Source of the DNA: Asparagopsis taxiformis
Lineage: Eukaryota; Rhodophyta; Florideophyceae; Bonnemaisoniales; Bonnemaisoniaceae
Assembly: GCA_030407315.1 (NCBI GenBank)
Contig: JALQPE010000569.1
Coordinates: 81,479-145,478 of the forward strand
Direction: 5' to 3'
DNA: 64,000 bases
A program made the position numbers and the translations under genes. Position 1 is the stretch's first letter. Each line of letters begins with the position of its first letter. Under the pieces are notes generated by a model, which saw only the letters and a program-made list of their open reading frames with translations, was not told the DNA's origin and made no database searches. Of the stretch, positions 1-64,000 are shown piece by piece.

Positions 1-882
1 CTCGCATCGCAGCAACTAAGCAAGTGTTGAGAGCACCGAGATGCCATGCAGACAAGAGGGAATCGGCTGCAAACGGCTTCCCTGGTCGGCGGCTGGATGT
101 CTGGATGTGAATGGCTGCAAGCATGGAAATCTTGCTACCGCACGGCGCATACACACTGCAGCAGCACATCACTGACGCATGCGAAAGTTGGGTGCTGCAG
201 TGCGTGGTTGTTTGTGTGTTTGTGTGTGTATGACGAACCTTGTGGTATCCCTAGGCGTGCACTGGTGCAAAAAGTTTGGACTGCCCCATCGGTCGTACTT
301 TGACGCATTTACATGCATCGGAGAACGACCAAGGAGGTAGAGCAGCAATCGCTGTTGGCTGAGCGTCCAAACTAGAGGGCTTTGGGCAATGGTTCTATAG
401 CAGTCATTTAAAGGACGCCCACCGTTGATGACTGAGATCCACGGTGTGTTTAGTATTCATGGTGTTGTCCTGCATTGGCGGACGTCGAAGACGAGTACTT
501 CCAGTGAGCGTCCAAGGTGAACAGCTCAGCAGAGGATTATGATGTGGATGTGAAGGCATGGATGAGGCCAGCAGGAACGTTTCTGCAAGATGGGCGTGAG
601 TGGGTAAGTGAGCGGGGAGGGGCCGCTCGGGGCGCTTGGTAGCCTCTGGGGCCGTTGTGGCCAAATTAGAATCAAGCCTATGTCCGGCGGACGTCCTGAA
701 TTGCTTTATTTTTTGGGCTATTCTCAAAAACATGCACATGTGAACATGTTTTTGAGATGGGGGTGTGCCGTACGGCACTTTTGACCGCCCAAATCGATGT
801 ATTTTTGCATTTTTTCTGACTGAAATTTTAGAATTTCTGGGCTCGCCAGCAATGCAATTGCGCTGGTCATTCACCGGACGTC
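1..882 (+). repeat. Left inverted arm of element L (truncated by window start)
   Basis: Base 1 pairs with base 4546 and base 882 with about base 3664. Small open frames inside the two arms are mirror copies of each other and show no recognisable domain. They are not called as genes. Confidence 0.8.
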
Positions 883-3663
883 CATTTCCATTTCAGATCT
901 ACTGGTTGCACTAGGCCTGAAAGTGTTTCTGGATAGGGCCGAATAACGACCTGGGCAGCACGCACTGCGTAAGATGATCTGTGGGATGCAGACTGCAAGG
1001 ATTGCTATGGTGATTCTGGCTGGGGAATGTGGTAAGCTTGATTGTTGCGTGGCTTTGTATCTCCTTGCCTGCCATTTTGCTTGGATATCATATCATATCA
1101 TAAATGATTCACACGAGCGATCAAACCGAAGACGCCGACTCGGCACAACTACCAACTCTCCTAGCTTCGAGCTAGCGCCATCTAAGAGCAACTTGTGACA
1201 CTCAAGACGAATACGTTGTGCTGATCTCTGCAATGAAAATTGAGTTAGTGCTGCAGTTCTTTTGGTCGATGCCAATATGCAGGGATACTGTTTACACCAT
1301 TTGGGAGTCAAGAAGTTCTCGGATTGCAAATCAAATCAGATTATGGTAGAATATCTGACTGTTCTCTCTTCCCTTCACCACATCTGCATCCGGAGCTGAG
1401 CTAAGCTGAGCTGGAGGGAACCCGGCCGCTGACCCCTGTCATTCTCATAAAAATCTTAATGCAATACTATTCGTGTTTGGTAATGTAATTGCTAATGAAA
1501 ATTTATACAAGTCTGGAATAAACGTTGCAGTGGTTTTTTGTAGCTATCGATACTTGCTAAAAATCTGCAGCTTTTGCTTCTCGCATGGACGAGTTGCAGT
1601 AGGGGGGTTACAAAACGTATTGTTTCATATTTTGCACCGTGGCTCCGAGCTCCAGGCCGCATACGACCGCCTTCAATTCAGATTACCTGGTGCTGCGCAT
1701 CGGGGTTTGACAGGTGTCGGAACAAGACAAATCCTCCCACTTTGTGTTTGTTTGATTTCTGCCACAAACGAGAGGCAATCAGGGTCTCTGTTCACATAGA
1801 GAAGGATTTAATATATGCGCTCATTGCCGTCGTAGATGCTTTTAACAATGGCCAGTACGTTACTCTCGGCCGCCGCCGGGTACGGTCGGACTGAAAGATC
1901 GGGGAGATGTGTGGAGAGTGGTGTTTGGATAGAGACGCACGTTGCGATGGATGGAAGGTGATGATTTCATGCTGAAGCGATGGGAGATGGATGGATATGG
2001 TTGGATGAAATCTAGTACTCCGAAGGAGGCCTTTTCTCGAGGAAGAGGCATTATATTCTCACAAAGCATGTAGATACTGGTTTCCAGTTTGGTATGCTAT
2101 TGTAGCTCAATTCACATCTTATCTACACGTACGTATGGAGAGAGATCCAAGTGTGCGTGGCACAAGTCCAATGGTGAAACAACGCAGTATGAAACTACCA
2201 CAGATAAGGCGGCGTACAAAAGCCTCGACTCAAGGCAGCTCTCAGGCTTTCGTGAGCACCGACTTCGTTCCACCAAGATGTTGCGGAAATATGTGCTGGT
2301 CTAACTTGATACGACCATTGGACAGTTTTGCTCTCTAAGCAATGAGCGAAAAATCAATGATTGCGCGTGTCGTCGGTACGGTCTTGTAATGTTGGCTCAA
2401 CCAATAACATCTAACGTTGAGTTATCCACCCTCTGCCGTGTCGCGTCGTAAATTTGCACAGAAAATTTGTTTCAAATCTTTGCTCCAATTATCAGCTCAA
2501 ATACGGCATTGATCTCCAGCTTCATCTGGACAGAAACACCGATCGCGCGATGTCTGTCTCAGATAAACCGCCGTCAAACGCCATGCGGAAAGTTTCATCG
2601 CTTCCCGTTGCGACTGAATCTGCAAACGCCACACAACAATTTGCCCTTTCCGCGTCCGGAACGAACGCCGAGTACATGTCGTCAGGTTCCTGATCAACTG
2701 GATCGATGGAGCTTGCTCTGCAGGAGAGCAGGACAGGCGGTTTGTTATGCCTGGACAATTTCCATACCGATCTCCCTTCTTGAGTGCAAAATTATGAGTC
2801 TAGAAATTGACCTGCATCGGCTGCTGTATCACATCTGTGCTAAGGATTGATGATACCCGTACCGCTGAGAAATTGCAGCTCTGGTAACGTGGGGATGATG
2901 TGCTGAACACGCAGAACGCTGATCCATAACGGGACTGCTTCATAGGCATAGTACGGAATGTATTGAGACAGCCCAAGCGAATTCAGGAGGGAGCACCAGG
3001 GCAGTGCGCGGTGACTCAGCAGATACCAGTGGTGAGTGGTCTAAATGGGGCTACACACGAGTTTGTCAATGAACAGTCTATTTTAGTTTGGAAATGTGTC
3101 GGATGGATGGTATGTTGTAAATGTCGACAGATTTGAGGAAGCGATAGAAGCAATCAGCACCGTGTAGTTGCATCAAGGCTTTAGTGGCCATTGCTAGAGA
3201 ACTTTCTCCAATGCCATTATTGCAGGATAGGCAGAAAACCCGGCCGGCTTCGAGATTGAAGAATTCATTGCGCAGATTGAATGAATGCAATTGACGGAGA
3301 ATGCAGAAGTATACAATGGTATCGTTTTGGAGGGTGACGTAGGGGAAACATGTTGGGCTTGTTGGAAATGCTGAGAGCGATGATGAGATCCAGTCGTTTC
3401 CGTCGTAGATGGCAGTGCTTATTTTCTGCACGGCTAGCTTGTCTGCTGGGCGACTGGGCGGTATTGGCGTACGATGAAGCGGGACTGGTGGTGTTTAAAT
3501 GACATTTTTTGTTTGGAGATGGATGTATGTGTGCGACTAGAATGTAGTAAGAGGATGAAATTGTTTATGTTTGATGGGCGTCGCATGTTAGGGGACTTTA
3601 TGTCGTGTGGGGCAATAATGTCTCAAGTATTTGAAGCAGACAGCAATCGCTTGAGCACATATA
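883..3663. other. Spacer of element L, no recognisable gene
   Basis: This 2.8-kb spacer contains only short open frames, the longest about 127 codons, with no recognisable motif and no shared order between strands. A 117-codon minus-strand frame at 3078-3431 is the least random-looking, but I cannot assign it. I see no tRNA, transposase or long repeat. Confidence 0.5.
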
Positions 3664-4689
3664 GACGTCCGATGAATGACCAGCGCAATTGCATTGCTGG
3701 CGAGCCCAGAAATTCTAAAATTTCAGTCAGAAAAAAATGCAAAAATACATCGATTTGGGCGGTCAAAAGTGCCGTACGGCACACCCCCATCTCAAAAACA
3801 TGTTCACATGTGCATGTTTTTGAGAATAGCCCAAAAAATAAAGCAATTCAGGACGTCCGCCGGACATAGGCTTGATTCTAATTTGGCCACAACGGCCCCA
3901 GAGGCTACCAAGCGCCCCGAGCGGCCCCTCCCCGCTCACTTACCCACTCACGCCCATCTTGCAGAAACGTTCCTGCTGGCCTCATCCATGCCTTCACATC
4001 CACATCATAATCCTCTGCTGAGCTGTTCACCTTGGACGCTCACTGGAAGTACTCGTCTTCGACGTCCGCCAATGCAGGACAACACCATGAATACTAAACA
4101 CACCGTGGATCTCAGTCATCAACGGTGGGCGTCCTTTAAATGACTGCTATAGAACCATTGCCCAAAGCCCTCTAGTTTGGACGCTCAGCCAACAGCGATT
4201 GCTGCTCTACCTCCTTGGTCGTTCTCCGATGCATGTAAATGCGTCAAAGTACGACCGATGGGGCAGTCCAAACTTTTTGCACCAGTGCACGCCTAGGGAT
4301 ACCACAAGGTTCGTCATACACACACAAACACACAAACAACCACGCACTGCAGCACCCAACTTTCGCATGCGTCAGTGATGTGCTGCTGCAGTGTGTATGC
4401 GCCGTGCGGTAGCAAGATTTCCATGCTTGCAGCCATTCACATCCAGACATCCAGCCGCCGACCAGGGAAGCCGTTTGCAGCCGATTCCCTCTTGTCTGCA
4501 TGGCATCTCGGTGCTCTCAACACTTGCTTAGTTGCTGCGATGCGAGCAAATGTGCAGCACTCGCCTAGCTTGAAATGGACGTCCAGTGGAAGTCCGGCTC
4601 GGTTACATTGCTGGTCAGCCCTGAAATTCTAAAATGTTGGGCTGAGAAATAGCTGCAAAACTGTATCCATGTGCAATACTCGACCAACC

Positions 4690-6640
4690 TGAAATGGACG
4701 TCCGGTGAATGTCCAGCTCAATTGCATTGCTGGCGAGCCCAGAAATTCTAAAATTTCAGTCAGAAAAAAATGCAAAAATACATCGATTTGGGCGGTCGAA
4801 AGTGCCGTACGGCACACCCCCATCTCAAAAACATGTTCACATGTGCATGTTTTTGAGAATGGCTCAAAATTCAACTCAAATCAAGGTGTCTAATCTGGCC
4901 ACAACGGCCCCAGAAGAAGCCATCCGACGCCCCGAGCGGGGCCATCGCTGGCTTCTGTAAGCATCAACTGTAAGCAAAGCCACATCTCACGAAGGATCGA
5001 TTCCAGGCTCAGGCTCAATACGCCAGGGCAAAGTTTTGGTCCTTGTTTCGACATGCTCCCACCCCACTTTCTCACGACAAACACTACTCATCCATCGTGC
5101 TGCACATACTACGTGCACTTCGTATGAGCAGTGGGCCCGCCTGCGTGGTTGCTGTAATGCGTGGATGTGAGCAGCACACGAACAACCCAGAATGGACCAT
5201 GATGGACGTCCGGTGGATGTCCGGCTTAATTACATTGCTGGCTAGCCCAGAAATTCTAAAATTTCGGGCAGAAAAAATTGTGAAAAATCAACGATTTGGG
5301 CGGGTCGATTGTGCCGTACGGCACACCCCCATCTCAAAAACATGTTCACATGTGCATGTTTTTGAGAATAGCCCAAATTTTAATTCAAATCAGGGTGTCT
5401 AATTTGGCCACAACGGCCCCAGGAACCGGCCGCCGCCCCGAGTGGGGCCATCACTGGCTTCTGTAAGCACTAACTGTAAGCCAAAATCGCGTCTTACGAA
5501 GGGTCAATTTCAGGCTCAATACGCCAGGGACAGGTCTTGGTCCTTGTTCCATCATGGTCCCGCCTCACTCTCTCACGACCAACCTGAAATGGACGTCCGG
5601 TGGATGTCCAGCTCGATTGCACTGCTGGCCAGCCCAGAAATTCTAAAATTTCGGGCACAAAAAATTGTAAAAAATCAACGATTTGGGCAGGTCGATTGTG
5701 CCGTACGGCACACCCCCATCTCAAAAACATGTTCACATCTGCATGTTTTTGAGAATAGCCCAAATTTTAATTCAAATCAGGGTGTCTAATTTGGCCACAA
5801 CGGCCCCAGGAACCGGCCGCCGCCCCGAGCGGGGCCATCACTGGCTTCTGTAAGCACTAACTGTAAGCCAAAATCGCGTCTTACGAAGGTTCGATTCCAG
5901 GCTTGAAGCCTAAGTTATGCTTGGGTGACATCTTTTTCCCTGTTTCATCATGGTCCCGCCTTACTCCCTCAACACAAACACTACTCACCTATCACGTTAC
6001 TCATATTCCGTGTACTTTGTATTAGTAGTGAACCCGCTGGCTTAGTTTCTGCAATGCGTGGATGTAGGCAGCACACGACCAACCTGAAATGGACGTCCGG
6101 TGGATGTCCAGCTCAGATGCACTGCTGGCCAGCCCAGAAATTCTAAAATTTCGGGCACAAAAAATCTTGCAAAAATCAACGATTTGGGCGGTCGATTGTG
6201 CCGTACGGCACACCCCCATCTCAAAAACATGTTCACATGTGCATGTTTTTGAGAATAGCCCAAATTTTAATTCAAATCAGGGTGTCTAATTTGGCCACAA
6301 CGGCCCCAGGAACCGACCGCCGGCCCCGATCGGGGGCTATCACTGGCGTCTGTAAGCACCAACTGTAAGCCGGAGCCGGCTGCCGCCCCGATCGGGGCTA
6401 TCACTGGCTTCTATTAGCACCAACTGTAAGCCAAAATCGCGTCTCACGAAGGGTCGATTTCAGGCTCAACACGTCAGGGAAAGGTCTTGGTCCTTGTTTC
6501 ATCATGGTCCCGCCCCACCCTCTCGCGACCAACCTGAAATGGACGTCCGGTGGATGTCCAGCTCGATTGCATTGCTGGCCAGCCCAGAAATTCTAAAATT
6601 TCCGAAAAATCAATTTGGTGGCCCAGCATCTCCTGTGCCG
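4690..6640. repeat. Tandem array of 0.39-0.51 kb palindrome-rich units in L
   Basis: Each unit carries the same palindromes: GTGCCGTACGGCAC (at 4802, 5311, 5698 and 6198), a hairpin of CTCAAAAACATG with its complement around a 10-base loop, GAAATT/AATTTC, and GGACGTCC. Spacings are 509, 387 and 500 bp, and a partial fifth unit lies near 6580. Units also share a stretch reading ATTTGGCCACAACGGCCCC and a B-box-like TCGATTCCAGGC. No coding sense is seen. Confidence 0.8.
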
Positions 6641-6956
6641 AAAATTCCCGCACTCACTTCTGATATACGTCTAGACTTGTTTCCCACTTGTACGCATCAG
6701 GGAAGGCGTCACGGAAGGTTGACACTACGCTACTTGTGTACCGCGTCGTCTGAAATAGCGAGTAGTGTTTGTTGTATAGTTGTGGAGTATGCGTCTAGTG
6801 GTTTGTAAAGCTTGCAGAACGGGATAGGGATGTGGGTGGCCCTATTTTATGAATACATGAGTACCAATATTCAGGGTTGACAAAGCGGAAAGGCATAGGC
6901 TCATACATGTTTGAGATTGCATAGTAGAGAAAATATTTTCATCGAAATTTACATGG

Positions 6957-7547
6957 AGCTGATGGAGGTTTTAAGGATGAGGTATGAGAGGAAGAAAATT
7001 CTTCTGTGGTATGAGGATGTGTTCTGTGGGGGGATGGAATCTTGGGATGGTACAGGGGGAGGTGGAAATGTACGGAGTGCGGGTTTAGAATGGATTGTGA
7101 TTCGGAGAGGAGTGCCGACAAGCATATTATGGGGATTGGGGAGACGCTGCGGGGTGTTGGGGTAGTGAGGGCGGAGGAGGTGTTTAGGTGGGACCGTAGG
7201 AGGGTGCGGTTGAAGGCGCCGAGAGGAGGGGTTTTTAGGAAAGTGAGGAGAAAGAAGGGGAGGGGGTGGCGTCTGTTCTGGCTGTGGTGAGTGGGGATGT
7301 GATGGAGAAGAAGGGGTTATTGTATTTGGGGAGGGAGGGGAGTGGGAGGAAGGGTGCGAAGTGGGGGGTTGATATGTGTTTCAGAGCGGGGAGGTTTCTG
7401 GGGATACGGCGGGGGAGCCACCCCGCAGTGCGGGAGCGTGGGCCGGTGGTGGTGGTGTATACGGTATCGAAGATGCGGATGGCGTGGGGGCATGGAGCAG
7501 CTGAGGGAGGGAGGGGTGGAGCAGGTCGGGTACGGGATGGGGAGTGA
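6957..7547 (+). pseudogene. Frame-broken ORF relic in the L arm
   Basis: The plus strand carries overlapping open pieces in different frames. One (7042-7290) encodes a peptide with a CTEC cysteine pair followed by a run rich in Arg, Gly and Val. The same pieces occur on the minus strand of R (49973-50290), where frames differ slightly. Because L and R are near-identical repeats, agreement between them is weak evidence of selection. It could be a decayed small gene or simply a G-rich strand that lacks stops. No function is assigned. Confidence 0.25.
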
Positions 7548-8247
7548 GAGGTTTTGGAAGAGTAAGCTGCAGGGGAAGTTTGTGTAGAGGGCGAAGGAGA
7601 GGGGTTGAGGGTAGAGGAGAGAGGGTACTGAAGAACAATACGTTTCAAAGGTGATGGGGGAGAGCATGGTCGAGGAGATAGGGGGTGTTTTGCCCTATTC
7701 TGAGGTAGTATGAGGACTGGTTATACGAAATCTGTACGGTAGAGCAGAAAAGTAGGTATGGAATGGAGGTGTGCACCGTGGAAGCGGGGATAGGTATCTG
7801 AAAATGCGTGCTAGAGTGGTATTGGGGGTGTTTGAGGTACAGTACGGGGGAGGTGAGCACCAACAGGAAGGGGGTGTGAGCGAGAGGATGAAAAAATTAA
7901 AGACGAAATTGGAGTCGACCGACAAGGAAAAATAGAGTGGTCGCCGTGATGGATGCGGACATCCATGTCGAGCACGGCGGCAGAAATTTCTGGGGTCGAA
8001 ATTTTGAATTTCTGAACCGGCGCCCGTCCTAGGTGGACATAGACATGGCGGAAGTCCATCCCGAGGGGGACATCCGTGGTACTAGAAACATTGAATGTCG
8101 CCCTAGTAATACTAGACGTACTAGACCGCATGGACGTCCAGTTCTAGGCGGACATCCAAAAATACTGGAGAACATGGACGTCCGCCTAGTAATACTAGGT
8201 GTACTAGAGGTTGTGGACGTCCGCGTCCATTTCCGAGAACACAGACG

Positions 8248-9881
8248 TTCGTTGTTCTTCTGCTAACATACTTTTCTGCCTTTCCTACTTTCTGTTTCGT
8301 CTTTCTCCAGGGCTACTGTCATTACTACGTTTTCTCACTAATCGAGCTTTTGGCATACCGTTTTTCAGCACTAACCACTGTGTCATCCACTTCTTTCCAT
8401 CTATGTGCCAGCAGAAGTTTCTGGGTTCTCTACAATCCGCTTACTCAAGCTCTGGCTCCACTATCAACGGTATGTTCTCTCGCTTCTAACCATGCTTCTA
8501 GCGTTGATGAAGTTACATTCCTAGCACTAACCATTGATTCATCTATTCTTTTCCTTCCAGGTGCCAACAGAAATTTCTGGCTTCCCCTCATCTCTCTTTT
8601 CATGCCTATATGTATTTGTAGTTACTTTATGTAGAGCTAGTGTTTTGCCGTTTAGTATCTGCCATGGTGGCATAGTTCATAGTTCCGTAGTGCAGTGTAC
8701 AGATGATCTTCATGTCGTTAAACTTTTGGCGTTAGCTGCCCATTTACTATTCCATATCCACTACACTATATCGTAAATCTTGCGTACCCGCTACTGGCTG
8801 CAACCTAGTCTAATTGTCCCTATGCCGATTTCCATTCTACCTAGATATCGTTTCAGTCAGACCTATCCGTCCTGCAGTTTTCTCCGCAAAAGTGCGATGT
8901 GCCGCCCGTTCTACCTTTCAGTTTCTACCCAGAGCGCCCACCGGTGCAACCACTCTACCCAGTGGACATGGTCCACGCCCACTCGACGGTACAACCACTC
9001 TACCCAGTGGACATGGTCCACGCCCACCCGACGGTACAACTACTCTACCAGTGGACATGGTCCACGCCCACCCGACGGTACAACTACTCTACCCAGTGAA
9101 CATGGTCCACGCCAACCGACGGTACAACCACTACATCCAGTGGAAGTGAACCGTACCCATTACAGTGCTCCACGGTGGAATAATACCAGTGTCACGAGCA
9201 GGTGTTATAATAGAATATATCCGGGCTTTACACAGTACTGTAGTTTGGAAACTAACCGCGCTTTGCCTTGGCCGTACATGCCCAGTCAATGGTCCCTTTC
9301 CAGATTATCGTTTGGCCAGTTCCACAAGTCAGCTTGGTCACGTCCCATAAGCAAAAAGTCACCTACTCTGGAATTATTCCAATGAATACAATAATCATAC
9401 TTTGGTCACCGTCCATTCAGCGAGTGCTGCTTACGCCTGGTTCAGACACCGGACCGTCACGGTGTGCCCATTATATTTTATAGTTTATTTCTACGAATCG
9501 CTCTGCACCTTCCACCACATATCGCAGTCACGGTGCACCCCATATCTAACTATACCCATATACAGTACTGGTTCCATTCCAACAGTCCGTGCCTTGCGTG
9601 ACTTGCCCGTTCTAGTCAACCCGCCGTCCTGCTCATATATGGACGTGGTTCATTTCCATCCCTACGTGTCCTTCCGTACATGGTTCAGCCATCACCTCAC
9701 GGCCACACCATAGTTCTGCTTGGTTCCTGCCTACTGTAAAACAAAATCGCCGTGCTGGTCTCAGCCCATGATTTTTTACATTTTTTTCGATGGGCCTTAT
9801 CCAAACGTTGGGGATGGGCGTTCCGCTAAAATATGGTGACTAGTTCTACTGTACGATACGGCATTTTCCATGGAATATTCT
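8248..9881. other. Intergenic region between L and the copia element
   Basis: No gene was recognised. Around 8330-8420 and 8510-8590 there are two imperfect copies of a block containing a segment like CACTAACCA followed by TTTCCATC/TTTCCTTCC and then CCAGCAGAAGTTTCTGG or CCAACAGAAATTTCTGG. This indicates an old tandem duplication of about 180 bp. A 45-bp minisatellite follows at 8943-9150. The rest is unassigned. Confidence 0.5.
8943..9150. repeat. 45-bp minisatellite, about 4.6 copies
   Basis: Units start at 8943, 8988, 9033, 9077 and 9121, giving periods of 45, 45, 44 and 44. Each contains a GTGGACATGGTCCAC palindrome flanked by CTCTACCCA and CGCCCACCCGAC. A 45-bp period keeps frame, so open frames cross it, but the 44-bp units break that frame. 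I regard those frames as incidental. Confidence 0.85.
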
Positions 9882-10735
9882 CTATTTTTGCTTATCCTGT
9901 GACATCATAAGCTGGAGTGCAGAACTGATAGGGCTGTTCAATTTGGTCAACGGGTCTGCAAAGTTTGATTTTCCAGGGAGCCATATCATTCTGGATACTG
10001 TGCGGGTTTCAAACTTGAACCTAATCAGTGCAACATCGCCCCGTATAGACCTATCAGCTGCCATTTGGCACGATGATATAGTATCAAATAGATCTTTTGA
10101 GTCAAGTACACAGACCAAACTGACGTCCATAGAAAAAAGGGTTTCATATGCCTTCATTAACATCTTGGCCTCATCAATAGCAGATCCAGTTGCTAGTACT
10201 TCTGCAGAAGCAACAGACTTAACTGGCCTCTTCGATTTAGTAGAGTGCCATGATAGTGTGTGAACAACTGACCCATTTTTCAAGTCACCAATTAGGAGGC
10301 CTACTATATATCCAAGTTGTCCATGGTCTTCTTTGCGACTAGCATCAGCAAAGGTCAGTATGGAGAATTTGTACTGCTTATTCAAGGCAGGTCTCTTGAA
10401 ACGGATAGTGCTGCCAAGTCGCTTTAGCATCTTGAGAACGTTGAGTTGTGTAATTAGGTCATGAACGGTAGCCTTGGGTGACCTTTGCTGTAAGTAACTT
10501 GAGATGAAAGAACAAAATGGGGAGCAGGAAACACCAAGCCAGCCTAAAGAGCTGTTGACAGAACGAAATGTGGACAATTCAATATCATTAAGAAACGACT
10601 CAGATTGTTTGCGACGTGTACGGTCGATTGGATACCCTTCGAGTGCAGTGAGTTTTTCATCACCGTGTATTGTGATACTTTAGTCAGGCTCTTGACATAT
10701 GCAAAGTCCATAAAACTTAAAACATCCTGGCCCAT
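9882..10735 (-). pseudogene. copia-1 RT thumb and RNase H
   Basis: Two overlapping frames (10544-10735 and 9882-10577) continue the RT connection and RNase H. The RNase H part shows the expected acidic residues: FADAS, an SAEVLA glutamate, and VCVLDSKDLFD, followed by the copia-typical IWLPGKSNFADPLTK. Two frame changes are needed to join these pieces to the RT frame, so they are annotated as broken. The polyprotein ends at 9882. Confidence 0.75.
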
Positions 10736-12782
10736 ACACTATAGTTCCGAGTTTGTATTGATTGGATATAGTTTGGACAACATCTTCCAATAATGGGAGC
10801 GGAGCTGCAAACAGGATGTCATCTACAACTTTCACACCAACAATAGACAATTCACCGTAGTCCTTTTTGATGAATAGCTGTGGAATGTAAAGCAGCTGCA
10901 TAAAACCAATGCTGCAGAGAAAGTTGTCGCTCATCTCTTGCCATTTGGCATTTGCGTTGACTAAGCCGTATGATGCAGTTAACAAAAGCCAATAGAAACG
11001 AGTTCTAGTGGCACATTCACGTGGTGGGAGTACGTACACATCCCTGAGTGCTTTTCCAGTTTGTAAAAATGCTGAGAAGTCAATCTTGGCCAAGCTCCAA
11101 TTAAATATTGCTGCAATAGACAGCAACATTCTAGTGCCAACAGGAGGGCAAGTTGCAGAATCTGTTTTGAGTCCTTCACGATCATGATCTTGGTTGCCGT
11201 GGGGTGCAATTCTTGCCTTGATGAGGCGGTTGCCGTCATCTGTAGATTTCACTTTGTATATGACATGACTTGAAATTACATTAGCACCATGCGGAATTTT
11301 TGAGATCGGTACTTCTTTGACTGTCCTTTTAAACGAAGCCTCTTCCTTTTCATATTCATTCTGTGTTGCAAATGAGGGCAGTCCTTGAGCTTGGTGCAGA
11401 GTGAACTCTTTTTCATGGAACGCAGTGTAGTACTGGTCTATAGCTTGTCTCTCAATACTGGAGAGCTCTGTGCCAGGCATGATTGATATTTTGTTATTGT
11501 TAATTACAGAATCTGAGGTAAATTTCCACTGTTCAGTACTTAGATCCAAGGTCTCATTATCACCATCATCATATGATATGTGATATTTGCCATCATCGTC
11601 AATTTGTTCGACAGTACCACAGTAGTAAGTGTTATCATCAGGCCAGTATACTTCAATTGCATCACCAATTTCAGGTAGGGTTCCATTTGAATTTTCTTCT
11701 TGAGTTGAGACATTATTTGCATGATTATCAGTTGCGTCTTGATTTGGTCGGATGGTGTTCTGATCTGATGTAAGATCGAAATCAGCATTGTGGTCAGAGC
11801 AAAATGATTCATTTGGTACTTGACTTCCATTGTTGTGTATTTTGTCTTCTATAGAAGAATCCAATGTGTCAATTGCTTCTTGTACACTTTGCGCAAATGT
11901 GTCATGACTAACAGATATTCGTACATCCTCGATAGCAGCTTGGACAGAGCGTCCTTTTTTGCCTGGAACTGTGACACTCTGAGTGTTAGGACCATATTTC
12001 AGAACAGGTTTTGGTGCTGACCATTTGCCACGCTTTTCGTTTTGAAGCTTAATAAAGACTTCAACCATGTCACCAACTTTTATCGGTGTGGACATTGACG
12101 GCTTAGAGCGCAAAATTAGATTAAGCTTTCTCTTCGCAATAAGAGTCTCATGAGCACGGTATAGTTCATCAGGTACTGACAGTGGAGGTCCACCTGACAT
12201 AACTGGTCTTGAGTAACCTTTTGCGATTTCATGTGATGACATGACATCATTCCCATACAAATCATTTGAAATCCTAAAAGTTTGCTGAATAATGATGTCT
12301 TCGGTGACAAAGTTACCAATATCATTGCAATGCTTCAAACGGATATATATATCACGCAGTATCTTATGCTTTGACTCAAGAACATTTTTGTTGTAACGTC
12401 GAGGCGGAAGGGCGATTGGTTCAATATCACATTTGTTTAGATATGAACGGAAAATGGAATTGTTAAAAGCTTGATCGAATATCACACCACCTGGCATCCA
12501 AAATTGTGATATCCATTGAGACTCGAGCGCACAAATTGCATGTTGCATAGATGTGTCAGGTACAATCATTCCAACTGAGTACCTTACTGTAGAGTCCATT
12601 ATGTGTATAACTGCATTGTCACCAAGAAACATGTGGTCAATGCAGATCTTATCGTTGAATGAACGGTTTAGGGTACTTAAAGAGACTTTTCGCGCTGGCT
12701 TAGGGTCTGAGGTAGCCTTACAATTAGTACAGGTCTCAATTTTTGAGTAAGTATTTCTCAATAGCTTCACTCCAAAGATCAT
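10680..12782 (-). pseudogene. copia-1 integrase core, Tudor-like segment and reverse transcriptase
   Basis: This 700-codon frame starts with the Cys-x2-Cys of the integrase zinc finger (TCTNC). The catalytic triad follows as CIDHM, IFDQAF and LESKHK. At about residues 370-418 there is an acidic Tudor-like segment (EVYWPDDNTYYCG, YHISYDDGD, EQWKF). The copia reverse transcriptase follows, with KIDFSAFLQTG and a VVDD box in place of the usual YVDD. The frame overlaps the upstream one by about 47 bp with a frame change, and it ends at 10680 before RNase H. Integrase and RT motifs look intact, so decay is recent or local. Confidence 0.8.
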
Positions 12783-14334
12783 TGCGCTGAAGTAGTAACT
12801 TCATATCTGAGAAGGTTGAGTGTCCACAGACGTGCCTATGAACTCTGTCAATTACACGTTTTGCTTTTTTCCATGGCATATCGATGGTTGAGCAAGTCAG
12901 AATCGATGTTGCGCAAAACATCGACATCTGGTCATCATTTGAGGTTCCATCTATATGCATCTGAAAAGCAGAGTGTGGAATATAGGAATGTAGGTCATAG
13001 TCAATCAAGGATATTGACAATGGTGAGAGGTGCTCATCATGTGGTTTGATCTTGAGCATATTGTTGCCTATGTGTACAATGTCGCAGAACTTGGTGACAT
13101 TTCGACCGACAACCCACTGAGATGACCCTTCAATTATCAGATGCCTGATACGTACAGTACACCCTTCATCTGTCGTAACAGATAGATATACAGAGCCTAT
13201 TATCTTGCGAACATCACTCGAGTGTGCACCAGACCCGTATTGCCAGAAAGGCCGATCCGCAATAGTTGCTGGAAGTGTATCAAAATTTCCAGACCAATCT
13301 GGGAGTAGTAATGGTTGAAGCATATGGAATTCCCGTAGTCTCATTCCACTATACGGTGCTCCATCATCCAATAATGGACCAATAGAACCAGTGAAAACTT
13401 CTTCATTGGTTTGTAACAAAGCAATATGAAATGTGACCGATTTCTTTTGGTCTGATCCGCCAGTAGTTTCCGTTTTGAAATTTGAGTTCGGCTCGCTATT
13501 GGAAGGTATTCCAGGTTTCAATGAACCATCAGGGTTGTTATCTGATGCCCAATGACCGTATTTGGAACAGAAATTTCACTTGCAGCGTGATTTAAGATCA
13601 GCAAGCTGAACAGGGTTAAGCTTTCTGCGGATTTTCTTAGTACCAAATGATCGCTTTGCTGTTTGATGTGCAGAAAAGGAGTTAGTATGGCGAGTATCAG
13701 TGGGGCCGGATCCATCACATTGCCTTAGAACTGAATCAATTGAAGAGTACGATACAGCTGAAAGGAAGTCATCTGTAGTAGACTTGTTGGTCGATTTGAA
13801 ATCGCGAGGAGCAGAAGCAGCCAGTATGGAAATTCGTTGACTGTTATCAACATTAGAATTGGTAAGCAGCATAAATGATACAAGTGCATCTGGGAGCTGA
13901 CATAGTGTCGATTGAGACTTTAACTTTGATACTTTAGCCTCAAAACGAGACTCAAAGTTCTTGAACGTTTCAATCGGTCCACGTCGAGTGTTCATTAAAC
14001 TGTTAAAATCGTGGTATATTTCACTGACAACCGCTAGGGGATCACGCTTGTGTAAAGCATTTACAATTGCGTCAACACCTTCAGAAGACTGGATCAAATT
14101 GGTATCAATGAGCTTGATAATGTCGCGTGCACGACCAAAGAGCTGAGACTGCAGCATGATTCCCTGTAGGTCTTTGGGTATCTTGCTGCTGTGGTTTTCA
14201 GGAAGTTTGTCGTGAAAAGCACGCCATAATGCAACAGAGTTGGCATACTCCTCTTGATCACCCTTTCCGTCCGTCCACGGAACTGTTTTAGCGTCCCATG
14301 AAAACCGGGAACGACTTGGTAGATCTGGGCCCAT
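12736..14334 (-). pseudogene. copia-1 gag, protease region and integrase zinc-binding part
   Basis: The first ATG in frame is at 14334, and the frame runs to 12736 with a single TGA at 13573-13575. The gag part has the helical composition usual for copia capsid. The TGA falls inside what looks like the nucleocapsid zinc knuckle: a cysteine precedes it, and Cys-Ser-Lys-Tyr-Gly-His-Trp follows it in the same frame. Downstream comes a region where a pepsin-like protease is expected, then the His-His half of the integrase zinc-binding domain (VHRHVCGH). The frame ends just before the Cys-Cys half, which continues in another frame. Either TGA read-through or simple decay explains the stop. Decay is likelier, given the other breaks. 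Confidence 0.75.
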
Positions 14335-14415
14335 AACTTTGTAAGAATTGGTGGTGTTAGTGTAAAACGGTGACTGAGAACGAACCTGGGATCTCTTTTC
14401 CTTTAATAAGAACAA

Positions 14416-14692
14416 TAAAGGAGAGCAGGGGTGTGTTCTTGTGTCTATGTACTAGTTGTCTAAGAGCTGTATTTATATCTACACGGAACTAGTGGCATGT
14501 GAAATTATTTTGCCTGTTGAGCAATATGGGAGAGGGGAGATCACGCCATTCAATCGTGGAGAGTGCATAAAAATTGTGCAATCTAACTTTCTCATCTCGG
14601 TAGCAATGTTGAGAATGTTGCAGTGCAAATACTTCTGCAAACATGTAATGAGATATTTCATATCCAACCAGATTCATTGAAGGACCGCGGTC
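14416..14692 (-). promoter_or_regulatory. Candidate 5' LTR / promoter region of copia-1
   Basis: Read on the minus strand this lies directly upstream of gag and contains a TATAAATA box (plus-strand complement near 14470). That is what an LTR promoter would supply. Without a second LTR copy in the window neither boundary can be fixed. The remaining bases up to 14792 are unassigned flank. Confidence 0.35.
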
Positions 14693-14792
14693 GTCGGACA
14701 GCTGTCTTTCGTTAGCTTTCTGACAAAACTAGGAGGCGTCACGCATGGTTTGTGACACTTTGATGACATAACTCAGAACCCCCATGGAGACC

Positions 14793-14801
14793 TTTCTGGC
14801 C
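14793..14801. repeat. Target-site duplication of MULE A, left copy
   Basis: TTTCTGGCC abuts the GGGGAGCAC terminus. The identical 9-mer follows the right terminus at 28599-28607. Confidence 0.95.
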
Positions 14802-17800
14802 GGGGAGCACTTAATCTACCGCCGGTAGAGACGGTAAGATTTCAGCCAATCGGACGAACTCGTCAAGCTGTTTTGACCAATCGCAGAAACTTGTCAAGCG
14901 CCTGGCCCGGTTATCTCCGTGGCCCGTAGATGCACCAATCACAAAAACTCGTCAACCAAATATGATAAATTTTGGCGAATACGGCCTTTTCATTGGTTGA
15001 AAAACAGCCTGGATCCAGGAAAGCTGGAAAAAGTACCGCCAGCGCAACATGCGAAAACAGCTGCTCTGAGAGGGTTCGCACCGCCCGTCGCTCCGCGTGA
15101 CAAACTCAACCATTTTCGCGTGACTCGAACTTTCAACTTTCTCGTTCACCGAAATTCAATTTCCCATTTTCGCCGCCGCCAATTATTGGAAATGGCGGGT
15201 AATCCAAATCTCGAAATCTCTCGCCGCGCGGCACCGGCAGATAGGACCGCCCCGCAGTGGTCCGCTCCTCTCGAGACCCCATGACATCGTCATCTACCCC
15301 CGTGCCACCACCGCGATATCGACACCACTGTCAACATTCCCGCCCGGTTTCTATGCGCGTTGACGTCTTCTACACGCAGTTATCGATATTTTTGCGCGCC
15401 AGACAAGACCATTCACTTCCTGTGTGAGTGAAACGAACCGAGCTAAAACATTTATGCAGAACAGCAGATAAAGGAGCGAGAATACCTGCATGACTAGCAC
15501 CAGTATTGCTGCAGTCTTCTCACACTTCTGCATGCTTTCAACATTGCAGTACTCTTTATGATCTCTCGTTTCATTGTCTTACCCGGTTCTCATCGCAGGT
15601 CTGCGAATTTGAAATTGCCTTTGCTGGGAACTGTCTTTCTCGTAGATAACAACGGAACGAATTAGTTTACTGTTCTCTGTTAACAAAAAGATGGACGCGA
15701 TCCGCCGGTTTCTTCCTTCAATTAAGTTCTGAAGCGCTAACATTGTATTGCAGTTTCTGAAAAACCGCCAAGACGCTGTCATGAGCTCATCCAATCATCA
15801 ATGGGAACTTCTGGCGGATGAATCCGGAAGCTCTAACACATTGGAAGAGTGTTTGGAAAAGCGCATAGAAGAATTTATGGAAATGGTGAAAGTGGATGGC
15901 ATGATTTTAACGGAAAGACAGTGGAACTCTCTTCACGTACATCTGAATGAGTCGTTTGCATCATTCAAATCGTGTGACGACACAAAACCGTGGTTTGAGC
16001 ACGCGAAACCAGAATGCATGCTTGACGACCATTTGTTGCTTGCCGGACTGTCCGAACTAACAATGGCCGATAATTTCATAATATTCGGCTGCAACTCAGG
16101 GCAGCATTTTATGGCAGGTGCAGGGAGGGCTGGAAATGGCGTTCGAGAAGAGGATGGGATGTTTGATAACATTCGAAACATTGTTCTGCAAGCATGGGTC
16201 GATTCCGATGTCGCTCCTAGCTTTATTATTCCGGTAAATATCAGGAGATCGCACTGGGGTGCTGTGTTCGGTGTCAACGACCCAGAAGATGAAACGCATG
16301 GAATTGTTTACTGGGGTGACAGTTTGAGACACCCCTGCCCTCATAACCTTCTCGAGTTCGTGACCAGTTTCTTCGAGGATACGTGCATGAACACGGCGTG
16401 GACGACAAGTGGAGATAACTACATCCTAGACGTACTATCATTTAAAATGCAGCTCGACGCATACAGCTGTGGATTTTATGTTCTCAGCGCAGCAACAAGT
16501 CTCTCGGAATACTCTGGAAATATGCCGAAACAAACTTTCAAGACGCAGTACTCTGCAGAACTTACGGAGGATATCCGGAAATGCTGTACTATGCGATACG
16601 TGAGGGCTGTGTTGGAGTTGTGTGATTGTGATGAATTTTCGAATGGCAAGCCTACCGACTTAGATGTGTGCAGATATTTGATATCATGCCTACCCGGAAA
16701 TCAGTGCCCCAGCGAACGTGTCTATGACGAAGCTCCAGTAATAACAATTGAAATGGACCCTACAGTTTCTCAGAGCAGAATAGTGCAGCCAGGTGATGTC
16801 GAATATGACTGGAGCGAGAGCACAGAAGGGAGTAGAGCGTTTGATGGAAGTGACGGAAAGAGTATGTTCGAATGGTACAATGAAATGGCTGCTAAAAGCA
16901 CAAAGAAGGATACGTTGGCTGCTACTAAATGTTCTCCAGCTCAGAATGAGATCGACGTGCTGCCCGATGAAGAAGACTTTGAGCCTGCTCCGCCCGCGCA
17001 GCTTCAGAAGAACGTAAATACGGACGCTCTAGTCAAGGCTAGAAGGGAAAAATCTACGATCGAGGCGCGAATACAACGCCCCGGAAGGGGATCTCGAATG
17101 CTGTCCTCAGCTGGGCCAGAGAGACTTGGCACAGAGCTGCACGGTCCACGGGGCATGGAGGCGGATCCTGAGAAACACGACGCATTAATGGCCCGGCACA
17201 CTGCTAGTACCAGTGTGACACGCGCCGGCAGTGCTGGTACCTGCCCAACTGTCTCTCCGGCGCCGCCGGCTTCAATACCTTGTCCCGGACCAAGTGAGTT
17301 GCCAGAATCTCACAGTCATGTTTTCGCATGTAATGATGGAAGAAACGAAGGGGAAGGAATTGCCGTCGATGAAGAGTGCGCACGTGAGTCATCTGCCATA
17401 ACTGGTGTACATACCTATGTTCAGGACTCATTGAAGCCTGTGGAGCCACTTACAATAGAAGAGTGCATCGTTGTCAGAGGGTCAGTTCTGCATTACTTGG
17501 ACCAGTGCCATGCAAAAGGCGTGCACTACGGTGCAGTCACAACAATTTTGCGGCGGAGTAACGAGACAAGACCAGGTGATCCTCTCAGCTTTATTGGAAG
17601 CATACGGCTCCGGTGCGTAGAGCGCCGTCGTGCATCAAATTGCCCAGTGGAATTGTTAGCATGGAGATCGAGGGACGAATGCCAGTGGCTCGTGAAACCA
17701 CCGACTACAAGCCACACACACGAAAAGAGCCCCAGCTCCAAACCGTCCCAACGCCACAAGTCTACCATTCGCACTATTTATGACTTCGAGAAAGAGCTCT

Positions 17801-17815
17801 GCACTATCTCCCGTT
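14802..17815 (+). repeat. Left terminal inverted repeat of MULE A
   Basis: This 3014-bp arm pairs with the right arm until CTCCCGTT at 17808-17815, where the left reads into a stop and the right continues into the transposase. The outer 980 bp are non-coding. A branch-point-like CTAAC followed by a pyrimidine-poor ATTGTATTGCAG ends at 15753, just upstream of the first ATG (15781), and could be a 5'-UTR splice acceptor. Confidence 0.95.
14846..14955 (+). promoter_or_regulatory. Three 21-bp subterminal repeats of MULE A
   Basis: Copies start at 14846, 14877 and 14935 and share CCAATC at one end and ACTYGTCAA at the other. They are mirrored at the right end (about 28445-28555). Subterminal iterated motifs commonly bind the transposase. 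The CCAAT core could also act as a promoter element. The role is inferred. Confidence 0.7.
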
Positions 17816-17829
17816 GCTGTCTACATTGA
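15781..17829 (+). CDS. Truncated Ulp1-like protease copy in the left TIR of MULE A
   Basis: This encodes the first roughly 678 residues of the MULE A transposase, ending with four foreign residues and a stop once the repeat ends at 17815. It retains the complete C48 (Ulp1/SENP) cysteine-protease domain: with the upstream TTG at 15748 as residue 1, His169 in SHWG, Asp191 in WGDSL, Gln235 and Cys241 in DAYSCGFYV. If expressed from its own copy of the promoter, it would give a free protease without transposase. It is the product of the long inverted repeat, not an independent gene. Nucleotide identity with the right arm appears almost complete. Confidence 0.85.
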   Translation: MSSSNHQWELLADESGSSNTLEECLEKRIEEFMEMVKVDGMILTERQWNSLHVHLNESFASFKSCDDTKPWFEHAKPECMLDDHLLLAGLSELTMADNFIIFGCNSGQHFMAGAGRAGNGVREEDGMFDNIRNIVLQAWVDSDVAPSFIIPVNIRRSHWGAVFGVNDPEDETHGIVYWGDSLRHPCPHNLLEFVTSFFEDTCMNTAWTTSGDNYILDVLSFKMQLDAYSCGFYVLSAATSLSEYSGNMPKQTFKTQYSAELTEDIRKCCTMRYVRAVLELCDCDEFSNGKPTDLDVCRYLISCLPGNQCPSERVYDEAPVITIEMDPTVSQSRIVQPGDVEYDWSESTEGSRAFDGSDGKSMFEWYNEMAAKSTKKDTLAATKCSPAQNEIDVLPDEEDFEPAPPAQLQKNVNTDALVKARREKSTIEARIQRPGRGSRMLSSAGPERLGTELHGPRGMEADPEKHDALMARHTASTSVTRAGSAGTCPTVSPAPPASIPCPGPSELPESHSHVFACNDGRNEGEGIAVDEECARESSAITGVHTYVQDSLKPVEPLTIEECIVVRGSVLHYLDQCHAKGVHYGAVTTILRRSNETRPGDPLSFIGSIRLRCVERRRASNCPVELLAWRSRDECQWLVKPPTTSHTHEKSPSSKPSQRHKSTIRTIYDFEKELCTISRCCLH

Positions 17830-17998
17830 ACTGCATTGAAATGGGTTAAGTTGTGATAAATATAGGTCATTCAGCGCTCACAATGATACACAACTCTTTA
17901 CTTGATTTTTTTTATTCTATGCAAAGATCGAACCCTGTATAGTGATGTGAACAGATTTGACACACAATGGGAGTTATGTAAGGTAAGGGGGCTTTGAT

Positions 17999-20900
17999 TT
18001 ACTCCATCACTTGTGTTCTACTTTGCGAGGTGCTGCAAGACCTCGTTTGATACGTAATGACTTTCGCCCACCTCTCTCCAGGAATGAACGTTTTCTCTTG
18101 TTGGATCCTCGGTTTCCCGCTCTCCTCAGTGGGATTACCAATCTCGCCGTTAATGACGATATTGTTGCCCTCGCTGCGAATGAAATCTTGATTGTTTGGA
18201 GCAATTTCTAGGTCTAGTGGGCGGTCTAAATCTATTCCCGAGCCAGGCAGCCCACCTCTCGTAGATTGTGCGAGCATAGCATCAAAAGCGCTTTTGAAAA
18301 CTGAAGAAGCATATGCTCCTTGGCATTCCACGTGCCGGAAAATCTGGTCAAATACAGCCTTGCAGTTGCTATATCTCACATCCTTCTCGATTGGGTTTGG
18401 TGCACCAGCTACATTGACTTGCTCTCCTTCATTACCATTCGTAGATAAGCCCACCGATTGGTCTGTCGTTGTTGTAAACCGTGAACGTATTACTTCATCG
18501 CGCCATGACGTTCTATTCCGCCTCCAGTACTTGTGAAACATGGAGCTCAGATTCAGCGATTCTTTGGTTCTCAAATACTCTTTGATAGTCGGGTTTGTTT
18601 TTGTGTAGTCGGCATATTGAAATGCCACTCGAGTTAGATGACGACAGGGTATTCCAGCTGATCTGTAGAATGGACAGGAACATGTTGCATGCAATCCCAT
18701 AACATCAGTTTTGTTTTGGGACATTCTATTCCATATTTTAACATCAACTGTTCTGCGGTTGTTCTCTTCGCCAAACTCAAGAAAAAATTTCACATGCTTG
18801 AAGTAGGAGGCGTCCGATTCTATCGATCCAAAAACAGTACTAATTGCGTTTGCTGGAACGGTCGAAAGTTGTGGCACAAGAATAAATCCGGCAATGTGCC
18901 ACTCAGATGATCCAGAATAGCTCAGATTAAGGAAAGAAGAAATAGAATAGTTGGTGAATGATAGCATAAATTGGTCCAACAATTCTGTGGTAGGAAAGAA
19001 GTCAGTTACTTTCATTTGCAGCCTGAGCACCTTCGAGACTTTGTTGACATCTCTGATACGTTCTTCATCGAGTGTAGTAGTTACACGGTTCATTTCTATC
19101 GGAACCTCTCCCAACGGGACATTCCTATCCAAGATGGAAGATTTATATATCGAGCTGAATGATTCAGTATGAGTGGTACCTTGGAAAAGGAACCGCAATC
19201 CACACCGAGTCCGGTTATAGCACTGAATGACCATCTCTGGTAGCTTCTTGTAAAGCGTCGTATACCATCTCGGTGGTTCAACTCCCTCAAAATATATGCT
19301 CTCGAACGATTCTCGCCTCTCCAGGAATACGGCCTCGGTTGGGCTTCTGCGCAACGCGTACAAGTCGGAGCACATATCCGAGTACGAATTTGGTATTGCC
19401 GCTGAATGATCATGTTCGGTTCTGCGTCGTCTTGGAAACAAAGAAGACCCAACAGATATGCGATTTGCTAGGGCCGTGATGCCACATTTCTTAATAAAAG
19501 AGGCAACGTTCTTGAGTTGGTTTTGGTTAATGTGCCAGTCATCTAGTAGATGATATGAAAACGGCCAAACTTTTTTCGCAGCGTTTATTCCAGCCGCATC
19601 CTGGTCGAGAGCGACGATATTTGGTGTAGCTGGTACCATATTGTCAAATTCTCTCATAGCCCATTCCAAGCTTTCTTCCGTTTGGTCATGCAGGACACCC
19701 ATCATAAAGAAACAAACTTTCCCTTCATTTGTCCTTCCAGAAAAAGCGATGAGTGGTAGACCATAGATATTTGATATTGACTTACAGTCAACTGAAACTC
19801 CAGGAAGAATTCCGTTGAGGTGGTACATGTCTCTCCAAAGTGGTAAGGACCAAACGATAGAGTGAAGCCTGTTGTCGCCAGTCAATCGAATTGTGAAGTA
19901 CGTCCTACAGTTTTTCTGTTGTAAAGAAACCAGGTTTCGAATGAGGCGCATGCTGTCCTGTTCGATAGGATTTGCGCTGCGATAACGGTAGAAAAGGTAA
20001 TTGCGAAGGTATGTGCGACTCACGCAGATCTTGTAAGTGTCCTCAATATATCTTGTAATGTCTCGACAACGCATAAATGAAACATTTCTCATATTCTCTG
20101 CAGTCTTCAAGGCCTCCGGTGGGACAGCACCCTTTACAATAGTAGGTGACGGGTCGTGGTTATGAAATTTGTGCCAAAAGCGAAGCACATGCCTAATCTC
20201 AAACATACGACTCCCGGTACTTAATCTCGGATCGTTTCCTGACGCATTTTGATCACTAATGTATGCATCAGAAAGGAAACCTCTGACGCGGCATTGAAAC
20301 TGACATCCGCGATGGGCATGTGTGCATGAGAGTGTCACGTTATTCACGTACTGGCGATCTTCATCATAATAGATGGAACGTCTGATCTTGAGTTTGTAAC
20401 CATAGCTTTCCGAAACATGGCGTAGTGAGGGGAGAAGACCGTTGCTGTCAAAGCCATCGTATTTGCGAGCAACGCTTTTCATGGCCTCTGGTACCGTGTT
20501 TTTCACACTATCGATATCTGCTTGATGAGTTGTTGATTCCTGCCCTTCCGGAAGACTTCCACGCTCGTCATTGCTGGATGGGATTTCAATCATTGATATT
20601 TGTTCCAAGTTAGAGTTCATCTGCTTATTAGTTTCACCACCGTCTTCCCGAGTGACATCGCACTGCCCTTCGGTATCTGTCATAAGCGGGGCGTCATACT
20701 CGGGATTTCGGAGGTGATCGGAACGGGAAGCAAGCAGGGAATCAGTTTTTTTGTCGTTGGATTGTAATGTATTCAGCTTCTGTTTGCCAAGCCCCTTCTC
20801 ATTTCTAGAGATCACACCGCTTCCAATTTTCGATTTTCGTTCGGCGTAGTAAGCAAAGCATGCTGTTCTGCATGAACGGGAGATAGTGCAGAGCTCTTTC

Positions 20901-22909
20901 TCGAAGTCATAAATAGTGCGAATGGTAGACTTGTGGCGTTGGGACGGTTTGGAGCTGGGGCTCTTTTCGTGTGTGTGGCTTGTAGTCGGTGGTTTCACGA
21001 GCCACTGGCATTCGTCCCTCGATCTCCATGCTAACAATTCCACTGGGCAATTTGATGCACGACGGCGCTCTACGCACCGGAGCCGTATGCTTCCAATAAA
21101 GCTGAGAGGATCACCTGGTCTTGTCTCGTTACTCCGCCGCAAAATTGTTGTGACTGCACCGTAGTGCACGCCTTTTGCATGGCACTGGTCCAAGTAATGC
21201 AGAACTGACCCTCTGACAACGATGCACTCTTCTATTGTAAGTGGCTCCACAGGCTTCAATGAGTCCTGAACATAGGTATGTACACCAGTTATGGCAGATG
21301 ACTCACGTGCGCACTCTTCATCGACGGCAATTCCTTCCCCTTCGTTTCTTCCATCATTACATGCGAAAACATGACTGTGAGATTCTGGCAACTCACTTGG
21401 TCCGGGACAAGGTATTGAAGCCGGCGGCGCCGGAGAGACAGTTGGGCAGGTACCAGCACTGCCGGCGCGTGTCACACTGGTACTAGCAGTGTGCCGGGCC
21501 ATTAATGCGTCGTGTTTCTCAGGATCCGCCTCCATGCCCCGTGGACCGTGCAGCTCTGTGCCAAGTCTCTCTGGCCCAGCTGAGGACAGCATTCGAGATC
21601 CCCTTCCGGGGCGTTGTATTCGCGCCTCGATCGTAGATTTTTCCCTTCTAGCCTTGACTAGAGCGTCCGTATTTACGTTCTTCTGAAGCTGCGCGGGCGG
21701 AGCAGGCTCAAAGTCTTCTTCATCGGGCAGCACGTCGATCTCATTCTGAGCTGGAGAACATTTAGTAGCAGCCAACGTATCCTTCTTTGTGCTTTTAGCA
21801 GCCATTTCATTGTACCATTCGAACATACTCTTTCCGTCACTTCCATCAAACGCTCTACTCCCTTCTGTGCTCTCGCTCCAGTCATATTCGACATCACCTG
21901 GCTGCACTATTCTGCTCTGAGAAACTGTAGGGTCCATTTCAATTGTTATTACTGGAGCTTCGTCATAGACACGTTCGCTGGGGCACTGATTTCCGGGTAG
22001 GCATGATATCAAATATCTGCACACATCTAAGTCGGTAGGCTTGCCATTCGAAAATTCATCACAATCACACAACTCCAACACAGCCCTCACGTATCGCATA
22101 GTACAGCATTTCCGGATATCCTCCGTAAGTTCTGCAGAGTACTGCGTCTTGAAAGTTTGTTTCGGCATATTTCCAGAGTATTCCGAGAGACTTGTTGCTG
22201 CGCTGAGAACATAAAATCCACAGCTGTATGCGTCGAGCTGCATTTTAAATGATAGTACGTCTAGGATGTAGTTATCTCCACTTGTCGTCCACGCCGTGTT
22301 CATGCACGTATCCTCGAAGAAACTGGTCACGAACTCGAGAAGGTTATGAGGGCAGGGGTGTCTCAAACTGTCACCCCAGTAAACAATTCCATGCGTTTCA
22401 TCTTCTGGGTCGTTGACACCGAACACAGCACCCCAGTGCGATCTCCTGATATTTACCGGAATAATAAAGCTAGGAGCGACATCGGAATCGACCCATGCTT
22501 GCAGAACAATGTTTCGAATGTTATCAAACATCCCATCCTCTTCTCGAACGCCATTTCCAGCCCTCCCTGCACCTGCCATAAAATGCTGCCCTGAGTTGCA
22601 GCCGAATATTATGAAATTATCGGCCATTGTTAGTTCGGACAGTCCGGCAAGCAACAAATGGTCGTCAAGCATGCATTCTGGTTTCGCGTGCTCAAACCAC
22701 GGTTTTGTGTCGTCACACGATTTGAATGATGCAAACGACTCATTCAGATGTACGTGAAGAGAGTTCCACTGTCTTTCCGTTAAAATCATGCCATCCACTT
22801 TCACCATTTCCATAAATTCTTCTATGCGCTTTTCCAAACACTCTTCCAATGTGTTAGAGCTTCCGGATTCATCCGCCAGAAGTTCCCATTGATGATTGGA
22901 TGAGCTCAT
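17999..22909 (-). CDS. Ulp1 protease-MULE transposase fusion of MULE A
   Basis: An uninterrupted frame of 1636 codons from the first ATG (an upstream TTG at 22942 keeps frame, and residue numbers here count from it). The N-terminus is a C48 cysteine protease with triad His169, Asp191, Cys241 and oxyanion Gln235. A long low-complexity linker (about 350-560) follows. The central-to-C-terminal part is a MULE transposase with DDE-type residues at VSVDCKS (about 1049), ALDQDAAG (about 1112) and TTHTESF (about 1257), plus a DDWHINQ His motif (about 1134). A SWIM zinc finger CSCPF...CRHL lies at about 1418-1433. Ulp1 domains recur in MULE proteins of plants and other eukaryotes, where they may remove SUMO-like modifiers. 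That role is not proven here. Everything looks intact, so the element may be active. Confidence 0.93.
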   Translation of the reverse strand: MSSSNHQWELLADESGSSNTLEECLEKRIEEFMEMVKVDGMILTERQWNSLHVHLNESFASFKSCDDTKPWFEHAKPECMLDDHLLLAGLSELTMADNFIIFGCNSGQHFMAGAGRAGNGVREEDGMFDNIRNIVLQAWVDSDVAPSFIIPVNIRRSHWGAVFGVNDPEDETHGIVYWGDSLRHPCPHNLLEFVTSFFEDTCMNTAWTTSGDNYILDVLSFKMQLDAYSCGFYVLSAATSLSEYSGNMPKQTFKTQYSAELTEDIRKCCTMRYVRAVLELCDCDEFSNGKPTDLDVCRYLISCLPGNQCPSERVYDEAPVITIEMDPTVSQSRIVQPGDVEYDWSESTEGSRAFDGSDGKSMFEWYNEMAAKSTKKDTLAATKCSPAQNEIDVLPDEEDFEPAPPAQLQKNVNTDALVKARREKSTIEARIQRPGRGSRMLSSAGPERLGTELHGPRGMEADPEKHDALMARHTASTSVTRAGSAGTCPTVSPAPPASIPCPGPSELPESHSHVFACNDGRNEGEGIAVDEECARESSAITGVHTYVQDSLKPVEPLTIEECIVVRGSVLHYLDQCHAKGVHYGAVTTILRRSNETRPGDPLSFIGSIRLRCVERRRASNCPVELLAWRSRDECQWLVKPPTTSHTHEKSPSSKPSQRHKSTIRTIYDFEKELCTISRSCRTACFAYYAERKSKIGSGVISRNEKGLGKQKLNTLQSNDKKTDSLLASRSDHLRNPEYDAPLMTDTEGQCDVTREDGGETNKQMNSNLEQISMIEIPSSNDERGSLPEGQESTTHQADIDSVKNTVPEAMKSVARKYDGFDSNGLLPSLRHVSESYGYKLKIRRSIYYDEDRQYVNNVTLSCTHAHRGCQFQCRVRGFLSDAYISDQNASGNDPRLSTGSRMFEIRHVLRFWHKFHNHDPSPTIVKGAVPPEALKTAENMRNVSFMRCRDITRYIEDTYKICVSRTYLRNYLFYRYRSANPIEQDSMRLIRNLVSLQQKNCRTYFTIRLTGDNRLHSIVWSLPLWRDMYHLNGILPGVSVDCKSISNIYGLPLIAFSGRTNEGKVCFFMMGVLHDQTEESLEWAMREFDNMVPATPNIVALDQDAAGINAAKKVWPFSYHLLDDWHINQNQLKNVASFIKKCGITALANRISVGSSLFPRRRRTEHDHSAAIPNSYSDMCSDLYALRRSPTEAVFLERRESFESIYFEGVEPPRWYTTLYKKLPEMVIQCYNRTRCGLRFLFQGTTHTESFSSIYKSSILDRNVPLGEVPIEMNRVTTTLDEERIRDVNKVSKVLRLQMKVTDFFPTTELLDQFMLSFTNYSISSFLNLSYSGSSEWHIAGFILVPQLSTVPANAISTVFGSIESDASYFKHVKFFLEFGEENNRRTVDVKIWNRMSQNKTDVMGLHATCSCPFYRSAGIPCRHLTRVAFQYADYTKTNPTIKEYLRTKESLNLSSMFHKYWRRNRTSWRDEVIRSRFTTTTDQSVGLSTNGNEGEQVNVAGAPNPIEKDVRYSNCKAVFDQIFRHVECQGAYASSVFKSAFDAMLAQSTRGGLPGSGIDLDRPLDLEIAPNNQDFIRSEGNNIVINGEIGNPTEESGKPRIQQEKTFIPGERWAKVITYQTRSCSTSQSRTQVME

Positions 22910-23617
22910 GACAGCGTCTTGGCGGTTTTTCAGAAACTGCAATACAATGTTAGCGCTTCAGAACTTAATTGAAGGAAGAAACCGGCGGATCGCGTCCATC
23001 TTTTTGTTAACAGAGAACAGTAAACTAATTCGTTCCGTTGTTATCTACGAGAAAGACAGTTCCCAGCAAAGGCAATTTCAAATTCGCAGACCTGCGATGA
23101 GAACCGGGTAAGACAATGAAACGAGAGATCATAAAGAGTACTGCAATGTTGAAAGCATGCAGAAGTGTGAGAAGACTGCAGCAATACTGGTGCTAGTCAT
23201 GCAGGTATTCTCGCTCCTTTATCTGCTGTTCTGCATAAATGTTTTAGCTCGGTTCGTTTCACTCACACAGGAAGTGAATGGTCTTGTCTGGCGCGCAAAA
23301 ATATCGATAACTGCGTGTAGAAGACGTCAACGCGCATAGAAACCGGGCGGGAATGTTGACAGTGGTGTCGATATCGCGGTGGTGGCACGGGGGTAGATGA
23401 CGATGTCATGGGGTCTCGAGAGGAGCGGACCACTGCGGGGCGGTCCTATCTGCCGGTGCCGCGCGGCGAGAGATTTCGAGATTTGGATTACCCGCCATTT
23501 CCAATAATTGGCGGCGGCGAAAATGGGAAATTGAATTTCGGTGAACGAGAAAGTTGAAAGTTCGAGTCACGCGAAAATGGTTGAGTTTGTCACGCGGAGC
23601 GACGGGCGGTGCGAACC
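20875..23617 (-). repeat. Right terminal inverted repeat of MULE A, inner part
   Basis: This pairs with 17815 down to about 15073. It holds the N-terminal half of the transposase gene and its upstream region. It is interrupted at 23617/23618 by MULE B; the remaining outer 270 bp resume at 28329. Confidence 0.95.
23609..23617. repeat. Target-site duplication of MULE B, left copy
   Basis: GTGCGAACC; the other copy is at 28320-28328. The unoccupied site occurs once in the left arm of MULE A in reverse orientation, which proves the duplication. Confidence 0.95.
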
Positions 23618-24500
23618 ACTAGACTTTATTCGCCAGAGGATATTACACATACTGATTTGGGCGTGACTGGGAGGTAGCGCGGGGCGAGTGGACAGGTGTT
23701 GTTAGAATTCAGTACGCACTTGAAACTCTGCTTCCAGTGTACTGGGATAGTGTACGAAATCCTGGGAAATATTTTGGTATGCAAACTTGGAATGTGCCAG
23801 CGAGCCGCCGCCGCCGCCGAAGAGGAACCAGGTTTTATCATACCGGCGACATTTAGAAACAGCTGGACATTCAAACTCCGGATCACACATAACACCGCCT
23901 CACAATTGTACCTCGCTCCCGCCTGCGCTGTGTGCATCACAGCATCACGCCGCCTCCCACTTGCATACGCACGCCGCCTCGCAGCTGTACCTCGCCCCCG
24001 CCCTGTACATCACAGCTTCAAGACGCCTCACAGTTGTAACTCGCCGCCGCCTGCGCTGTGTGCACCGAAGCTTCACACCGCCTCCCACTTGCACACAGCC
24101 TCGCAGCTATACCTCGCCGCCGCCTGCACTGTGTGCTTAACAGATTCACGCCGCCTCCCACTTGCACACGCACGCCGCCTCGCAGCTGTACCTCGCCCCC
24201 GCCCTGTACATCACAGCTTCACACCGCCTCTCACTTGCACACAGCCTCGCAGCTTTACCTCGCCCCCGCCTGCACTGTGTGCATCACAGCGTCACGCCGC
24301 CTCCCAATTCCACACCGCCACGCAGTTGTACGCTGCGCCCCGCCTGTCTATCTGAACCTGCCAAACACCAAGCGCACTCAGCCTGCAACACTGCTCATCC
24401 CTTGTGTCGCACCACACCTACCAACCACCTGCACCGACTGTGGTTCGCTCTGTGCTGACAAACTGCAAAGCGTAAACTGGCTGGAAACGTTCCTGGCCGC
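23618..24500 (+). repeat. Left TIR of MULE B with internal tandem repeats
   Basis: This pairs with 27180-28319. Apart from the outer 250 bp it is made of C-rich tandem sub-repeats of roughly 120 bp, whose cores read CCGCCTCCCACTTGCACAC and CGCAGCTGTACCTCGCCCCC. The proline- and serine-rich open frames crossing it are by-products of that composition. It is about 255 bp shorter than the right TIR, which matches two fewer repeat units. Confidence 0.9.
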
Positions 24501-24611
24501 GTATATCGGACGGGAAAGTTCTTCACCCGCGAGAAGGGCACTTAGGGACAAACAGGCAATGGTTTTGGGCTGATGATTAAATCGGGATGGACTTAATATT
24601 CTTGATTTATT

Positions 24612-24935
24612 TCATGGGAGGAAAAGTACGTCTGGGTTTGCCCAGGTTCGCTGAATGGTCCGCTGTGAAGTGGCTTCTAGCACTGAAGTTTTGTATCGCT
24701 GGACACGTTGCAGTATATTGTTCACAAGGTAATCGAGTTGTGGTAAACCGTTTTCGTATTTCGAAAGCTCTGTGGCATGTTCACTCAAAAATTTGGTAAT
24801 TTCATCAACACGTGCCATCAGTTGGTCTGATCTAACCATAGCAGATTGAATCTGTGTCGGAGCATCAAAATCACACTCTGAGATGTGTGCATCGCCATTA
24901 TGCAATGATGAATAGTCTTGCTGCCCCAGTATCAA
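24612..24935 (-). pseudogene. MULE B transposase tail or small downstream ORF
   Basis: A 107-codon frame starts with an ATG overlapping the stop of the preceding frame (ATGA). Its heptad-like pattern could be a coiled coil. It could be the natural C-terminus of the transposase after another frame change, or a small separate protein. No family was recognised. Confidence 0.4.
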
Positions 24936-25819
24936 TGAATTAGGACTAAAAAACAGTCATAATTGGCAATCAGTTGCCCTTCTATGCGCTGGATAGAAAT
25001 GAAGGGTGGTGACCTTCGGCGGATAATATCTCGATATGCCGGAAGAGGCTTCCCGGCAATTACATGCTTGCAAACGAAGTTCGAGCTTCGAATGAAGTAC
25101 TGACATGTGCACAGCCAGTCTCCTGATCTTGCAACGTAAGCTCCAGAGCTCGTACGGGACTGCAACTGCCTCCATTCTGCAGAAAAGCTTTTCCACCAAT
25201 TTGGCTTCTTCGACCCCGATTTGAGTAACACATATTCCATGGTAAACTTCGGCATGATCTGATTTTCGAGTACATACAATAGCAAGTCTACTCTGGGCCT
25301 ATTATACGGCAGTAAATATAGTCGTTTCAGCATGGACCAATGAGCTTCCACTTTCATTGTAGTCTTACTCAGAGCAATTTCTCCCTCAGTACGCCGTCCC
25401 CAAAGGAAAAAAGTCTTTCCACTGTACCAATGCTCATAGAGATAGTCTAGTATGCTCTTCTCTGCTGGTAGTTTCAACAAACCAAAAAGCTCTTCAATTG
25501 CTATTTTTTGCACGGTATCAAACTTCAGGCTTGGCATGAAAAATGGGTGCATGTGATAGTGCCGATCGATAACTGACAGTATCGCATTCTCGCGATCGGG
25601 ATCATAATTCAAAGTTCCTGTAGATTGGAGCTGCTTTAGCTTCCGTTTTATCGCCCGCTTCATGTGCCAAAGGCAGATAGATGCGTTCATCTTGAAAGAT
25701 GTGGAAATGGCGTTTAGTTGCCCCTTGTCTTTGTCGGAAAAAAGGAGGGTTTTAAAGATGGCAGAAAGGCTCTTACAGAGGAAAGGAATAAACAAATAGA
25801 TTGCTGCCGCGTTGGACAA
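24932..25819 (-). pseudogene. MULE B transposase, C-terminal part with SWIM finger
   Basis: This frame continues the core: FSDKDKGQ supplies the second Asp, LWHMKRA the conserved His motif, and TTMKVEAHW the Glu. It ends with a SWIM zinc finger (CTCQYF...CKHVIAG). It overlaps the N-terminal frame by about 105 bp, consistent with a single frameshift. All three catalytic residues are present across the two frames. Confidence 0.8.
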
Positions 25820-27051
25820 TCTGAAAAAGTTGTTGAACTGCTCTCCAGTAACATATATGCCAGCGGGAACCCTGTCCCCATTACTGAACCGATCAAAGCA
25901 AACAATTCTAGCTTTTCTTTGTTCGTTTTATAAGTTGAATCAATAAATACCTCCCGGATAGGTACCTTTGCTGACAGTTGCTTGCCGAGATTTGTTAGAA
26001 AACCAGTACCGTAAGGTTCTTTCTGTTCCCAAATCGTTTGAAATTCCTTACTGTCGATCAGAAATTGATCGGCAGAAAGTTTGGAATCTTTCCCACGTTT
26101 AAACATGCTTCCAATGCTTTCCAGCCAGCAATAATAGACGTTATTGTATTGGAATGGAGTGGCGAACTCTTTTCGTAAGATAGTGCATATCTGGAACGGA
26201 GCAAGTCCAGATTCCGTAAGTTGTGACACTCTTGATATGGCAGGTACAGATAGCGCCATTTTTGTCCCGCATCTTTCATGCATCACCGCGTGTTTCATAG
26301 TAATACTCAGTTTTGCTTTACCAGAGTATGAGAAACTTATCGAGCCTCCGCAATTGTACTGCTTCGAAGACTCTTTTTGCCGTTTATTGGATGACTGGGG
26401 CCTTTTCCGTGATCTCTGGGAGCATATAAACTGCGAGTTCGACTTTGATCCGCCGTTTCTGGCATATCTGTAACTCTCAGTAGCACCAATCATATCGCAG
26501 AACTGGCGCTCCAAAACGTAGCGATCCGATGATGTACCTGCTGCAGGGGGCATATCAATCATCCAGCTTTCATACCTGCACTCAAGCGAGAACTTCATCG
26601 CAGTTGCAGCTGCAGCATTGGTCTCATGGGATCGCCTAACAAATGAACTTTTTGCATCCACAAAATCTATGTAATACTTGGCATAAATTTTGGATGGTGA
26701 TTGGTCAATGCAGATATCATTTCTGCATGTATTGCAGACTAAACTGCAACTAGACTTGTTCTGGACGTAAAAAGTATACATCCCTTTAAATTTCAGACAC
26801 TTGGAGCATCGCGATAAGCAGAGGGCACGGCAGTATTGTAAGCTACGCTGTTCACCATTCCCAAACATGTGAGATGCAACAGCACTGAACACGTTCTCAT
26901 CTATGACGTATTCCTCTTCCTCAAACACTTGTTCCACAAATGCACTAACATTTGATTCAACCTCAAACAGATATGTAAACAAATAGTTTACTTCGCAAAC
27001 CAAGGGAAGTCCGATGGGAAGTATGTCCGAAACAGTATTTTCCAGTTCCAT
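25714..27051 (-). pseudogene. MULE B transposase, N-terminal part
   Basis: 445 codons from an ATG at 27051. A Cys-rich region (CLSRCSKC ... CSLVCNTC, about residues 78-112) suggests an N-terminal zinc-binding domain. The first catalytic Asp of the MULE core lies near the end in VFIDSTYKTN, followed by GTGFPLAYMLLE, which is typical of this transposase family. The frame shifts at about 25800, and the reading continues in the 24932-25819 frame. This copy is therefore broken or uses an unrecognised join. Confidence 0.8.
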
Positions 27052-27179
27052 TCGCCTGGATTGCTTGTACCTATGTTCGAAGCTTTAGCCAACTCACCCA
27101 TAACCAAAAAAACAACTGAGTACACCTCCCAATTAAACAGCCAATATTCTTAGATAGTGTGCAGGTGGAAGGCGACACA

Positions 27180-28319
27180 CGCGGCCAAGAACGTTTCCAG
27201 CCAGTTTACGCTTTGCAGTTTGTCAGCACAGAGCGAACCACAGTCGGTGCAGGTGGTTGGTAGGTGTGGTGCGACACAAGGGATGAGCAGTGTTGCAGGC
27301 TGAGTGCGCTTGGTGTTTGGCAGGTTCAGATAGACAGGCGGGGCGCAGCGTACAACTGCGTGGCGGTGTGGAATTGGGAGGCGGCGTGACGCTGTGATGC
27401 ACACAGTGCAGGCGGGGGCGAGGTAAAGCTGCGAGGCTGTGTGCAAGTGAGAGGCGGTGTGAAGCTGTGATGTACAGGGCGGGGGCGAGGTACAGCTGCG
27501 AGGCGGCGTGCGTGTGCAAGTGGGAGGCGGCGTGAATCTGTTAAGCACACAGTGCAGGCGGCGGCGAGGTATAGCTGCGAGGCTGTGTGCAAGTGGGAGG
27601 CGGTGTGAAGCTTCGGTGCATACAGCGCAGGCGGCGGCGAGTTACAACTGTGAGGCGTCTTGAAGCTGTGATGTACAGGGCGGGGGCGAGGTACAGCTGC
27701 GAGGCGGCGTGCGTGTGCAAGTGGGAGGCGGTGTGAAGCTTCGGTGCACACAGCGCAGGCGGCGGCGAGTTACAACTGTGAGGCGTCTTGAAGCTGTGAT
27801 GCACAGGGCGGGGGCGAGGTACAGCTGCGAGGCGGCGTGCGTGTGCAAGTGGGAGGCGGTGTGAAGCTTCGGTGCACACAGCACAGGCGGCGGCGAGTTA
27901 CAACTGTGAGGCGTCTTGAAGCTGTGATGCACAGGGCGGGGGCGAGGTACAGCTGCGAGGCGGCGTGCGTGTGCAAGTGGGAGGCGGCGTGATGCTGTGA
28001 TGCACACAGCGCAGGCGGGAGCGAGGTACAATTGTGAGGCGGTGTTATGTGTGATCCGGAGTTTGAATGTCCAGCTGTTTCTAAATGTCGCCGGTATGAT
28101 AAAACCTGGTTCCTCTTCGGCGGCGGCGGCGGCTCGCTGGCACATTCCAAGTTTGCATACCAAAATATTTCCCAGGATTTCGTACACTATCCCAGTACAC
28201 TGGAAGCAGAGTTTCAAGTGCGTACTGAATTCTAACAACACCTGTCCACTCGCCCCGCGCTACCTCCCAGTCACGCCCAAATCAGTATGTGTAATATCCT
28301 CTGGCGAATAAAGTCTAGT
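27180..28319 (-). repeat. Right TIR of MULE B with internal tandem repeats
   Basis: This mirrors the left TIR but has about two more units of the internal tandem repeat. The outer part is nearly identical to the left one. Confidence 0.9.
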
Positions 28320-28328
28320 GTGCGAACC

Positions 28329-28598
28329 CTCTCAGAGCAGCTGTTTTCGCATGTTGCGCTGGCGGTACTTTTTCCAGCTTTCCTGGATCCAGGCTGTTTT
28401 CAACCAATGAAAAGGCCGTATTCGCCAAAATTTATCATATTTGGTTGGCGAGTTTTTGTGATTGGTGCATCTACGGGCCACGGAGATAACCGGGCCAGGG
28501 GCTTGACAAGTTTCTGCGATTGGTCAAAACAGCTTGACGAGTTCGTCCGATTGGCTGAAATCTTACCGTCTCTACCGGCGGTAGATTAAGTGCTCCCC
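28329..28598 (-). repeat. Right terminal inverted repeat of MULE A, outer part
   Basis: This is the outer 270 bp, separated from the rest of the arm by MULE B. It contains mirror copies of the three CCAATC subterminal motifs and ends GTGCTCCCC. Confidence 0.95.
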
Positions 28599-28607
28599 TT
28601 TCTGGCC
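28599..28607. repeat. Target-site duplication of MULE A, right copy
   Basis: TTTCTGGCC follows GTGCTCCCC directly and matches the left copy at 9 of 9 bases. Confidence 0.95.
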
Positions 28608-28639
28608 GATATTGAACTGCAGTATTTTTTAGCTCTTCA

Positions 28640-28822
28640 CGTCCACAGCCAATATGAAAATGCCAGGAGAGGCGAGTTCATCCGATTGGTGCGCAGAGGG
28701 CCAGGGTGAGGAGCTGTTGTGATTGGCCAAAATCCCTACACCCTCTACACGATGTAGATTCTCCACGTGCACTTCACGAAGCCCGACCTCATTTATCGGC
28801 GGTAGAATGTTCATCCCCCTAT
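28640..28822 (-). repeat. Degenerate terminal repeat of a MULE A relative
   Basis: Just outside MULE A, this stretch ends GGCGGTAGAATGTTCATCCCC, resembling the MULE A end GGCGGTAGATTAAGTGCTCCCC. It also contains CGAGTTCATCCGATTGG, a variant of the subterminal repeat. It looks like an older, diverged MULE end, possibly a solo fragment. Confidence 0.5.
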
Positions 28823-28928
28823 AATGATGACGGTGACATTACTAAGCTTCTTTGCTGGAGATGAGAGTACCAAAAATTTTTATAACTTTTCCATCCTGGA
28901 CACAATACTTTCTGCCATACATTATCCA

Positions 28929-29113
28929 GATGAGGATGGAAAACAATTCACCTTTATGTCCCTGTTGTTCGATATGTGTACTCTGGTAGACCTTACCATC
29001 AATTCCAAATCACGCTGCCGCAATTCTTATTTAGTCTTCACAGAAGCACGGCGACTCCAATCCTGGCCACTTCAACTCGAATCTCCTCTCCAACAAGTCT
29101 CCCCTCTATCACT
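28929..29113 (+). other. Upstream block shared by the two secreted paralogs, copy 1
   Basis: This resembles 30882-31054, upstream of the second paralog, best in the first 60 bp. In both copies that stretch is open and reads DGKQ..., MSLL and later CRNS. It may be a duplicated promoter/5' UTR with a short upstream ORF, or a remnant of another exon. A TATAACTT stretch lies near 28880. Confidence 0.45.
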
Positions 29114-29869
29114 ATGAAAATATATTCCTTCAGCATCATTCTGCTCATATTGAGTTTGATCGCTAAGACTTCTGCAGTTACCATCGGCCCTGCCAAGCAC
29201 TCCAGCCGGATTTCATCCCCTGTTCCAAGCGAAAAAAATGACAACGACGATCTACTTCTCGAAATGTCTCCCACAGTGGAGCCGAAGGTTGAAGATGAAT
29301 CTGCACTTCCCTCCCCAACTCCAAGTCCAACCCTATTCAGAAGAGAAAATAGGGGAGAGGAAGTTGAGCTTTCGACTCAAACAGTCTTGCTGGATGTAAC
29401 TTTCATTTTGGACTCTTTTCCAGCCATAATCTGTGGTCCTCAAAGAAAGGAGCTGGAGAATGCAAAAATAGTCGCTCAAAAACATCACAGAAGATATATA
29501 GAAGCCGTGGCATGCCTTAAAGAAGTGCGCAAGGATTTGTCTACCAGGAAGCGTGCTGTCAGACGACTACGACAATCCTTGGAAAAGGCCAGGCGTAGAA
29601 TCAAAGAGCTGAGGGCTTCTATAAAGGCTGCAATAGCCATAGGAAATGCAAAACATGAGAGAAGGCTAAGGAAGGAGTTGCGAAAGGTGCAGAATAAGAG
29701 GGATGTGACAAGAGAAGCTTTCAATAAGGCAACAACCGACCATGACCTGGAAGATAAGCTTGAACGTGAGAAAAGTGGAAAGGAGATCAGTCTGAAACGG
29801 ACTTTGAAAAAGGTGACTGACATACTGGTAGCCCAAAGGAGCAAATACCTGATATGCACGAAAAAGTAG
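29114..29869 (+). CDS. Secreted lysine/arginine-rich helical protein, paralog 1
   Basis: 251 aa from the ATG that begins a clear signal peptide (MKIYSFSIILLILSLIAKTSA). In-frame codons upstream lack this property, so this start is preferred. The mature protein has a Pro/Ser/acidic segment (about 25-85), then a CGPQRKE motif, then a long strongly basic helical region with heptad-like spacing (about 110-240), ending in CTKK. Two or three cysteines could cross-link. It is homologous over its helical half to the next gene at 31055. I do not recognise the family. Secreted, coiled-coil, tandemly duplicated proteins can be wall/matrix or host-interaction proteins, but no function is claimed. It is intronless. 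Confidence 0.75.
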   Translation: MKIYSFSIILLILSLIAKTSAVTIGPAKHSSRISSPVPSEKNDNDDLLLEMSPTVEPKVEDESALPSPTPSPTLFRRENRGEEVELSTQTVLLDVTFILDSFPAIICGPQRKELENAKIVAQKHHRRYIEAVACLKEVRKDLSTRKRAVRRLRQSLEKARRRIKELRASIKAAIAIGNAKHERRLRKELRKVQNKRDVTREAFNKATTDHDLEDKLEREKSGKEISLKRTLKKVTDILVAQRSKYLICTKK

Positions 29870-30881
29870 GTCGATTAACTGCTAGCTTTGTCTAAGTTGG
29901 TGAGAAACAAGTTCTCACGGGGATATGCTTCGCTTCGCATGCCAGATAGAAGAATTTTGTAGGAAAGGGAAAGCTTTGGTCAAGAATACTGCTTTGGACA
30001 AAATAAATTGAACGATCGAAATATTAGGCTCAAAGTTGTATACGCCGATACCCCTTGTTGATAATGGGAGCCATTTTGGCTAACTATGGTAAGTGAATAG
30101 GTATTGAGGAGGTAGACCCATTGCTTTTACAAAGAGTTCTTTGAGCTTCATTTTGTACACATCACTGAATCTTGCTCACTTGGGTTGTCAACATGCTATG
30201 TTTCATAGGTGAAGACTTGTTCAAGGGGTGGATTTGTTGTCGGCCGAAGAGCTTATACTATTTCTATTTTTAAAATCAATCAGTCCAAAATCGAGAAACA
30301 ACAATGAAACATGGCCAAAACTTTGTCGAGTGATATTGTAAAACCAGATACAACCACATTGCCGGTGTGATGTCTGGTGCAGGCATGGTGGCAGTAGATA
30401 TGCTGTCACAGTCACGAATCTATCATTCACGAGTGAATGCGTTTCTCGGAAAAAGGTGAAGATGAATTTCAATACAACAATATGTACAGCCTGCGATCCA
30501 CGACAAGCCCACGTTTTGAAAATCTGAACATAGATCGTCGGAGTCGCCAAACTCTGATTTCGTTCTTTCCATAAGTCCACGGTTGAAAAGCCACGTATAC
30601 AGAAAACGGAGAGCTCTATGATGTTGTTGGAATATCATTATGATAGCAATAAATGAGGAGAGCCATCCATTATAGACCAGATGAGAGGTACCACACAAAC
30701 AGCGCAGTGACTGGAAATACAAAGTGGAAGTTACTGAGAAAACAAGGAAAAGCTTGACTGAGGAAGTTTACACTAGGAGAAAAAGGACAAGGTCAATTTT
30801 CTTTGCTGCATATCTTACAACCTTTCGACTTTTTTCCACTTTCATTCTTACTACGTCCTGCTATGCTGCTGCATGCAGTTG
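29870..30881. other. Intergenic region between the secreted paralogs
   Basis: No gene was recognised. A minus-strand frame of 119 codons (30221-30580) has no signal peptide or motif. The region likely holds the 3' end of paralog 1 and the promoter of paralog 2. Confidence 0.5.
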
Positions 30882-31054
30882 CGATGAGGAGGATGGGAAA
30901 CAATACTCCCTTATGTCTCTGTTGTGCGATGAGAGCCCAATTAGACCTTGTTGTCGAAACTCCTCCATCACAATAAATTCTCAGACATGTGACGTCCTCA
31001 ATGTCGGCCGCTTCACTGTGAGTAACACATTGAGCCATCTTCCCGTCAATCATC
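30882..31054 (+). other. Upstream block shared by the two secreted paralogs, copy 2
   Basis: This is the counterpart of 28929-29113. The conserved upstream block shows that the tandem duplication copied the promoter region as well as the gene. Confidence 0.45.
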
Positions 31055-31837
31055 ATGAAAACACCCTACTTGATCGTCATTCTATTCCTTCTAGCTTTGA
31101 TCGGCGAGACAACTTCAGCCCAAATTGAACCCACCAAGTACACAGACCACATCTCAAACTCTGAACAGAACAAGGAAGAAGGAATTGATCACTCCATTCC
31201 GGACGCTTCACCTAGTGAGCTGGACGATGTAAATGAATCTGTGATTCCGTCTATAAATCCAAATCCTCACATACCAACAAGCGAACTTCCAAGCCCAAGA
31301 CCTGGAAAACCGGGTTCGGAGCTGGATCCGTTTTTGCCGTTTCCAAATGATGATGGAGACTTTCAGGACATTCAGTTTAATCCAGTGAATCCCTGTGGAC
31401 CACAGAAACGAAAATATGAGAAAACCAAACAAGACCGAGACCTATATCAAAACTTATTTTCACGCGCAGCGAAAGAACTGAGTGAAGCGCGCAAAGAACT
31501 GTCTCGGGCAATGCGTACACTACAAGAACGACGAGAAACGAAGAGCGAAGCGGTTGAAAACGTGTCTAGAATAGAGGGTTCTCTGAAAGCTGCACGAGCC
31601 ATTGGTGACACTTCATTGGAAAGATATCTGATGATGAGATTGCGACAGGCTCAAAGAGCATTGAATAGGGCAAGAAAGGGGGTCGAACGGGCAGAAATGA
31701 AGCTGGAAAGTGCTGAGACGAATGAAAGAAGGAAAGCACAAAGAGAAAATGGGGCGGAGGATGCTGTGGAAATGGCCAGAGAAAAGTTAGTTGTGCAGAG
31801 GAGAACGTATTTGCTGTGCAAGCATAGACACAATTGA
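31055..31837 (+). CDS. Secreted lysine/arginine-rich helical protein, paralog 2
   Basis: 260 aa with a signal peptide (MKTPYLIVILFLLALIGETTSA), an acidic Pro/Ser-rich segment (about 25-115), CGPQKRK aligned to CGPQRKE of paralog 1, and a long charged helical region ending LLCKHRHN. The shared pattern is IxxSxKAARAIGxxxxERxLxxxLRxxQ in the middle of the helix. The acidic linker is longer than in paralog 1, and sequence identity outside the helix is low, so the duplication is not recent. It was probably kept by selection, since both frames are open. Function is unknown. Confidence 0.75.
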   Translation: MKTPYLIVILFLLALIGETTSAQIEPTKYTDHISNSEQNKEEGIDHSIPDASPSELDDVNESVIPSINPNPHIPTSELPSPRPGKPGSELDPFLPFPNDDGDFQDIQFNPVNPCGPQKRKYEKTKQDRDLYQNLFSRAAKELSEARKELSRAMRTLQERRETKSEAVENVSRIEGSLKAARAIGDTSLERYLMMRLRQAQRALNRARKGVERAEMKLESAETNERRKAQRENGAEDAVEMAREKLVVQRRTYLLCKHRHN

Positions 31838-34173
31838 TACCGAACGGTGTTTGTTGAAGTCTGTAGTGATATTTCAGGGTAGAAGAGAATGCTTTAGTCA
31901 TGCAGTAGCTTGAAGAAATGCCTATGAGCTAGGAGTTGAAACTGCTTTACTCCGTAAAATTTTATATGATGCTATTGAGGTTTATGGTTTAATGCGTGGA
32001 TTTGATGTGCTCCCGAGAGAATCTAACTCGTGACGAAACTGTTTCGAAACTGAAATGAGTTCAACGACATAGCCAGCGCGTGATGTCTGCTGCATACAGG
32101 GTGGTGGTAAATATGCGGCTAGAGAGACGCATTAACGAAAAGCCTGAAATACTGCCAGAAGGGCAACAACACGAGTGCAACCTACCAACAAATTTGAGCT
32201 GTGACCATGTGATTGTAGACCAAATAGAAGCGTTCACGAAGTGCACTTGGTAGATACAACGAGGAAACGGGTGCCCTGGTATCACGGCAAATAAGGTGTG
32301 TTTCACGCGGCGCATTCGTGATTCGAAAAAGCCTAGCTGATTATTGATCTCCCTTACTAATTTTTGAATCAGACCAGTGGACACCACATTGTTGCACGGA
32401 CGCTCCAACTTACTCTACCACTGAAATACACGTGCATACCTATGGTGATTGTCAGAACAGTAAAACCATTAGCCCACATGTCCGGTGTGACCTATGTGGT
32501 TACTGCAGTAATCTGATTATATCCTAACAGTGATGAAACAAGTCTGGTAGAATATTCGAATACCACAAATTTCCTCCCTATGCTTCATACGCATTCGCGG
32601 CCAGCGCATATTTTCGCATCCGGAGTCCAGATTCGTCTAGGAGCATCTTCTTAGCAATGGCGCGGGGCATGTCTAGGGCTGTCAAAGAACGAAAATCAAA
32701 ACAGAATGGCGAGGATCTTTGCGAAACGTCATAAATGAACAGGCTGCTGTGAACGCGCGATATGGTGCTATAGTTGGCCCAAGGCGATGCGATTGGGAAA
32801 CGGAGATATTTGACACGTAGACGAAGCGGCGGAAATAGGCGCGAATGAAGAAGATTGGCTTTTGCACGGCGTTGGGTAACCTAACATCTGTTTGCTGAGC
32901 ACAATGCGTGCCTTTGTATACGCAACGTGCGATTACGTGGCAAGATTGGAAACGGATCTGCGAGCTGAAGTTTATCGTCTCAGTATTCGAGGATGCCCCA
33001 GACATTCGGCCCGGGTCCAGTCCGGTCCGGAGGAATGGACGATAGGTCTGGAAATTCTGGAGAGAAATTTTATTTTTGACGATTTAAACTTTGGTAATTG
33101 AGTTATGAAAGTGCAGCGAAGTGATCCTGACGCACAGGTGTAGGTCGGTCACACCTTGTGCGGTATCTGACTGATCGATCATGACCTGCTGTCGTGTTTT
33201 TCAGGCATGGCTCATAGGTTGCCCAAGGTGCTTGGTTTTGTCTGCAGCCAATGAAAAAATAATGCGTGTCTGGAATAGGTGATGAAAGCGACGTGGTCGC
33301 GTGACCTCTGTCGCCAATCGACAGGTCGTACAATTAAATTTAAAAAAATTTAGTATGCCACTGGCACCTTGCCAGAACGCTGAACCTTGAGCTCCTTTGT
33401 TGAAACCGTGCACGATCAGCTTTCGACACTCTTTGGAACGAACGATCCATGGTAGGTATGTATGTATGGGTGGCGTGAACACGCAAGCCGCTAGCGATGA
33501 GATACTTATTCGACTCTTACAAATCTGCCCGTACGATGAGCTCAGCTTCACGTGTCAGGCACTATTTCCCGGCAATATCTCGCAAGAGCCGATATGACAG
33601 CACACCGCGATAGGAATATTCCAAGTTGAATATTCGCAAAAAAGGGCATACTGTCTTTGCTGGTAAGGACAGGTGTCGCAAAACCATGAATATCGACGAG
33701 ATCGAAATCTGATTTTTAGGTTTCCGTTAACCGACCGTGATGCTGTTAGCGTCGTGGTCTGCTGAGTCACGCTTTGCCGTGAAGCCAATGAGACAGCAGC
33801 AGAAAGATGGAAATCTGAGCATTCCGTACAGATGTTAAAATACCATTGGTAGTTGTATACTTTCAGATCTCAATGATGAAATATCACGCTGTCAACTTGC
33901 ATCCAGTCGCGTTTTTTGTGTTGCGTGCTCGCGCAAGTTGCCGATATAAGATTATTTTTTTTGACTCACGTGTCCCTATTTCCAATGTATCCAGCGCGAG
34001 CCAAGCCCTCTCGTCATTCAGGAGCCATTACTTCCATTGTCTTTCGCAACCCGTTCCAACCAGTTTCAACACACGATTCAGTGCCTCAATGTTCGATATT
34101 TTTCCTACAAAAGCCGTTGATGCACGTAGCACAAGCCTAGTACCCAGTCACTTTCGCATCCACTTTATTCATC
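31838..34173. other. Intergenic region upstream of the dipeptidase gene
   Basis: Only short frames with no recognisable motif. A TATAAG at 33945, 229 bp before the dipeptidase ATG, is a possible core promoter element. No repeats of note were seen. Confidence 0.5.
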
Positions 34174-35991
34174 ATGGGTTCCGCAGTCCCTGATATCGGT
34201 CAAATGTTCGATGATGAATGGATATCCCATACATCAGCCTTATCCAAGATCCTGACTTACAGAGAATCCGATTTGTCTAAGGAGGAGGTGAATCGCAACA
34301 TTATTAAAACCAGAACATTCTTCGAAACTCTGGCTAGTGAAACCAATAGTCAGCTCTCCAAACTCAAACTCACCCTCTTCCAGTGGAGCACGGACGGAAC
34401 AACTTCCACAATTGATCCAACCGATGAGCAGATTCTAGAGTCTGCCTTCTGGGTGCTCGGTTTCCGCTTCGGTTCTGCTAATCCGCAAAGAAAGTACTCC
34501 GTTATATGCCATTTGGACACCGTCCCGGCCATTCCGAATGAAGTCTGGGATCCGTTCGACCCCGTGATTGAGCCCAATCTAGATTATCCGGAGGGTTCGG
34601 TTTCACCGCAGGATTTCCTCATGGGCAGAGGCTGTGTCGACGACAAGGGCCCCGCTGTATCCGCCTTTCTGGTCGCCAGGGCCCTCGCTGTCAAATATGA
34701 CACTGATCCGATCATGAACGAAGTGCAATTCGAAGTCATATTCGATACGTCCGAAGAGTCGAATATGTCCTATCCTCATTATGTCATTGACCAGCCGAAC
34801 GCAGCGTCAACCTTTGGAATTGTTTTCGATGCCTTTTGGAATGTGTATGCTGAGAAGGGCGGTGAACGACCGGTATTCTCGGTCGATATCGGTCCCAATC
34901 CAGCTTCAGGTTTGCACATATCGTCGTTAATCACAGCGCCTGGCAACTCTACCAACACTATCCCCGATTGGGCTGAGGCTGAGATCAGAGGCGACAAAGA
35001 AATGTTGGTTTTATTTGCACAAAATGTTGAAAATCATTACAAAACATTTGAATTTCCAGATGCGCCGTACAATGCGGCTCCGCTTACAGTGACCGACAAT
35101 TCGTCTGCTGATGATGCTGTGGTCGTTCTCCGCACCGATGTTGTAGGTGCACAGCACGGCTCCGCGCCGGAGCAAAATCGTAAGAAAGGGGCTAATCCAT
35201 TGGTATCGCTAGCCAATTTCCTTTCCGGCTTGGTAAAGGAGGGAAAGCTCGGAAAGAATGCGTTTTCAACCATATGCGAACTCAATGAATGGATGTGGGG
35301 AACAAATGTGTTCGGCGAGGCGCATGATGTATTGTACAAGTTTGACAATGTGTTCAAGGAGGGCAATGGTACCACATATGCAGTGACCAAAGTGGATTTC
35401 GACGATTCGGTTGTCAATTTACGATTGGATATTCGCTACGCGATCAAGCATCACATTCCGGATTGGGAGGACTGGATGCTTGCTGACTTGCCGGAGGGGC
35501 AATTAGATGGCAAAAAGAGTGTGCTGGAAGACCGTTTCAAAGGGCTGGTGAAGGATTTCAACGAAAGACAATCGGATGGTTGGAAGGTGATTGTTGAGAG
35601 TGAAACATTGTTCTCACCAGACATTCGACAGCCCGATTTGAATCCAAACTTTGAAAAAGTAGAACGCGCTTTCAGGGAAGTTCTGCACCGCGATCCGCCG
35701 CGTCTGGCGATAGGTGGCGGCACGGATGCAAAGGGGATCACCAATCTACTGGCGGTCGGGCCGTTGTTCGACCCCATGATGGGTCCGCCGATCAATTATC
35801 ATGGCATCAGGGAGCGTGCGCCTATTGCGGACATGAAGCAGAGCACTATGGTTCTCATGAAGGTTTTCGAAAACTTGTTCCAGGACGTTGAGGGGCGTCG
35901 GGCTGAGAAATTGGAGACGATTCAACATAATACCGTAGCGCAGATAAGGAGCATATTGCAGTCGGGGCGCACGTTTGTTTGTCAGTGCTGA
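34174..35991 (+). CDS. M20 family metallodipeptidase, PepV-like
   Basis: 605 aa, intronless. Co-catalytic zinc peptidase that would hydrolyse dipeptides, probably in the cytosol since no signal peptide is seen. Visible M20 residues: CHLDTVP (His113, Asp115), GRGCVDDKGP (bridging Asp156), DTSEESN (catalytic Glu194 and metal Glu195), IVFDAF (Asp219), GGGTDAKG near residue 513, and a late NYHGIRE that supplies the last metal His. The GRG-DDKGP form and the order of motifs are closest to bacterial PepV/Xaa-His dipeptidase rather than to carnosinase CNDP. The length is well above the usual 470 residues, with inserts in the lid domain and a 35-residue C-terminal tail. Possible bacterial ancestry is inference. 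Specificity is unknown. Confidence 0.85.
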   Translation: MGSAVPDIGQMFDDEWISHTSALSKILTYRESDLSKEEVNRNIIKTRTFFETLASETNSQLSKLKLTLFQWSTDGTTSTIDPTDEQILESAFWVLGFRFGSANPQRKYSVICHLDTVPAIPNEVWDPFDPVIEPNLDYPEGSVSPQDFLMGRGCVDDKGPAVSAFLVARALAVKYDTDPIMNEVQFEVIFDTSEESNMSYPHYVIDQPNAASTFGIVFDAFWNVYAEKGGERPVFSVDIGPNPASGLHISSLITAPGNSTNTIPDWAEAEIRGDKEMLVLFAQNVENHYKTFEFPDAPYNAAPLTVTDNSSADDAVVVLRTDVVGAQHGSAPEQNRKKGANPLVSLANFLSGLVKEGKLGKNAFSTICELNEWMWGTNVFGEAHDVLYKFDNVFKEGNGTTYAVTKVDFDDSVVNLRLDIRYAIKHHIPDWEDWMLADLPEGQLDGKKSVLEDRFKGLVKDFNERQSDGWKVIVESETLFSPDIRQPDLNPNFEKVERAFREVLHRDPPRLAIGGGTDAKGITNLLAVGPLFDPMMGPPINYHGIRERAPIADMKQSTMVLMKVFENLFQDVEGRRAEKLETIQHNTVAQIRSILQSGRTFVCQC

Positions 35992-36652
35992 GAGCAATGT
36001 ATTGTTGCCATGACGTCATGACTGATCGGTGGTACATTTGTTGCCGTGCCACACGAATGTGATGGAAACATAGACAATTAGATTAATTACACTTTGGAGG
36101 GTACTAGGTTACGTAAATGAAGCACCGTTTACTACCCCCACCATGTTCAACAACTTACTATCGTGTCTTTGACTTGAACAAACTACTGCGATCCTCCTCC
36201 TCATCTCATATACGCGCGTCCGTCCAGCTCGGATTTTAGTCTGCGGTGGCAACGACCACGCTGCGAACTCATCTCTCAAGTGGTAGATACTCGCGGAAAA
36301 GGGAGGCGCACGACTTGGTCAACAATTTCATTTCCCTGACCGGACGGTATGACATGCTCTGTTGATATTTTTACACCGCTTGTAATGCGGTACGAGCAGA
36401 AAACAAATCGTGGGATCTTGTGACATCATAAATTTCCGCAATTACAACACGCAGAGCACGTTGTGATCTCTGCAGGAGGCGCACCAGCCAAAATATATTC
36501 TTGCATCATCTTGTCACCACCATCGACACTCACGCAACCAACAAAGCAGCATACATCTCAATGCAATCCCTTCTCTGCGACCTACTTAACCACCAATCCC
36601 ACACCAGCCCCAGCTGAACCAACAGTCCATCACTGTACGTGCACACACCTAC
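35992..36652. other. Intergenic region upstream of the trypsin gene
   Basis: No gene was recognised. The last 150 bp are C- and A-rich (CACC, CAAC runs), which resembles a 5' leader for the trypsin mRNA. Confidence 0.5.
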
Positions 36653-37588
36653 ATGAAATTCCTGCAAATACTCATCCCTGTGCTGCTGCTCCACGCCGTT
36701 CACGCGGCATCCATCCCGGACCTGAGCCGGAGTGCGCAATGTCCCATCGTACTCCCGATTGACCAACCAGCCAATGCCACGGCGTCACGCCAAATCCGCG
36801 CCAACTACAAGCTTGCATCGCAACGCGCCGTTGCACCGCGCATTGTCGGCGGCGATCTGACGACGTCGCGGTCGTTGAACGACGTGCTCGTCTCGCTTTT
36901 GTCCGACTATTCGGCGTGCACTGGCAGTCTCATCTCCGCGCGATGGGTGCTATCCGCCGCGCATTGCGAATTCGACACGACCTGGGTGGCGGAAGTGGGC
37001 GCCTCGCAAATTGACGTGGACGGCACTGTCATCGGCATTAATCTCGCCATCAATCACCCGAAATACACCGACGATACGCCCAAGTTCGACATCGCCATAT
37101 TGCGACTCGTGCGACCGGCGCCCACAAAGCGATTCATGCTTATCAATGGCAACCCGGCACTGCCATTGGACAGGAGCTTTGTGCGCGTTGCCGGGTATGG
37201 AAAAGTGGAACTCGAGGGGCCGGAGGAACTTGAAGATGAGCGACTGCGACAGGTGGATTTGCCCGTGGTGAACTTCTGTATCTGCAATGATTATGAGGGT
37301 GGAACTTTGGATGAGGAGGCGCAGTTGTGCACTGGATATCCGTTTGGTGGCTGCGATTCCTGCCAGGGTGATAGTGGAGGTCCGGTGTTTCAGTATGATG
37401 CAACGGGTAATCCGGTTGTGGTTGGTATTGTATCATTTGGTCCTGGATGCGGAGAACGGTATGGACCGGCTGTTAATGTTCGTCCGGATCGCTTCATTCG
37501 CTGGATGTCGAGTAATGGGGCGATGTTTACTGTTTCGCATTCAGCGCAACAGGTGTTCGCGCCCATCCCTGGCGTGGATGAGCAGTAA
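36653..37588 (+). CDS. Secreted trypsin-like serine protease (S1A)
   Basis: 311 aa: signal peptide (1 to about 19), propeptide, activation site Arg63/Ile64 (R-IVGG), then a chymotrypsin-fold protease. The catalytic triad is complete: His104 in LSAAHC, Asp146 in FDIAIL, Ser241 in GDSGGP. Asp235, six before the Ser, corresponds to trypsin Asp189 and predicts cleavage after Arg/Lys. The Gly226-equivalent position seems to be Ala (GPAVNV), which could narrow the pocket. Activation by trypsin-like cleavage is expected. It is intronless, follows the dipeptidase gene by 660 bp on the same strand, and has AATAAA-like signal at about 37918. A role in extracellular digestion is inferred. Confidence 0.92.
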   Translation: MKFLQILIPVLLLHAVHAASIPDLSRSAQCPIVLPIDQPANATASRQIRANYKLASQRAVAPRIVGGDLTTSRSLNDVLVSLLSDYSACTGSLISARWVLSAAHCEFDTTWVAEVGASQIDVDGTVIGINLAINHPKYTDDTPKFDIAILRLVRPAPTKRFMLINGNPALPLDRSFVRVAGYGKVELEGPEELEDERLRQVDLPVVNFCICNDYEGGTLDEEAQLCTGYPFGGCDSCQGDSGGPVFQYDATGNPVVVGIVSFGPGCGERYGPAVNVRPDRFIRWMSSNGAMFTVSHSAQQVFAPIPGVDEQ

Positions 37589-38565
37589 CTCAACGTTGTT
37601 CTACCGCTCAGGCGTATGTTATCGAAAGCGCACGCAAGCAACATTCGTGTATAATTTTCAAATTTTGTTATCATTACATAATCATAAAAATTAATTTTGC
37701 GAAATTAACTCAACATCATAAAAATTCCAAGTCATGCTGGCCTGGTACAGTGTGCGAAATTTAAGTGTCGCACCACCCCAGATCCGACCGTTCTCACCCT
37801 CAAGTCCGAGTCATTCCACACGGTACAAACAGTTGTACTCCTTTTGACCGTACAATTTCATTTCAGCGAGTTGTTTCGTTCGAAAACGTTCCAGTTGGAC
37901 TGCATACAGCTAGATTCAATAAACTGATTTATTGGGGGAATTTGGCAATAACCACATGACTACTTTGTGACTGTTTTTTGACTAAAATTTAGTTCTGCGC
38001 AGCGGTGATGCACGCGTAGCTGTTAATAGTGGCAAGTTGTCAACCTTGTTGCGTACACAGAGGCTCTCACGTGTACCCGTGGCACCCTTGTCAACTTGCG
38101 ACGGATGTGGACATCCTCACATCCGACAGTCGACCATATAGCCCCCACTCATGACAAGACATCATAGTATCGTGACTGTCTTTGCGAGCTCACCGACTGT
38201 CTCGGCGAGATCGAGGACAGAACTCAATCCCAAGGTGTATATGAACCACTTAGGCAATCTAGAGAAAAAACAACGACATAACATCAAAAAATTTTTAGTT
38301 CGTCCTACAACGACAGAGGAATCCCTCAACCAACATTGAAGACCCCGGCTTCCGTGCAACGAAGCCACAAAAAAACCACCACTACAAACTTAGGTTTGTA
38401 GCCACCCATGCTAGTGGAAGCGTAGCACGTTCCACCAGCAAAAACACACTTGATCACACAGTGACTGTCAAGTCACCCTCCGTACTCTATCACTTCGAAG
38501 TCAAGAGTATCTTGTCCGCCAAAGAAAGGAGTTGTGTGCGTAACTATCACCACGCCAACTACAAT
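37589..38565 (+). other. Trypsin 3' end and candidate 5' LTR region of copia-2
   Basis: The first part is AT-rich trypsin downstream sequence with an AATAAA near 37918. From about 37980 onward the sequence lies directly upstream of the copia-2 gag and contains a CATATA stretch near 38138, so an LTR is expected here. The partner LTR lies outside the window, so no boundary can be given. Confidence 0.4.
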
Positions 38566-40683
38566 ATGGCACCACCTGGCTATGTACCGCCACCGGAGAA
38601 CTCCGTGGCTGCTGGATACCTTCCGATAGAAAATGTCGACCTCCAGAAGCACCCCAAATTCGGGGAGATTGACAAAGACATCGAAAGCTTCAGCACCAAC
38701 GAAGAAAAAGCGCTCAGAGACCTCAGTCATTATCTCAAATCGGCTCTGCATGCACTAGATGAAGATGAAGGAAGAGAAATACTGCTCAATTCGCTATCTC
38801 CAGAACTACTCGGGAAGGAGAGCGTGCTTGACCATTCCAGGTTCTTCTACTTACTTCGCAATTTGATGACTTTTCTAGGATTCAAAGTACGGATCGGTAC
38901 TGGAATCCGAGTCATCCCTGCTTTATTCGAGTCACTCTTTGAACACGATGATGCCGGAAGAAACCTTGCAACAGACTACTACTGGGCCCACGTGGATAAT
39001 ACCACCCCGCCCAGAAACAGAAGGGTCGAAAGCCCAAAATCAGTAACCCGGACACCATTGGACAGGAGAAGCGCTGCAGTGGCGAATCACCCGCAGCGAC
39101 CGGCCAACACAACATCGATGCACACGAAATCCGCAGTCTTACCATCAAACGCACCAGCCGGTAGCAGTAGCGATGACGGCATCAGGAAACGGCTGGCATA
39201 CGGCACAGGAGACATAGTCCAAATTGTCGATGCGTCACCCAGAAGCCCACTGGTGCTAGACGCGGAGCAGAATGAGGCGCGTTTCAATGGACAGGGACGA
39301 AACAATAGCCGTAATAACGACCTCCCAATGGAAGCACCAGTGTTCCCCGGATACGAATCGCCGCACGTGCCTCTACATCGACGCAATAGGGAACGCAGAC
39401 GCGGCCAAACCCCTGACAGTCATCGAGAACGAGAAACACGCACGCGTGACTTCGCGAACAGCAAGAATAAGGTATCAATGATGGTGAAAGATTTCAAGTT
39501 CAGTGGAGCACCTGAACATGGATTAGATCTATACACACTCAAGAAATCATTCGAGGCGGCATGCATCCAACAGGACCTACCATTCGAGGAAGCCAGTGAT
39601 GTCCTATGGCATTGTCTGGAGGGGGATGCACAGAGGTTCTTCTTTGAAGAACTACAAGGAAAAAGGCTACACCTGTCAGCAGCCTTCGAGCGGCTAACCA
39701 ATCGTTTTGATACGCCACATCACCAGAGCCAAGCTCAATCATACCTCAATTCCATCTCGATGGACGGAATCAGGTCAGAACGTGGTTGCTCCGATGCAGA
39801 AAGCTCTCAACGCCGCACATGAACGCATAACGAACACACTCCCCAAGTGTGGACCATTATGTCAGAGCGACGGGTTCAAAATTATGACGATGGAGCGCAT
39901 CGTTAAGTTTGAAAAATGGGCAGCGGGCGTCATAACAACAAGATCTTCTAACCCGGAAATGGTGCATTCCAGCTATTACACTATTCTTTGCACCGCAGTC
40001 AATCTACATACGCAAATGAATTGTGATGACACCTACAAGATGTCTCGTGAATCAAAAGACAGCGGTGATCCGCCGCCTAGCCTAAACACCGGGATACCGA
40101 TACATTACGGCCAGACGTACGCGATGCCTCAACACTCTGGAAACCGCCGGGGCATACCAAACTCCCAGATGCGCAGTAATCGACAATCCAGCCGTCGTTA
40201 TATGCCGTCAGGGCGCCGCCCCTAGCAATAATGCATGAAACCAACCCCTCATCGGGGAGGCACAAACATACGCCGGAGCAGCTAGCAGCTATTAAGGCAC
40301 GGACCAGATGCGCTTTCTGTAATGAAATCGGCCACTGGCGACAGGAATGTCGACACAGACAAAAATCATTAACCGATGTAGTAAAGGGTCGGATACAAGA
40401 AAGGCAACGTGATGACCCCGTGGTCGCACTCGCCGAAGTGCTGAACGAATTGACCCAGGAAGAGGAGGACTACCTCGAATACCGAGGGGGTTGCCATCAG
40501 GACGACATCGACCATGCGACCGGCTCCGGAACTACAGATAGCCACAAAAATGCGCCCGAGACGACCTACCATCAACACATCGATGTGATGCACAATACCT
40601 ACACGGATGACCACGCTGCACGTGATGCTTACACGATATTCGATGCGATGACGTCTACTACAAGGAGCGAGGCAGATTTTTGA
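38566..40683 (+). pseudogene. copia-2 gag with zinc knuckle (frame-broken)
   Basis: The first ATG is at 38566 in a frame that runs to 39822. The reading then continues in a second frame to 40225, and in the first frame again from 40231 to 40683. The C-terminal piece contains a retroviral zinc knuckle CAFCNEIGHWRQEC (40311-40352). The middle segment has the charged, helical composition of a capsid. Two frame changes break it. The last stop (TGA at 40681) follows a run of five T, and pol is open in the -1 frame from exactly there, so a -1 slip at this point is a plausible gag-pol expression step in the intact family. Confidence 0.75.
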
Positions 40684-42270
40684 CACCAGAGGGCCTCAGT
40701 GAGGACAGCCCTCTGAAATCAGACGACTTCATCCATAAGAAAAACCCGATACCAGCATCTATGAATCCAAAGACCAAAACGGATGACAAAGTCGATAAAA
40801 GTCCTCGCCAGCAGCATCCCTCGCATCCGCAGATGGGATTCTACGACCACCCACGACCACCTGAAGAAATCAACACAGTACTTAACCCACAACAACTTAG
40901 CCAACAAAATCCTTCTCCACAACTGCTTACGCATTTAAAATCGTCAGGCTCACACCCCGTCTGTGACGGAAACAATGAGTTTGTAATACTAATGAGCATT
41001 AACCAGCTCAAAACGACTGACAGATCGTCCCCTCACACGTTCCTTGGAGCCTTGCTAGACACAGGCGCACAAAAGACCGTCATCGGCGAACGTCAAGCAA
41101 AACTATACTGCGAAAATTTTGGAATTCCATTCCGACTATCGCAATCCTGGACGCAATTCAGATTTGCTTCGGCGACATCCAAAGCGCTCGGGAAACTCCT
41201 CATAGTTATACCAACTCCTGAAGACCACATACGAGCATCCGTCGACGTCGTGAAAGACGATGTACCTCTCCTACTAGGACTCGATATTTTCGACCGTTAC
41301 GGGTTGCAATTCCTCTCTGTGGAGAATCAACTCGAAAGTGTAACCCAAAAATGGAGACTACCAGTAATACAGTGGAGAGGACATGCGTACCTACGGTGGA
41401 CTCCAGACGCGTACAGTGTGAACTACTCACGATCACAACTGTATCGCTTGCACCGCCACCTTCATCACCCAAGCGTTGACAAGCTGTATAATCTCTTGCG
41501 ACGAGCGGACCCGCAAAAGCTCACACCAGACACCCGCGCACTGCTACGCGATATAGCCGACAACTGCGACGCGTGCACACGTATCTCCAGCCGACCAATA
41601 TCCTTCCGTATCAGAGAAGCCGATAAACTTCGCTTCAACGAGGAACTCATGATGGACATCATGTACCTACCGGATAAAAAGGGAAAACAAAAACCCGTAC
41701 TACACATCGTTGATGTTGCGACACGTTTCAGCGCAGCAACGTTTCTGGACCGTGTCGACGTCGGGTCTGTGTGGAGAGCATTCCTGCGAATCTGGACTAC
41801 AATGTATGTCGGATACCCTGAGTCGCTACTCACAGACCAAGGATCTGTGTTCGTATCGACCGAATGGTCGAACGCGTGTGAAGTGTTCAACATCCAAATA
41901 CGTCACACCGGCACAGAGAGCCACAATTCCCTCGGCGCGGGAGAAAAGTACCACCACACACTGCGCACAATTTACCTAAAAGTGCAACACGAATTCCGGT
42001 CAATAGACGACCAGACATTATTATCAATGTCCGTCAAAGCCCTTAATGATACCGTCGGTCCAGACGGCTTGGTACCATCACTGCTTTTATTCGGCGTATT
42101 ACCGAAGTTACCTACCGTGTCACCGCGGGACTTCCCCATACACAAGGAGCGTCTTCGTGCCATGGTGGCTGCAAGAAAACATTATGAGCAATTGGTGTCT
42201 AAGCGACGTGTCAACCTTGGAATGCTTAAGACAGTACCCCCTCGGCCGATTATGACATACAACCGGGGGA
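40680..42270 (+). CDS. copia-2 pol: protease and integrase (interrupted)
   Basis: The frame opens at the gag stop and has no early ATG, as expected for a frameshift product. The protease has LLDTGAQKTVIG (about residues 125-136). The integrase has LHRHLHHPS ... CDACTRI (HHCC finger) and the catalytic core LMMDIMY, LLTDQGS and a downstream Glu in GAGEKYHH. Integrase follows protease directly, which marks Ty1/copia. Around 42265-42275, just after MTYNRG, family-like sequence stops and CpG-rich sequence of the chromovirus begins. The open frame running on to 42821 is fortuitous. RT and RNase H are absent here and should lie beyond the right window edge. Confidence 0.8.
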
Positions 42271-42274
42271 TTAT

Positions 42275-45200
42275 TGTAGGACCAGCCGGGACGGCGGTCA
42301 CTAGGAGAGTTCTAGAATCGCTTGCCGTGTCAGGGCGTAGTGAACCGGATCGCGCTGGTGAACTTGCGTTTCGCACGTCGCGCGGTCGCGGTGGCGATCG
42401 GGTGGTACAACGGCGGAACGCGCAGGGATCGATCGCAACACGGGATTCGCGGGCCGGCGCAAGCCGTGATCTCAGGGGGAGATCACCGAGTAAACTCGAG
42501 CACAACGCGATCCACACAGGGGTCGTAAATCCCTGGCCTAGTGGGGTGCGAGGCAACGCGCGCTATCGCGGTGCGACGCAGTTCGACGATCGGTTTATGC
42601 GCAGCGCGCACGCGAACGTCGGCGATCGTGAGCAACCCCGCACGCATTGTCGTAACGCAATCGGTCCTCGCGACGCGCTAGACACTTGTGGAACAACGTT
42701 AGTTCTAGATAGCTGGTACGAGCTACGGACACGCTGTCCTTACGAAACGAAACGAGCAGTCCACCCGCTGGTGTTTGACTGTATTGTTAGAACGGTAGAA
42801 GGTAGAGTGGTTAGCGAGTAGACACGAGCGTCACGACGCAACAATCCACGCGAGGATTACGTTAGCAAACGAGGTGGTACGTCACCGGAGGCGCTCTCAA
42901 CCAAGCCCGGAGGCACTACACGCAATCAGCCTTACGTGCGGCGATGGGTAGGGAGTACGCAGCTCGACGGAGACGAAGCCTCGTTAGGCAGAACGTAAAC
43001 GTAAAACGTAGAAGTCAGTCGTAGACTAGAGCCGTTGCTCGATCGTTGTCTTGTCCCCTTTCCCTCCCGGCACGATGCCAATACCTATATGGCCACGATG
43101 GCATCGCTTTACAGTGTAAACACTGTTCGTAACGTCCCCGAATGGGAAAGGACCTTGTGGGTCACACGTAGGGACCCGTTGGTCCGTTGGCCGTTGCCAG
43201 TACGTTCGTTGCACACGTGTGCCGGTTGCGCGCGCGCATGCGCCAGCAATGTTCGTGCATTGCTGTCGCCGGTCGTGTCCGCCGAGATTCGAATTCCGCG
43301 GAAAAACGTAAATATTTGCAATTTCGGAATTGCCACGTATACTACACAGCCCCACCCCCACACGTGGACGTCCCGGCCACGCGAGGCCCTTCAGGACGCG
43401 CCTGAGACACGGGGCCGTGGCGCCTTTTCGGGTACAACTGCGGACGTGGCAGTTGTCCCGAAAAATCTCGTTTAAACGTACGCGGCCCGGTTGGCTGATC
43501 GAATCGCTACGGCGCCGGAGCGCGCGCGTGCGCTCCGGCTCTTTCGTAATCATCGCGGCCCGCCCGTTGGCATCGTTCCGTGGTTAGTCGTAGGCCTCGT
43601 AGGCTTTTAGCATCGAGCTGCTTCGTAAACCTTCGTTTGTTTCTTTGCGTAATCGCATGGCTCCGTTGAGCTTCGTAATACGTGTTGGCAGGTCGTCTGC
43701 AGCGGGGGAGGGGTTAGCGTTAAGCCCCTCCCCACAATTTTTTTTGTTGTGGCGTCTACCCCGTCGGGTGTCGTAAGGCTTACGTAGCCCGTCTTCCGCG
43801 TTCGCAGCGGCGTGTGCCCGTTGGCAGGTTCGTACAAATCGTAACTATTCGGCTAAGCGGCGGCGCGTAGCGGCGGCTTTTCACTGCGAGTGGTACGTTA
43901 ACCTCGATCGTTTAGCCCGTTGGCGTGCGTATCATTTAGTAACTAACTCGGAAATCGTTTCCGCCGTCGCTTCTCGTTCGAATGACCCCGTCGGGTGTCG
44001 AATTCCGTTGAGCATTCGAGCTCTTTAGCGCGTAGCACGTCGGTGCTAATTTTAATTTGCTCCGATGAGCTAGGTGAAAATTTCATCGAACGTCAGACCG
44101 ACTCGCACGTGAGTCGGTTTGACGTTCTACGCCGTGGCGTGTACGCAGCAATTCGTCGCAGTACGTTGCGGTTTCGCTGACGACGTGGTGGCCGGCGGGC
44201 TTGGCTTATCGTATAGCCATTGACGTCATTAGCGCCGTCGCGCTTCACGTTCCCGCGGCTTCACGTTGGCCAGTGGCGTTATCATTTTGTAACTATCTCG
44301 GAATTCGTTTCCGCCGTCGTTCCTCGTGCGGATAACCCCGTCGGGTGTCGAATTCCGTTGAGCATTCGAGCTCTTTGGCACGTAGCACGTCGGTGCCAAT
44401 TTTAATTTGCTCCGATGAGCTGGACGGAAAATTCGCCAAACGTCAGGCCGACTCGCGCGTGAGTTGGCTTGACGTTTCACGCCGTTGCGTGTACGCGGCG
44501 GTGCGTCGTGGTGCGTCGCAGTTCCGTTCACAACGTCTTTGCCGGCGGGCTTGGCTTTTCGTATAGCCGTTAACACCGTTAGCGCCGTCGCGCTTTACGT
44601 TCCCGCGGCTTCACGTTAGCCGGTGGCGCAACCGTTGCGCTAGTCCGCTTCGCGTGGTGGCGTCGTTCGCCGCGGCGTCCGAGGAGCGTTTCGTTAGCTC
44701 ATCCGTTATGTGGTGCGACGTGCACTTGGGCATACGTAATGCTCGCCCTCTACGCCGTTGCGTAATTTAGTTTATTCGACTTGCGAACCCGACGGGGACG
44801 CGATTGACGAAGTCGTTTCGCACGCCCGCGGGCGTTTGAGGCTGTTACGTGAGCCAGGTTCGTCGGCAGACGTTGCCTTCAGCTGTGCCGTTTACGTTGG
44901 CTACCAGCTTGTACGCCGTTGCGTATTCGTATTTCGTTTCGTACGTTCGGCCCGTTGGCGTGCGTCGTTATCGTTAGCGACGTCCGCGTACGCGCTCGTA
45001 TCCTGGCCGACGTGGCCGGTGCCGCGCGCGCCTTCGAATTCGAACGGGGTCTAAGCTCGTTAGCTTCTCGTTTTGCGATGCGGACGTGCGCGTCTTAGCC
45101 TTCGTGACCGTACGTGGTCAACCCCTTTCGGGTTTGCTCGTGCGTCTCGACTAGCCGGCGGGCTTTTCGCTTTCGCGCGTCATTCGCTATGCCCGCGTGG

Positions 45201-46069
45201 CAGGACACCGTTGTGTCGTTCCGTGGTTGCCGTACGTGGCTACCGTGTTCGGCGTCGTGCCTCACGATGGCGATTCGGTTCGCCGTCCGTCGTCGCGGCC
45301 TCGTTGGCTCGTCGTTCGCACGCTTCACTCGCGCGCTTCGTGCGCTGAGACCCGTTGGTCTAATTCGTCGGCTAACGTATAGCTTCGTTCCGCTTCGTGC
45401 GGGAAGTTTCGTAATGAGGCCGTTGCCATCTTCGTTGGGGACGCGTCCGTCCTACGTCGTTTCTCCGCCTTCCGGCGTCACGTTGCCGTTAGCTCGCGAG
45501 CTGTTTGGCGTTGACCTCGTTGGTCGATGCGACTCGTTGTCAGCGGCTGTCCACGGGGACGTGCGATGGCTCACGTGACGTGCCAAAATTACGAAATTTT
45601 CGGGGCACGCGTGTCCCGAGATTTGGCCGGACTAGCGCACTGTAATCGGCCCGATGTTTCGTACCGTGCGCCCATGGCCCGCTGGCCCAAGTATAATTTT
45701 TCGCGCGAAAAATCTGACGTGTTGTCCGTCCGTGGCCCGTGGTGTCGTCACCTTTGCCCGTGGGGCGGTCAACACTGTCGAGCCAGTCGTGGCTCTTCAC
45801 ATCGTGTGAATCGTCCGCGCGTGGACTCGTCGTCCAATCTTTCGTTGGCGCTCGTGCCTCCACCAACGTATGGTGTCGAAAACGAAAAGAGCGACGGCTC
45901 TAGCACGCATCGCGCCCCCCCAACGCAAGGGTGGACGTCCCGGCCACTCGTTGTACCTTCGCTTCTCGTTCGTGCGGCTCGTCGCCTTCGTTTGTTGCAT
46001 CGTGCAACGTCGCGCACGCGTGCGCTTAACCCGACGCTCGTGTGCGTTTTCGGGGGCCGTCGTGGCCTT
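42275..46069 (-). other. 3' non-coding region and probable 3' LTR of the chromovirus
   Basis: About 3.8 kb lie between the pol stop and the copia-2 junction, with no convincing frame on either strand. A plus-strand pyrimidine run, CCCCTTTCCCTCCC at 43055-43068, would be the polypurine tract on the element strand and suggests an LTR of about 0.78 kb (42275-43050). The first and last bases do not form the usual TG...CA pair on both ends, so the LTR limits are uncertain. The phrase GTGGACGTCCCGGCCAC occurs twice (about 43363 and 45931). Confidence 0.45.
43931..44630. repeat. Tandem duplication, two 350-bp units
   Basis: Both units start ATCATTT and contain CCCCGTCGGGTGTCGAATTC exactly 350 bp apart (44351 versus 44001). 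Divergence is about 10-15%, so the duplication is older than the insertion of neighbours such as CACTA. It lies in the long 3' non-coding region of the chromovirus. Confidence 0.85.
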
Positions 46070-49050
46070 TCACGTTGTTGCTCGTCGCACGCGTGCGAAG
46101 TATCGAGAGACGCTCTCTTCAGATACGTTCCGGCGGGGCTCCCACGTAGGGGTACGATACCCGACCCACTTCACGAGGAAGTCTAACGTTCCGTCCTCGT
46201 TCACGCGGTGGTTGAGTAGGTCGTCTACTACATACGCCGGACCGTCGCGGTTCTTGTCGAGGTCTGCCTCGGTGGCATCGTATGGCTCCGGCGGGGGCGC
46301 GTTCGCCGGCGTTGGCGCGTACGCAACGCGGTCCGAGTTGACACGTTCAACTACGTCTCCTCGTTGGATGACGAACGTTCGTACGTCGTTACGTAGTACG
46401 CGGAACGGTCCCAACGCGTGGTTGCCGAGCTTCGTGCCCTTCGTGGTCCCGTCCGTCGGGTCGATGAATACGTATTCTCCCGCACGGATGTTTCGATTCG
46501 AGACACGGACTCGTTTGTCGAAATTTCGTTTATAACGTGCCTGCGCGGCCTTCAGCGTTCGATACGCGTTATCCATCGTTGTGGCGAGCTCACGCACGTA
46601 AGTGGCTCGCCCTCCCCCGTCGGGTAGTTCGCGGTTCGTTACCGACGTGTGTAGCGCCAGCGGTGGCGGTGGATTCGTGAGAATCAAATCGAAGGGCGTC
46701 GTGCCCGTGCTCGAATGCACATGCGTGTTGTACGCAAACGTTAACGCCGATGCGTATCGATCCCAGTCGTTCTGGTTTTCGTTCACGTAATTGCGTAGCA
46801 TCGCCAGGATCGTCCTGTTGTAGCGCTCCACCTGCCCGTTCGTTTGGGGGTGGTACGTCGACGTAAAGACGTTCGTCACGCCGATTTCGTTGCAGACGCG
46901 CTGGAAAAACTTAGCAGCGAACTGCTTTCCGTTGTCGCTTATGAGCGTCCGTGGGGGTCCATACGAGAAGACCCACGCGTTGACGAACGCGCTCGCCACG
47001 TTGGCGGAATCGATATTTCGTAGAGGTACGACTCTAGTCAGCTTCGTGAAGCGGTCCGTTATCACGAGGATAAATCGGTTACCACGCGTGGTCTTCGTAA
47101 GCGGACCTAGTATGTCGATACATAGGTCTCGCAGCGGCTCCGTAGCCGGAAATAAACGTAACGGGTTCGTCCGTTTGCGAAGCTTCACGCGGTTCTTCGC
47201 ACATCCAACGCAGTTTCGTACCGTTGCATGGATGTCGGCGGCCATCGCGGGCCAGTAGTACGTCCTCCGTAGGGTATAGTACATACGCGTTTGCCCGGGA
47301 TGTCCAGCGAGGACGTGGTGGTGCGTTAACTCCAGCAGCCGCGGCCGTAACGAAGCCGGCACAACGATTTGTGTACGTTCCTCATCGTGAGGGTTCCGGC
47401 GTCGGAGTAGGCCATCGTGGCCTTCGAAGAATGCAGCGTCCTGCGTCTCGGACTGTCGTGTCAGTATCGTTTGACAGAACGCGTCCTCGCGTTGAGCTTC
47501 GATAAGCTCGTCCCTCGTAATGGGAAGCTGGACGTCAGCTGGTGGCACGCGTGCCGAATCGTCTTCGGCAGCGCGCTGTTCGTCGAGGAAATCCGGTTCC
47601 TCGTCGAGAACGTCATCGAGCGTCGCGTCGCGGTTGAACTCGAAGCCATCGTGGCCAGCCGTCGTGGCCGATGTTCGTTCATCACGAGTCTCGTTCGACG
47701 GGTCGTCGTGACCCCTGGCATTCGTTGCCTTTTTACGTACGGACGTCGTTCGTCCTTGCCCATTTCGTGTGGGTTGTCGCCGACTGCGAGTCGTCACGAG
47801 GACTGCGTCCCCGTACGATGGTACGTCATCGTCGACGGGTCGACCGTCGTCATACGTAGATATCACGCGTGATAAAGCGTCAGGTACCTGGTGCACGCGC
47901 CCAGGCCTGTACGTAACTTCGAAATCGAATTCGGCAACGCGTAGCCTCCATCGTAGTAGTCGTCCGGACGCGTCCGTTAACGTCATCAGCCAACGTAAGG
48001 CTTCGTGATCCGTACGTACGGTAAATCGCTGACCCTCTACGTAGGGTCGGAGCGACGTTATCGCCCAGACGACGGAGTAACACTCGCGCTCCGTTGCCGA
48101 GTAACCGCGTTCGGTTTCGTTGAGGGTCTTCGACCAGTACCCAATCGGCACCCATTCGTTGGGCTTGTCCTCGTTCTGCTGCTGGAGCAACGTAGCTCCC
48201 AGCTGATACGCCGACGCGTCGGTATCGATCATGAACGGACGTCCCGCCTTCGGAAGGTGCAATACTGGTGGCGACACCAGTATTGTCTTCAACGTTTCGA
48301 ACGCATTCGTTTGCGCGTTAGTTGGATTCGTCCAATCGGGGGAGGCGTCCTTCTTCAACATCGTGTTGAGTGGCCGAGCGATCTCGGCATACGCCTTTAC
48401 GAAACGGCGGTAAACGTTGGCCGCGCCCAAAAACGATCGACATTGCGTCTTGTCGCGTGGGAACGTAGCCGTACGAAAGGCTTCCTTGTTCCGTGCTGCA
48501 ACGTGCAGCTTCCCTGGGGTAATCACGTGCCCCAGGTAGTCAACTCGTGGTTGAAAGAACGAGCACTTCGTGAGCTTTAACGTTACTCCCGCTGCGCGTA
48601 GCAGGGAAAGCACCTGGTCAACGTGACCCAGGTGAGACTCGAGGTCTTTCGAAAAGACGATTACGTCGTCTAAGTAGACCAGGCACGATTGCCAACGTAC
48701 TCCGGAGAGGATGATGTCCAACGTCCGCTGAAACGTAGCGGGGGCATTTCGTAGCCCGAATGGCATTCGCACGTAGCGATACGTTCCCATGAAAGACGTA
48801 AACGTTGTCTTATCACGGTCCTCGGCGGAGACGGGCACTTGCCAGTAACCGGCGTTACAATCGAGTGTCGTGAAGATGGCGGCGTCGCCCAACGAATCGA
48901 GGCAGTCTTCCATACGAGGAAGCGGGTACGAATCAGCGATCGTTTTCGCGTTCAAACGTCTGTAGTCGACACAGAAACGTAAGGATCCGTCCTTCTTCGG
49001 CACCAACACGATTGGTGACGCCCATTCGCTGGACGCGGGTTCGATAACCC
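46070..49050 (-). CDS. Chromovirus pol: RT, RNase H, integrase, chromodomain (5'-truncated)
   Basis: About 992 codons of undamaged pol. RT begins at VIEPASSEWASP and has TTLDCNAGY (Asp76, numbering from the chimeric start at 49087) and YLDD (138-141). RNase H has DTDASAYQLG. The integrase has an HHCC finger (HHHVLAGH ... CVGCAKN) and core CIDILG, ISDNGKQF and QTNGQVERYNR. The last 60 residues form a chromodomain (LVKWVGY, PTWEP), which in this family directs integration to heterochromatin. The first 12 or so codons of the open frame come from element R, not from the retrotransposon. Apart from the truncation the frame is intact, so disruption by R was fairly recent. Confidence 0.9.
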
Positions 49051-49972
49051 CGTCTGTGTTCTCGGAAATGGATGCGGACGTCCACAACCTCTAGTACACC
49101 TAGTATTACTAGGCGGACGTCCATGTTCTCCAGTATTTTTGGATGTCCGCCTAGAACCGGACGTCCATGCGGTCTAGTACGTCTAGTATTACTAGGGCGA
49201 CATTCATTGTTTCTAGTACCACGGATGTCCCCCTCGGGATGGACTTCCGCCATGTCTATGTCAACCTAGGACGGGCGCCGGTTCAGAAATTCAAAAATTT
49301 CGACCCCAGAAATTTCTGCCGCCTTGCTCGACATGGATGTCCGCATCCATCACGGCGACCACTCTATTTTTCCTTGTCGGTCGACTCCAATTTTGTCTTT
49401 AATTTTTTCATCCTCTCGCTCACACCCCCTTCCATTTGGTGCTCACCTCCCCCGTACTGTACCTCAAACACCCCCAATACCACTCTAGAACGCATTTTCA
49501 GCTACCTATCCCCGCTTCCACGGTGCACACCTCCATTCCATACCTACTTTTCTGCTCTACCGTACAGATTTCTTATAACCAGTCCTCATACTACCTCAGA
49601 ATAGGGAAAAACATCCCCTATCCCCTCGACCATGCTCTCCCCCATCACCTTTGCAACGTATTGTTCTTCAATACCCTCTCTCCTCTACCTTCAACCCCTC
49701 TCCTTCGCCCTCTCCACAAACTTCCCCTGCAGCTTACTCTTCGACCTGCTCCACCCCTCCCTCCCTCACCTGCTACATGCCCCCACGCCATCCGCATCTT
49801 CGATACCGTATACACCACCACCACCACCACCGGCCCACGCTCCCGCTCCCCCGCCGTCTCCCCAGAAACCTCCCGCTCTGAACCACATATCAACCCCCCA
49901 CTTCGCACCCATCCTCCCACTCTCCTCCCTCCCCAAATACAATAACCCTCTTCTTCCCCATCACATCCCCAC

Positions 49973-50290
49973 TCACCACAGCCAGAACAGACGCCACCCC
50001 CCTTCCCACCTCTTTCTCCTCACTTTCCTAAAACCCCCTCCTCCCGGGGCCTTCAACCGCACCCTCCTACGGTCCCACCTAAACACCTCCTCCGCCCTCA
50101 CTACCCCAACACCCCGCAGCGTCTCCCCAATCCCCATAATATGCTTGTCGGCACTCCTCTCCGAATCACACTCCAATCTAAACCCGCACTCCGTACATTT
50201 CCACTTCCCCCTGTACCATCCCATCCCAAGATTCCATCCACCCCCCACAGAACACATCCTCATACCACAGAAGAATTTTCTTCCTCTCAT
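49973..50290 (-). pseudogene. ORF relic in the R arm, counterpart of the L relic
   Basis: A 105-codon frame with CTEC and the segment RWDRRRVRLKAP, matching the L relic at 7042-7290. Neighbouring pieces lie in other frames (50178-50363). It may be the remnant of a small gene carried by the family; no function is seen. Confidence 0.25.
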
Positions 50291-50639
50291 ACCTCATCCT
50301 TAAAACCTCCATCTCTTCCATGTAAATTTCGATGTAAATATTTTCTCCACTATGCAATCTCAAACATGTATGAGCCTATGCCTTTCCGCTTTGTCAACCC
50401 TGAATATTTGTATTCATGTATTCATAAAATGGAGCCACCCACATCCCTATCCCGTTCTGCAAGCTTTACAAACCACCAGACGCATACTCCACAACTATAC
50501 AACAAACACTACTCGCTATTTCAGACGACGCGGTACACAAGTAGCGTAGTCTCAACCTTCCGTGACGCCTTCCCTGATGCGTACAAGTGCGAAACACGTC
50601 TAGACGTATATCACAAGTGAGCGCGGGAATTTTCGGCAC

Positions 50640-52130
50640 AGGAGATGCTGGGCCACAAAATTGATTTTTCGGAAATTTTAGAATTTCTGGGCTGGCCAGC
50701 AATGCAATCGAGCTGGACATCCACCGGACGTCCATTTCAGGTTGATCGTGAGAGAGTAGGGCGGGACCATGATGAAACAAGGACCAAGACCTGTCCCTGA
50801 CGTGTTGAGCCTGAAATCGACCCTTCGTAAGACGCGATTTTGGCTTACAGTTGGTGCTTACAGAAGCCAGTGATGACCCCGGTCGGGGCGGCAGCCGGTT
50901 CCTGGGGCCGTTGTGGCCAAATTAGACACCTTGATTTGAATTGAAATTTGGGCTATTCTCAAAAACATGCACATGTGAACATGTTTTTGAGATGGGGGTC
51001 TGCCGTACGGCACAATCGACCCGCCCAAATCGATGATTTTTCACAATTTTTTTCTGCCCGAAATTTTAGAATTTTTGGGCTGGCCAGCAGTGCAATCGAG
51101 CTGGACATCCACAGGACGTCCATTTCAGGTTGGTCGTGTGCTGCCCACATCCATGCATTGCAGCAACTAAGCAGGCGGGCTCACTACTCATACAAAGTGC
51201 ACGGAATATGAGTAACGTGATGTGTGAGTGTTGTTTGTCGTGAGGATGTAAGGTGGGACCATGTTGAAACAGGGAAAAAGATGTCTCCCTAGCATAACTT
51301 GGGCTTGAAGCCTGGAATCGACCCTTCGTAAGACGCGATTTTGGCTTACAGTTAGTGCTTACCGAAGCCAGTGACGGCCCCGGCCGGGGCAGCAGCCGGT
51401 TCCTGGGGCCGTTGTGGCCAAATTAGACACCTTGATTTGAATTGAAATTTGGGCTATTCTCAAAAACATGCACATGTGAACATGTTTTTGAGATGGGGGT
51501 CTGCCGTACGGCACAATCGACCCGCCCAAATCGATGATTTTTCACAATTTTTTTCTGCCCGAAATTTTAGAATTTCTGGGCTCGCCAGCAATGCAATTGA
51601 GCCGGACATCCACCAGACGTCCATTCTGGGTTGTTCGTATGCTGCTCACATCTACGCATTACAGCAACCACGCAGGCGGGCCCACTGCTCATACGAAGTG
51701 CACGTAGCATGTGCAGCATGATGGATGAGCAGTGTTTGTCGTGAGAAAGTGGGGTGGGAGCATGTCGAAACAAGGACCAAAACTTCGCCCTGGCGTATTG
51801 AGCCTGAGCCTGGAATCGATCCTTCGTGAGATGTGGCTTTGCTTACAGTTGGTGCTTACAGAAGCCAGCGATGGCCCCGCTCGGGGCGTCGGATGGCTTC
51901 TTCTGGGGCCGTTGTGGCCAGATTAGACACCTTGATTTGAATTGAATTTTGAGCCATTCTCAAAAACATGCACATGTGAACATGTTTTTGAGATGGGGGT
52001 GTGCCGTACGGCACTTTCGACCGCCCAAATCGATGTATTTTTGCATTTTTTTTCTGACTGAAATTTTAGAATTTCTGGGCTCGCCAGCAATGCAATTGAG
52101 CTGGACATTCACCGGACGTCCATTTCAGGT
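50640..52130. repeat. Tandem array of about 0.5-kb palindrome-rich units in R
   Basis: Three TGCCGTACGGCA palindromes at 51001, 51502 and 52002 give periods of about 500 bp. Each is accompanied by the CAAAAACATG hairpin and GGACGTCC, as in L. L has one more full unit, spaced 387 bp. Confidence 0.8.
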
Positions 52131-52867
52131 TGGTCGAGTATTGCACATGGATACAGTTTTGCAGCTATTTCTCAGCCCAACATTTTAGAATTTCAGGGCT
52201 GACCAGCAATGTAACCGAGCCGGACTTCCACTCGACGTCCATTTCAAGTTAGGCTAGTGCTGCACATTTGCTCGCATCGCAGCAACTAAGCAAGTGTTGA
52301 CAGCACCGAGATGCCATGCAGACAAGGGGGAATCGGCTGCAAACGGCTTCCCTGGTCGGCGGCTGGATGTCTGGATGTGAATGGCTGCAAGCATGGAAAT
52401 CTTGCTACCGCACAGCGCATATACACTGCAGCAGCACATCACTGACGCATGCGAAAGTTGGGTGCTGCAGTGCGTGGTTGTTTGTGTGTTTGTGTCTTTG
52501 TGTGTTTGTGTCTTTGTGTGTGTATGACGAACCTTGTACGACGAACCTTGTGGTATCCCTAGGCGTGCACTGGTACAAAAAGTTTGGACTGCCCCATCGG
52601 TCGTACTTTGGCGCATTTACATGCATCGGAGAACGACCAAGGAGGTAGAGCAGCAATCGCTGTTGGCTGAGCGTCCAAACTGGAGGGCTTGGGGCAATGG
52701 TTCTATAGCAGTCATTTATAGGACGCCCACCGTTGATGACTGAGATCCACGGTGGGTTTAGTATTCATGGTGTTGTCCTGCATTGGCGGACGTCGAAGAC
52801 GAGTACTTCCAGTGAGCGTCCAAGGTGAACAGCTCAGCAGAGGATTATGATGTGGATGTGAAGGCAT

Positions 52868-53227
52868 CACTACGGTGTTGAAAAGGGGGCCTCAGACAGT
52901 ACTGCGAGACAGTGATTTTTACTGTCTGAGACAGTAAAAATCACTATGCGGCAAATGAAAATTAATGCCACACTTGGAGACAGTGATTTGCACTGTCTGG
53001 CAGACAGTACGGAACACTGTCTGCAGACAGTAAAAAACACTGTCTCACAGTACTGTCTGAGGCAGTGAATGGAGACAGTAAAAATTAATGATTTATTCAA
53101 TAGTTGGATATGATGTAATTTACTGTACTGGGCAGTGTTGGCGGATAGTGTTTTGTATTGGCCAAGGCAACATGGCCGGATAGTGAAATACGCTGCCTGG
53201 GACAATAGATGGAACCAACACGGTGCA
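52868..53227. repeat. CACTA terminus and subterminal palindromes
   Basis: After the terminal CACTACGG the sequence is dominated by ACAGT/ACTGTC words in both orientations. Bases 52911-52945 form a perfect 35-bp palindrome: AGTGATTTTTACTGTCT, one base, then its complement. Such subterminal repeats are the usual transposase-binding region of CACTA elements. Confidence 0.8.
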
Positions 53228-53645
53228 CTGTCCTGGGCAGTACCTGGAGACAGTGATTTTCACTGTCCTGGGCAGTACCTGGAGACAGTGATTTTCACTG
53301 TCCTGGGCAGTACCTGGAGACAGTGATTTTCACTGTCCTGGGCAGTACCTGGAGACAGTGATTTTCACTGTCCTGGGCAGTACCTGTAGACAGTACTTTG
53401 TGCTGCCCTGGGCAGTACCTGTAGACAGTACTTTGTGCTGCCCTGGGCAGCACCTGTAGACAGTACTTTGTGCTGCCCTGGGCAGCACCTGTAGACAGTA
53501 TTTCGTGCTGCCCTGGGCAGCACCTGGAGACAGTATTTCGTGCTGCCCTGGGCAGCACCTGGAGACAGTATTTCGTGCTGCCCTGGGCAGCACCTGGAGA
53601 CAGTATTTCGTGCTGCCCTGGGCAGCACCTGGAGACAGTAAAAGT
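53228..53645. repeat. 35-bp tandem array, 12 units, with stepwise variants
   Basis: Units start every 35 bp from 53228 to 53613. Units 1-4 read CTGTCCTGGGCAGTACCTGG. Unit 5 changes the second half (TGTAGACAGTACTTTGTG), unit 6 changes CTGTC to CTGCC, unit 7 changes GTACC to GCACC, unit 8 changes CTTTG to TTTCG, and units 9-11 change TGTAG to TGGAG. The open frames across it arise because 35 is not a multiple of 3 and no stop occurs in three registers. Confidence 0.9.
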
Positions 53646-55441
53646 AGTGTCCTGATATAGTAAAATTCGGTGTCTGGGAGTGGTGGATGAGATGGAGCGT
53701 CACGCTGTCGTGGGCATCTTTCTGGGGTAGAGGAAGGCAGTTCTAGCGCTATGAGGATGGGGCATGGACGGTATTCATATGGGAATGGACAGAATAGTAC
53801 GGCTAGGAATTTTTATTTCGTAGTGACTATGAGCTAGCGAGAGGTATACGCGGTAGGATAGGTAGCAATCTAAGAGGGTGCGATATGGGAAGCTTCACTC
53901 TGGATTTGTTTATTTGCGCAGGCTACATTGAGAATAAACAATCCCTATGTTAAAAATGCTACTACAACTAACACTATTCCGACGAGTAAAACTAAAACTA
54001 CTAGAAAAGTCTAGAAATCTATCAACTGATTGAGCTGCATGAATAAGCTAGGAAATGAAGAGAAGAAGAAAAAATGATGTAGAGAAAGGAAACAAGTTAG
54101 TGACGTTGAATTGGAGAGGGAAATTGATGGTGATTAGGAGACTAACGTACCTTAACAAATACCATTGCATCCCAAATTGAGATATGTACTCACAGGCAGA
54201 AAAGAAAATTAGTGGAGAAGTGGTAAGAGAGAAAGATAAATGAAAGTAGAAGTGGAACACTCACCGACTGGAAACCTGAGAAAGAGAAAACGAATAGAAA
54301 ACTGGGTTAGTGGCGTGAGTTGTGGAAACGTACCATCATGGTTCATATCCGTCGGAGACAAAGCAACAACTTTGGCCTTGGGAGCCGTATTGATGATCTA
54401 AAACTTACGCTTTGGAAGCAGTTTAGATGATCTATACGGCTTCCACGGCCAGGGTTGTTGCTTTGCTTCCGACGGATATGAAGATGGAAACAGGGATCTC
54501 CAGAATCTGTTGTTTAAGTAGCACTCTGCGGGCGGAAATGACGTGTACTCTAACAATAGAGGGATGAATTTGAAACGGAGCGGTGCGATGGGAGGCCCAG
54601 AAAAACGATACCTAGGGTGCGAATTACGCTTTGAAGCACATGACCTGGCAGAACAGGCGCAAAATTATTGTATCTTCTACCGCCTTCTCTAGTCTATAAT
54701 GACGTCATCACTACAGAAATATAGGAAAAACACTAGCATATCGGGCCTACTGGAAAGGGGGAGGCGAGGAGTAGGAAAAATGGCGCACTTTCCTGGACGA
54801 GGAGTCCGCGCTTCCAGTGATGATTTGGACGGTATATATCGATGACGTCATTGCATGCTCTGAGCACACTTGGCAGGCAGTCAAAGCGGGCCACGTGGAT
54901 GTGGGCGGCTAGGAAACAGGAGTGTGGGAGAAATTTTATAATTTTCATGTTGCAAGCGAGCAGTGAATCTGCATTGCAATATATAAATTTATGCTAATTT
55001 AAGATATCACACCGAGTACGATTCAACGAGAGATTGTGCTTTCAACTTGTAAATAGGGCCGAAAATGGTAGAGTATACGAGTAGGAAGTACGTGTATGAG
55101 AAAATCAGATTCAGTATTAGTGCCTAGAGCATCACTGCGAAATAAACGGCCGTTTTCCGGAAATGGATACATCTTGGCTGGGTTTGTGGTTAGGGGATGC
55201 GATACAAGATAGCAAAACGATGTTGAGTCCGGATGAAATAGCAATCAATGTGCATAAAGCAATGAGCATAGGGCAAAGCATTGTGGTGAACCAGTTCATT
55301 GGATCGAATGAAAGCCTGGAAAGGTTTCGTAACGGTTAAAAGTAGTAGTACTGTATTGAGATAGTAGTCATGTCATAGAAGTTTAGAGTTGTATTCTATG
55401 CCACAAAACTGAGCGAAGAAGAAAAGAACAAAAACATCAAG
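53646..55441. other. 5' non-coding region of the CACTA transposase gene, with a long hairpin
   Basis: No gene was recognised. Bases 54344-54402 and 54422-54480 are about 59-bp imperfect inverted arms (CATATCCGTCGGA and ATGATCTAAA at their ends) with a 19-base loop, and pairing extends a few bases on each side. The rest is AT-rich and might include 5' UTR or promoter sequence for the gene at 55442. Confidence 0.6.
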
Positions 55442-58400
55442 ATGGCTCCGAGACGGACTCCTATTCGAAAGAAAACCACAAGTCGTAGGACAAAGGCGAG
55501 ATTCGATTCACTCAATGTGGCCAGTCCCAGTAAACAGCTTCCTGGGAAACTGCAGGGAGAAATCCGCAGCAGTGATGCAGCCTGCATGAACAAAGAAATC
55601 CCGAGAGGTAATGAGCTACGACGTGAGTGTACCACAGATGACCTATTGGAGTCCCCAATCCCTATGGGTGACACAATAGAAGGTTGTATTGATGTGTACA
55701 GCAACAACGATGAAGCTGGAAGTGACATCTACGTAGCATCGAGCACGCTAATGGAATCGGAAGAAGCAACCGGACGAGGTTCTGATTCCATTTCAACTGG
55801 AGGCCCGATAGACCGAAATGCTGGGGATGAAGCATGTGGTGATTTCAAGGCATTACTACAATGGCCTGCGATGTATGGGGCTCTTCAGCTGAGTGGAACT
55901 CAAAGAATGACAAGAGCCCACTATGAAGGTACCCTGTTCGGAATGAATTTCCGCAGAGATCCAAGTGAGCACGTCCCGTCGGACTCTGTGATGCGACAGA
56001 AGATACTACCATTCTTGAGGAAACATTGCTATGCAAAGAGCTGTGACATCGAGTTTCCGATAGACCTTCGAAAGAGCGGAGCAAGAGCTGCACAGCATCG
56101 AGGTGCAGTAGGAACCCGTGGAACAACAGATGACAGAGACAATTGTGGAGGAATGGCGAAAGTTCGTATTGTACTCCCAAGCACATGGGCTCTGAAAGAT
56201 GTCCAGACTCGACCAATCTTTAAAGCATTCCGCAGTGATGCGAACAATCGAAGCTCGGAAGGAGAAAAATCAACCGCAGAGTGCAGCATTGAAGATTCGT
56301 TCATTGCAAAGTGCAGGAGGGGTGTTTTGAGCGACCCATTCGTTCGCACAGCAGTTGTTCCCATTGACAGCGATGGGAAAAAGGGTTTGAAGCACATTTA
56401 TGTACCTGATGGAACAGCAATTCGAATCCGATGTCATCCAGGAGCTCGTCAGGTTGCCGTCATCGAAAGAGCAAAAGGGTTCAGGAAGAATGACAGAGAT
56501 GGTGGGAAACCGAAGAGGAGAAGAGTGGCGGTTACGTCGTTGTGGGAACTTCATGCTAGGACCATAGTTACCTATGAGGCTCGACACGACGGTGAGCATG
56601 ATGTGCATGTCGAAAAATATCTGCAGCCGCGAATGTCACATCTATTGGAATGGGAGAGGCAGCATGCTCTGCGAGCGATATCGCAATGTGTAATCGGAGC
56701 AGGAGCCAAGGGAAAAGGAACACGAGCTGGGGACGTGATAACCGTTCTATTACCAATTGGAATGGAAGAGGGTGATATTGTTCCACACGTCGTATTGGTG
56801 AACAGGTATTTGAAAGAGCAGGTCGGAGAAGCATCCACCATGTTACTTTGCTTTTCACCGGGCGCGAGCTTTGCTGAAGCCAGAAACCCGCCCGATAGAC
56901 TAGGAAGCCCCAACTATGAAGAAATTCGTGTTTCAGGGGTGTTCTCGGATGGTTTCGGAGACCACAGGTCGCAATGGCACCCAGCGTCTCCGCGAGAAGA
57001 TGCACCATGTTGGGGAAAGCTGGAGGATGGTCGAAACTACTTTGTTTACCGATTTCTCCTTTACACGGATGACTTTGAACCATTCACAAGCAGGAAGGGA
57101 AGTTTTGGTGGATGCTATATGTTACCTCTCAATCTACCGCCTCGGAAAAGGGGAAGCTACCAAGCGGTTCGAGTGATTGGTTTGCCACCTCCGGGAGTGT
57201 CCACAAATTGTGTATTGCGATATATCGTTCAAGATATAGTGCGAGGAAGCACAGAGGGTTTCCCAACGAAAAATGCAGAGGGAGAAGATATTGTGGTATT
57301 TCTAGACCCAGTGGGGAGCATTGGAGACTATCCTGCAGTTTCACATACCCTGGATGTTCTTGGACACACATCAAACTCTCCGTGCCACATCTGCAGTTTC
57401 CGCAAATATGACCTGAGCAGTACTGGTGGCACGAAGAATGCATACACTTCGGTAGTGAACGGGCAAACATCGACGCATGCCAGGAGCAAGTATCGGAATG
57501 CATCGACACGTAAGGATGCCACAGAAACCCAGCTTCGCACTCTCGGACTGGCTGCAGAAGAAGGGGAAGATTTACCATTTCATGTCCTGAGCACTTCCTT
57601 GGAAGCAGTGCAGGAAGAAGTACCGAAGACGGAAAACGGAGTTTCAGTTGTCCCAGCAATTTTTGACCCGTACCGTTCCGCAGTGATAGCACCTGACCAT
57701 CTATTGTCTGGACTGGCACAAGATGTACTGAACGCTTGTATTTCAGCTGCCAGCCCACGAATTCGAGAGGTAGCTGAATTGCAAATTCTGGGCGCTCTGA
57801 AGAAGTTCAGGATGGGAAGGCAGAACCGTTTATTTGGAACCAACAATCTGCTTTCCATGAACATGAGTGACATATTCAGTGTGCTTCTGATAGCACCTAT
57901 GGCATTCGAAAACGCAGCTCGAATGATGGATGGGAAAGGGGAAGGTCATCGTGAAAAATTTGATGGGGCCGTCAAACTAGTAGTGATGTTTCAGAAGCTG
58001 GTTTCGTGTATTAGTTTCATGCCCGTATGGTGGAAAGACGGTCCCCATGAAGTAGAGACGGCTGACGGAGAAGGTGGCAGGAATGAATACATTCTGGGAA
58101 GAACTGTAGACTACGTGGAGACGTTGAATGAGTATTGTCGGAAAGTGAAGGGAGCAGGAGCACATTTGGACAAGCCTAATGTTCATCGTCTTGTCGAGTT
58201 TTGTGTTCATACGCTTCCTGCCTACGGCTCTGTGAAGCACGTGCAGGAGCTTATATTCGAACGGATGCATCAGCCGCTGAAGAAAGGTGTGAGAATGTCC
58301 AATCACCAAAGCGAACAGCTTTCAGCGCTGGAATTAGTTCTTGCGGATGACTGGCAGACGAGAGTGGCCATTGTTTTGCGCGAAATCGGCATGGAGCCAC

Positions 58401-59032
58401 AACATTGGTCCTCGTCCGAATGCTCTCAAATGGTCAACGTTCTTTCACAGGAGCTAGGGAGAGAAATAGATGTGGAAGACGAGGTAGTGAAAAACTGCTT
58501 CCAGGAACCGGTTCTCCAGCTTCTCTCCCAGCGTCGAGGAAAGATATTGTCGGCGGATGGTGAAATTGTGACGTGGAGAGGGCATGGAGGTATATCTATT
58601 GACGAGGTCAAGGAGTACATGAATGGAAAATGTGATATGGCAGAGGGTGCTGTAGGTGTTTTCAAACGGTTCTTTACCGAAAGGTACGGAAGCGGAACAA
58701 GCGGGTGTGGAAAGTATGCCGAATGGGTGAGAAGAGTTTCTAGAAGCACTACGACAGAGTGGGGAAGGAAAACAGTGCAGAGGTCTGGCTCTCTAGAATC
58801 AGGAGCTATCATCCATGCTGTTTGCCCTGAACAGATGAAATGTGAGGATGGTGCAACTTCACAAGCGATTCTGTACCCGGCGTCTCGTCTCACATCAGAG
58901 ATAATGCGGGGAAGAATTAATTATGAACCGCGGTTTTTTATTGTTCTAGCGTTCTTTATCCTGAGGAACGAGAGTGCGAGAGATGAGCAAGGTACAGCTT
59001 ATGGAGTTTGCCTGGGTTTGCGAAAAAACTGA
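55442..59032 (+). CDS. CACTA/Plavaka-type transposase
   Basis: 1196 aa, uninterrupted, from an ATG preceded by AACATCAAG. The N-terminus is basic (ATPase-like or DNA-binding motifs not evident). The catalytic region resembles the Transposase_21/Plavaka family: YTDDFEPF (about residue 541), LPLNLPP, then FLDPVGSIGDYPAV (about 619) and SNSPCHICSFRKYD (about 645), a Cys pair typical of this region. A C-terminal ELIFERMHQPLKKG (about 940) matches the E-x-x-H-x-x-L-K segment of the same proteins. These are visible patterns and were not aligned. The gene lies 2.6 kb inside a CACTA terminus, which supports the assignment. The frame looks functional. Confidence 0.82.
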   Translation: MAPRRTPIRKKTTSRRTKARFDSLNVASPSKQLPGKLQGEIRSSDAACMNKEIPRGNELRRECTTDDLLESPIPMGDTIEGCIDVYSNNDEAGSDIYVASSTLMESEEATGRGSDSISTGGPIDRNAGDEACGDFKALLQWPAMYGALQLSGTQRMTRAHYEGTLFGMNFRRDPSEHVPSDSVMRQKILPFLRKHCYAKSCDIEFPIDLRKSGARAAQHRGAVGTRGTTDDRDNCGGMAKVRIVLPSTWALKDVQTRPIFKAFRSDANNRSSEGEKSTAECSIEDSFIAKCRRGVLSDPFVRTAVVPIDSDGKKGLKHIYVPDGTAIRIRCHPGARQVAVIERAKGFRKNDRDGGKPKRRRVAVTSLWELHARTIVTYEARHDGEHDVHVEKYLQPRMSHLLEWERQHALRAISQCVIGAGAKGKGTRAGDVITVLLPIGMEEGDIVPHVVLVNRYLKEQVGEASTMLLCFSPGASFAEARNPPDRLGSPNYEEIRVSGVFSDGFGDHRSQWHPASPREDAPCWGKLEDGRNYFVYRFLLYTDDFEPFTSRKGSFGGCYMLPLNLPPRKRGSYQAVRVIGLPPPGVSTNCVLRYIVQDIVRGSTEGFPTKNAEGEDIVVFLDPVGSIGDYPAVSHTLDVLGHTSNSPCHICSFRKYDLSSTGGTKNAYTSVVNGQTSTHARSKYRNASTRKDATETQLRTLGLAAEEGEDLPFHVLSTSLEAVQEEVPKTENGVSVVPAIFDPYRSAVIAPDHLLSGLAQDVLNACISAASPRIREVAELQILGALKKFRMGRQNRLFGTNNLLSMNMSDIFSVLLIAPMAFENAARMMDGKGEGHREKFDGAVKLVVMFQKLVSCISFMPVWWKDGPHEVETADGEGGRNEYILGRTVDYVETLNEYCRKVKGAGAHLDKPNVHRLVEFCVHTLPAYGSVKHVQELIFERMHQPLKKGVRMSNHQSEQLSALELVLADDWQTRVAIVLREIGMEPQHWSSSECSQMVNVLSQELGREIDVEDEVVKNCFQEPVLQLLSQRRGKILSADGEIVTWRGHGGISIDEVKEYMNGKCDMAEGAVGVFKRFFTERYGSGTSGCGKYAEWVRRVSRSTTTEWGRKTVQRSGSLESGAIIHAVCPEQMKCEDGATSQAILYPASRLTSEIMRGRINYEPRFFIVLAFFILRNESARDEQGTAYGVCLGLRKN

Positions 59033-59246
59033 TGAAGGAGTGTTCAAGGTCGAAGAGAGGCGACGAACAGTAATTGTGGAGATGAGTGAGGGAGTCACTG
59101 AGGTGTTTGGTATGCACTATTGCAATGGGAGTGTATGCGAATATGATGAGAACATGAGGGAGGTAAGGCACGGACCCGGACTGCTGGAGGGTGGAGAGAT
59201 ATATGCACTATGTAGGCGAGACGGATTTCCACCGAGGGCTGCATGA
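58983..59246 (+). CDS. Small ORF overlapping the transposase 3' end
   Basis: 87 codons from an ATG at 58983, overlapping the last 50 bases of the transposase in another frame. The amino-acid composition looks coding: charged, with a MSEGVTEVFGMHYCNGS segment and a LEGGEIYALC ending. It could be the true C-terminus after a frameshift or splice, or a small second protein of the element. No family was recognised. Confidence 0.4.
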   Translation: MSKVQLMEFAWVCEKTDEGVFKVEERRRTVIVEMSEGVTEVFGMHYCNGSVCEYDENMREVRHGPGLLEGGEIYALCRRDGFPPRAA

Positions 59247-59366
59247 TTTTTAGGGAAGAATAAAATGAATAACCAGATGCATCACATATGAATTGTACAC
59301 TCTAGGGCGGTGGTGGATTGGTGCAAAGTAGTGGGGAGAGGATCTGAGAGGATGGAGGGAGGTATG

Positions 59367-59770
59367 CTTACAGCAAAGTCATCGTTACGATGACTTTGCT
59401 GTAAGAAAACGTTTCCATTACAGTGGCCAAGAATGTTTTACCGGGTAAAAAAATCGTGGCAGCTGTAATGATTTGCTTTCTTACAGCAAAGTCATCGTAA
59501 CGATGACTTTGCTGTAAGGAACCGTTTCCTTGCAGTGGCCGAAGAATTTTTTACCGGGTAAAAAATCAGCAAGAAATTTTACCGGGTAAAAAAATTGTGG
59601 CCGCTGTAATGATTTGCTTTCTTACAGCAAAGTCATCGTTACGATGACTTTGCTGTAAGAAAACGTTTCATTACAGCGGCCACAATTTTTTACCCGGTAA
59701 AGAAATCATGGCTGCTGTAATGTTTTCTTTTCTTACAGCAAAGTCATCGTAACGATGACTTTGCTGTAAG
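59367..59770. repeat. Four 39-bp palindromes with TTTTACC/GGTAAAA spacers
   Basis: Copies at 59367-59405, 59480-59518, 59621-59659 and 59732-59770 each consist of CTTACAGCAAAGTCATCGT, one central base, and the exact complement. The centre is T, A, T, A in order, so adjacent copies alternate in orientation. Spacers contain TTTTACC, one base, GGTAAAA palindromes and paired CTGTAATG/CATTACAG words. The array lies between the transposase and the ParB-like gene. Confidence 0.95.
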
Positions 59771-60469
59771 AAAACGTTTCATTACAGCAAATTCATCGAT
59801 AGTTAAGGTTAAGTAACCAACTTTAGGATGTCCAGAGGACCTGCTCGTTGTAAGGAATAAGGAATATTGATCAACTGACGAAGAGGAAGCATTTTGAATC
59901 GACTAGGGTAGGAACGCAATGAGATTTGGTATGCAAGAAAACTGAATCGCAGTAGTGAATAGGTAGTTGAAATGAATTCATATTGATGTTCTTTGGTGTA
60001 TTGTCCATTGGAGCACATTGAAAACCATTTATATGATCACCGTTTAAATAGTCTATGAATCCTTTGCAGCCGAGTACGCCAATAGGAAGAAATTCAAGCA
60101 GTGGCCTGCACGGGAACCGTTCATTTGTGAGTAGCAAAAGTTAGTGTAGAAATGAATTTTTCAGACTTGTAGGAGAGGTGGATCGTAGTAAATGTATAAA
60201 ACTCACGTAGAATCGATTGATAGGAATCAATGGTACGGAAGAAGAAGCGAGGTGGAGAGTGTGGATGAAATAGGTTGTTGGAATATGAATGATAATTGAC
60301 GTGGTGAGGTAAACGGGTTCGATTGCATTATATGCGCTAGAGGTACATACTATTAGGTGTAGATTGATGGAAAGGGCTAAACGCTTTGTGGAGGTATCAG
60401 GATCAGGTAGAGTCAGAGGTGCTGAGCGGGTGCAGCGTAAGGTTCATCAGGACTGAACGTAGGTAGGGA
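59771..60469. other. Promoter region of the ParB-like gene
   Basis: About 700 bp without a gene. It is AT-rich, and short frames here have no motif. It probably contains the promoter and 5' UTR for the gene at 60470. Confidence 0.5.
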
Positions 60470-62431
60470 ATGTCTTGTCCGGACAGTATAAGAGAGGAAG
60501 CTGAGAGACGGGAAGCGCACTCGGAGGTACCACAATTGTGGATTTCATCGTCTACACAACATTTGAACAGAGAACCGATTGAACGAACTGAGATTGCAGG
60601 GATTACAATGGGAGACAATAGTATCATGAATACTACAGCGGAGAAGAGCAATTCTCCTTCTGCTGAAGAGAAAAGCATCACTATTGCTCAGTACAGCTCT
60701 TCTAAAGTGCAAGTTGATCCTCGCAAAGTGAAATTTCCGACAGTGACCTCCCGTTTGGTGCGACCGGGTCGTGTAAACGAACTGGCCAGCATTTTCATGG
60801 ATAGAGGTTTCTCTACCACTGGAACTATGATTACAGTCTGCAAAATGGAAGATAACGAAGGAGACGAGTTTTACTGCATCGATGGCTCTCATCGCATAGC
60901 TGCTCTGCAACTATGCCTGGAGAAGTACTCAGGAAAGAACAGGGATTCCTTGGAATTGGTTTGGGTACAACAGTTGATTGCGCCGAACGGGCGTCTAATT
61001 TTCGATGCGCTGGAGGTTCTGAAACTGTCTCTCGAAGCCAATATACAAACTCACGATGTCGCTTCTGTGAGCATTGCCGACAATGTGTGTGCGGTCATAG
61101 AGTTTCTCAGGTTTTCCAACCAGATGGATCTTCCTGTTGTCCGGCTTATTCCTATTCTGAAAGAAGTGAGCTATATTCTGCCGTCCGACAGGAACCGTTC
61201 GGAGAACTCGTATAGGCAGTACATCAACATTGCGAAGGGGTTCAATCGCACAGACAGCGTTGCTTTCGTGTACTGGAGCTCTATCCCTAGCGTTTACAAT
61301 GCTTTGGATAGGAACAGAGAAATCGAGGATGCAAGAACCGAGGGAAGAGATCCGGACTTTTCTCGAATTGACTCTGCCGATATGTACGGGTGCGTGCTCG
61401 ATCTTGTCAATAACGCAATATTCCGCAATGGCACGGACGGACGCGGGACGCGCGATAAGGAGTGGTTCCAGTGGTTTGTGCTCGAGATGACAGCGTCGTG
61501 GACAAGGATGAGGAGGAAGAGAGGACTTGTCAGAAATATCGGAAGCGGAAGTCCGTTCACGATGCGCACTTGGCTACTGGCTCTGTTGGCCATCTATGAT
61601 ATGGCAGAGGTCGTCCGCAAGTGGTTGAACTCTGCAACGATGGAGGAATTCGTGCGAACGGATTTGGCAGCAGAAAACGCGAAGGAGGTCGGGGATAATG
61701 ATCATCGCATTGGAGAGCGCATTGTATTCGTCCTTGTCGACTTTCATGACGACGTGGTAGACAGTAGCAGTCTGAGAACCAAGAACGGGATGTTTACAAA
61801 CAGTTTTTACGACAAACTGGAATATGCTACCGGGACAAAGGCAATGCAGGAGACGAAAGCGGAGGAGGAGAGGGAACGGAATCGCATGACCCCCGGAGAA
61901 ATAGAAAAAGCACTTGTTGATGGCGCCAAAGCAGAAGACGAAGAAGCACCTACTGCCGCAGAACAGGGAAATAATTCTACAGAGAAGGAAACTGTGGAAA
62001 CTTCTGGTCCTGTTCAAGCAGAAGAAGGAGTATCTGCCGAAGCCCAAGCAGAGCAGGAAGTTTCTGCTGTTGTGGAGGAAGAACAGGAAATTACTCCAAA
62101 TGTGGTGGCTGAAGAAGTGATTCCTGCTGTCGCGACGAAAGCAATAGAAGAGGCACCTCTGAGCACCCCGAAAGAAGCAGAAGACCGTCCTGCCGCAGCA
62201 AAAGAGGGAGGACAGGAACGTCCTGCCACGCGTCTTGCAGCAGCTGAGAAGAGGGAAGCAGAACGTCTTGCTGTTCTCCAAAAAGAACAGGAACGTCTTT
62301 CAGCTTCAAGGGCAGAGCGGGAAAGTCGTGCCAGGGATAATTCGCCGGGAAGGATTGTCAGAGAAGATCTTCCTCAGGGAAGGAAACAAAGCGGCGATAC
62401 GCAAAAGTCTGGATATCAACTTGGACAATAG
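60470..62431 (+). CDS. ParB/sulfiredoxin-like domain protein
   Basis: 653 aa. Residues about 80-150 show the ParB-N/Srx fold pattern: VDPRKVKFP, a segment of helix and strand, then FYCIDGSHRIAALQL, whose G-x-H-R-x-x-A is the family's signature nucleotide-binding box. A mixed helical region follows (about 160-440), then a long Glu/Ala/Lys-rich low-complexity tail (450-630) that is probably disordered or coiled coil. ParB-like domains bind CTP in chromosome partition proteins, and ParB/Srx-fold proteins also act as nucleases, kinases and DNA-modification enzymes. Which applies here is not visible. The reading frame is lost near 62340-62430 and continues in another frame. Confidence 0.75.
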   Translation: MSCPDSIREEAERREAHSEVPQLWISSSTQHLNREPIERTEIAGITMGDNSIMNTTAEKSNSPSAEEKSITIAQYSSSKVQVDPRKVKFPTVTSRLVRPGRVNELASIFMDRGFSTTGTMITVCKMEDNEGDEFYCIDGSHRIAALQLCLEKYSGKNRDSLELVWVQQLIAPNGRLIFDALEVLKLSLEANIQTHDVASVSIADNVCAVIEFLRFSNQMDLPVVRLIPILKEVSYILPSDRNRSENSYRQYINIAKGFNRTDSVAFVYWSSIPSVYNALDRNREIEDARTEGRDPDFSRIDSADMYGCVLDLVNNAIFRNGTDGRGTRDKEWFQWFVLEMTASWTRMRRKRGLVRNIGSGSPFTMRTWLLALLAIYDMAEVVRKWLNSATMEEFVRTDLAAENAKEVGDNDHRIGERIVFVLVDFHDDVVDSSSLRTKNGMFTNSFYDKLEYATGTKAMQETKAEEERERNRMTPGEIEKALVDGAKAEDEEAPTAAEQGNNSTEKETVETSGPVQAEEGVSAEAQAEQEVSAVVEEEQEITPNVVAEEVIPAVATKAIEEAPLSTPKEAEDRPAAAKEGGQERPATRLAAAEKREAERLAVLQKEQERLSASRAERESRARDNSPGRIVREDLPQGRKQSGDTQKSGYQLGQ

Positions 62432-62853
62432 TGGTCGCATGGACATAGACACGCCTGGAAAACAAGCTGGAGATGCGCAGAACCGCTCTGTGATATTGAA
62501 ACTTCGAATCAGGACACCAGAAACTTACAGCACTAGCCCGGCCGAAGTGGACAAGGAGAATTCGGGAAGAAGCAGGAGTTCTGGTGGAAGCGGCGATGAA
62601 AACGAGTCCAGGTGCATAAGAAGCGAAGAAGGGAAGATACTAGCGCGAAGTTTCTGAGCCCAATACGCCGGATGACAACATTGAGATTGGGCCTCCCCGG
62701 GAAAAGAAGAGTAGAGTCAATGCAAGAAAACGAACGACTGGAGAAGAAGCACCACTCTTCACTGACGAGCAAGAAAACTCCCTTCCAGACCGCACATTCG
62801 CAGAGGAATACCTGAGAAGCTGCCTTTATGCGTTCCTTCCAACTCGAGAATGA
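62432..62853 (+). pseudogene. Frame-broken basic linker between the ParB-like and dioxygenase frames
   Basis: Coding-like sequence continues through several frame changes: one frame to about 62610 (serine- and arginine-rich), another carrying KKRRREDTSAKFL (62615-62655, NLS-like), and a third from 62656 that ends in TGA at 62851, overlapping the ATG of the dioxygenase frame (ATGA). This suggests that a single long protein, or two adjacent ones, existed here. It is now interrupted by small indels or by assembly errors. Confidence 0.55.
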
Positions 62854-63728
62854 AGTATTATATCACAGAAGAAGACATTGATACAATCCGGACGGAGATA
62901 ATGGAAGCAGCTGCAGGCTACTCTACTTTGGTATGTCCCCTCGGTTCTTGTGAAAGCCAACAATACTTCAGCTACCAGAGAAGAATGATCGACGAGCTTG
63001 GTTACGTGGTGTTGCAAGACATTTTCTCTTCTACTACAGTGGGAGCAGCTACGCACGAGTTATTCACACAGATGGCCAGCACATTCCAAGGTACTACAAG
63101 TGGCTCAAGTGCAAGTCAGAAGAACCCGTGGAAACCACTTCGACCGAAAGACAGCACTGGTGTATTCAAGACGGACCGGAAAAGCATCTGCGATGACCTT
63201 GAGCAAGAAAGCGCGCGGCAGTACAGGAACAAGCTGATTCTGGAGCTAGGTAAGGCGATTTGTGCGGAGAACCTGAAGCTCGGGTTTGGAAGAGAAGAAG
63301 CGGTGGTCTTTCCAGAAACGGGTCTTCGTCTGATTTTGACCGCAGAAGGTAGTCAGGAGCAACTTATGCATACCGATGTTCCGTCCGTGAGGGAACTGGA
63401 ACTGGTCCTCTCAAATCGCCATCATATTTCATGATGGCTGCTGGTGCGGATGGGTTCATCATTCGTATCGCCAAGTTCAGCCCATGTGTGCCTAAGTCAT
63501 CCAGCGAAAGAAAAGTACCGCGTGCCAGTGACGAACGTGCGCATCCCACCGTATTCCCTGCTTGTATGCCGAACGGACGTGTATCACGGAGGAATGGGAT
63601 TCGCGGAGGGTCGTTCTTCGGTGAGGTACCAGCATCCTATCCGGTCCCATCTATCACTGCGAACTTCCAGGGAGAAGTTGCTACAGCCTCCCTTCAATGT
63701 CAACTACTGGGAGCGTTTAGATATCTGA
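62850..63728 (+). pseudogene. 2-oxoglutarate/Fe(II) dioxygenase, broken by two compensating frameshifts
   Basis: Read from the ATG at 62850. An N-terminal EEDIDTIRTEIMEAA region leads into a jelly-roll oxygenase: LGYVVLQDIF, then QEQLMHTDVPS with the HxD iron-binding pair, then (after frame changes at about 63385 and 63470 that cancel) a segment reading MAAGADGFIIR, and finally RIPPYSLLVCRTDVYHGG with the distal His and a following SVRY Arg for 2-oxoglutarate. The first frame has a stop at 63432; the same frame is open again from 63444. The fold resembles PhyH-like or TET/JBP-like oxygenases. I cannot choose between them. The substrate is unknown. Confidence 0.7.
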
Positions 63729-63974
63729 TGAAATTAGTTCTTATAGCATTCTATGGCAGGCATCAAGGCCGCCTTCAAGTAAACGATGAAAGTTAGGTAG
63801 TACATGACGTTTGCGTATGTAGACGGGTCGAGGAGATATACAATATTCAATTTAATATGAGAAGGGGAGGAAACTATGGTGGCACTACTAGAATAGACAA
63901 GGTAATATCGCAGTCGTTTTGGTTACAACATTGAGGTGAGGAAGGCTTACAGATGATGCAGTTTTCGTTGGGTG

Positions 63975-64000
63975 CTGACAGCAAAGTCATCGTTACGATG
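63975..64000. repeat. Fifth copy of the 39-bp palindrome, cut by the window end
   Basis: The first 26 bases of the motif match the 59367 copy with one mismatch (CTG instead of CTT), including the T-centred CGTTACG. Together with the four copies upstream it brackets the ParB-like and dioxygenase genes. Confidence 0.85.

Follow-up and report, generated by a model that had tools for sequence, protein, structure and literature searches.

A giant CACTA/EnSpm transposon of the red alga Asparagopsis taxiformis carries ParB-like fusions to a predicted DNA methyltransferase, a SET domain and oxygenase-like domains

Introduction

Giant EnSpm/CACTA transposons of 16-20 kb with 4-5 ORFs have been described in the red alga Chondrus crispus (Kojima, Bao and Jurka 2013), and red-algal elements have likewise been reported by Petroll et al. 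2025 (both as cited in PMC6431247 and PMC12477816). According to the excerpted text of PMC12477816, the transposon Sola1-1_Ec32 of the brown alga Ectocarpus is 21.5 kb long and encodes, on the opposite strand, a 1104-aa protein that combines a ParB-like region with an N4/N6 methyltransferase; its authors already suggest that the element itself is bound and marked, and they refer to examples from green and red algae as well. Published precedents thus exist both for ParB-methyltransferase cargo and for giant EnSpm elements of red algae. In fungi, Kyakuja, EnSpm and Plavaka transposons carry TET/JBP cargo that is proposed to edit DNA marks (PMC12730594, in excerpt). The excerpt of a 6mA survey (PMC12695648) does not mention red algae under any of four names.

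Here we analyse a 64,000-nucleotide stretch of one A. taxiformis contig (the window) together with other genomic copies of the element that it contains. The genome has phycobilisome genes, which fits a red-algal host. The best explanation that we can offer, held tentatively and with somewhat less than even confidence, is that this locus belongs to a mobile CACTA element whose ParB-addressed methyltransferase, SET and oxygenase enzymes would mark its own DNA or chromatin.

Results

Anatomy and copy number of the element

The window covers the left portion of a giant CACTA/EnSpm DNA transposon that looks autonomous and is 26.5 kb long; the remainder lies beyond the contig end. Its features, in window coordinates, are as follows.

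500..559, + strand: repeat R site lacking the element, an empty site for its left end; 60 identical bases, then GGATGAGG instead of CACTA
3988..4047, - strand: second repeat R site without the element; same 60 bases
52868..52886, + strand: left terminal inverted repeat CACTACGGTGTTGAAAAGG, from the terminus pattern count and the matching right end in copy C632
52868..53680, + strand: left subterminal repeats, namely GACAGT/ACTGTC motifs together with a 35-bp tandem array (13 register copies, 35-bp spacing)
55442..59029, + strand: EnSpm/CACTA-type transposase, 1196 aa in the window, from the ORF and similarity to the genome's PF02992 proteins
59367..59790, no strand: palindrome cluster 1, four copies of CTTACAGCAAAGTCATCGTWACGATGACTTTGCTGTAAG, from exact-site count and hairpin fold
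60608..62428, + strand: N-terminal part of ParB-oxygenase fusion 1, a ParB-like domain with DGSHRIAA, a helical region and a linker, from the ORF, genomic copies and a profile-profile match
62766..63796, + strand: oxygenase-like C-terminal domain of fusion 1, split over shifted frames (ORFs 62766-63434 and 63353-63796; HTD..H..R)
63978..64000, no strand: first bases of palindrome cluster 2 (families D8 and I15) at the contig end; the element runs on in copies L017-L045

A complete copy, C632, is 26,511 bp long, has matching CACTACGGTGTTGA termini and contains six main ORFs, which encode the EnSpm-type transposase, two paralogous ParB-oxygenase fusions, a ParB-methyltransferase-SET fusion and two unknowns. 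C632 and 7 further end pairs all bear CACTACGGTGTTGA at both ends, which identifies CACTA-type terminal inverted repeats, and the termini of the element read CACTACGG..CCGTAGTG. The 19-bp terminus pattern, counted for either end, has 1,293 exact matches in the genome (651 and 642) and its reversed control has 0; the genome harbours hundreds of copies or fragments of the element. In C632, the GACAGT/ACTGTC motifs concentrate within 1 kb of each end of the element.

A preliminary description of the window had placed a CACTA terminus within repeat R, and this was borne out, as the 60 bases preceding position 52868 are found again, with no element attached, at 500-559 (+) and 3988-4047 (-). It had also named 59250-60470 as the interval where a right terminus would show the downstream genes not to be cargo; none lies there, the best match anywhere in 52801-64000 being 14 of 24 bases. 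The contig (C569) stops at window base 64000 and the right terminus is outside the window; in C632 it lies 26.5 kb from the left end. The reading of the ParB-oxygenase region as an element of its own, with the palindromes as its borders, was rejected, since transposase-side homology is found in 28 of 29 copies and all 29 extend past the second cluster; in copy L020, homology is lost left of 60357. A structured-RNA explanation was likewise rejected, as an Rfam search of 52000-64000 returned no match.

The transposase frame extends to 1267 aa in C632. The window protein matched no Pfam family at E<=1, and in BLASTP against a set of 7 sequences it resembled PF02992 proteins encoded in this genome (4e-8, 1.8e-6 and 8e-5); a genome search with PF02992 gave 36 matches, none of them on this contig. 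Of the Transposase_21/Plavaka-type transposase proposed before, the long ORF and the likeness to PF02992 proteins stand, but the Pfam match and the Plavaka termini are absent: Plavaka elements end in TGT..ACA or CATCA..TGATG (PMC12730594, in excerpt), the termini found here are neither, and the Plavaka assignment was rejected.

Mobility of the gene set

The gene set moves as one unit and generates a 2-bp target duplication. Three of the eight end pairs are flanked by a 2-bp duplication (chance about 0.011) and five are not. Empty sites were searched for two pairs, C74 and C104, both drawn from the three with a duplication. For C74, a 25.3-kb copy, 3 exact empty sites and 19 with one mismatch were found among 38, and for C104, a diverged 14.4-kb relative, 18 of 27 were exact; these exact empty sites imply 2-bp target duplications. 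The CAT duplication that had been expected is replaced by one of 2 bp. That a CACTA element carries the ParB-like/oxygenase gene was confirmed by the matching termini and by the gene-bearing C74 copy, with its duplication and exact empty sites.

The ParB-oxygenase fusions

In the window, fusion 1 is frame-broken beside the contig end; in copy L024 it is one continuous stop-to-stop ORF of 1087 aa, and an ORF of this length holds 54 of the 72 scored genomic matches, a set that includes the window. Both motifs noted earlier, the ParB-like DGSHRIAA and the oxygenase HTD..H..R, are present, but in intact copies they belong to one fusion protein and not to two genes. Similarly, the supposed cargo pair of a ParB-like and an oxygenase-like protein exists, but C632 carries two such fusions plus the ParB-methyltransferase-SET protein.

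HxD..H..R is the motif rule for Fe(II)/2-oxoglutarate oxygenases. Residues H968, D970, H1040 and R1059 of P0005 are invariant in three oxygenase-fusion proteins that are about 30% identical overall and 40-42% identical in the oxygenase-like domain, and the same architecture occurs in database protein P0010. The domain (three members) matched no Pfam family up to E 10, hence not TET_JBP, and no family in NCBIfam, PHROGs or PADLOC at the limits used; against PDB profiles it gave a single chance-level match (E 2.4) outside the motif. A structure model built from two sequences (P0005 and P0010) had a mean pLDDT of 29.6 and was unusable. The putative assignment as an oxygenase, and any predicted chemistry or substrate, derive from the motif residues.

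In the ParB-like region of the oxygenase fusions, DG[S/G]HR is invariant, and matches to DndB and GmrSD_N are sub-threshold. ParB-like matches to phrog_1033 occur at the N-terminus of three proteins (E 6e-5 to 0.09), and in a single hhalign comparison the N-terminus of fusion 1 matched the ParB-like part of the methyltransferase-SET protein with E 2.2e-6 and probability 89. No relative of the ParB-oxygenase protein was found in viral contigs, and a viral origin was rejected on that account.

The ParB-methyltransferase-SET fusion

A single 1186-aa ORF, on the strand opposite to the transposase, matched PF01555 (60.9 bits) and PF00856 (27.6 bits). The latter score exceeds the cut-off of 22.4, and three relatives score 23.6-29.1 bits; the SET domain is found in P0007, P0008 and P0009, and the methyltransferase-SET architecture in database proteins P0007 and P0008. 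On this basis, the module is classified as a predicted SET-domain methyltransferase. For the DNA methyltransferase, beta-class adenine enzymes carry a DPPY/F motif before the SAM-binding FxGxx, and in four methyltransferase proteins TDPP[F/Y]N is followed by DxFxGT. Its only PDB match was DpnA (E 0.002), and CcrM and other adenine-specific NCBIfam models were among its best matches, all far below their cut-offs. Motif order and matches assign it to the beta-class, CcrM/DpnA-like N6/N4 DNA methyltransferases, with 6mA or 4mC as the predicted product. At the N-terminus, phrog_1033 matched with E 0.003 in this protein and with E 6e-5 in P0007, a relative, so that a ParB-like region and an N6/N4 methyltransferase reside in one protein inside the element termini. 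The oxygenase and methyltransferase genes converge on all 15 contigs that have both among the matches listed, with their outer ends 13.6-13.9 kb apart. The methyltransferase gave 4 partial matches in viral contigs (24-40% identity) and matched 39 phage records, with about 24-25% identity over a fifth of the protein among the 20 listed.

A SET domain that scores above the Pfam cut-off and recurs in three relatives raises the alternative that histones or other proteins are the main substrates of both this domain and the oxygenases, leaving the methyltransferase as the only enzyme directed at DNA. Many HxD..H oxygenases do act on proteins. However, a related ParB-like module is present in all three fusions, the ParB-like fold is nucleic-acid-associated, and no protein-oxygenase families were matched; we regard this alternative as unlikely.

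Palindromes between the genes

The palindrome of cluster 1, CTTACAGCAAAGTCATCGTWACGATGACTTTGCTGTAAG, has 6,755 exact 35-bp sites in the genome (reversed pattern, 0) and folds as a hairpin (z -12). C632 contains 13 exact palindromes, all outside the six main ORFs and clustered between genes. Exact palindromes are also present within element C19, which has the termini and exact length of the diverged C104. Arrays differ in their number of copies and seem to undergo recombination.

ParB-like domains beside perfect 35-bp palindromes, along with the exact palindromes inside C19, could be read as a partition or replication system, in which domains and palindromes together provide plasmid-like maintenance of an extrachromosomal stage, tuned by the fused enzymes. 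Yet in the six main ORFs Pfam recognises neither a ParA-like ATPase nor a replication gene, the element is inserted in chromosomes with target duplications, and the variable, apparently recombining arrays also argue against it. This role appears highly improbable; under the self-marking explanation, the palindromes would instead be putative binding sites of the ParB-like modules.

Conservation of the cargo among copies

The full 1040-aa frame is kept in 27 of 29 examined copies, and the 27 intact copies differ at 3 sites, all nonsynonymous, which are too few for a test of selection. With a mean divergence of 0.04%, the family is too young for frame retention to prove selection. Judged by four 120-bp tags, the 15.5-kb copy C64 is missing about 10 kb in which both oxygenase genes would lie; its two termini are retained. 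Copies without these genes had been proposed as a sign that they are not cargo; such a copy does exist, but it indicates that the oxygenase genes are dispensable in cis, not that they are non-cargo.

These observations bear on passive gene capture, the scenario in which host or bacterial genes are carried without a role for the element. Algal giant DNA transposons often bear extra genes of unknown function (PMC12477816, in excerpt), and the persistence of the deletion copy and the exclusively nonsynonymous variation fit such a scenario. On the other hand, frame retention, within the limit given above, the recurrence of these fusions, motif residues included, in further database proteins at 27-44% identity, and the position of palindromes between cargo genes all speak against it, and we consider it quite unlikely.

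Methylation machinery of the host

In the host assembly, whose completeness is uncertain, a single unspliced HMM search detected no C5-cytosine methyltransferase (PF00145), while the same search was positive in 10 of 14 control genomes. An MT-A70 search of the host was uninformative, since none of the control genomes was positive. The PF00145 result argues against a TET-like role directed at 5-methylcytosine and fits an oxygenase that would act on a mark of the element's own. Counter-silencing, in which the oxygenases would oxidise the host's 5-methylcytosine in transposon DNA, along the lines proposed for fungal TET/JBP cargo, is consistent with the HxD..H..R residues invariant in three proteins and has fungal precedents that include EnSpm and Plavaka elements (PMC12730594, in excerpt). 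Nevertheless, given the host result and the lack of a Pfam match, TET_JBP included, for the oxygenase domain, it seems very unlikely, and the fungal TET/JBP parallel drawn in the preliminary description is weakened.

Discussion

A possible mode of action

That an element-borne module marks or modifies DNA, as had been proposed earlier, is plausible but unproven. Under the self-marking explanation, ParB-like modules would direct the enzymes to DNA of the element itself, perhaps to the clusters of palindromes that separate the genes. There, the methyltransferase might write methyladenine (or N4-methylcytosine) on element DNA, the SET domain might methylate histones nearby, and the oxygenases might oxidise or erase a mark, most probably one of the element's own. 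Together, these activities could keep the element's chromatin accessible or time transposition. In its fullest form, this would be a complete self-addressing epigenetic system, in which related ParB-like modules link a fused adenine writer and histone methyltransferase, two oxidising editors and parS-like palindromes, the host lacks cytosine methylation, and the element's marks are both set and read on its own DNA, independently of host silencing; we see this form as unlikely. If the self-marking explanation holds, a selfish element would bring its own DNA mark, its eraser or editor and a histone mark, all addressed by a bacterial-type module, transposon-encoded epigenetic self-marking would become directly testable in a red alga, and the oxygenase-like domains would form a new family.

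Comparison with known systems

In the titles and abstract beginnings searched, no published report of a ParB-oxygenase or SET fusion of this kind was found, Petroll et al. 2025 lying outside the comparison. The present element shares with the giant red-algal EnSpm/CACTA transposons an enlarged CACTA structure, several ORFs and a red-algal host, and it reaches 26.5 kb. Like the fungal TET/JBP-bearing transposons, as excerpted, it is a DNA transposon whose cargo includes a predicted HxD..H-type oxygenase; unlike theirs, the domain has no Pfam match, is fused to a ParB-like region and is accompanied by a methyltransferase, in a host with no detected C5 methyltransferase. The methyltransferase core, its motif order and the weak ParB-like N-terminal match are shared with phage and bacterial phrog_67, phrog_1033, CcrM and DpnA, whereas the protein described here is eukaryotic, SET-fused and CACTA-borne. 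In gene content, the element resembles Sola1-1_Ec32, which has ParB-like and DNA methyltransferase cargo of similar size in the same orientation, opposite to the transposase. That element belongs to the Sola-1 superfamily, and its excerpted description mentions neither a SET domain nor a ParB-oxygenase partner, whereas the A. taxiformis element is a CACTA transposon with both. The element shows that ParB-methyltransferase cargo can come with a SET domain and ParB-oxygenase partners.

A complete copy of the CACTA element

The window (G000:C569:81479-145478) comes from an assembly of 141.5 Mb in 3,156 contigs, and its contig stops at the window's final base. As the preliminary description had stated, a CACTA terminus lies within repeat R, at window position 52868. 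The 60 bases 5' of this terminus recur in repeat R without the element at positions 500-559 and, reversed, at 3988-4047, and in both of these copies GGATGAGG follows in place of CACTA. Repeat R (window 50600-52867 and 1-6674) is a tandem array of a unit of about 500 bp, with numerous diverged copies in both orientations, and is the target of the CACTA insertion.

The matching right terminus lies beyond what the window covers and was found in another copy, C632. This copy was read over 34200-67178 (loci L048, L024, L046 and L047), and the complete element occupies C632:34561-61071 (26,511 bp), beginning with CACTACGGTGTTGAAAAGG and ending with CATTCTCAACACCGTAGTG. Window 52868-64000 aligns with its left part at about 97-99% identity. 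A 19-base pattern for either terminus had 651 forward and 642 reverse matches genome-wide, compared with 0 for the reversed control, and GACAGT/ACTGTC motifs were dense in the first and last kilobase of the C632 element. The ParB-like/oxygenase DNA (window 60500-63800) matched at least 40 scored genomic sites, among them the window itself, at 99-100% identity, and the ParB-like protein gave at least 72 scored hits. We also noted a 61-nt inverted repeat (window 54342-54482; 87% complementary, 19-nt spacer) in the stretch that separates the left end from the transposase gene.

Main open reading frames of the C632 element (element coordinates)
2749-6549, plus strand: transposase, 1267 aa
7885-11145, plus strand: ParB-oxygenase 1
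12599-16369, plus strand: ParB-oxygenase 2
18468-22025, minus strand: ParB-methyltransferase-SET, 1186 aa
22404-23804, plus strand: ORF5, 467 aa
24086-25696, minus strand: ORF6, 537 aa

The C632 transposase could be aligned with PF02992 proteins from the same genome; the window copy matched no Pfam family. Neither ORF5 nor ORF6 matched a Pfam family above its cut-off.

Mobility of the cargo

Facing ends were paired among the first 100 terminus-pattern hits listed (C44, C74, C168, C10, C19, C64 and C104), and C632 was added. Rather than the CAT duplication expected in the preliminary description, 2-bp duplications were measured in three of the eight end pairs (C74, gc; C19, ag; C104, ga), and the chance of at least three among eight is about 0.011. 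The other five pairs showed no 2-bp duplication; recombination, nesting, or the joining of near-identical copies during assembly may account for this. Empty sites were searched for two of the three duplication-bearing pairs by joining the flanks with one 2-bp copy and allowing up to three mismatches. For C74, 38 matches were found elsewhere in the genome (3 exact, 19 with one mismatch), and for C104 there were 27, of which 18 were exact; both reversed controls gave 0. Because C74, which measures 25.3 kb end to end, has this duplication and these exact empty sites and contains a ParB-oxygenase gene, the cargo moves within the element, as had been proposed. The element has spread recently; mean pairwise divergence among 27 copies of the ParB-oxygenase 1 ORF was 0.04%.

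Three ParB-like fusion proteins on one mobile unit

A single mobile unit carries three ParB-like fusions. The ParB-like and oxygenase genes, previously described as separate, form one protein, since a 1087-aa open frame holds 54 of the 72 scored ParB-like protein hits among those listed. The 1040-aa frame that starts at an inner ATG was intact at 27 of 29 loci examined, and the frame of the window copy is broken. ParB-oxygenase 2 showed 34% identity to ParB-oxygenase 1 in the N-terminal half and 40% in the C-terminal domain, and a third protein of this architecture, P0010, showed 42% over the C-terminal domain. In all three, D-G-[S/G]-H-R in the ParB-like part and H968-T-D970, H1040 and R1059 are invariant. 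The C-terminal domain was recognised by no family library at the limits used, a PDB profile search with it returned a single chance-level hit (E 2.4), and a structure model from two sequences was unusable (mean pLDDT 29.6); we therefore term this domain oxygenase-like, by its motif residues.

In ParB-methyltransferase-SET, PF01555 (60.9 bits) and PF00856 (27.6 bits) each exceeded the cut-off. The top NCBIfam models, all far under their cut-offs, were a general DNA methyltransferase, CcrM and another adenine-specific enzyme, and the sole PDB sequence match was DpnA (E 0.002). The ParB-like partition protein profile phrog_1033 matched the N-terminus weakly (0.003) and that of the relative P0007 more strongly (6e-5). 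Profile-profile alignment paired the N-terminus with the ParB-like region found in the oxygenase proteins (E 2.2e-6 in one comparison, probability 89); plain BLASTP between methyltransferase-SET and ParB-oxygenase proteins was not significant (E 0.18). The relatives P0007, P0008 and P0009 (44, 30 and 27% over the alignment) all retain the methyltransferase and SET domains, and the available sequence of P0009 is without the ParB-like part. ParB-methyltransferase-SET itself gave at least 40 scored genomic hits, every listed one identical to the query over its full length. On 15 of 15 contigs among the matches listed for both, the ParB-oxygenase and methyltransferase-SET genes are convergent, with outer ends 13.6-13.9 kb apart; C1708 has a second ParB-oxygenase copy with no methyltransferase-SET partner among the matches listed.

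Palindromes and variant copies

The sequence CTTACAGCAAAGTCATCGTWACGATGACTTTGCTGTAAG folds into a near-perfect hairpin. Its exact 35-bp palindrome core occurs 13 times in C632, clustered between genes and never within the six main ORFs, and at 6,755 sites genome-wide versus 0 for the reversed control. The copy number of the palindrome array differs among element copies. In C64 (C64:23292-38829, 15.5 kb), transposase and methyltransferase sequence is present and four of four 120-bp tags align at 99-100%; this copy is an apparent deletion derivative, with about 10 kb lost between arrays and both oxygenase genes gone. In the preliminary description, family copies lacking these genes would have counted against their being cargo. 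C64 bears this out in part, as its apparent loss of both oxygenase genes makes them dispensable in cis, not non-cargo. The right flank of the C64 element is transposase sequence from another copy, and copies are therefore nested in one another.

C19:12359-26803 and C104:62353-76797 share the same termini and an equal length of 14,445 bp. C104 has diverged from C632, as one of six tags aligns (76%, to the ParB-oxygenase 1 linker) and five have no match. At least five palindromes lie inside C19, all listed ones exact. These two copies perhaps represent a second, diverged family.

Other features of the window

Two adjoining ORFs were noted at window 15733-17829 (plus) and 17999-22957 (minus), one of which encodes 1652 aa and contains a MULE transposase domain together with a SWIM zinc finger. 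By eye, about 690 N-terminal residues of this 1652-aa ORF are repeated as an inverted copy in the adjoining one, and the MULE element may therefore carry inverted repeats of more than 2 kb. Retroelement-like ORFs with reverse transcriptase and integrase-like sequence were recognised by eye at 46070-49090 and 9882-14451. The uninterrupted M20-type peptidase and trypsin-like protease ORFs (34141-35991 and 36590-37588) are perhaps host genes amid mobile elements.

Possible role of the cargo and known systems

The ParB-like modules would direct the enzymes to the element's own DNA, perhaps via the palindromes; the methyltransferase would write 6mA or 4mC, the SET domain would mark histones, and the oxygenases would edit a mark. 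With 13 matches to phycobilisome domains, 11 of which fall on contig C469, the host most likely belongs to the red algae; phycobilisome genes are also present in cyanobacteria, glaucophytes and cryptophytes. PF00145 (C5-cytosine DNA methyltransferase), a family that includes Dnmt2, had no host match in an unspliced search of the assembly, a result subject to assembly completeness, while 10 of 14 control genomes matched, which speaks against a TET-like anti-5mC role for the oxygenases. An MT-A70 search matched no control genome and is hence uninformative for the host.

In the literature searched, we came across neither a ParB-oxygenase fusion nor a SET domain on a ParB-methyltransferase. For Chondrus crispus, giant EnSpm elements that hold 4-5 ORFs have been described (Kojima, Bao and Jurka 2013, as cited in PMC6431247), and TET/JBP oxygenases are carried by fungal transposons (PMC12730594).
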